Shown here piece by piece: positions 1-21,759 of a stretch of DNA of 21,759 bases. The notes under the pieces were generated by a model. That model ran no database searches. It was given only the letters and a program-made list of their open reading frames with translations, and was not told where the DNA came from. How positions within the stretch are numbered: position 1 is the first letter of the stretch; each line of letters begins with the position of its first letter. A program made the translations under genes and the position numbers. Origin of the DNA: a virus; IMG/VR virus record IMGVR_UViG_3300021964_000636, positions 1 through 21,759 of that record; one strand, given 5' to 3'.

Positions 1-270
1 AAGTGGGGTATCAACGATCACGCGGCTATGATCGAGAAGTTCGAGGCAGCCAAGGTCTTCACCGAGAACTTGACTGAGGACCAGATCACTAACTTGGCTG
101 AGTACTTCGTTCGCCTTCCGTCCGAGATCGCTATGAAGTTGTGGACTGTCCTCGGTGATGCCGACAACATTGATAATGTTGTGGCGCTCCACAAGGCTGA
201 GACTACTGAGGGTCGTCGGGTGTCTGATCACCTTGTAGAGATCCTCGGCGGCAACACCGATGAGACATAG
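1..270 (+). CDS. C-terminal part of an unknown protein, possibly an AAA+ (MoxR-like) ATPase; 5' partial
   Basis: The frame is open to the first base of the window, and the first ATG (position 28) has no Shine-Dalgarno sequence, so this is most likely the 3' end of a gene starting outside. About 89 residues are visible, helical and acidic (TEDQITNLAEYFVRLPSEI). No Walker or sensor motif is present. The guess that it is the tail of an AAA+ ATPase rests on context: the metallopeptidase/VWA protein encoded 0.5 kb downstream belongs to a family usually encoded with a MoxR-type ATPase, and this tail has the look of the C-terminal helical region of such ATPases. That assignment is weak. It overlaps the next gene by 11 bases. 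The codon use is C-ending and G+C-rich like the rest of the left block. Confidence 0.6.
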   Translation, partial: KWGINDHAAMIEKFEAAKVFTENLTEDQITNLAEYFVRLPSEIAMKLWTVLGDADNIDNVVALHKAETTEGRRVSDHLVEILGGNTDET

Positions 271-496
271 GCTGCCGCCAGTCGGCAGGGAACCCGAGTT
301 AGGGGATCTCTGTCGGCTTGCTGGTCCGGGTGATATGCCTACTCAGTTCTTTAGAAAGCACGGGCTAGGCATGGTCATCGACAAGTCTATCCATCCCCAA
401 GGTAGAGTTACAAACTATGAAATTAGATGGCTTAAAACTGATGAGCGCATGCGCTTCTTCGCGGAGGATCTGATCGTTGTCTCTGCCGTGGACTGA
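260..496 (+). CDS. Small SH3/KOW-like phage protein (family member 1)
   Basis: A 78-residue protein of unknown role. It starts 11 bases inside the previous gene, which suggests translational coupling. After a Pro/Arg-rich N-terminus it shows the pattern shared by about a dozen small proteins in this window: a G-D-L strand (LGDLCRL, residues 14-20), a G-[hydrophobic]-V-[hydrophobic]-D strand (GMVIDKS), a strand with a central Trp (YEIRWLK, near residue 54), and a last strand ending in hydrophobic residues (EDLIVVS). This strand order suggests a small beta barrel of the SH3/Tudor/KOW type, often used to bind nucleic acid or protein. The YEIRWL block closely parallels YDIYWL and VEIWWL in the members at 6957 and 6664. 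Function is not known. Confidence 0.7.
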   Translation: MRHRLPPVGREPELGDLCRLAGPGDMPTQFFRKHGLGMVIDKSIHPQGRVTNYEIRWLKTDERMRFFAEDLIVVSAVD

Positions 497-689
497 TAAC
501 ATCAAAATTGGTGATCTCCTGCTCGCTATCAGGGACGGCAAGCCTGCGATCGTTCTTGACAAAGAGGAGACATCACAAACCAAATATGGCGACATAGCCA
601 ACAAAAGATTCAGGTTCAAACTCCACATTGACAGAGAGCAAGGTTGGATTGATGAAGTTCGCTTACGCGCTTGGTATAAACGCCCCTGA
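477..689 (+). CDS. Small SH3/KOW-like phage protein (family member 2), TTG start
   Basis: A 70-residue protein. The TTG start at 477 is chosen because GGAGG lies at 463-467, nine bases upstream, and no ATG is available before the conserved GDL strand. It overlaps the previous gene by 20 bases. Visible pattern: IKIGDLLLAI, then KPAIVLDKEE, then FRFKLHI, and a final strand rich in Arg/Trp (VRLRAWYK), consistent with a five-strand SH3-like barrel. The Gly of the usual G-[I/V]-V-[V/L]-D strand is replaced (PAIVLD). Its TGA stop is also the first TGACA box of the downstream promoter region. Function unknown. Confidence 0.7.
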   Translation: MSLPWTDNIKIGDLLLAIRDGKPAIVLDKEETSQTKYGDIANKRFRFKLHIDREQGWIDEVRLRAWYKRP

Positions 690-740
690 CATTTCCTTGA
701 CAACTTAAACCTTGACCTTCACCCTCCATGATGCTATATT
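687..740 (+). promoter_or_regulatory. Promoter cassette 1 (sigma70-like with two upstream TGACA boxes)
   Basis: -35 TTGACC at 712-717, a 17-bp spacer and -10 TATATT at 735-740. Upstream boxes TGACA at 687 (overlapping the preceding stop codon) and TTGACA at 697; the TGAC cores lie at 687, 698 and 713, so spacings are 11 and 15 bp. AAGGAG at 749-754 then leads to the ATG at 762. Six further copies with the same geometry follow. Confidence 0.85.
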
Positions 741-761
741 ATATATGTAAGGAGAAAGAAC

Positions 762-1985
762 ATGTCTGACGACAAGACCGCCAAGCCCTTCAACCTGAAC
801 ATGCACACCGCTCGCCTGCTTATGCGCGAGCCCTTCTTCGCTGCGCTCTCACGCCGCATCGACAAGATCTCCTCCACAGCCGTTCCGACTGCTGGTGTGC
901 GCGTCAACCCTGATAGTGGTCAATTCGAGATGCTCTACAACCCTGAGTTCATGGGCGCACTCTCCGATCGTCACCTTCAAGGCATCCTGATGCACGAGTT
1001 CTATCACCTGATCTTCGAGCACGTGACTGGTCGCCTTCCCGGCGATGGGCTCAAGCGCATCGACAATATTGCGATGGACCTCTCTATCAACTGCCACATC
1101 TCCGACTACCTTCCTAGCGAGACTAACCCCGGTCCTGTTGTTGGCGAGGGTGAGCCTATGAAGGCTTGTATTCCCGGCGAGGGTATGTTCAAGGATCTTC
1201 CTCCGTTCAAGACCTACGAGTGGTATCTCGAAGCACTCAAGAAGATGCGCGATGAGCAGGAGCAAGACGGTGAGGGCGGCGATCCCTTCGGTGATGCGGA
1301 TTCTATGGACTCTCACGAGGGCTTTGGAAGCGCGGACGGCACCACGCAGGAGATCGCCAAGGAGCGCCTCAAGGAAGCGGTTAAGAAGGCTGCTGAAGAA
1401 GCCGAGAAGTCTAACAATTGGGGCTCTGTCTCACACTCCATGCGCCAAGACATCATGGAGCGCGTTGCGACCAAGGTTGACTGGCGTAAAGTTCTTCGAT
1501 ACTTCGTCAAGACCTCACAACGCGCCGACAAGCGTTCTACTCCTCGTCGCCTTAACAAGCGGTTTCCGAAGGTCCATCCCGGCAAGCGCGTCCGCCGTCA
1601 CGCCAAGATCGCTATCTCCATCGATCAGTCGGGCTCCGTTGATGATGGTATGCTCTCCGCGTTCTTCTCTGAGTTGAACAAGTTGGCTGAGATCGCAGAG
1701 TTCACCGTGATCCCCTTCGATACTGAGGTCGCTGAGGACAAGATCTACACGTGGAAGAAAGGTCAGAACAAGAAGACCGAGCGTGTTCTTACTGGTGGTA
1801 CAGACTTCAACGCCCCAACCAAGTACGTCAACGATCACAACTTCGACGGTCACATTATCCTCACGGATCTGATGGCTCCTAAGCCAGTCGCTTCCAAGTG
1901 CCAGCGCATGTGGATGACCACGAAGCAATACGCTGCACGTCCTTACTTCTCCACCACCGAGCGAATTATTGCTATCGATGTTTGA
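762..1985 (+). CDS. Metallopeptidase-like / VWA-domain protein (DUF2201 type)
   Basis: A 407-residue protein with two recognisable parts. Residues 78-87 read HEFYHLIFEH, a zincin HExxH motif within a 'putative metallopeptidase' N-terminal domain. A long acidic/charged linker (about 155-215) follows. Residues 282-405 form a VWA-like domain with a MIDAS-type DQSGS (288-292), a Thr loop in TGGTDF (344-349) and an Asp in LTDL (367-370). Proteins of this layout (Pfam DUF2201_N plus DUF2201) usually work with a MoxR-type AAA+ ATPase in metal-dependent protein remodelling; no complete ATPase gene is in view, though the partial gene at the left edge might be one. The start is fixed by AAGGAG 7 bases upstream and by its own promoter. 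Likely cytoplasmic, as no signal peptide is present. The role in phage growth is not known. Confidence 0.9.
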   Translation: MSDDKTAKPFNLNMHTARLLMREPFFAALSRRIDKISSTAVPTAGVRVNPDSGQFEMLYNPEFMGALSDRHLQGILMHEFYHLIFEHVTGRLPGDGLKRIDNIAMDLSINCHISDYLPSETNPGPVVGEGEPMKACIPGEGMFKDLPPFKTYEWYLEALKKMRDEQEQDGEGGDPFGDADSMDSHEGFGSADGTTQEIAKERLKEAVKKAAEEAEKSNNWGSVSHSMRQDIMERVATKVDWRKVLRYFVKTSQRADKRSTPRRLNKRFPKVHPGKRVRRHAKIAISIDQSGSVDDGMLSAFFSELNKLAEIAEFTVIPFDTEVAEDKIYTWKKGQNKKTERVLTGGTDFNAPTKYVNDHNFDGHIILTDLMAPKPVASKCQRMWMTTKQYAARPYFSTTERIIAIDV

Positions 1986-2036
1986 CAAGTGCTTGACAGT
2001 CTTCGCCTTGATCTCGGAGACTCTTGATGCTATATT
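1983..2036 (+). promoter_or_regulatory. Promoter cassette 2
   Basis: -35 TTGATC at 2008-2013, 17-bp spacer, -10 TATATT at 2031-2036. TGACA boxes at 1983 (the stop codon of the VWA gene) and 1994. The boxes keep the 11-bp and 15-bp spacing although the sequence between them differs from the other copies, which argues that the boxes themselves are under selection. Confidence 0.85.
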
Positions 2037-2061
2037 TAATAAACAAGAAAGGAGAAAACTC

Positions 2062-2388
2062 ATGCCTGCAACTGGACCTCGACTTGATAACGACGGAGTA
2101 ATTGACGCTTGGACAAAGGGCGTAAGTGCCCGTAACCACTCGCTTTCTTTGAAGAGCGTGGCTTGGGATGACGGCTATACTGACTTGTATAGTTATGACC
2201 TCAAGATCGGATCTCGAACTCCTGCTGGTGTGCTGGTGCTCGCAGACTACACCGCTCCGGCTGGCGGCTTCAGATCAATGACGACCTCTCAGCACGTTTG
2301 CCTTGCGAAGCACACGGCATCTAGCCCCGTGATAATGAACCCGCTTGTATGGGAGTCATCGCCGCTGAGTGATGAGGTTCCGTTCTAG
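2062..2388 (+). CDS. Hypothetical phage protein, 108 residues
   Basis: I do not recognise this family with confidence. The ATG at 2062 is chosen over an upstream in-frame ATG at 1969 because the latter would run back through the promoter and into the preceding gene, while AAGGAG (about 2049-2054) sits just before 2062. The protein has a polar N-terminus, then alternating hydrophobic residues typical of beta strands (SYDLKIGSRTPAGVLVLADY, about residues 45-64), then a Ser/Thr- and His-containing stretch (MTTSQHVCLAKHTA). No signal peptide, membrane segment or catalytic motif is seen. Its TAG stop shares one base with the GTG start of the next gene, so the two form an operon read from promoter cassette 2. 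Confidence 0.75.
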   Translation: MPATGPRLDNDGVIDAWTKGVSARNHSLSLKSVAWDDGYTDLYSYDLKIGSRTPAGVLVLADYTAPAGGFRSMTTSQHVCLAKHTASSPVIMNPLVWESSPLSDEVPF

Positions 2389-2591
2389 TGCCCGAGTTCA
2401 AGCCCGGAGATCTAGTAAAGATCACAGACGGCACACACGAGGATGGTTGGCCAGATGACCGAGTGGGGCTAGTCCTTGACTCTCACGAGCGAGGCGTGTA
2501 CCGCTATGAAGTTTTCTCCGTGCTTTTGCTCGGAACCAGCGAGCCCATAAAGATCCACAAGATGTTTCTGGAACACTTTACAAGTCTCTAA
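2388..2591 (+). CDS. Small SH3/KOW-like phage protein (family member 3), GTG start
   Basis: A 67-residue protein starting with GTG that overlaps the previous stop codon by one base (TAGTG), so translation is probably coupled. Pattern: FKPGDLVKI (residues 4-12), a loop with acidic and Trp residues, VGLVLDSHE, then YRYEVFSVLL and a terminal hydrophobic strand. This is one of the clearest members of the GDLV family, with both the P-G-D-L-V turn and the V-G-L-V-L-D strand. Function unknown; SH3-like folds commonly bind nucleic acids or proteins. Confidence 0.8.
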   Translation: MPEFKPGDLVKITDGTHEDGWPDDRVGLVLDSHERGVYRYEVFSVLLLGTSEPIKIHKMFLEHFTSL

Positions 2592-2631
2592 CAATTCAAA
2601 CCTTGACGAGAGCACTTAACGGTGCTATATT
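2578..2631 (+). promoter_or_regulatory. Promoter cassette 3 (degenerate upstream boxes)
   Basis: -35 TTGACG at 2603-2608, 17-bp spacer, -10 TATATT at 2626-2631, then AAGGAG at 2643. The two upstream boxes are present only in weakened form (TTACA at 2578, TAACA at 2589) but lie at exactly the same 11- and 15-bp offsets as in the other copies. Confidence 0.8.
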
Positions 2632-2653
2632 ATAAGCATAGAAAGGAGAAAGC

Positions 2654-2848
2654 ATGATCACTATCCCTCTTATCCGCACTGATAACGAGTCTAGCCTCAG
2701 CCCCATGGAACGCTCAATGGTTGTTTGCGAACAACTGATCACGGCGCTCATGATGCAAGGCACGCTCGATGATCCTACGATCACCGCGCAGGAAGCCGAT
2801 ACCTTCACAACTCTCTCCGTCGCTACCATCATTCCAGCAGAGGCATAG
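2654..2848 (+). CDS. Hypothetical small acidic protein, 64 residues
   Basis: A short gene with its own promoter and AAGGAG 5 bases before the ATG. The protein is mostly helical and acidic, with no Lys and several Thr/Ile residues (SPMERSMVVCEQLITALMMQ is likely one amphipathic helix, about residues 16-35). No known domain is recognised. It is followed, one base after its stop, by the zinc-finger gene at 2850, so the two probably form a two-gene operon. Confidence 0.7.
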   Translation: MITIPLIRTDNESSLSPMERSMVVCEQLITALMMQGTLDDPTITAQEADTFTTLSVATIIPAEA

Positions 2849-2849
2849 A

Positions 2850-3170
2850 ATGACCACTCTTCCCGTTATCGTGCATATGCCGCCCATGCTTTACACTGAT
2901 GGTCACGGCCAAAAGTGGGCGGTGTCTGGTCAGTTCTGGGTAGCGGTGCCTGAGACTGCTACACTTGGTTCTATCGACGAATATATGATCTACAAGCCAA
3001 GGATCAGAGAAGTTGTCGAGACAGAGGCAAAAACTTGGAATGTAGCCGGGAGCAAAGGTAAAAACTATAGCGTGTCTTTTGATGGGCATATCTGGCGCTG
3101 CAATTGCGTTGGCTTTGCCTTCCGTCGCAAGTGTCGGCATATCAATGAAAAGATGTTCGAGATCGCCTGA
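2850..3170 (+). CDS. SWIM-type zinc-finger protein
   Basis: A 106-residue protein. The C-terminal third contains C84-x-C86-x8-C95-x-H97 (WRCNCVGFAFRRKCRHI), the CxCx(n)CxH signature of SWIM zinc fingers, preceded by two short strands (NYSVSFDGHIW). SWIM domains bind DNA or mediate protein contacts in SWI2/SNF2 ATPases, MuDR transposases and plant and bacterial proteins; small phage versions of unknown role exist. The start at 2850 is preferred over 2769 because the latter lies wholly inside the preceding gene, and AGAGG lies just upstream of 2850. The N-terminal 60 residues contain no motif I recognise. Read from promoter cassette 3. Confidence 0.8.
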   Translation: MTTLPVIVHMPPMLYTDGHGQKWAVSGQFWVAVPETATLGSIDEYMIYKPRIREVVETEAKTWNVAGSKGKNYSVSFDGHIWRCNCVGFAFRRKCRHINEKMFEIA

Positions 3171-3221
3171 CATTCTCTTAACAAGATCACTATTGACCCA
3201 CAGCCCATCCGATGCTATATT
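3168..3221 (+). promoter_or_regulatory. Promoter cassette 4
   Basis: -35 TTGACC at 3193-3198, 17-bp spacer, -10 TATATT at 3216-3221. Boxes TGACA at 3168 (stop codon of the SWIM gene) and TAACA at 3179, at the standard 11/15-bp spacing. Confidence 0.85.
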
Positions 3222-3241
3222 ATAAGAGTAAGGAGAAAAGC

Positions 3242-3433
3242 GTGTCCATATACTATGCACCCAAAGAAGCTGTTGAGATGAAAGTCGGTGATCTGGTAAA
3301 GGATCGGTGGGGAACGGTTGGTGTCCTCGTTAAGTTTATTGATCCGATTGAAGTCCGATGGCTCGTTCAGTGGTCTAACGGAAAGCAATACGGCGCAAAC
3401 CAAGACACGCTGGAACTTGTTAGCGCCTCCTGA
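3242..3433 (+). CDS. Small SH3/KOW-like phage protein (family member 4), GTG start
   Basis: A 63-residue protein. GTG at 3242 lies 6 bases after AAGGAG; the upstream in-frame start at 3212 would be inside the -10 region, so it is rejected. Pattern: MKVGDLVKD, then TVGVLVKFID, then VRWLVQWSNG and a last strand LELVS. The central double-Trp strand is typical of the family. It is transcribed as a single-gene unit between promoter cassettes 4 and 5. Function unknown. Confidence 0.8.
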   Translation: MSIYYAPKEAVEMKVGDLVKDRWGTVGVLVKFIDPIEVRWLVQWSNGKQYGANQDTLELVSAS

Positions 3434-3484
3434 CATTTCCTTGACAACTTAGTCATTGACTTTGACCCCCGCGGGTGTTATATT
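3431..3484 (+). promoter_or_regulatory. Promoter cassette 5
   Basis: -35 TTGACT at 3456-3461, 17-bp spacer, -10 TATATT at 3479-3484. Boxes TGACA at 3431 (stop codon of the preceding gene) and TTGACA at 3441. The first 21 bases are identical to those of cassette 1. Confidence 0.87.
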
Positions 3485-3509
3485 ATTAGTATAGAAAGGA
3501 GATAGTTCT

Positions 3510-3683
3510 ATGATCAAACTCGGAAGCATCGTAACTAACGTCGGCTTTATCCAAGGACGCAACAACTCAAACCACGGGCTTGTTGTTGATCTTCTGGCTG
3601 ACGGCAAGATCGCTCGCGTGTTCTGGGCTTCCACTCAAAAGACTGGCTTCTGCTCCGTGTCCGACTTGCAAGTGGTTGCTTGA
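3510..3683 (+). CDS. Small SH3/KOW-like phage protein (family member 5), 57 residues
   Basis: ATG at 3510, preceded by a promoter and AAAGGAG; stop TGA at 3681-3683. The 57-residue protein begins MIKLGSIVTNVGF, where GS replaces the usual GD, continues with HGLVVDLLADGK and ARVFWAST, and ends SDLQVVA. The strand spacing matches the other GDLV proteins. The gene is single in its transcription unit. Function unknown. Confidence 0.75.
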   Translation: MIKLGSIVTNVGFIQGRNNSNHGLVVDLLADGKIARVFWASTQKTGFCSVSDLQVVA

Positions 3684-3734
3684 CATTCTCTTGACAACTT
3701 AACCCTTGCGATCCACCGCCCCCTGTGTTATATT
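3681..3734 (+). promoter_or_regulatory. Promoter cassette 6
   Basis: -35 TTGCGA at 3706-3711 (weaker than the others), 17-bp spacer, -10 TATATT at 3729-3734. Boxes TGACA at 3681 (stop codon) and TTGACA at 3691. Here the perfect TTGACA box remains although the true -35 has decayed. Confidence 0.85.
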
Positions 3735-3758
3735 ATATGTATAGAAAGGAGAAAGCAA

Positions 3759-3935
3759 ATGCTTCGCACTCAAGACCTGCCCCTCAAAACCTTCCGCGTC
3801 ACCTTCCACCTTCTGGAGCCCATGCGTCCACGCGCAACCCGTATCGTCAAGGCTCGTGATATGTATGAGGCGGCACGGCTCGTAGAGCTTCCAACAAACG
3901 CAATCCAGCCCATGAACATCAAAGAGATCAAGTAG
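3759..3935 (+). CDS. Hypothetical small basic protein, 58 residues
   Basis: ATG at 3759 after promoter cassette 6 and an AAGGAG site; stop TAG at 3933-3935. The protein has an FRVTFHLLEP strand near residues 12-21, a basic turn (RPRATRIVKARD) and an amphipathic helix (MYEAARLVEL). The pattern recalls small alpha/beta proteins, but I cannot assign a family. It is a single-gene unit in the promoter-rich early region and is supported mainly by its promoter, ribosome site and coding-like codon use. Confidence 0.7.
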   Translation: MLRTQDLPLKTFRVTFHLLEPMRPRATRIVKARDMYEAARLVELPTNAIQPMNIKEIK

Positions 3936-3939
3936 TCTC

Positions 3940-3993
3940 TGACATTCTCTTGACAACTTAGTTGTTGACTTCCACCCTCTCCGATGTTATATT
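3940..3993 (+). promoter_or_regulatory. Promoter cassette 7
   Basis: -35 TTGACT at 3965-3970, 17-bp spacer, -10 TATATT at 3988-3993. Boxes TGACA at 3940 and TTGACA at 3950. In this copy the upstream gene ends 5 bases earlier (TAG at 3933), so the TGA of the first box is not a stop codon. The box is therefore conserved in its own right. Confidence 0.87.
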
Positions 3994-4021
3994 ATTAGTA
4001 TAGAAAGAAAGGAGTTCATCT

Positions 4022-4357
4022 ATGCAACGCGCTATCGATCAAATCAAAATCCAAACCTCTCGCGACTACAAGCCAGCGCCTGCGCCTCCAACGCGCAAGC
4101 AAATCACCGGCTGGACCGTCGAGCAAGTTGGTCCGCGCATGTGGGTTGTGTTCCGCAACTCGACCACGCAAGGCAAGCAAGCCGTGATGGACTTTCCTGA
4201 GCGCGACTGGGCGCAATCTTTCGCTGATGGCTGCAACGCCGAGTATGCAAACCCTACCAAGATGAGCGCGAAGTCTCTCAAGCGCAAGGACGCTAAGTAT
4301 TTGACCGATGCCGAGAAGGCTGATCTTGCCGCACTTGAAGCCGGCGAGGACATTTAA
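4022..4357 (+). CDS. Hypothetical protein, 111 residues
   Basis: Start ATG 4022 is supported by AAGGAG at 4009-4014 and promoter cassette 7. The protein has a basic, Pro-rich N-terminus (RDYKPAPAPPTRKQ), a central region of strands and aromatic residues (GWTVEQVGPRMWVVFRNS, about residues 30-47), and a Lys/Ala-rich helical C-terminus. The positive charge and Lys/Arg clusters would suit nucleic acid binding, but no known motif is present. It is the last gene of the G+C-rich early block and ends in three in-frame stop codons in a row (TAATAATAA at 4355-4363), which suggests strong selection for clean termination. Confidence 0.75.
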   Translation: MQRAIDQIKIQTSRDYKPAPAPPTRKQITGWTVEQVGPRMWVVFRNSTTQGKQAVMDFPERDWAQSFADGCNAEYANPTKMSAKSLKRKDAKYLTDAEKADLAALEAGEDI

Positions 4358-4561
4358 TAATAACCCACCTAACCCGTAAAGCGCCAAGCGCGAGAGGTCA
4401 AGATAATGAAGACTCCCTATAAACGGCTATAAGAGGACTAGCCACCCTCCTAACTTAGCAGCAATAAAGCTGCACTAATAAAGACAACGACTCGAAAGGG
4501 CTGCGAGCATAAACAAAGATCCCACCTTTTTTCAATCAATCGTTTCGACGAGGTTTATAAC
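4358..4561 (+). other. Intergenic region, no gene; weak hairpins
   Basis: About 200 bases with no open reading frame of note. Small stem-loops can be drawn (GGCTA/TAGCC, GCAGC/GCTGC, CTCG/CGAG), and a run of six T occurs near 4528, so a short structured RNA or a weak terminator is possible. I see no tRNA cloverleaf and no strong intrinsic terminator. It marks the change from G+C-rich to A+T-rich sequence. Confidence 0.5.
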
Positions 4562-4963
4562 ATGACACGTACAGCTTTTCCATCGCCCGCTAACATCCGG
4601 CGTCAAACTCCCGATGAACTGTTTAGCAGGGATGCAGGTTATTTATTTAACAACCTGACTAAAGAGTTTGAGAAGAACGCCCGCGTTGGCTCAACAAAGC
4701 AGAGCATTTTGATCCGTCGTCGTGGTAGCTGGGGCAGAGCCGAAGCAGCTTGGATCGATTGGCACCAACAAAGCCAAGAACAAAGACAATACTCGATTGA
4801 TTATTGCAATCAAAAGCTGTCAACAACCGGCTGGCGCGTCAATGGCTTTACCTTTAGAAAGGTTCCCGAATATGCTAACACGTGGTATACAAACGGTAGA
4901 GATATGTGGGCGATCATTGTTGAGATGGAATATGCATGTGACGATGCGTGTGCGGCTAAATGA
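4562..4963 (+). CDS. Hypothetical protein, 133 residues
   Basis: ATG at 4562, with GAGG about 10 bases upstream. The protein is polar and aromatic-rich; it contains a basic segment (SILIRRRGSWGRAEAAWIDW, about residues 48-67), a Gln-rich helix (HQQSQEQRQYSIDYCNQK), then strands (GWRVNGFTFRKV) and a hydrophobic C-terminal strand (MWAIIVEMEYA). No family is recognised. Its TGA stop overlaps the next ATG (ATGA at 4960), so the two genes are coupled. Base composition is intermediate between the left and middle blocks. Confidence 0.7.
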   Translation: MTRTAFPSPANIRRQTPDELFSRDAGYLFNNLTKEFEKNARVGSTKQSILIRRRGSWGRAEAAWIDWHQQSQEQRQYSIDYCNQKLSTTGWRVNGFTFRKVPEYANTWYTNGRDMWAIIVEMEYACDDACAAK

Positions 4964-5268
4964 AATATTACATCTCCCAGACTATCGTTGAAGTTATTGA
5001 CGGTCGCTTGACTGGTAGAGAAGTAGTATTAACACGTGCGGACTCCAAGGTAGATGCAGACTCCGCGAGACTAAAAGATATAAAACTATTCAAAGCAAAG
5101 TTGGAGGCAATAGGAATACAAAACCTGCATATAAACAAATACGACAAGACTCGGTACAACAAATTGATCCGAGAGCAAAACAAGTATAGAAATAAGAAAG
5201 CCTTAACTGTGGCTGATATATCCCAGATGATCAAACAGTTCGATGAAGAAGTAGAAACAAAACAATAA
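4960..5268 (+). CDS. Hypothetical protein, 102 residues
   Basis: It starts inside the stop of the previous gene (ATGA overlap). The N-terminus looks like beta strands (YYISQTIVEVIDG, REVVLTRA); the remainder is strongly charged and helical, rich in Lys, Asp and Arg (YDKTRYNKLIREQNKYRNKK, about residues 65-84). A DNA- or RNA-contacting role is conceivable from the charge, but no motif supports it. The A+T-rich codon use differs clearly from genes left of 4360. Confidence 0.65.
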   Translation: MKYYISQTIVEVIDGRLTGREVVLTRADSKVDADSARLKDIKLFKAKLEAIGIQNLHINKYDKTRYNKLIREQNKYRNKKALTVADISQMIKQFDEEVETKQ

Positions 5269-5281
5269 TAGGAGTAGATGT

Positions 5282-5419
5282 ATGTTTATTGGTGGTATGT
5301 TGGTAGGTATTGGAACTGTTGGCGCTGTATGGGCAGCAGTTGTAGAGTCTAGGCGAGAGAAAGCACTAGAAAAGCGTTTGCAAGCGATAGAGGCTGTATG
5401 TTTCAAGTCGGAGACCTAG
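5282..5419 (+). CDS. Small single-span membrane protein, 45 residues
   Basis: ATG at 5282 with AGGAG at 5270-5274, 7 bases upstream; stop TAG at 5417-5419. Residues 2-21 are hydrophobic and Gly-rich (FIGGMLVGIGTVGAVWAAVV), a probable membrane helix, followed by a charged cytoplasmic tail (ESRREKALEKRL). Small proteins of this shape are common in phage accessory regions; some block superinfection or aid lysis, but nothing here decides the role. The 3' end overlaps the next gene by 22 bases in another frame. Confidence 0.65.
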   Translation: MFIGGMLVGIGTVGAVWAAVVESRREKALEKRLQAIEAVCFKSET

Positions 5420-5577
5420 TAAAAAGAAAAGCATTAGACAATAGCAGAACACGTGCTTACTGTGTAGTGGTAGAGATAACGAGAGACAATTACGTTTTAT
5501 ATAATAACTCTCTTAAATGTTTACAGAGAATAGCATTACCAGTAGTAGCAGAGTTATATAGCAAAGTAGTAGTATAA
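5398..5577 (+). CDS. Small SH3/KOW-like phage protein (family member 6), 59 residues
   Basis: ATG at 5398, inside the end of the preceding membrane-protein gene; stop TAA at 5575-5577. It begins MFQVGDLVKRKA, the family's diagnostic turn, followed by AYCVVVEITRDNYVLY and a run of short hydrophobic strands. The usual G-[I/V]-V strand is replaced by CVVVE. GAGG lies a few bases upstream of the start. It is the last gene before a 250-base region without genes. Function unknown. Confidence 0.7.
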   Translation: MFQVGDLVKRKALDNSRTRAYCVVVEITRDNYVLYNNSLKCLQRIALPVVAELYSKVVV

Positions 5578-5828
5578 TGCTTTACAGTGGATGTAGGTGC
5601 AATATAGTGCACATGTAATATGAGTTAATGATGTAGGTTGTTTTAATAATGTGATAGAAAATGTGATGGGGATGTGGTTGGGGCTTAGTATGTAGTCTCT
5701 ACCACTCTTTGTCAACCTGTAAGTTACATGCGACAGCATAATGCGCTTACAACCTGCACTCACGTCCAGCGAATGTGACCAGCAATTCCAACACCTTACG
5801 CGACACGATCGTCGCATACAAATATACA
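5578..5828 (+). other. Gene-free region with short repeats and small hairpins
   Basis: No credible gene on either strand; an antisense frame of 94 codons here is Cys/His/Ser-rich and has no ribosome site. Visible structure: hairpins GTGCA-ATATAG-TGCAC near 5597 and GCGAC-ACGATC-GTCGC near 5800, and three ATGTG[A/G] units at 5649, 5661 and 5672, spaced 12 and 11 bases, in a GT-rich stretch. It could hold an operator, an origin element or an unstructured leader. Nothing stronger can be claimed. Confidence 0.5.
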
Positions 5829-5857
5829 TTGACGGCATGTGATTTGCGTGTTATGAT
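5829..5857 (+). promoter_or_regulatory. Sigma70-like promoter without the TGACA boxes
   Basis: TTGACG at 5829-5834, a 17-bp spacer, and TATGAT at 5852-5857. Unlike the seven left-block promoters it has no TGACA boxes at the standard offsets. It would drive the peptide at 5879, the winged-helix gene and the membrane protein that follows. Confidence 0.7.
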
Positions 5858-5878
5858 AGTATAGAGAGAGAATAGAAC

Positions 5879-5950
5879 ATGATGAACATATCTGACGGCA
5901 TTGGCGCTATCATAATTGTGACTGCATTTGTGCTAGTAATGGCGTGTTGA
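5879..5950 (+). CDS. Putative 23-residue hydrophobic peptide
   Basis: ATG at 5879 shortly after a good promoter, stop TGA at 5948-5950, with only a weak purine-rich (GAGAGAG) ribosome site. Residues 8-23 are hydrophobic (GAIIIVTAFVLVMAC). It could be a membrane micropeptide or merely a leader upstream of the regulator gene. It is listed because of its position directly behind the promoter; it may not be a real gene. Confidence 0.35.
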   Translation: MMNISDGIGAIIIVTAFVLVMAC

Positions 5951-6035
5951 TGAATAGGGCAGACACTACATATAGTGTGTGTGCATGCAAATGATTAGCG
6001 AATTCCCGTATAAGAGAGAGTGGGAGACACTATAT

Positions 6036-6380
6036 ATGGAATTACTTATTAAAATAGGTGATGTTAAACTGACTGCAACAGAGATTGATATCCTGCATAT
6101 CATCCTCGATACTGAACAATATGACTGGACTATCGGTTCTATCGCAACTTGTTTGCCGGCATCATACGAAGACATATGGAGAGATGTGCAGTCTCTTATC
6201 CTACACGGATTGCTAGCTCGCACAAACATGTCCCAAAGTTTCGAGAACATAAAAGTAATATCTGTAACAGTTCCTTTGACTGCTCGTGCTTGGCTATCAC
6301 AAAATGAGCAAGACATTGAAGACGCATTTGTAATATTAAACCCAGACATGTTTGAACTAACAGAGGTAGGCGAAGCATGA
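6036..6380 (+). CDS. Winged helix-turn-helix (MarR-like) DNA-binding protein
   Basis: From ATG 6036 the protein has 114 residues. KLTATEIDILHIILDT is typical of the second helix of MarR-type winged helices; TIGSIATCLPASYEDIWRDV fits the helix-turn-helix; LILHGLLART and VISVTVPLTARAWL fit the wing strands. MarR-like proteins bind DNA as dimers and usually repress transcription. The start 6036 is chosen because GGGAG lies 9 bases upstream (6022-6026); in-frame starts at 5979 (GTG), 5985 and 5991 lack a ribosome site but would add residues that look coding, so they remain possible. It is the only clear transcription factor in the window and thus a candidate regulator of one of the two promoter sets seen here. 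Its stop overlaps the next ATG (ATGA). Confidence 0.7.
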   Translation: MELLIKIGDVKLTATEIDILHIILDTEQYDWTIGSIATCLPASYEDIWRDVQSLILHGLLARTNMSQSFENIKVISVTVPLTARAWLSQNEQDIEDAFVILNPDMFELTEVGEA

Positions 6381-6511
6381 GAAGAAGAGTAGGAAGACTA
6401 TTAGATAAAGGATGTATGATAGTATCGTTTACTCCTATTGTATTATTTGTTTATGCCATTGCATTAAAGAAAGGGTTTAACTGTTACAGTAACTGTTCAG
6501 TGAATGAATGA
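6377..6511 (+). CDS. Small single-span membrane protein, 44 residues
   Basis: ATG at 6377 overlaps the stop of the winged-helix gene (ATGA); stop TGA at 6509-6511. It has a very basic N-terminus (MRRRVGRLLDKG), a hydrophobic helix (CMIVSFTPIVLFVYAIAL, residues 13-30) and a short tail with two Cys. The positive-inside rule would put the N-terminus in the cytoplasm. Coupling to a regulator suggests co-expression, not necessarily joint function. Role unknown. Confidence 0.6.
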   Translation: MRRRVGRLLDKGCMIVSFTPIVLFVYAIALKKGFNCYSNCSVNE

Positions 6512-6653
6512 CAATTGCTTGACGAGGTGCTAGGGGTACCCCCCTACCCCCCTACCGGGATATATGTCCCTATGTTCGGTGTGTGCTGGATGTGGTGGCT
6601 AAGTACGTTTTCGATCCGCGCCTAAAATTTTGAGATATAAGAACCTGAGCGCG
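6512..6653 (+). other. Intergenic region upstream of the 6664 gene
   Basis: No gene. It holds the G/C-rich inverted repeat, a TATATG at 6561 and, at 6617-6653, part of a direct repeat shared with the end of the following gene. The frame ending at 6656 (APKILRYKNLSA before a TAG) resembles a displaced copy of that gene's tail but is closed upstream by a stop at 6600. Confidence 0.45.
6531..6546. repeat. Inverted repeat TAGGGG-TACC-CCCCTA in a C-rich tract
   Basis: A perfect 6-bp stem with a 4-base loop containing the palindrome GGGGTACCCC, followed by a second CCCCCCTA run and a weaker GGGA/TCCC stem near 6558-6571. No T tract follows, so it is not a normal terminator. The - strand carries runs of G (GGGGGG twice). 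It lies just after two TGACA-like boxes (6509 and 6520), in the place where a -35 would be expected. Confidence 0.55.
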
Positions 6654-6671
6654 TAGTTACTACGTGGCACA
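6617..6671 (+). repeat. Direct repeat, copy 1 (flanks the 6664 gene)
   Basis: CGCGCCTAAAA-TTTT, a spaced A/G-rich segment, then TAGTTA and GTGGCACA recur at 6918-6964. The two imperfect copies bracket the 6664 gene, and each ends in the start region of a GDLV-family gene. Confidence 0.55.
6654..6663 (+). promoter_or_regulatory. TAGTTA start-adjacent motif (candidate leaderless promoter), copy A
   Basis: TAGTTACTAC directly abuts the GTG start at 6664, with no Shine-Dalgarno sequence between. The same block precedes at least four other starts at the same distance. TAGTTA at about -10 relative to the start codon would place transcription initiation at or near the GTG. Confidence 0.55.
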
Positions 6672-6942
6672 TCTCAAAGAGTTCTTCGAAAAAGCACCTG
6701 CCCATGACTTTGCAGTCGGGGATCTGGTCACATGCGACTGCCATGGCGGACTTGCCATCATAATTCGCATCTTTGACGGCACTAATGAAAAGGAACCCGA
6801 CTACCCGTCCATGAATATGGTCGAAATTTGGTGGCTAAGGTACCCACACCGCGGAATTAAAGAACGCCAGTGGATACACACCATATCGAGATTAAAAAGG
6901 CACACAGGCAAAAATTACGCGCCTAAAAATTTTACAGATTAG
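6664..6942 (+). CDS. Small SH3/KOW-like phage protein (family member 7), GTG start
   Basis: A 92-residue protein starting GTG at 6664, without a ribosome site but with the TAGTTA motif immediately upstream. After an N-terminal helix (AHLKEFFEKAPAHD) it shows FAVGDLVTCDCHGG, LAIIIRIFDG, VEIWWLRYPHRG and a terminal strand ISRLKRH. The VEIWWL strand matches YDIYWL in the next gene and YEIRWL in the gene at 260. Two Cys follow the GDLV turn. The gene lies between two direct repeats, so it may be an inserted or duplicated cassette. Function unknown. Confidence 0.8.
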   Translation: MAHLKEFFEKAPAHDFAVGDLVTCDCHGGLAIIIRIFDGTNEKEPDYPSMNMVEIWWLRYPHRGIKERQWIHTISRLKRHTGKNYAPKNFTD

Positions 6943-6964
6943 AGCATAGTTATAATGTGGCACA
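6918..6964 (+). repeat. Direct repeat, copy 2
   Basis: The partner of 6617-6671. In this copy the first half codes for the C-terminus of the 6664 protein (YAPKNFTD), and the second half is the start region of the next gene. Confidence 0.55.
6947..6956 (+). promoter_or_regulatory. TAGTTA start-adjacent motif, copy B
   Basis: TAGTTATAAT directly precedes the GTG at 6957. It contains a perfect TATAAT but no -35 at the right distance and no Shine-Dalgarno sequence. Confidence 0.55.
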
Positions 6965-7220
6965 CAATACCGGCAGCAGCTTAACATCAATATACGTCAA
7001 AGGTGACTTGGTTCAGTACGTAGAGTACTTTTATTACCCAACAGCAGTACGAGTAACAGCCCATGACGACTTACACAACAACGATGTTGGTATTGTGGTG
7101 GATACAGTGTACTCTATGTATGGCAATGAGTTGTACGACATATATTGGTTAAGAACCGGTAAGCGAAGTTTTACGCAGGCTATAAACCTTAAATTGGCTT
7201 ATTTGATACCGGGCACCTAA
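6957..7220 (+). CDS. Small SH3/KOW-like phage protein (family member 8), GTG start
   Basis: An 87-residue protein with a GTG start at 6957 fixed by the adjacent TAGTTA motif; no Shine-Dalgarno. Pattern: IYVKGDLVQYVEYF, an insertion of about 20 residues, then DVGIVVDTVYS, LYDIYWLRTGKRS and a terminal strand INLKLAYL. Its first three residues (MAH) and upstream sequence match those of the preceding gene, so the two probably arose by duplication. Function unknown. Confidence 0.8.
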   Translation: MAHNTGSSLTSIYVKGDLVQYVEYFYYPTAVRVTAHDDLHNNDVGIVVDTVYSMYGNELYDIYWLRTGKRSFTQAINLKLAYLIPGT

Positions 7221-7228
7221 TTATACAC
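7218..7228 (+). promoter_or_regulatory. TAATTA start-adjacent motif, copy C
   Basis: TAATTATACAC precedes the ATG at 7229; its first three bases are the stop codon of the upstream gene. No Shine-Dalgarno sequence. This is a variant of the TAGTTA motif. Confidence 0.4.
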
Positions 7229-7474
7229 ATGAAAATCAAAAAGTCAGAACTGCGCATTATCGTGCTTGAAGAGCTTACCAAGTCCGATAAAGATGAAATC
7301 CAGCGCATGATTTCAAAAGAACTTAAGAAAATGGTCGAAGATGAAGTAGCAAAAGCTATCAAGTCGAAAAACATCAAGGACGACATTGGTGATATTACCA
7401 AGAAAGTTCTTAAAAAGCTGTACAAGGATATGTCTGTACATCATCCTTACATTATTGACCGAATTAAAGTGTAA
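7229..7474 (+). CDS. Conserved small helical phage protein, 81 residues
   Basis: A highly charged, fully helical protein beginning MKIKKSELRIIVLEEL, a type of N-terminus frequent in proteins of marine T4-like phages, then a Lys/Glu-rich middle and an ending KLYKDMSVHHPYIIDRIKV. I recall close relatives in marine viral contigs but know of no function. The leading peptide might be a capsid-targeting or oligomerisation element, as discussed for other proteins here. ATG 7229 has no Shine-Dalgarno site. Confidence 0.75.
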   Translation: MKIKKSELRIIVLEELTKSDKDEIQRMISKELKKMVEDEVAKAIKSKNIKDDIGDITKKVLKKLYKDMSVHHPYIIDRIKV

Positions 7475-7521
7475 CTTAGTGACACGCGGGACTATGTATA
7501 GACCGCTGTTGGAGATATAAA

Positions 7522-7776
7522 ATGTTTAAAACGCAAGTAATAGCAATAACGCTGAGCGCATTAGCCGGAACATCTGCGGGACTAGTCGGAGAGCAAGTGG
7601 TGTCCAAGCCCGAGATGCTGCCCATTCCTTACGAAACCGTGGGCGACACTGTTCCCTTACAGCCATTTAATCACTCACCAGTTATTGAATGCAATGGTAT
7701 TACGCTAGACGATGCTGTTGATATTAAGATCGTCAGCGAGTGTGCTGTTGGTCGTGTAGGTTGGCTTAAACTGTAG
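7522..7776 (+). CDS. Small exported protein with signal peptide, 84 residues
   Basis: ATG 7522 with GGAG at 7511-7514. Residues 1-20 form a signal peptide (Lys at 3, hydrophobic core VIAITLSALAGTSAG) with possible cleavage after TSAG. The mature part is acidic and strand-like and has two Cys (near 57 and 74) that could pair in the periplasm. No known domain. Export from a phage gene suggests action on the host envelope, such as exclusion or lysis, but this is not shown. The 47-base leader contains TATGTATAG, a loose relative of the start-adjacent motif. Confidence 0.65.
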   Translation: MFKTQVIAITLSALAGTSAGLVGEQVVSKPEMLPIPYETVGDTVPLQPFNHSPVIECNGITLDDAVDIKIVSECAVGRVGWLKL

Positions 7777-7784
7777 ACAACACC

Positions 7785-7794
7785 TAGTTACTAT
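7785..7794 (+). promoter_or_regulatory. TAGTTA start-adjacent motif, copy D
   Basis: TAGTTACTAT directly precedes the GTG at 7795, without a Shine-Dalgarno sequence. It has the same spacing as copies A and B. Confidence 0.55.
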
Positions 7795-8037
7795 GTGGAC
7801 CTCAGAAGTGGCATGGTATTGTACGATGTCGTCGATAAAAGTTTTATCATACTTGTTCGACGATTTTGGTCATACGAAGGACTAGAAGCGCCGTCGTATG
7901 CTAAGATTAATCCCGACTTTTTTAAAGTATGGGTGTGGGAAACTTTGTCGTCAAAAGAAGGCAAGATGTTTTGGTCGGAAGGTGGCTTGCATAATTTAAT
8001 CAAGTCGGAGATTATTATCGTATTGGATGATATTTAA
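7795..8037 (+). CDS. Small SH3/KOW-like phage protein (family member 9), GTG start
   Basis: An 80-residue protein with GTG at 7795 set by the adjacent motif. It starts MDLRSGMVLYDVVDKS, where GM stands in place of GD, then FIILVRRFW, KVWVWETLSSKEG and a C-terminal hydrophobic strand EIIIVLDD. The two-Trp strand (VWVWE) aligns with IWWL and IYWL of its neighbours. It is a more diverged family member. It sits in a run of three such genes (7795, 8044, 8337). Function unknown. Confidence 0.75.
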   Translation: MDLRSGMVLYDVVDKSFIILVRRFWSYEGLEAPSYAKINPDFFKVWVWETLSSKEGKMFWSEGGLHNLIKSEIIIVLDDI

Positions 8038-8043
8038 GAAACT

Positions 8044-8322
8044 ATGCAAACAAACTTGCGCGAAGAGTCAGAACGTATTAAGTTAGTACCCGGCGATATG
8101 ATCGTTGATATTGCTTCTAATAATGTCGGCATTCTGATAGAGCGTGTCCGTCGTATTAGCATGCAAGATGATGATGTTTACTTTTGGATTATTCACTGGA
8201 CTAAAGAGTCGGATAATATGGTGCCTATGACTCTGCAAATGGAAGAAGATGGTCTCAAGATCTCGATAGTCGTTGGTTTGTATGACCTTTTCTCAAGTAG
8301 TGATTTGCAAAAGCTGAAATAA
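8044..8322 (+). CDS. Small SH3/KOW-like phage protein (family member 10)
   Basis: A 92-residue protein starting ATG 8044. No Shine-Dalgarno; TATTTA (8031-8036) lies 7 bases before the ATG. Clear family pattern: LVPGDMIVDIAS, then VGILIERVRR, VYFWIIHWTKES and LKISIVVGL. A helical C-terminal tail of about 15 residues follows the barrel. Function unknown. Confidence 0.8.
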   Translation: MQTNLREESERIKLVPGDMIVDIASNNVGILIERVRRISMQDDDVYFWIIHWTKESDNMVPMTLQMEEDGLKISIVVGLYDLFSSSDLQKLK

Positions 8323-8336
8323 TTTTAGGAAAAAAT

Positions 8337-8543
8337 ATGGAAAAAATTTCGAAGTTTGATGTCGGTGATCTGGTATTGATAGGCGATCATCCTCATACCG
8401 AACCTGCCATCATACTTAAAATGGGACCTGCGCGGGAAGATAAGCAAACGATTATGTTTCCTGTATGTCATATTTTAAACCTGCGAACTTCTGCTGTTGA
8501 GAGATCTTATTTGTTTAGATTGCGTCTTCTTTCTGCAAGCTGA
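8337..8543 (+). CDS. Small SH3/KOW-like phage protein (family member 11)
   Basis: A 68-residue protein with AGGA at 8327-8330, 6 bases before ATG 8337. It reads ISKFDVGDLVLIGDHPH, then PAIILKMG, MFPVCHILNLRTS and a last strand YLFRLRLLS. This gene, unlike its neighbours, has a ribosome site, so it is probably translated from the transcript of the gene before it. Function unknown. Confidence 0.8.
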   Translation: MEKISKFDVGDLVLIGDHPHTEPAIILKMGPAREDKQTIMFPVCHILNLRTSAVERSYLFRLRLLSAS

Positions 8544-8554
8544 TAGTTACTTTA
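8544..8554 (+). promoter_or_regulatory. TAGTTA start-adjacent motif, copy E
   Basis: TAGTTACTTTA directly precedes the GTG at 8555, immediately after the TGA stop of the previous gene. No Shine-Dalgarno sequence. Confidence 0.5.
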
Positions 8555-8722
8555 GTGGACAAGCTTAATAAGATCATGTTTCCAATTGCTGTGGCGGCTT
8601 TCTTTGTTAATATATGGATGCTGATATGGGGTTCGATGAATAACCTCCATGATCTTGAAATACTATCTCTTTGCAATATGATCTTATTAAGTTTCGTTCT
8701 TCTTCGTCGAGAAGACGGATAG
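8555..8722 (+). CDS. Small two-span membrane protein, 55 residues, GTG start
   Basis: GTG at 8555 set by the adjacent TAGTTA motif; stop TAG at 8720-8722. The protein MDKLNKIMFPIAVAAFF... has two hydrophobic segments (about residues 8-26 and 36-50) separated by a short polar loop (GSMNNLHDLE), and an RREDG tail. The hairpin shape is like that of some small holins or exclusion proteins, but no diagnostic residue is present. It lies between the SH3-like run and the VWA lipoprotein gene. Confidence 0.6.
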   Translation: MDKLNKIMFPIAVAAFFVNIWMLIWGSMNNLHDLEILSLCNMILLSFVLLRREDG

Positions 8723-8727
8723 CGACA

Positions 8728-8737
8728 TATTTACTAT
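8728..8737 (+). promoter_or_regulatory. TATTTA motif with leader (candidate phage promoter)
   Basis: TATTTACTAT lies 28 bases before the GTG at 8766. In this copy a leader with AGGAGGG follows. If the motif sets transcription start 4-5 bases downstream, the mRNA would begin near 8738, leaving room for the ribosome site. Confidence 0.4.
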
Positions 8738-8765
8738 GTCGTAAGACTGCATAGGAGGGTTAAAT

Positions 8766-9785
8766 GTGGGAGTGTTTTTATTTGTTTTAAGCTTATTGTC
8801 TTGTTACACTGATTACTCAATCGGTCAAGAGAAAAAAGTTATATCTGAAATAAAAGAAGTGGAAGTGATCGTAGAGGTTCCGGTTGAAACGGTCGTCGAG
8901 ATTGAGGTTCCAGTTTATATAGAAGTTGAGGTTCCGGTCAACGAAGGTGAGATCTGGGTTGACTCGTTTACTCAACATCACTCTATTGAAGGTATCGATA
9001 TCTTATGGGTTATTGACCGTTCAGGTTCTATGCATATTTATAACTCGCAGTTGTTAGCCGGTATTGAAGCAATGTTATTAGCTCTGCCAACAAGCGACTG
9101 GCGTCTTGTAATGATTAGTGCCGACCCAACAGACTCTGTGCTGAGTACTGAGTTTCCTCTTATTCCGGGTGACGATGTAGCCGATGCGGCAGATATGATG
9201 TCTACATTAGGTAATGGAGGCTTAGAGGAGGGCTTTGAGTCTGTATATCAGTACATCGTTATTAACCCTTACTCTTCAACTTGGATGCGTCCAGATGCTG
9301 GCTTGTTAGTTGTGTTTGTTTCTGATGAAGAAGAGCAAAGCAATGTTAGATATCCATTAGCAATGGAATTTGTAAGTTGGTACCGCTCTTTGCGAGGCGG
9401 GTCGGTATTTATGGCTAGCATCGTAAACCATGAATTTGGTACCTCGTTATGCAGTTGGGCTGTTAGTCCATTAGATGTTGGAGAAAGATACATGGAAGCC
9501 ACAAATGCTTTTGGTGGGGTTGTGGTAGACATCTGTGATTCTGATTGGTCTCCGGGTGTGACTGACGCGACACGCTCACTGGATCCAATAGAAAATATAA
9601 AATTAACTCACCAAGCAGAAGAGGACTCTATTAGAGTTTTCATCAACGGTTCTTTAAATTACGACTGGTACTACCAAGCATCAGATAACACAGTTTATTT
9701 CACTATTGTGCCGTCTGGTGGTGATTTAGTCGAAGTTGGTTATAGGTATATAGCAGCACCGGATACCGGTGATAGTGGCTTATAG
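8766..9785 (+). CDS. VWA-domain lipoprotein
   Basis: A 339-residue surface protein. GTG 8766 is preceded by AGGAGGG at 8753-8759; the ATG at 8764 is in another frame and closes at once. Residues 1-13 form a short lipoprotein signal ending LLSC (lipid-carrying Cys13), unusual in lacking basic residues at the N-terminus. Residues 31-60 are a Val/Glu/Pro repeat (VEVPV units), probably a stiff stalk. The VWA domain starts near 77, with MIDAS DRSGSM (84-89) and a second acidic loop VSDEEEQS. The last third is strand-rich and ends PDTGDSGL. VWA domains bind metal and a protein ligand. In a phage genome this could be a host-surface protein made during infection or a virion component. The stalk and tail recall lipoproteins of Myxococcota and relatives. 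It is followed by an exported protease gene. Confidence 0.85.
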   Translation: MGVFLFVLSLLSCYTDYSIGQEKKVISEIKEVEVIVEVPVETVVEIEVPVYIEVEVPVNEGEIWVDSFTQHHSIEGIDILWVIDRSGSMHIYNSQLLAGIEAMLLALPTSDWRLVMISADPTDSVLSTEFPLIPGDDVADAADMMSTLGNGGLEEGFESVYQYIVINPYSSTWMRPDAGLLVVFVSDEEEQSNVRYPLAMEFVSWYRSLRGGSVFMASIVNHEFGTSLCSWAVSPLDVGERYMEATNAFGGVVVDICDSDWSPGVTDATRSLDPIENIKLTHQAEEDSIRVFINGSLNYDWYYQASDNTVYFTIVPSGGDLVEVGYRYIAAPDTGDSGL

Positions 9786-9793
9786 GAGATATC

Positions 9794-10528
9794 ATGAAAC
9801 ACTTACCTTTAATATTTGCGATGTTGCTGTCGCTATTATCAAACTCACAAGCAGCAACAAACACAGCAGCAGTTCCCTTACCTGTTGAACATGCTGACGT
9901 AGCCATGAATATGGCACAAAAGAAAGTTAGAGAAGCCGCAGTTAAAGTTGCTTCTGGTGGAGGGCACGGAAGTGGTTCGTATATCGTCCATAAAGGTCTT
10001 CACATGGTTTTTACTGCACAACATGTAGCAGACGGTCATATTGGCTCGAAGTATCAAGTATTCAAAGGCAAAGAAATGAGAGTTGCCACTCTTGTTTGGT
10101 CTAGTGAGTTAACAGACATGGCTGTACTTTATTTACCCGAGAGATTTATTACTGCTGACCCAATGAAGTGGGATCCTCAAAAACGAATTGCTGAAGTTGG
10201 GACTGATATAACTTATTCTGGTTTTCCGTCAAGCCATAAGTTAATGACTTTTGCTGGTAGCGTAGCGGGATATGCTGAACGTCATGGAGCAGGAAAGCAG
10301 ATTATTCTTAACACATATGGGTGGTTTGGTTGCTCGGGCTCTGTTGTTTACAATTTAAAAGGTGAGATCATTGGTATCTTGTACGGTGTTGATGTTGAAT
10401 ATCATCCAGACATACAAGTTCAGGAGAATATGATTTGGGTCGCTCCTATACAACAAATTAAAATAGAAAACATTGTAAAAAGAATTTGTTCTGGTGTACC
10501 ATATGGAACCGCAAGAGCTTGTAAATAA
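9794..10528 (+). CDS. Exported trypsin-like serine protease
   Basis: A 244-residue protein with a signal peptide (residues 1-20, cleavage near SQA) and a chymotrypsin-like fold. The catalytic residues can be placed: His77 in TAQHV, Asp108 in LTDMAV, Ser181 in GCSGS. The Gly-rich GGGHGSGSYIV at 55-65 is the usual first strand of HtrA/trypsin-like domains. Length fits a single protease domain without PDZ. AGGAG overlaps the stop of the VWA lipoprotein gene, and the ATG lies 8 bases beyond that stop, so the two genes form one operon and may act together at the host envelope or outside the cell. An exported trypsin-like protease is uncommon in a phage of this kind. Confidence 0.85.
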   Translation: MKHLPLIFAMLLSLLSNSQAATNTAAVPLPVEHADVAMNMAQKKVREAAVKVASGGGHGSGSYIVHKGLHMVFTAQHVADGHIGSKYQVFKGKEMRVATLVWSSELTDMAVLYLPERFITADPMKWDPQKRIAEVGTDITYSGFPSSHKLMTFAGSVAGYAERHGAGKQIILNTYGWFGCSGSVVYNLKGEIIGILYGVDVEYHPDIQVQENMIWVAPIQQIKIENIVKRICSGVPYGTARACK

Positions 10529-10530
10529 TA

Positions 10531-10968
10531 ATGAAATATACTTGGAAGACATTTCTTCAAGAAGAAGAGCTAAAATCTGTCGGTATTGTCGCTTGTTTAG
10601 ACGATAAAGGCAGATTTTTAGTTATTAGACGTTCTAATATAGATCATAGAGGCGGGCAGTGGACCATACCGGGTGGTCATATCGATGAAGAAGACACTTC
10701 TATCGAAGAGGGCGCGATAAGAGAATTGGAAGAAGAAACTGGTTTGACTTGTAGTGTCTCGGACTTAAAGTATTTGGGCGAACCAAGACCGCAAAAGTAC
10801 TATTTCTTAACCAGAAAATGGTCTGGAGATATAAATGTCGATATTCCAAACCCTAAAACTGGTGAAATTGAACACGACGACTATAAATGGGCGACAATTG
10901 ATGAGATAAAAGAGTTGGAAGGTAATGAAATTCCGATCTATTTATTGGAGAAAGCTCTGGAATTATAA
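10531..10968 (+). CDS. Nudix hydrolase with N-terminal W-x-x-F-L peptide
   Basis: A 145-residue protein. The Nudix box is at residues 48-72 (GGHIDEEDTS through RELEEETGL); the catalytic REL-EE-x-G core is intact (R64, E65, E68, E69), but one residue is inserted between the first Gly and the REL compared with the canonical spacing. Nudix enzymes cleave nucleoside diphosphate compounds such as NTPs, NADH, ADP-ribose or RNA caps; the substrate cannot be read from the sequence. The N-terminal MKYTWKTFLQEEE precedes the first strand of the fold and resembles the capsid-targeting propeptides of T4 internal proteins. The start lies 3 bases after the protease gene, with no good Shine-Dalgarno. The next gene starts just after its stop. 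Confidence 0.9.
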   Translation: MKYTWKTFLQEEELKSVGIVACLDDKGRFLVIRRSNIDHRGGQWTIPGGHIDEEDTSIEEGAIRELEEETGLTCSVSDLKYLGEPRPQKYYFLTRKWSGDINVDIPNPKTGEIEHDDYKWATIDEIKELEGNEIPIYLLEKALEL

Positions 10969-10969
10969 A

Positions 10970-12280
10970 ATGGAAGATCTTTATGGTCCGCTGGATGAGA
11001 AAAAGTCCAAGCGAAAAAAAGCAGGTACCGAGTCTAGCAAAGAATCTTCTTTAGCTGATTGGTTTGGCAGAAAAGGAGCTAAAGGCTCCAAGAGCGGTTG
11101 GGTAGACTGTAATGCTCCAGATGGTAAAGGTGGCTATAAGGCTTGTGGTCGCGAATCTGGCGAGAAAAGAAAGAGATACCCCTCATGTCGTCCCACGCCC
11201 GGTGCTTGTAAAGAGCGCGGAAAAGGCAAAACATGGGGCAAAAAAGGAAAATCTAAGAAAAACGAGGAAATAACAATGGATTTAGAGCAAATTGTTCGTG
11301 AAGAACTTGAAGCAGTCCTTAGTGAGAAGGAAGGCAAAAAAGATGCGTGCTATCACAAAGTAAAATCACGCTATAAGGTGTGGCCAAGTGCTTATGCTTC
11401 TGGTGCTCTTGTTAAATGTCGTAAAGTTGGAGCCAAGAACTGGGGTAATTCAAAGAAAGAACAACTTCAAGCAATGATTGAGGACGAATTAACCAGTGTT
11501 TTACAAGAAAAAGATTACATTCCGGGTGGTTTGACTGACAAGCTGACTGGTAGCATGGAAGATAAACACAAACAACTTGCAAAAATGCACAATGTTAGCC
11601 TCGAAGATATTGAAAAAGAAGTTTCAAAAGGCGTAAAAACAGAGTTAGAGCACACAAATGACGAGAACATTGCTCACGAAATTGCAATGGACCACGTTTT
11701 TGAAGATCCAAAGTATTACACCAAACTTTCAGCACAAAAACTTGAAGAAAGCGACGAGATGATAAAATATCATATCGATAACAACATTCCTTTCTCGGAA
11801 AATGTATACCGCGTGGGCTCTGAAAACTACTTTGAAGTTATCTCAGAAGCCCGCAAGCTGTACAACGACGGTAACTTAGCTCCTTTGTGTGAAGAAGATA
11901 AAGATTTGTTTGAGAACTCCAACTTAGGCGAATGGGATGAGTTTGAAGGAGAGCGAGTTCCTCTTGATTTTCCAATGTATGAGGAAACACTTGAAGAAAA
12001 AGAAAAGAAAGATCCGCCCATCGGAAAGCCAACAAAGAATACCGGTGGCGGAAAGAAATACAAAGTATACGTAAGAAACCCAAAAACTGGAAAAGTGAAG
12101 AAGATTACCTACGGTGATTCAAAAGGTGGTCTTAAAGGCAACTGGAACAACGCTGAAGCTCGTGCAAGTTTTGCCGCACGTCATAACTGCAAAGACAAAA
12201 AAGATAGAACCAAGGCTGGTTACTGGGCTTGTAGGGCTCATAAAGACTTTGGTACAAATGTGCCCGGAAGATTTTGGTAA
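10970..12280 (+). CDS. Mosaic Cys-rich basic phage protein (DUF5872/DUF5661-like modules)
   Basis: A 436-residue protein from ATG 10970; the upstream in-frame ATG at 10925 lies wholly in the Nudix gene. Modules in order: 28-95, LADWF then GWVDCNAPDG, CGR and YPSCRPTPGAC (DUF5872-like); 126-160, CYHKVKSRYKVWPSAYASGA, a second Cys module; 186-258, ELEHTN...AHEIAMDH (DUF5661-like); 265-325, NVYRVGSENYFEVISEAR; and 363-436, ARHNC...GYWACR, a basic C-terminal module. Each also occurs in other arrangements in marine phages; their functions are unknown. Strong positive charge and paired Cys suggest nucleic acid or metal binding. An in-frame ATG at 11276 (Met103), preceded by GAGGA, could give a shorter form. 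The short helices IVREELEAVLSE and MIEDELTSVLQE join the modules. Confidence 0.8.
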   Translation: MEDLYGPLDEKKSKRKKAGTESSKESSLADWFGRKGAKGSKSGWVDCNAPDGKGGYKACGRESGEKRKRYPSCRPTPGACKERGKGKTWGKKGKSKKNEEITMDLEQIVREELEAVLSEKEGKKDACYHKVKSRYKVWPSAYASGALVKCRKVGAKNWGNSKKEQLQAMIEDELTSVLQEKDYIPGGLTDKLTGSMEDKHKQLAKMHNVSLEDIEKEVSKGVKTELEHTNDENIAHEIAMDHVFEDPKYYTKLSAQKLEESDEMIKYHIDNNIPFSENVYRVGSENYFEVISEARKLYNDGNLAPLCEEDKDLFENSNLGEWDEFEGERVPLDFPMYEETLEEKEKKDPPIGKPTKNTGGGKKYKVYVRNPKTGKVKKITYGDSKGGLKGNWNNAEARASFAARHNCKDKKDRTKAGYWACRAHKDFGTNVPGRFW

Positions 12281-12283
12281 ACA

Positions 12284-12565
12284 ATGAACGACTACCCATT
12301 TACTGAAAAGCTCATCAAAGACAATGTGTTTTTGCGAGAGTTCAAAGAAGATACAAATGAAAGTGAACTTGTTTGGCATCAAGACCAAGAGGAACGTATC
12401 CTCACGGTCGTAAAGTCAAATAATTGGAAGCTACAAATGGACAATGAGCTTCCTATCACACTCCAAGAAGGTCAAAAATATTCAATTCCTGCTTATTTTT
12501 ATCATCGCGTTATCAAAGGCAAAGGCGATTTAGTTATAATGGTCGAGAAAAAGGTCAAGAATTAA
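12284..12565 (+). CDS. Small cupin-like protein
   Basis: A 93-residue protein. From ELVWHQDQEERILTVV through WKLQMDNELPITL and KYSIPAYFYHRVIKG to LVIMVEK, it follows the strand order of a single cupin barrel. His/Glu residues (H32, E36, H74) sit where cupins bind metal, and the YHR-[I/V]-x-K-G segment matches the second cupin motif. Marine phages encode similar proteins; substrate and role are unknown. It begins 4 bases after the previous stop, without an obvious ribosome site, so it is probably translationally coupled. Confidence 0.7.
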   Translation: MNDYPFTEKLIKDNVFLREFKEDTNESELVWHQDQEERILTVVKSNNWKLQMDNELPITLQEGQKYSIPAYFYHRVIKGKGDLVIMVEKKVKN

Positions 12566-12578
12566 CAAATTTAGGTTA

Positions 12579-12588
12579 TAATTACTTC
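12579..12588 (+). promoter_or_regulatory. TAATTA motif with short leader (candidate phage promoter)
   Basis: TAATTACTTC followed by AAGGAATCAAG and the ATG at 12603. It fits the TA-N-TTA pattern, here with a 14-base leader carrying a ribosome site (AAGGAA at 12589). Confidence 0.35.
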
Positions 12589-12602
12589 AAGGAATCAAGT
12601 AT

Positions 12603-15086
12603 ATGCTGACTGACGAGCAAATTCTAGCAAAAGCTGCTAAACTTTTAGAAAATTTAGATGAAGAATGGTCTAAGTCTGAGAGATCTAAGCGAAAAAGCAA
12701 ATGTGACAACCCAAAAGGGTTCACAATGAAGCAATTTTGCAAAAATCAACGCACAAGATCTAAAAAAGGCGAGAAAACTAACGAAACAATTGACTTTTAT
12801 GAAGAAAAAGTACTCCGAGAAGTCACCGAAGACGAAATGCGAGTGCTCGAAAACGTTTTAGATGATCTTGATCCAGCAAAACTGCCTTTAAATGACCTTT
12901 TTAGTGGCAAAATGCGTGTTGTTATACCATTTCCAACAATGGACACCGAGTCCGATCTTGGAAAGTTTGTAAAATTCTTTGATATTCAAGAATATGAGGT
13001 AGATTGGGACAAAGGTATAGTCTCTGCAACACGAGAACAAAGAGGCGGTGCGCTTGATTTGCTAGGCAGAGGTAGAAATGAGCCATCAGAGAAGAAAACC
13101 AAGAAAATTCAGATGAAAATCGGCAAATTGTTCCCAAAAATAGCCCAAACAGCTTCAAAATTAGATGAATTGTTCCAAATTATTAAAAAAGAAGGCGAAG
13201 GCAAAGCTTGGTGGAATTACGCCATTAGACCCGGACAAGTATCCGGAAATGTGGTTCACAAAGTGTTGTCAGATGAACAAATAAAGTCTTGGGACAGATT
13301 AACGGACCAAATGTATGATTATATTCCTAATCCGGGTTATTTTGCTCCAAAATGGGATGAAACTGTAGAATATTTTCAAAATATGAGCAAATATTGGCAA
13401 AAAAATGCTGGATATATCAAAGATGAGATAGAAAATCTTACAAATGACAAATATTCTATCATTATTACTCGTCATCCTATCGATGTGTTGAGAATGAGCG
13501 ATTTTGATAACATTACATCGTGCCATTCGCCTGCAAGTCGTACAAGTGCCTATCAATCTTACTATAAATGTGCTGTAGCTGAAGCTCAGGGTCATGGGGC
13601 GGTTGCCTATGTGGTAGAGACAGAAGAATTGCTTATAAACACATATACGGACAATATAGACAGCGCAGAGCAAGAAATCCAAGAAGGCGAGATATTTGCC
13701 GACGATGCAAGATATGGAGGGGCTGGATTTGATATTAACCCAATTTCTCGCACACGTATCCGTCATATGCGGTATTATGATACTCTTTCTCCAAAACGCT
13801 GGGATGATGGACAAGATATTGGTGTGCCAGAAAAACGTATTTATGGTGCTGCTATTCCGGGCATTAGAGAAAAAGTTGTTGATTGGGCAAGACAAACCCA
13901 AGAAGAAATCATTGCTAATATGCCAAAACAAGACGGCAAAATTGACTTAGATAGAGTTACTATGTTTGGTGGTTCTTATGAAGACACGTCTGGAACAACT
14001 GGACGCAGAGAACTTATGATGCAACTAACGGGAATAACTGACGTTGATCAATTTGTAGGCTATATTAAACAGAACACCGAAACAGAAGATGCCTTAGACG
14101 CAGATTTACTTGGCGATATTCGCGCACAATATGAGCAACAATGCAGCGAGATCGAAGAGCACTTTAATATGCGTATGGCTGCCTGCACTGTTAATTACGA
14201 AATTCAAGACGATGGTGATGATGGTGTTTATATTGTTGGTGGGGCTCAAATAAGAATTGTTTGGGACGCTGATGAATGGAGTAAACTTCCAAACTCGTGG
14301 GACAATGTTACTCAGGATTCGGTAAGTGCTATTAATGATATTTATGGTGATTTATTGTTGGACAATGTTTATCTGTCTATGGATCGAGGAAAAAACCAGA
14401 TAGCGTGGGAATGTGCAATCAACACAGAACACCCAGACTTAGGCGGAAGTTCATATTATGCACTTCCAGAAGAATTTCAAGAAATGTGTGAATCAGTTGA
14501 TACAGTTGTTGACGACAAACGAGATGCATTTGAAGAAACATTAACAAACTACTTTGCTCGCGAAGGATATATGCAAGGTGGTGCTTTTATTCAAATGGCT
14601 GTCGATATTGAAAACGGCGAGATCTCTCCATACGAATGGGATGTCGAAACCGATGGAGAATACGAAGACAGTTATGAAGTATATGCAAATTACTCACATT
14701 ATTATGATCCAGAAGAATACAATATCAATCCTGATGTATTAAACGATATTGTTGAGTCTCGCGACTTTAAAATTGCCTTGCGCAGTGCTTTGTTAGAGTC
14801 GCCACGAAAAGAAATAGATACACAATATTTCTTACAAATGCGTTTAACAGCACAAGAAGTGGGAGGAGAAATCAAAGTTACCGTTACGTTTGTTACAAAT
14901 CGTGATGAGCCTGACGAAATGACTGAATTATTCAAGACTCTTATCGAAGGTGAAATGGACGACGAAGATAATCTTAATGTAGTTTTCAAGAGAGTGTTGA
15001 CTCAATTTATAAAAGCTCGCGAGCCGGCATTTATGCAAACAAACGAAAGCGTCGTTAAGAACTGGAAAAACTTCTTGGGCTCATGA
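12603..15086 (+). CDS. Large conserved phage protein of unknown function, 827 residues
   Basis: The largest gene of the window. Start ATG 12603 with AAGGAA 8 bases upstream. The N-terminus is a short helix (DEQILAKAAKLLENLDEEW), then a basic Cys segment (KCDNPKGFTMKQFCKNQRTR, residues 34-53). The middle includes IIITRHPIDVLRMSDFDNIT, a CHSPASRTSAYQSYYKCAVA stretch and GHGAVAYVVETEE. The second half is acidic with many Tyr/Asp residues. The C-terminus ends ESVVKNWKNFLGS, a W-x-x-F-L peptide like that at the start of three other proteins here. I recall similar proteins in marine phage contigs without known function. No polymerase, helicase, nuclease or tail motif is visible. A virion or capsid-interior protein is a guess from the terminal peptide and neighbours. 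Confidence 0.75.
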   Translation: MLTDEQILAKAAKLLENLDEEWSKSERSKRKSKCDNPKGFTMKQFCKNQRTRSKKGEKTNETIDFYEEKVLREVTEDEMRVLENVLDDLDPAKLPLNDLFSGKMRVVIPFPTMDTESDLGKFVKFFDIQEYEVDWDKGIVSATREQRGGALDLLGRGRNEPSEKKTKKIQMKIGKLFPKIAQTASKLDELFQIIKKEGEGKAWWNYAIRPGQVSGNVVHKVLSDEQIKSWDRLTDQMYDYIPNPGYFAPKWDETVEYFQNMSKYWQKNAGYIKDEIENLTNDKYSIIITRHPIDVLRMSDFDNITSCHSPASRTSAYQSYYKCAVAEAQGHGAVAYVVETEELLINTYTDNIDSAEQEIQEGEIFADDARYGGAGFDINPISRTRIRHMRYYDTLSPKRWDDGQDIGVPEKRIYGAAIPGIREKVVDWARQTQEEIIANMPKQDGKIDLDRVTMFGGSYEDTSGTTGRRELMMQLTGITDVDQFVGYIKQNTETEDALDADLLGDIRAQYEQQCSEIEEHFNMRMAACTVNYEIQDDGDDGVYIVGGAQIRIVWDADEWSKLPNSWDNVTQDSVSAINDIYGDLLLDNVYLSMDRGKNQIAWECAINTEHPDLGGSSYYALPEEFQEMCESVDTVVDDKRDAFEETLTNYFAREGYMQGGAFIQMAVDIENGEISPYEWDVETDGEYEDSYEVYANYSHYYDPEEYNINPDVLNDIVESRDFKIALRSALLESPRKEIDTQYFLQMRLTAQEVGGEIKVTVTFVTNRDEPDEMTELFKTLIEGEMDDEDNLNVVFKRVLTQFIKAREPAFMQTNESVVKNWKNFLGS

Positions 15087-15325
15087 GCAAATACTTAAAC
15101 AATCCCGAATATCTTTTCAACATTCTTACAATGTTAGTAAAGAAGTATGGCGGTAAGATAGTAATAACCGAAGAAGACATGAACAATATCTCCAAAGGAG
15201 ATTTAATAGGCATGTATTATGAGCCAGAAACAAAAAGCCTCATACTTAAAGAAGTGGACCAAAAGGATATGCTTAAAGCAACCAATATGGTCGCTGACAA
15301 GATAGATGAGGAGTACGATAACTAA
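15083..15325 (+). CDS. Conserved small phage protein, 80 residues
   Basis: It overlaps the previous stop (ATGA). Helical N-terminus (PEYLFNILTMLVKKYGG), then KIVITEEDMNNISKGDLIGM and YYEPETKSLILKEV, which look like a small alpha/beta unit. I recall similar proteins in T4-like marine phages (a conserved 'KKDLVG-YYD-...-LILK' pattern) but no function. Its stop and the next start overlap (TAATG). Confidence 0.7.
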   Translation: MSKYLNNPEYLFNILTMLVKKYGGKIVITEEDMNNISKGDLIGMYYEPETKSLILKEVDQKDMLKATNMVADKIDEEYDN

Positions 15326-15570
15326 TGTTTAAGAAGTTTGCAGAACACCCCGCAGAACAAGGGGAAACATATCTAGAACACATGGTGGCAGCGTGGAAGA
15401 TAGTTTATGTTTTAAAAGTCTTAGAGACAAAGTGTTTTATACATTCCATATTTCCGTTTTTGTATACAGATGCTCTTTCTAGCAAAATAGATTACTTAGC
15501 TAAGTTAACAAACAGAAAATCACAAAAACAACAAGATCGTGATTTATATGAGGTGTATGGCGGTGATTGA
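15325..15570 (+). CDS. DUF6356-like small protein, 81 residues
   Basis: It begins MFKKFAEHPAEQGETYLEHM, continues with a hydrophobic helix (AAWKIVYVLKVLETKCF) and then IHSIFPFLY. The pattern HPA-x-x-GETY-x-EH followed by IH-x-[I/L]-[F/L]-PF is that of the DUF6356 family found in bacteria and phages. The central hydrophobic stretch suggests membrane association. Function unknown. The start overlaps the preceding stop by one base; the end overlaps the next small gene by 14 bases. Confidence 0.7.
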   Translation: MFKKFAEHPAEQGETYLEHMVAAWKIVYVLKVLETKCFIHSIFPFLYTDALSSKIDYLAKLTNRKSQKQQDRDLYEVYGGD

Positions 15571-15685
15571 TTTGCTCATCATTGGCTTTGCCTGTATGAG
15601 TTTATTAGTTTTTGCTGCCACCCAAGATAAACACGAGAAAAAAGAAAATGTACAAGTACAACGCGAAACTGATACGGGTAATTGA
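15557..15685 (+). CDS. Putative small single-span membrane protein, 42 residues
   Basis: ATG 15557, stop TGA 15683-15685, with GAGG close upstream (15550-15553). Residues 2-22 are hydrophobic (AVIDLLIIGFACMSLLVFAA), then a polar Lys/Glu/Gln tail. It overlaps both the gene before and the nuclease gene after, in a different frame. The membrane helix and ribosome site support it; the heavy overlap counts against it. Confidence 0.5.
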   Translation: MAVIDLLIIGFACMSLLVFAATQDKHEKKENVQVQRETDTGN

Positions 15686-15980
15686 TGGCGATACCATCGA
15701 TGCGCTCATAGACTTAGGTTTTGATGTGTGGATTAAGAAGCGCATTCGATTATATGGCATTAACACGCCAGAAACCCGTACTAGAGACCTTGAGGAAAAG
15801 AAGGCAGGGAAAGAAGCCAAGGCACGTTTAGAAGAGCTTCTAGAGCAACATGGAGGTGTTTTTGTTTTAGAGTCTCACGGAGTTGGAAAATACGGAAGAT
15901 GTTTAGGGGTACTATTTATCGGTGAAACCAACATTAACACTCTTTTATTGAGTGAGGGTTTGGCGGAGGAATATAAATGA
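15648..15980 (+). CDS. Staphylococcal nuclease-like (thermonuclease) protein
   Basis: A 110-residue single-domain nuclease. Start ATG 15648 is chosen because the family fold begins at once (YNAKLIRVIDGDTIDALI); an upstream TTG at 15612 would add an unrelated basic tail. Key residues: D13 and D15 in VIDGDT, R34 in RLYGINTPE, T40, E42, and R84 in KYGRCLG, corresponding to the Asp/Arg/Glu/Arg set of micrococcal nuclease; the usual Asp before T40 is Asn39. These enzymes cut DNA and RNA with calcium. There is no signal peptide, so it would act inside the cell or be packaged, for example degrading host DNA or RNA. Shorter than the staphylococcal enzyme but complete for the core. It overlaps the next gene (ATGA). 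Confidence 0.88.
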   Translation: MYKYNAKLIRVIDGDTIDALIDLGFDVWIKKRIRLYGINTPETRTRDLEEKKAGKEAKARLEELLEQHGGVFVLESHGVGKYGRCLGVLFIGETNINTLLLSEGLAEEYK

Positions 15981-16243
15981 AATTTTTCGTATCATTCTTT
16001 GCAACATTTTTGTTGTTGCTTTTTTTGTCCAGTATCGCTGAGGCTAGTGACGACGAAGAGCCCAAGGTTGTTTATAAAAAGAAAACTGAAATTGACTTTG
16101 AAGGTGTCGAAGTTGAAGGAACTCTAACAAAACCACAAGGGTCCTTGCTTTTAGAACGAAAACATGCTAAATTTAATCCTATGATTAAGTTGCGCACTGA
16201 CTTTGACGATGAGATGGAGCAATCTGTAAAGGAAGTAAAATGA
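15977..16243 (+). CDS. Small exported protein, 88 residues
   Basis: Signal peptide in residues 1-23 (KFFVSFFATFLLLLFLSS, cleavage likely after AEA). The mature part is highly charged: VVYKKKTEIDFEGVEVEG, then GSLLLERKHAKFNPMIKLR and a closing helix DEMEQSVKEVK. The pattern reminds me of small exported proteins encoded next to TonB/gliding-type genes in Myxococcota and relatives, but I cannot verify this. GGAGG at 15965-15969 gives a strong ribosome site. The end overlaps the next start (ATGA). A periplasmic or envelope role in the host is inferred from the signal peptide only. Confidence 0.7.
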   Translation: MKFFVSFFATFLLLLFLSSIAEASDDEEPKVVYKKKTEIDFEGVEVEGTLTKPQGSLLLERKHAKFNPMIKLRTDFDDEMEQSVKEVK

Positions 16244-16845
16244 AACTCCTACTTGAAAATTGGAGAAATTACATTTTACTAGAAAACATTGAAACTGCTT
16301 CTAGACTTTCTATTTTTGATTTCGATGAAACAATTGCGTTTACAACTGGATATATCAATGTTATTAACAAAGAAACTGGTGAGAAATTTCAAATTACCTC
16401 TCAAGAAGAATTTGATGAGTTGAAAACTGCTGGTGGTTATGAGTTTGACTTTTCACCGTTGGCTAAGGTAAACAACGCAGTAGAAAATCCAAACATAACC
16501 TCTATTATGCGCGATAGGCTTAAAGACCCAAACACACAAGTTATGGTACTAACCGCAAGAGATCCCATATCAGTTGACGATATCCATATGACTTTACAAA
16601 TGTTTGATAAACCAATGGATACTAAAAACGTTATCATTATTGGTAATAGTGGCGGCAATAAAGGCGAATACATCAGAAATCTTGTGCTACCAAAATACGA
16701 TAACATCAAAACAATAGAGTTCTACGACGACTCAGATAAAAATATTAGCGATATGCTTGAACTAAAAAAAGAAACATCTGATAGTGGGCGTATTGAAAAC
16801 TTCGACATTTATCATGTAGTCGAGGGAAAGCCAAATTTAAGCTAG
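16240..16845 (+). CDS. HAD-family phosphatase with N-terminal W-x-x-Y-I peptide
   Basis: A 201-residue protein with all four HAD motifs: I, FDFDET at 26-31 (nucleophile D27, general acid D29); II, VLTARD with T105; III, K141 in GNKGEYI; IV, FYDDSDKN with D163/D164. Small insert, no large cap. HAD enzymes of this shape in phages include polynucleotide 3'-phosphatases and proteins of the RNA-repair type; the exact substrate is unknown. The N-terminus MKLLLENWRNYILLEN precedes the fold and matches the W-x-x-[F/Y]-[L/I]-x-E peptide on other proteins here. Start overlaps the previous stop; AAGGAAG lies upstream. The ligase-like fusion encoded 3 kb downstream would be a natural partner in RNA repair. 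Confidence 0.85.
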   Translation: MKLLLENWRNYILLENIETASRLSIFDFDETIAFTTGYINVINKETGEKFQITSQEEFDELKTAGGYEFDFSPLAKVNNAVENPNITSIMRDRLKDPNTQVMVLTARDPISVDDIHMTLQMFDKPMDTKNVIIIGNSGGNKGEYIRNLVLPKYDNIKTIEFYDDSDKNISDMLELKKETSDSGRIENFDIYHVVEGKPNLS

Positions 16846-16880
16846 CGGCGGCACTACTTATAGGCAGGGAGAAACACCTT

Positions 16881-17204
16881 ATGAACACCAACAATGGATG
16901 GGAAACCTACTCAAAGTTAGTTTTACAGCAACTTGAAACCATGGCTAGTGGTATCGAGTCTCTGCGTACTGAATTGCAAGATGTTAAAGAGCAGTTAACT
17001 GAACTAAAAGCCAAAGAAGATCGAGTGCAAGATCTCAAGGCTTGGAAAGAAAAGATGGATGATGTTGCTTCTCCCCCACAACTTAGAGAAGCACTTTTAG
17101 AACTTCAAGAGTTGAAAACCTTCAAGACAAGAGCAACCACAATATTCATGGTCGTACAAGCAGCAGTCGGTTTTGCTATGGCTTGGATCATGGAATTGTT
17201 TTAG
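16881..17204 (+). CDS. Coiled-coil protein with C-terminal membrane anchor, 107 residues
   Basis: AGGGAG lies 9 bases before ATG 16881. Residues 8-75 are a long coiled coil (SKLVLQQLETMASGIESL, LQDVKEQLTELKAKEDRVQD), then PPQLREALLELQELKTFKTR and a C-terminal transmembrane helix (IFMVVQAAVGFAMAWIM). Proteins with this order are common in marine T4-like phages and remain uncharacterised; a membrane-bound oligomer such as a lysis accessory protein or a virion component is possible. A TACTTATAGG block at 16855 upstream loosely fits the TA-N-TTA promoter pattern. Confidence 0.75.
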   Translation: MNTNNGWETYSKLVLQQLETMASGIESLRTELQDVKEQLTELKAKEDRVQDLKAWKEKMDDVASPPQLREALLELQELKTFKTRATTIFMVVQAAVGFAMAWIMELF

Positions 17205-17283
17205 TTTTTAAACGTTTCTTCAATAATACGTCTTTATTGTTTTCGGTGAGTAACTGTAATAATAAATGTACGTAATAGCCTCA

Positions 17284-17294
17284 TAGTTACTTTG
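17284..17294 (+). promoter_or_regulatory. TAGTTA start-adjacent motif, copy F
   Basis: TAGTTACTTTG directly precedes the ATG at 17295, 9 kb away from the other TAGTTA copies but at the same distance from the start. No Shine-Dalgarno sequence. The 80 bases before it contain no gene. Confidence 0.55.
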
Positions 17295-17585
17295 ATGGCT
17301 GCTTCTAGAGAATACATAAAAGACTTCATAACAAGAGTTATAAAATATATTGGTGGTGACTTTGACGAAGACGACGAGATCATCCCAGAGTATGGTATTG
17401 TCGGTTCTGGTCTTTTGTATTGTTCTGAGTACGGAACTAGAAATTTCGTGAAAGTTTCTCGCGGTCAAAAAGCTTGGGTCATCGATGACGAAAAAGATGA
17501 TTTAGATAGAATTTTAATTTACACACAGTGTGGCAAAATAGTTAAAATAAACCATGAAGAAGTTATATACACTGGGTGTGATTAA
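17295..17585 (+). CDS. Hypothetical acidic protein, 96 residues
   Basis: ATG 17295 is preferred over the TTG one codon earlier because of the adjacent TAGTTA motif. An N-terminal helix (SREYIKDFITRVIKYIGG), an acidic loop (DFDEDDEI), then strands YGIVGSGLLYCSEYG, NFVKVSRGQKAWVIDD and ILIYTQCGKIVKINHEEVIY. The second half could be a small beta barrel, perhaps a distant relative of the SH3-like family, but the GD turn is absent. Overlaps the next gene by one base (TAATG). Function unknown. Confidence 0.65.
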   Translation: MAASREYIKDFITRVIKYIGGDFDEDDEIIPEYGIVGSGLLYCSEYGTRNFVKVSRGQKAWVIDDEKDDLDRILIYTQCGKIVKINHEEVIYTGCD

Positions 17586-17737
17586 TGCTTTTTACATTTA
17601 ATAAATTCTGGAAGACTTTATTTTCGCTTATCCTTGCTTGGGTATCTTGCCATTTTATAGGTTTCGAACTTACCGCCATATCATTATTGACATTAATATT
17701 AAATAAAAATACACATGACACAGAGCATCTCGTGTAA
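17585..17737 (+). CDS. Small membrane protein, 50 residues
   Basis: ATG 17585 overlaps the previous stop (TAATG); stop TAA at 17735-17737. Two hydrophobic stretches (about residues 12-25 and 27-39: LFSLILAWVSCHF, LTAISLLTLIL) form a likely membrane hairpin; the ends are polar, and the C-terminus is His/Asp-rich. No specific family. The tight coupling to the preceding gene supports it. Confidence 0.55.
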   Translation: MLFTFNKFWKTLFSLILAWVSCHFIGFELTAISLLTLILNKNTHDTEHLV

Positions 17738-17744
17738 ATGAGTC

Positions 17745-17754
17745 TATTTATGGC
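17745..17754 (+). promoter_or_regulatory. TATTTA start-adjacent motif, copy G
   Basis: TATTTATGGC directly precedes the GTG at 17755; no Shine-Dalgarno. A variant of the TAGTTA motif at the same 10-base distance. Confidence 0.4.
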
Positions 17755-17946
17755 GTGGCTAAATCAAAAACAACGAAAGGCGATTCGTCTGTTGAGGGCG
17801 TTTATCTCGTCAGGCATCTTGTAGATTCTGAGAAAGGTAAAGTTTCTCAAGTCGGACCGTTTCATAATGAGAAAGAAGCACTAAATACTTGTGTGCATTT
17901 CTTGAAAAAAGGAACGTGCTCTTGGCTTGTGAGATGTGATGGATGA
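17755..17946 (+). CDS. Hypothetical small protein, 63 residues, GTG start
   Basis: GTG 17755 is preferred because an ATG at 17738 is in a different frame and yields only 28 codons. Basic, flexible N-terminus (AKSKTTKGD), then GVYLVRHLVDSEKG, KVSQVGPFHNEKEALNTCVH and CSWLVRC, which looks like a small beta-alpha-beta unit, with the pattern 'G-PF-N-x-x-E-A' often seen in phage proteins of unknown role. No Shine-Dalgarno; the TATTTA motif abuts the start. Confidence 0.6.
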   Translation: MAKSKTTKGDSSVEGVYLVRHLVDSEKGKVSQVGPFHNEKEALNTCVHFLKKGTCSWLVRCDG

Positions 17947-18184
17947 AAAACAAGGTTTTGGCGAACTAACGGCTGAAGATTTTGAAGCGGGTGATATAGT
18001 TGAGTGGTCTACTTGGGACCAAGAACTTGAACAATGGAACACTCACTATGGTATAATAGTGAGAACAGAGAACAGAATACAGTCTAACAGGGTTGTCTCT
18101 ATATCTAAAGTTATCCCTATTAATGGTCCTCAAATAGAAAGAGAGTTTTTCACATTGACGCTCAAATTAGTAAATAAACTTTGA
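17939..18184 (+). CDS. Small SH3/KOW-like phage protein (family member 12)
   Basis: An 81-residue protein from ATG 17939, starting inside the end of the previous gene (a GTG at 17936 is the alternative). FEAGDIVEWSTWD is the GD turn, YGIIVRTENR the second strand, VVSISKVIPI the third and FFTLTLKLVNKL the last. It is the only clear family member in the right block, and the barrel is longer than in the early-region members. Function unknown. Confidence 0.75.
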   Translation: MDEKQGFGELTAEDFEAGDIVEWSTWDQELEQWNTHYGIIVRTENRIQSNRVVSISKVIPINGPQIEREFFTLTLKLVNKL

Positions 18185-18189
18185 GAAAC

Positions 18190-18199
18190 TATTTATATT
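18190..18199 (+). promoter_or_regulatory. TATTTA motif with short leader
   Basis: TATTTATATT lies 22 bases before the ATG at 18221, in the only gap between the two genes. It fits the candidate phage promoter pattern. The leader has no Shine-Dalgarno site. Confidence 0.35.
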
Positions 18200-18220
18200 G
18201 ATTCTGCTGAGCTTTTTTCG

Positions 18221-19243
<1,023 letters not shown>

Positions 19244-19338
19244 GACGATGACTGGTAAATATAAAAATCGAACTTAAAAAGATTCGAAATACATTTATCA
19301 GACGACTTCTATTATTAGAAATAAGCGAGGATAAACCA

Positions 19339-19590
19339 ATGTCATTAGACAAACAGTGGAGAGATTTTCTTAACGAGAGTGCAGATGATAAAAACATCTT
19401 TACCTATATTCAGGGTCTCCAAGAAATAATTTCCAATCTAAAACCAAAGACCATTGCTGAGAAGCGCCGACTTCAGTTGGCTAAGCAGCATTTGCGCGAA
19501 GTGAAGAGATTCGCTCGACGAATGGAAAATGATATTGGTGTGCTTCAAGAAAAGCTTAATATTCTAGAAGAATCAGCAGGAAAAGAATAA
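19339..19590 (+). CDS. Small coiled-coil protein with N-terminal W-x-x-F-L peptide, 83 residues
   Basis: ATG 19339 with GAGG about 9 bases upstream. It begins MSLDKQWRDFLNESADD, then is entirely helical and basic/acidic (GLQEIISNLKP, RRLQLAKQHLREVKRFARRM, DIGVLQEKLNILEES). The leading QWRDFLNES is the third example of the W-x-x-[F/Y]-[L/I]-x-E peptide. Such short helical proteins in T4-like phages can be head core or internal proteins. One-base overlap (TAATG) with the following gene suggests co-translation. The 95-base gap before it has no gene. Confidence 0.7.
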   Translation: MSLDKQWRDFLNESADDKNIFTYIQGLQEIISNLKPKTIAEKRRLQLAKQHLREVKRFARRMENDIGVLQEKLNILEESAGKE

Positions 19591-21569
19591 TGGGTGGTGT
19601 TGCAGGACATATGGCTCATTTGTCGGAAGATACCGACTTAACGTTCAAAGAAATTGTTGATATCCTCGGCAAAGTAGCAAATGCAGAAATAAAAAATGCA
19701 ACAGAAAAAGTTGACGGTCAGAATTTGTTTCTGACCGTTGACAATTCTGGTGAAATTAAAACAGCAAGAAACAGCGGCGATATCAAGAAAGGTGGTATGA
19801 CCACAGATGAGTATATCAGTAAGTGGATAGGTCACCCAGCAGAAAATGCCTTTACAAACGGTTTTAAGGCGGTCTCAGCGGCTTTACGCAAGTTAAGCCC
19901 CGAGGATATAGAGGCTATCTTTGCGGACGGTCAGAGGTACGTTAACATGGAGATAATGTATCCTAAGAATCCCAATATTATTTCATACTCTTCTCCAAAC
20001 ATCGTTCTTCATGGCTTGCAATATTTTGGTGATGAAGAAGAAACACCAGAAATGCGTCAACAAACCAAAAGCAAGTTTGTAAAACTTGCCGGTATGATTG
20101 ATGGCGCCACTGAACAAGTAGGCGAAGAAGAGTGGAGCGTTAATGGTCCAAAACTGGTCGCATTAAAAAATATTGCTGATGGTTCTGCTCTTAAAGACGT
20201 TACATCTAAAATCGAGTCATTTGCCGCTCCTGTTGGAATGGATGCAACCATTGGTGACTACGTAAAACTTGTTGTAGAGCAATATGCTGATTCCGTAGGC
20301 TTACCACAAGATGTAACTGAAAAATTGACTACACTTATGCTCGATCCTGAAAAAGCAAAAGAACAGGGCATATCTGTCGTACAGTTAAAGAAAGGTTTAC
20401 CAAAAGAGTTACAAAACACTGTCTCTAACCTTGGTTCTAAAACAAAGACCATGAAGTATATTTCTAGTGTTCTGAAGCCTCTTGAAGTTGCTATTAGTGA
20501 TTTTGCTATTGAAGTTCTTCGAGGCGTAAAGAGTTACTTTGTGTCCGACAATGACCAAGAAGTAGCACGTATGAGAGCAGAGCTAGAACAGTCTATTGCT
20601 TATCTTAAAAACCTTCAAGCATCCGGTGATGAAAAAATGGGTGAGTTGGTCGATCAACAACTTGCAAAACTTGGAGACATTGAAAACCTTGCTTCTTCAA
20701 TGGAAGGCGTGGTATTTGAATATCCGCCCGGTTCTGATAAGATCTATAAACTAACTGGTGCGTTTGCCATGGCTAATCAAATTATTGGTCGAGCCAGACG
20801 TTCAGGTATGACTGAGGAAATGGAAGAAGAACCAGTTGCAGAAGTCAGTCGTCCTAAGACAGTAGCTGTTGTTCCCGGCGCATTTAAGCCGCCGCATAAG
20901 GGACACCTCGATATGGTGCGAAAGTACGCAGGTGTTGCAGATGAAGTTATTGTTCTCATCTCCAGACCCACAAGAAGCGGCAGAAGACTTCCAAATGGAC
21001 GAGAAATAACCGCTGAAGACTCTCTTAAAATATGGAATGTGCTGCTTCGTGGCTTACCAAATGTAAGAGTAGGTATCTCGCCGCATGCATCACCCATTAA
21101 TGCAGCATATGAATTCATTGGCGACGAAGGTCCTCTAAACTTAGGAGATAAAGTTATATTAGGATGCAGCACTAAAGGTGGTGACTGCAACCGTTGGGCT
21201 GGAGCGGCGAAATACATCAAAGATGGTGTCGAGTTAATTTCTGACACAGGTGTTGAACCAACACAACGCGCAAGTGGACAACCATATAGTGCAACAGACT
21301 TTAGAAATGCACTTGGGAAACCAGAAAACAAAGCTGAAATAGCCGACTTTGTTGGTGAAGAGAACGTAGATGCTATTTTAGACATCCTTGGGCTCTCAAC
21401 AGTCGATGAGACTTCTGGTGCTGGTGCTGTTGGAGGATATGCTGCCCCTTTGGGATATGGGTCGGTTAGACCCAAAAAGACCAAGAAGAAAAAGAAGAGT
21501 GAATATATAGATTTAAGTTTGATTGATGAAGTTATTGAACTAATTATGAAAAGAGGCATTACAAAATGA
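19590..21569 (+). CDS. Fusion of an RNA/DNA ligase-like nucleotidyltransferase and an HxGH nucleotidylyltransferase
   Basis: A 659-residue protein. N-terminal part (about 1-410): EKVDGQN with K40 in the K-x-DG motif I of ATP-dependent ligases and capping enzymes; YVNMEIMYP (117-125) fits motif III; MEGVVFEY (371-378) motif IV; and YKLTG with K387 motif V. A 200-residue helical insertion lies between III and IV. C-terminal part (about 422-600): AVVPGAFKPPHKGHLDMV with the HxGH motif (436-439) and YSATDFR (566-572), like the ISTxxR motif of NMNAT/PPAT enzymes; this predicts transfer of a nucleotide to a phosphorylated substrate. The tail is Gly-rich, then Lys-rich (RPKKTKKKKK), ending in a helix. 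I recall the MGGVAGHMAHL N-terminus from marine T4-like phages. Activities on RNA ends, DNA nicks or NAD metabolism are all possible; no activity is known to me for this fusion. Confidence 0.85.
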   Translation: MGGVAGHMAHLSEDTDLTFKEIVDILGKVANAEIKNATEKVDGQNLFLTVDNSGEIKTARNSGDIKKGGMTTDEYISKWIGHPAENAFTNGFKAVSAALRKLSPEDIEAIFADGQRYVNMEIMYPKNPNIISYSSPNIVLHGLQYFGDEEETPEMRQQTKSKFVKLAGMIDGATEQVGEEEWSVNGPKLVALKNIADGSALKDVTSKIESFAAPVGMDATIGDYVKLVVEQYADSVGLPQDVTEKLTTLMLDPEKAKEQGISVVQLKKGLPKELQNTVSNLGSKTKTMKYISSVLKPLEVAISDFAIEVLRGVKSYFVSDNDQEVARMRAELEQSIAYLKNLQASGDEKMGELVDQQLAKLGDIENLASSMEGVVFEYPPGSDKIYKLTGAFAMANQIIGRARRSGMTEEMEEEPVAEVSRPKTVAVVPGAFKPPHKGHLDMVRKYAGVADEVIVLISRPTRSGRRLPNGREITAEDSLKIWNVLLRGLPNVRVGISPHASPINAAYEFIGDEGPLNLGDKVILGCSTKGGDCNRWAGAAKYIKDGVELISDTGVEPTQRASGQPYSATDFRNALGKPENKAEIADFVGEENVDAILDILGLSTVDETSGAGAVGGYAAPLGYGSVRPKKTKKKKKSEYIDLSLIDEVIELIMKRGITK

Positions 21570-21759
21570 ACCAGAATGAAGAAACCATTCTCAGAGAGAG
21601 TATAAGATCTATTATAAGACATGTCAAGTCGAAAAGACTGGATGAAGAAAAAGAACTTCGACAGATCATTCAAAAAATGATGGACTTTGATTTGCTCGAA
21701 GCCCAAACACCAGATGTCGATCCATCACCAAACAAGTCAACTGGTATTAACGTACTTGA
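21566..21759 (+). CDS. Start of a helical phage protein, 3' partial
   Basis: ATG 21566 overlaps the previous stop (ATGA), and the frame is open to the end of the window (64 codons). It begins MNQNEETILRESIRSIIRHV and is Lys/Glu-rich (SKRLDEEKELRQIIQKMMDF), then turns Pro/Asp-rich. The leading amphipathic helix (ETILRESIRSIIR) is of the kind that opens many virion-region proteins in these phages. The remainder, and so its identity, lies outside the window. Confidence 0.65.
   Translation, partial: MNQNEETILRESIRSIIRHVKSKRLDEEKELRQIIQKMMDFDLLEAQTPDVDPSPNKSTGINVL

Follow-up and report, generated by a model that had tools for sequence, protein, structure and literature searches.

In phage lambda, CII-dependent promoters carry a short direct repeat, TTGC-N6-TTGC, which straddles the -35 element and is bound by a phage activator. 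The early promoters of phage T4 consist of UP, -35, TGn, and -10 elements with additional consensus regions and have no phage activator, and its middle promoters make up a regulon marked by a short sequence, the MotA box, which at these sigma70 -10 promoters sits at -30 in place of the -35 (PMC2988021). All sites known so far for bacterial regulators of the OmpR/PhoB family are direct repeats, and PhoP of Mycobacterium tuberculosis requires that the 7-bp motifs be separated by exactly 4 bp (PMC4832192). PhoP boxes in reverse orientation activate transcription when they lie 37 and 48 nt ahead of the -10 (PMC3335776), and some cyanophage genes are regulated by host PhoB (PMC10976474). The sigma70-type promoter form of Sinorhizobium meliloti is CTTGAC-N17-CTATAT (PMC2873474).

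Seven Promoter Cassettes in the Window

The window, that is, the whole stretch of DNA analysed here, comprises 21,759 nucleotides (IMG/VR virus record IMGVR_UViG_3300021964_000636). A sequence-only reading had described seven promoter cassettes in it, each with two TGACA boxes upstream of a -35/-10 promoter, and all of them were found in place. They are listed below, with mismatches scored against the 20 defined bases of TGACA-N6-TGACA-N10-TGAC-N18-TATATT.

Cassette 1, 687-740, plus strand: box 1 687-691 (TGACA), box 2 698-702 (TGACA), -35 712-717 (TTGACC), -10 735-740 (TATATT, with TGC before it); no mismatch; the TGA of box 1 is the stop codon of ORF 477-689
Cassette 2, 1983-2036, plus strand: box 1 1983-1987 (TGACA), box 2 1994-1998 (TGACA), -35 2008-2013 (TTGATC), -10 2031-2036; one mismatch; the TGA of box 1 is the stop codon of ORF 762-1985
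Cassette 3, 2578-2631, plus strand: box 1 2578-2582 (TTACA), box 2 2589-2593 (TAACA), -35 2603-2608 (TTGACG), -10 2626-2631; two mismatches, one per box; the TAA of box 2 is the stop codon of ORF 2388-2591
Cassette 4, 3168-3221, plus strand: box 1 3168-3172 (TGACA), box 2 3179-3183 (TAACA), -35 3193-3198 (TTGACC), -10 3216-3221; one mismatch; the TGA of box 1 is the stop codon of the ORF ending at 3170
Cassette 5, 3431-3484, plus strand: box 1 3431-3435, box 2 3442-3446, -35 3456-3461 (TTGACT), -10 3479-3484; no mismatch; the TGA of box 1 is the stop codon of the ORF ending at 3433
Cassette 6, 3681-3734, plus strand: box 1 3681-3685 and box 2 3692-3696 (both perfect), -35 3706-3711 (TTGCGA, poor), -10 3729-3734; two mismatches, both in the -35
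Cassette 7, 3940-3993, plus strand: box 1 3940-3944, box 2 3951-3955, -35 3965-3970 (TTGACT), -10 3988-3993; no mismatch; the preceding ORF stops ahead of the box (TAG, 3933-3935)

The distances from box 1 to box 2 (11 bp) and from box 2 to the TGAC of the -35 (15 bp) and the 17-bp spacer are the same in all seven cassettes. Scanning both strands of the window revealed no further site with up to four mismatches, and Markov shuffles of the window gave an expectation of 0.003 sites with three mismatches and none with fewer. The cassettes are slightly less uniform than had been thought, as cassettes 2, 3, 4, and 6 have one or two mismatches each; cassettes 2 and 3 do keep the offsets, but both boxes of cassette 3 are degenerate by one base. 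Several other details of the sequence-only reading were confirmed: the TGA of box 1 doubles as a stop codon in five cassettes (1, 2, 4, 5, and 6), cassette 7 retains a perfect box 1 although the upstream ORF has already ended, and the poor -35 of cassette 6 is accompanied by two perfect boxes. The view that the boxes do not belong to a second promoter was also borne out, as no hexamer located 15-19 bp past either upstream box comes closer to TATAAT than 3-4 mismatches. Long identical stretches are common to cassettes 1, 5, 6, and 7.

All seven cassettes have the features of sigma70-type promoters (9-10 of 12 hexamer matches at the 17-bp spacing and a TGN extended -10). They resemble T4 early promoters in that a T4-like phage carries many copies of a host-sigma70-type -35, TGN, and -10 with extra consensus sequence in front of small genes of unknown function. 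However, an 11-bp direct repeat of CTTGACA takes the place of the A/T-rich UP element, and the cassettes are confined to one block. Promoters of the T4 early class are transcribed by unmodified host polymerase directly after infection. The boxes contain G and C, and the DNA upstream of the array promoters is 65% A+T, compared with 80% for box-less promoters elsewhere in the carrier genomes (P = 3e-6). Like MotA-dependent promoters, the cassettes suggest a phage regulon whose sigma70 -10 promoters are recognisable by a short box, but they retain the -35, and the box pair lies further upstream. The spacing of about one turn is shared with the lambda CII repeat; instead of straddling the -35, however, both boxes are upstream of it, 15 and 26 bp from its TGAC.

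Conservation and Spacing of the Boxes

A set of 372 sites was seeded on the -10 and ribosome site only, with the boxes not used. In 292 of these, the box pair is present at one fixed place, box 1 being perfect in 250, box 2 in 265, and the -35 TTGAC in 211. Of 268 promoters with a perfect box 2, 229 have another perfect TGACA precisely 11 bp upstream of it, and none has one at any other distance below 23 bp. Among 210 nonredundant sites, the information content is 9.25 bits for box 1 and 9.36 bits for box 2 (about 9.3 of 10 bits each), compared with 6.71 bits for the -35 and nearly 0 for the flanks, in agreement with the earlier expectation that the boxes stand out from their surroundings. They are more conserved than the -35 itself and are therefore unlikely to be decoration. 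When the spacer is 16 bp instead of 17 bp, the boxes shift along with the -35, indicating that they are phased to the polymerase.

Perfect boxes occur in 49 of 55 promoters with a poor -35 versus 180 of 237 others, a weak difference calculated with relatedness ignored (P = 0.044). TTGC-type -35s with perfect boxes recur across the clade, and in phage G051 every -35 is TAGACA and the boxes are perfect or nearly so. The proposed "triple TGAC" architecture holds for the window in its fixed offsets, but a better description is a two-box site followed by a normal -35, because the -35 varies independently (TTGC, TTGAT, TAGACA) and can lie at a distance of either 14 or 15 bp from the boxes.

Distribution among Marine Phages

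The exact four-part pattern occurs 169 times in about 67 IMG/VR contigs, and no site was found there when the spacing was changed by 1 bp (N7/N11), so related phages are clearly enriched in the spaced boxes, as anticipated. The phages that carry the pattern are marine, T4-like, and ~185-205 kb in size. Near-complete ones have 6-17 cassette promoters each, all on one strand and within one 15-20 kb gene block; box-less sigma70 promoters are present elsewhere in the same genomes. Gene order within the array is scrambled (15 of 64 adjacencies kept, versus 371 of 506 outside it), and 68 of 69 array orthologs remain within the array. Proteins of the carrier phages are about 48% identical between the genomes compared.

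Among cultured phages, the first 5 kb of the window had no DNA match and the consensus cassette had weak partial matches only; the closest terminase (47%) belongs to Flavobacterium phage immuto. A search of 84,980 prokaryote species genomes detected the pattern once, on a phage contig binned into a metagenome-assembled genome (MAG) of the phylum Neomarinimicrobiota. This lead to the host was rejected, as the matches are confined to the phage contig of the MAG and 199 genomes of the phylum showed no excess of the box pair, with 8 chromosomal sites against 13 in the reversed control. These results define a regulon from sequence alone in widespread uncultured marine T4-like phages, whose block genes are mostly without known function.

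A Different Box in Sister Phages

In sister phages G043 and G047, the homologous block is run from at least 16 promoters with a palindrome, GGACA-N5-TGTCC, and the TGACA pair is absent from these promoters. The palindrome abuts the -35, whereas the CTTGACA direct repeat lies upstream of it. This replacement across the whole homologous block, together with the confinement of the promoters to one block, supports the earlier proposal that the gene array is under coordinated control. A covariation between -35 and box suspected in G043 (TGGAC with GGACA) was dropped, as G047 combines the palindrome with TTGAC and G051 combines TGACA boxes with TAGACA.

It is conceivable, at somewhat less than an even chance, that within the phage clade a single portable regulon of about 6-17 short units persists in a block whose genes shuffle, and that the operators of all these promoters are exchanged together from one lineage to another. 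If so, a master regulator would have been replaced wholesale, or the regulon rewired to the regulator of a new host. Such an exchange of operator class over a whole promoter set would make regulon rewiring testable by comparison of sister lineages.

Possible Readers of the Boxes

The enrichment, the information content of the boxes above that of the -35, the box-less sigma70 promoters as an internal contrast, and the palindrome of the sister phages strongly support the prediction that the box pair is a regulator site, as the sequence-only reading had suggested, and a lineage-specific one. We consider it likely that each cassette is a sigma70-type promoter with a tandem site just upstream for a putative sequence-specific DNA-binding protein, most probably raising initiation block-wide. 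The promoter core, CTTGAC-N17-TGN-TATATT, is followed by a short leader and a strong ribosome site. The two putative CTTGACA half-sites form a direct repeat with an 11-bp offset and lie at about -61 and -50 from the predicted start, which is expected 6-8 nt after TATATT. A dimer would most likely occupy both half-sites on one helix face, adjoining RNA polymerase, and raise initiation, so that a single regulator would switch all of the about 6-17 short gene units of the block at once, presumably early in infection. The putative regulator is probably an activator; as the -35/TGN/-10 core is already strong, the boxes may only fine-tune transcription.

We lean slightly toward a regulator encoded by the phage; a host-encoded one seems rather unlikely. 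The phylogenetic profile for box-specific genes gave 11 genes, with no clear DNA-binding regulator among them. A core protein, cl77 (possibly ribbon-helix-helix), was rejected as the reader since it is present in all phages, boxed or not; it had no Pfam or PHROG match, and its poor AlphaFold monomer model (pLDDT 68) had no credible fold match. The Fis-like protein cl21 is a further DNA-binding candidate from the phage core. The boxes could serve as bait for the regulator and, should this be a host protein, perhaps for the host too.

One alternative, which seems unlikely, is that the boxes are recognised by a host response regulator from the OmpR/PhoB family, which would gate the phage block by the nutrient state of the host. 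Read on the minus strand, CTTGACA-N4-CTTGACA becomes TGTCAAG-N4-TGTCAAG, two 7-bp direct-repeat motifs with a 4-bp spacer and in fixed phase to the -10, as in PHO and PhoP boxes, and TGTCA is the core of the Escherichia coli PHO-box motif CTGTCAT. Strict 7-bp direct repeats, reverse-oriented activating boxes, and host PhoB acting on cyanophage genes are precedents (PMC4832192, PMC3335776, PMC10976474), the last resembling our case as marine T4-like phage promoters with a putative regulator site upstream. No OmpR/PhoB-type protein (PF00486) was found in nine phage records, which would fit a host reader but also distinguishes these phages from known PHO/PhoP systems. Only the TGTCA core matches the PHO box, in reverse orientation, and a good -35 is kept; the cyanophage case concerns several scattered genes, and here 6-17 promoters in one block share a single stereotyped module. 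The near-absence of the architecture from prokaryote genomes and the lack of box-pair enrichment in Neomarinimicrobiota (see above) argue against this possibility, no phosphate gene was recognised in the array, going by gene names, and the palindrome of the sister phages is a site type that this family is not known to bind.

It is less probable still that no dedicated regulator exists and that host RNA polymerase itself contacts the boxes, as elements of a very strong early promoter, through alpha C-terminal domains or extra sigma contacts with the -35-like TTGAC. T4 early promoters, with added consensus regions and no phage activator, offer a model (PMC2988021), and the boxes do resemble -35 elements (TTGACA) next to a strong -35, TGN, and -10. 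However, their G and C content, near-full conservation, and invariant 11-bp spacing set them apart from A/T-rich UP elements, A/T-rich upstream DNA is present at the box-less promoters of these genomes, and the palindrome in sister lineages is hard to explain as a polymerase contact.

Binding of the -35-like boxes by a phage sigma-region-4 protein with a Cys cluster (cl78) is very improbable. This small core protein matches Sigma70_r4 in 14 of 21 records, and its PDB profile matches are sigma70 region 4; however, it is missing in G001, which has 13 boxed promoters, and present in G042, which has none, largely refuting it as an obligatory reader. The idea that the cassettes are only junk that has recently been duplicated or is recombining, or else an RNA element (terminator or leader hairpin), might draw on the long identical stretches, the genes ending inside cassettes, and the shuffled array order, but it can hardly be sustained. 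Box positions are conserved while linkers are freer across genomes with such divergent proteins, RNA folding gave no conserved structure (consensus 0 kcal/mol; z-scores -0.2 to 0.8), Rfam had no match, and terminators are not in excess.

Genes of the Block

The window contains the following array genes, the first of which lies upstream of cassette 1.

28-270, plus strand: 3' end of an array gene for a MoxR-type AAA ATPase, cut by the record start; 65% identical to the C-terminal part of G006_255; its family matches PHROG 1297 (ATPase)
762-1985, plus strand: gene of cassette 1, encoding a DUF2201 metallopeptidase and VWA-like protein (PF13203, E = 4.8e-14; PF09967, E = 1.4e-12); conserved in the clade
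2062-4357, plus strand: small array genes behind cassettes 2-7 (2062-2388, 2388-2591, 2654-2848, 2850-3170, 3242-3433, 3510-3683, 3759-3935, and 4022-4357)

The small genes at 2062-4357 had almost no PHROG matches, and orthologs of several of them sit in the arrays of G001, G006, and G008. Genes upstream of cassettes often end inside the cassette.

Fixed Architecture of the Promoter Cassettes

At 21,759 bp, the window spans an entire IMG/VR record, and its seven cassettes lie exactly where the sequence-only reading had placed them (687-3993). The fixed architecture claimed for them, with offsets of 11 and 15 bp between the TGACA boxes (box 1, box 2) and the -35 TGAC and a 17-bp spacer, was recovered in 7/7. 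All 20 defined bases of the exact pattern TGACA-N6-TGACA-N10-TGAC-N18-TATATT were matched in three of the seven, and the others had one or two mismatches; shuffled windows gave 0 sites with <=2 mismatches and 0.003 sites with three. TGN precedes the -10 in every cassette. As had also been noticed, the TGA of box 1 is the stop of the preceding gene in five cassettes; a sixth upstream gene ends at the TAA of box 2. The argument that the window's upstream boxes cannot serve as the -35 of a second promoter was upheld.

To avoid circularity, promoters were seeded only on the -10, the ribosome site, and a start codon. This yielded 372 sites, 292 of which have the box pair at one fixed place, and box mismatch counts were bimodal (0-1, or 3 and more). 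Among these 292 promoters, box 1 is perfect in 250, box 2 in 265, and the -35 TTGAC in 211. Given a perfect box 2, a second perfect TGACA was found 11 bp upstream in 229/268 sites, and at no other distance below 23. In 210 non-redundant sites, box 1 and box 2 carry 9.25 and 9.36 of 10 bits, values somewhat inflated by selection at <=2 box mismatches, and the -35 carries 6.71. The half-site extends to CTTGACA, giving a full site of CTTGACA-N4-CTTGACA. Between the boxes and the -35 the offset is 15 and rarely 14; where the spacer is 16 bp long, the boxes shift together with the -35. The few box-less sigma70 promoters of these genomes lie outside the gene block that holds the boxed ones, and their upstream DNA is A/T-rich.

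Judged from sequence, the cassettes are sigma70-type phage promoters with a putative regulator site and are ordinary in that respect. What is unusual is that a stereotyped module is repeated across a gene block, that its boxes show higher conservation than the -35, and that the putative operator class is exchanged between sister phages.

Distribution of the Pattern

About 67 viral contigs together carry 169 sites with the exact pattern, representing 154 distinct sequences; a control with the inner two spacings each altered by one base gave 0 sites. In 20 large records, 2-13 sites each were found at <=3 mismatches, on a single strand per record, and the reversed control pattern gave none there. 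Four near-complete genomes have almost all of their sites within a single 15-20 kb block whose G+C is elevated. The carriers are T4-like by terminase, with Flavobacterium phage immuto as nearest cultured match (47%); protein identity between clade members is about 48%.

Among 84,980 prokaryote genomes, there was a single occurrence of the exact pattern; the contig that carries it was binned with a Neomarinimicrobiota MAG but is syntenic with the window and therefore phage. This contig (L089, NZIV01000080.1), a fragment of a phage from this clade, is the only one in the MAG with the box pair.

Putative Operator Exchange in Related Phages

We compared relatives that have core genes in common with the carriers and lack the exact pattern. 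One such record, G043, has no TGACA pair, and in its homologous block 16 perfect GGACA-N5-TGTCC palindromes each lie directly ahead of a promoter -35 region. Examples (G043, stretches L344-L353) are:

1119-1161, palindrome promoter
183473-183515, palindrome promoter

G047 (L365) has 25 palindromes in 20 kb, relaxed form counted (expected 0.05), and about ten more contigs have this promoter class. G051 keeps the TGACA pair with TAGACA as -35, and G042 has neither pair nor palindrome. Given these differences, the element that precedes the -35 is best described as a lineage-specific putative operator, not a fixed promoter part.

Candidate Readers of the Boxes

A serious rival is that a host response regulator of the OmpR/PhoB family reads the boxes. 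On the other strand, the site reads TGTCAAG-N4-TGTCAAG, which has the geometry of this family (PMC4832192) with a PHO-box core; host PhoB acts on cyanophage promoters (PMC10976474), and activation is possible from PhoP boxes in reverse orientation that lie 37-48 nt away from the -10 (PMC3335776). However, the palindrome of the sister phages is at odds with such a regulator, and no box enrichment was seen in Neomarinimicrobiota, the one candidate phylum examined.

Regarding phage-encoded readers of the putative operator, no OmpR/PhoB-type protein was found in nine phages. Two core candidates, cl77 (perhaps ribbon-helix-helix) and cl21 (weakly Fis-like), are present in all genomes. The core sigma-region-4 protein with a Cys cluster seemed suitable but was largely rejected, being missing in boxed G001 and present in box-less G042. 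A small protein found across the clade (L150:1366-1638 and homologs), which combines a Cys cluster at its N terminus with sigma region 4, has over 500 relatives in IMG/VR and no match in cultured phages.

The Gene Block and Other Features

Many of the block's genes encode small proteins without recognised function; others encode a MoxR ATPase, a DUF2201 metallopeptidase/VWA protein, and a zinc-knuckle-like protein. From genome to genome the order of genes within the block is scrambled (adjacencies kept, 15/64 vs 371/506 elsewhere), but 68/69 orthologs remain inside it. Among 457 upstream genes, the stop codon falls at box 1 in 211, at box 2 in 68, and at a TAA located 19 bp into the cassette in 28; thus, genes abut the cassette. 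In G044 and G052 (L366, G044:45001-65000; L360-L363), the vWA/DUF2201 gene match is split in two by a short gap; no boxed promoters were seen around this gene in G044.

G+C is about 50% in the promoter block (window positions 1-4400), where GC skew is slightly negative, and about 40% in 4500-21759, where skew is positive; a G+C peak at the block is seen in relatives as well. Downstream of the array are:

9794-10528, trypsin-like peptidase gene
10531-10968, NUDIX hydrolase gene
15612-15980, staphylococcal-nuclease-like gene

A one-piece tmRNA of phage origin (Rfam RF00023; scores of 115 and 113 bits for the two tested) is encoded in G006 (26533-26865; L099:6533-6865), G001 (29469-29890; L233:9469-9890), and five further relatives, close to the Fis-like HTH gene. 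Its tags, such as ANNNLHFEQRLAA, are related among relatives. Tandem GDLV-type small genes with a 14-nt overlap were observed in G004 (100904-101578) and at similar places in G001, G005, G006, G008, G009, G042, and G043; at the overlap, AATGAARGTNGGTGA codes for both the C terminus of the first product (NESR, stop) and the N terminus of the second (MKVGD).

Follow-up and report, generated by a model that had tools for sequence, protein, structure and literature searches.

A probable divergent gp55-type late promoter box, placed at part of its genes directly ahead of the start codon, in uncultured T4-like phages

The window analysed here is a virus fragment of 21,759 bases (IMG/VR record IMGVR_UViG_3300021964_000636), with nearly all of its genes on the same strand. 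Short boxes of the type TA[G/T/A]TTA lie ahead of a series of these genes. Distances between box and start codon are counted from the box's first T, and boxes are assigned either to a start-adjacent class, predicted to give leaderless mRNAs, or to a leadered class lying further upstream, in which a Shine-Dalgarno (SD) site can follow. The features are given below by position and strand.

712–4021, + strand: left block of sigma70-type promoters (TTGAC..TATATTATA; e.g. 712, 3193, 3456, 3965), followed by AAGGAGA-type SD sites; contrasting promoter class
6654–6659, + strand: putative late box TAGTTA, 10 nt from the GTG start at 6664, leaderless class; TATATA stands there in the nearest relatives, L017 and L018
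6664–6942, + strand: gene of a small 'VGDLV' protein, GTGG start, no SD
6947–6952, + strand: putative late box TAGTTA, 10 nt from the GTG start at 6957, leaderless class
6957–7220, + strand: gene of a small 'KGDLV' protein, GTGG start, no SD
7217–7223, + strand: putative late box CTAATTA, 11 nt from the ATG at 7229 (first T 7218)
7229–7474, + strand: 81-aa gene, ATG start, no SD
7784–7790, + strand: putative late box CTAGTTA, 10 nt from the GTG at 7795 (first T 7785), leaderless class
7795–8037, + strand: 80-aa gene, GTGG start, no SD
8031–8036, + strand: TATTTA at +13 of the ATG at 8044; probably not a member, end of the upstream ORF, with translation likely coupled
8543–8549, + strand: putative late box ATAGTTA, 11 nt from the GTG at 8555 (first T 8544), leaderless class
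8555–8722, + strand: gene of a 55-aa membrane-like protein, GTGG start, no SD
8727–8733, + strand: putative late box ATATTTA, leadered class, start 8766 at +38
8754–8760, + strand: SD site AGGAGGG of the gene at 8766–9785, -10.7 kcal/mol
12579–12584, + strand: putative late box TAATTA, leadered class, start 12603 at +24, weak SD AAGGA (12589–12593)
16854–16860, + strand: putative late box CTACTTA, leadered class, SD AGGGAGA, start 16881 at +26; orthologues have ACTACTTA or ACTAATTA
17283–17289, + strand: putative late box ATAGTTA, 11 nt from the ATG at 17295 (first T 17284), leaderless class; kept in L006, L064 and L003
17295–17585, + strand: 96-aa gene, ATGG start, no SD
17744–17750, + strand: putative late box CTATTTA, 10 nt from the GTG at 17755 (first T 17745), leaderless class; L006 has CTAGTTAgggcGTGG
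17755–17946, + strand: 63-aa gene, GTGG start, no SD
18189–18195, + strand: putative late box CTATTTA, leadered class, start 18221 at +31; CTATTTA stands there in most orthologues

The original prediction had listed the start-adjacent box at eight genes without ribosome sites. Its coordinates and its spacing of 10–11 nt are correct at 6664, 6957, 7229, 7795, 8555, 17295 and 17755, and these seven genes have no SD. Gene 8044 is dropped as a probable non-member on both counts: its box stands at +13 and consists of the last codons plus the stop of the preceding ORF, and its SD energy is -5.2 kcal/mol. Starts with GTG followed by G, described for most of the group, are found at five of the eight (6664, 6957, 7795, 8555 and 17755). 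SD duplex energies are -3.2 to +0.1 kcal/mol in the box-adjacent group and about -8 to -9 kcal/mol at the promoter-bearing genes of the left block. The start codons of the group are the earliest possible after an in-frame stop (17295 has a TTG one codon before), so the absence of an SD is not due to a misplaced start. Blocks lying further upstream were described as followed by an SD, as they are from 8728 to 8766 (AGGAGGG) and, weakly, from 12579 to 12603 (AAGGA). Two further leadered boxes, at 16854 (CTACTTA, start 16881) and 18189 (CTATTTA, start 18221), were absent from that list. Gene 18221 is leadered and has no clear SD, which counts against the reading set out below. In the window TA[AGT]TTA as such is not over-represented (40 seen, 46 expected); TAGTTA lies 3–6 nt ahead of a start codon in 5 of 12 cases against 0.3 expected (p=1e-5), and it is the only non-SD hexamer among the top three of all hexamers for this placement.

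Relatives were collected via two proteins of the window, and several whole contigs were examined, since neighbourhoods of the sigma gene described below are poor in boxes (19 in 0.78 Mb). The relatives' contigs carry T4-type gp17, gp20, gp21, gp23, gp18 and gp25, which place the group as a remote branch within the myoviruses of the T4 superfamily. The group is large and consists of uncultured, distantly T4-like bacterial viruses, mostly from the sea; judged by the capsid protein, it is nearest among cultured phages to Flavobacterium phage immuto (45% over 64%), Microcystis phage Mel-JY01 and Rhodothermus phage RM378. Nearly all large contigs also encode a ribosomal protein bS21 of their own in the structural module.

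A de novo 7-mer search of the relatives' intergenic gaps, with the window excluded, yields three strand-specific word classes: CTTGACA with TATATTA, AAGGAGA, and ACTATTTAT/CTAATTA. The box emerges without prior specification, with CTATTTA found 68 times where 9.6 are expected and once antisense. The form TA[G/T/A]TTA first proposed is sharpened by this to the consensus ACTATTTAT, with the variants CTAATTA and TAGTTA, the latter being the form favoured in the leaderless class. The strand counts of ACTATTTA in ten other contigs, chosen by the sigma gene only, are 28:2, 0:27, 2:24, 23:4, 21:2, 2:27, 16:1, 13:3, 1:16 and 8:2. The original prediction would have failed if the motif were no commoner near starts than elsewhere; in the relatives it passes this check and is strongly start-linked. 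It precedes the sheath gene gp18, the gp21 gene (as CTACTTA) and genes around the capsid gene gp23 (in G001 and G002, by position only). The proposed distinction from sigma70-type promoters also holds, as the box forms a separate word class and the two kinds mostly stand at different genes in the relatives. No strong -35 element lies upstream of the box, only weak T-rich letters. In the phages immuto and Mel-JY01, ATATTTATA precedes several structural genes. The strict 14-mer TAGTTACTNNNTGG, a pattern that proved too strict, had no match in the relatives.

In the relatives, the distances between the first T of TANTTA and the earliest in-frame start are bimodal. They form a spike at exactly +10 that has its shoulder at +11, and a trough at +14 to +19 separates it from a second peak at +23 to +28. 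SD sites accompany 3% of the starts at +10 and 75–86% of those at +23 to +32. Four previously unused contigs, chosen by the sigma gene alone, repeat this: 14 starts at +10 (21% with an SD), 3 in total at +14 to +19, and 19 at +23 to +25 (89% with an SD). TAGTTA is the most position-specific of all hexamers: in 28 cases a start codon follows at exactly +10, against a mean of 1.9 at other offsets. GCACAC at +19, which also appeared in the hexamer scan, was ignored as a coding artefact, since it stems from a methionine inside a single conserved gene. Counting the window and orthologues, 110 boxes stand at +10/+11, in 36 protein families, some of them paralogous. The two classes differ in box form (TAGTTA in 48 of 110 at +10/+11 versus 41 of 382 leadered, p=2e-13), in GTG starts (42 of 110 versus 46 of 382) and in median gene length (91 versus about 240 aa).

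At orthologous starts in other contigs the position of the box is kept while the letters between box and start vary. At gene 7795, the sequences read TAGTTActatGTG, TAGTTAaggtGTG, TAGTTAggatGTG and TATATAccatGTG, with equal spacing and different spacer letters. TAGTTA is retained in most of the gene 8555 orthologues in L017–L026. The orthologues of gene 7229 keep CTAATTA and start either at +11 without an SD or after a longer leader with an SD, as a fixed transcription start would predict.

In T4 the first position of the 8-base late promoter box is -13 (PMC2988020), which would put the present box at -13 to -6, the first T of TANTTA at -11 and +1 at offset 11. Start codons are observed at offset 10 or 11, and a start at +10 falls one nucleotide short of the T4 register. 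Immediately ahead of the start codon stands a pyrimidine in 50 of 56 cases at +10, versus 135 of 287 leadered ones (p=1e-9). Leadered promoters, with no start codon near, likewise show a pyrimidine excess at offset 9 (45% versus 30%, p=7e-8). Bacterial transcripts usually begin with a purine at +1 after a pyrimidine at -1. Because the pyrimidine recurs at offset 9 in both classes, the letters suggest that transcription begins at offset 10, no more than 1 nt away from the T4 late register. The start 4–5 bases past the box foreseen in the original prediction agrees with the +10/+11 spike, the preceding pyrimidine and this register.

A gp55-like factor, proposed as something to look for elsewhere in the genome, is matched in the relatives, not on this 21.8 kb fragment. 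A Sigma70_r2 family search gave one weak match, below the cut-off, to an ORF of 234–269 aa in nine contigs of the clade. These proteins are clearly homologous to each other and match phrog_234 of PHROGs, 'late sigma transcription factor' (E=7.8e-5). With tblastn, relatives are found in the phages immuto and Mel-JY01, and in Ochrobactrum phage OC a weak similarity, 22% along one third of the protein, falls in a stretch annotated 'RNA polymerase sigma factor for late transcription'; in IMG/VR there are at least 408 related loci. An AlphaFold model (pLDDT 76, pTM 0.43) has a C-terminal helical segment past the sigma2-like part. Fold searches returned sigma factors as nearly all leading named matches in a viral library (best E 4.7e-4, for a nameless match) and weak matches in the PDB (best E 0.14). 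T4 gp55 as a single query found no match, nor did the sigma profile in a PDB sequence search. The profiles PF16805 and PF02916 (gp33 and gp45) were silent in 7 contigs, searched without a T4-like positive control. RNA polymerase beta' (PF00623) is absent from 14 large contigs, and the control matched in 14 of 14 cellular genomes. By these matches, the relatives appear to encode a gp55-like late sigma factor without an RNA polymerase of their own.

The box (a)CTA[T/A/G]TTA(t) would then be a late promoter core, read by the host RNA polymerase core together with a phage gp55-like sigma. Transcription would begin about 10–11 nt past the first T of TANTTA (about -11 in the T4 register). A gene start 20 or more nt downstream would receive a short leader carrying an SD; a start codon at exactly +10/+11 would leave an mRNA beginning on the A or G of ATG or GTG, that is, leaderless and presumably translated by the route for 5'-terminal start codons. 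That the box is a promoter is very likely. Leaderless mRNAs from the start-adjacent boxes are likely, given the distance classes and the pyrimidine at -1. In E. coli, leaderless mRNAs that start with GTG work inefficiently, which counts against this part. Co-occurrence makes it likely that the gp55-like sigma reads the box, and the genes served suggest late timing and a temporal order. Taken as a whole, a divergent gp55-type late promoter with part of its output leaderless is the probable reading, at the level of sequence.

The place of the leaderless-class box, 4–5 nt before start codons without an SD, would also fit a signal for translation within a longer mRNA, namely a non-SD ribosome-binding element just ahead of the start codon. 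The same box, however, lies 20–40 nt upstream of starts that have an SD themselves, and a trough separates the classes; gene 7229 orthologues keep it while alternating between +11 without an SD and a longer SD leader; and the pyrimidine at offset 9 is enriched even where no start codon follows. A translation signal is on these grounds very improbable. The box might instead be a promoter for another enzyme, either a phage RNA polymerase of the phiKZ type, whose early box is TATATTAC-like, or a host alternative sigma; sigma and box are paired by association only. TATATAC variants of the box exist among orthologues, and these resemble the phiKZ early element. Yet no beta' homologue was found in the 14 large contigs (control 14/14), nine contigs of the clade share the conserved gp55-like sigma, and immuto and Mel-JY01, two phages with relatives of this sigma, show a very similar box; another enzyme is very improbable.

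Coincidence combined with shared ancestry, in which a few tandemly duplicated small genes drag along the same functionless upstream sequence, could draw on the upstream sequence that 6664 and 6957 have in common and on the paralogy of some leaderless families. It is hardly credible for 36 protein families that keep the spacing while the spacer letters change, a pattern repeated in independent genomes, and the counts at genome scale already contradict it. A reversed reading, with the box as the T4 box on the opposite strand (TATTTATA, the reverse complement of TATAAATA), was rejected: the box sits on the coding strand, and its reverse complement gives no spike.

The divergent gp55-type promoter resembles the T4 late promoter (TATAAATA, read by gp55-RNA polymerase) in being a single short AT-rich box about one turn upstream with no strong -35, in preceding structural genes, in the encoding of a gp55-like sigma (here in relatives) and in a lower edge of the leadered class at about 20 nt. 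It differs in the box itself, which is (a)CTA[T/A/G]TTA(t) and not TATAAATA, hence a divergent variant. In the 49 kb late region of T4 the closest start lies 20 nt from the equivalent T and all late promoters have leaders; no late promoter there is start-adjacent, whereas the +10/+11 class is large here. In Aeromonas phage Aeh1, [a/g]C replaces TA at -13/-12 of the late promoter, giving [a/g]CTAAATA (PMC2988020). The AC ahead of TA matches position by position (ACTAAATA versus ACTATTTA), but AATA follows CTA in Aeh1 and [T/A/G]TTA here. Most middle and late mRNAs of Thermus phage phiYS40 are leaderless (reviewed in PMC3594737); here only a subset of late genes would be so, the rest having SD leaders. 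In Deinococcus-Thermus, -10 elements (TANNNT) lie directly before ORFs (PMC12340547), again a promoter core at fixed spacing ahead of the start codons of leaderless genes, with a host promoter there and a phage-type box here. Within the incomplete coverage of the literature search, no description of leaderless late genes with a gp55-type box was found.

For an abundant group of uncultured phages in the T4 superfamily, these results supply a definite consensus of the late promoter together with a candidate for its sigma. They also correct gene starts, namely GTG starts without an SD, which gene callers may miss or move. A coupling of the late switch to a remodelled ribosome, in which the phage bS21 would help the host ribosome accept leaderless, often GTG-initiated mRNAs in this clade, is an unlikely extension. 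The translation of leaderless phage mRNAs late in infection becomes a directly testable question. The arrangement suggests that a gp55-type system may put its promoter right on the start codon, so that a single box would govern transcription and also decide how the message is translated.

A 26-nt repeat occurs in two copies, 81% alike, which end a short way 5' of the boxes (the proposed late promoter element TA[G/T/A]TTA) of genes 6664 and 6957:

window 6617-6642, 26-nt repeat, upstream of gene 6664
window 6918-6943, 26-nt repeat, upstream of gene 6957

The repeat suggests that a small gene was duplicated together with its own promoter. Two further IMG/VR fragments from related phages, L017 and L018, are near-identical to the window across most genes; gene 6957 shows only 71% identity, and the box of gene 6664 reads TATATA in both fragments versus TAGTTA in the window.

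Many small proteins of the window, divergent from one another, carry a 'GDLV/GDIV' motif near the N-terminus. They are encoded in early-type and late-type blocks alike and possibly form a large family of SH3-like domains:

window 2388, 3243, 5398, 6664, 6957, 8044, 8337 and 17936, 'GDLV/GDIV' protein genes

Short motifs of the W..FL.E or I..EEL type recur at the termini of right-block proteins that are unrelated to one another (e.g. MKYTWKTFLQEE, MKLLLENWRNYILLE, WRDFLNES; WKNFLGS at a C-terminus):

window 7229-7474, 10531-10968, 12603-15086, 16240-16845 and 19339-19590, terminal-motif proteins

These motifs recall T4 capsid-targeting peptides, and their bearers may be virion-packed.

Ribosomal protein bS21 is phage-encoded in 12 of the 14 large contigs of the clade (G001, G002 and ten others):

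G001 14973-15113 (oriented), bS21 gene
G002:73732-73884, bS21 gene

In G001, as in Microcystis phage Mel-JY01, the gene has the prohead protease gene on one side and the capsid gene on the other. In other phages, phage-encoded bS21 has been associated with late replication (PMC9723584).

The candidate late sigma factor, gp55-like, is encoded in relatives:

L094:1261-1962 and relatives, gp55-like sigma gene

The C-terminal part of this sigma is a long helical stretch (NKKAIYLYLREITGLNTKQIVNSLKKFRK; alignment A1, columns 215-270) that is strongly conserved and looks like a helix-turn-helix; it may substitute for the apparently missing co-activator gp33 or serve as a region-4-like domain.
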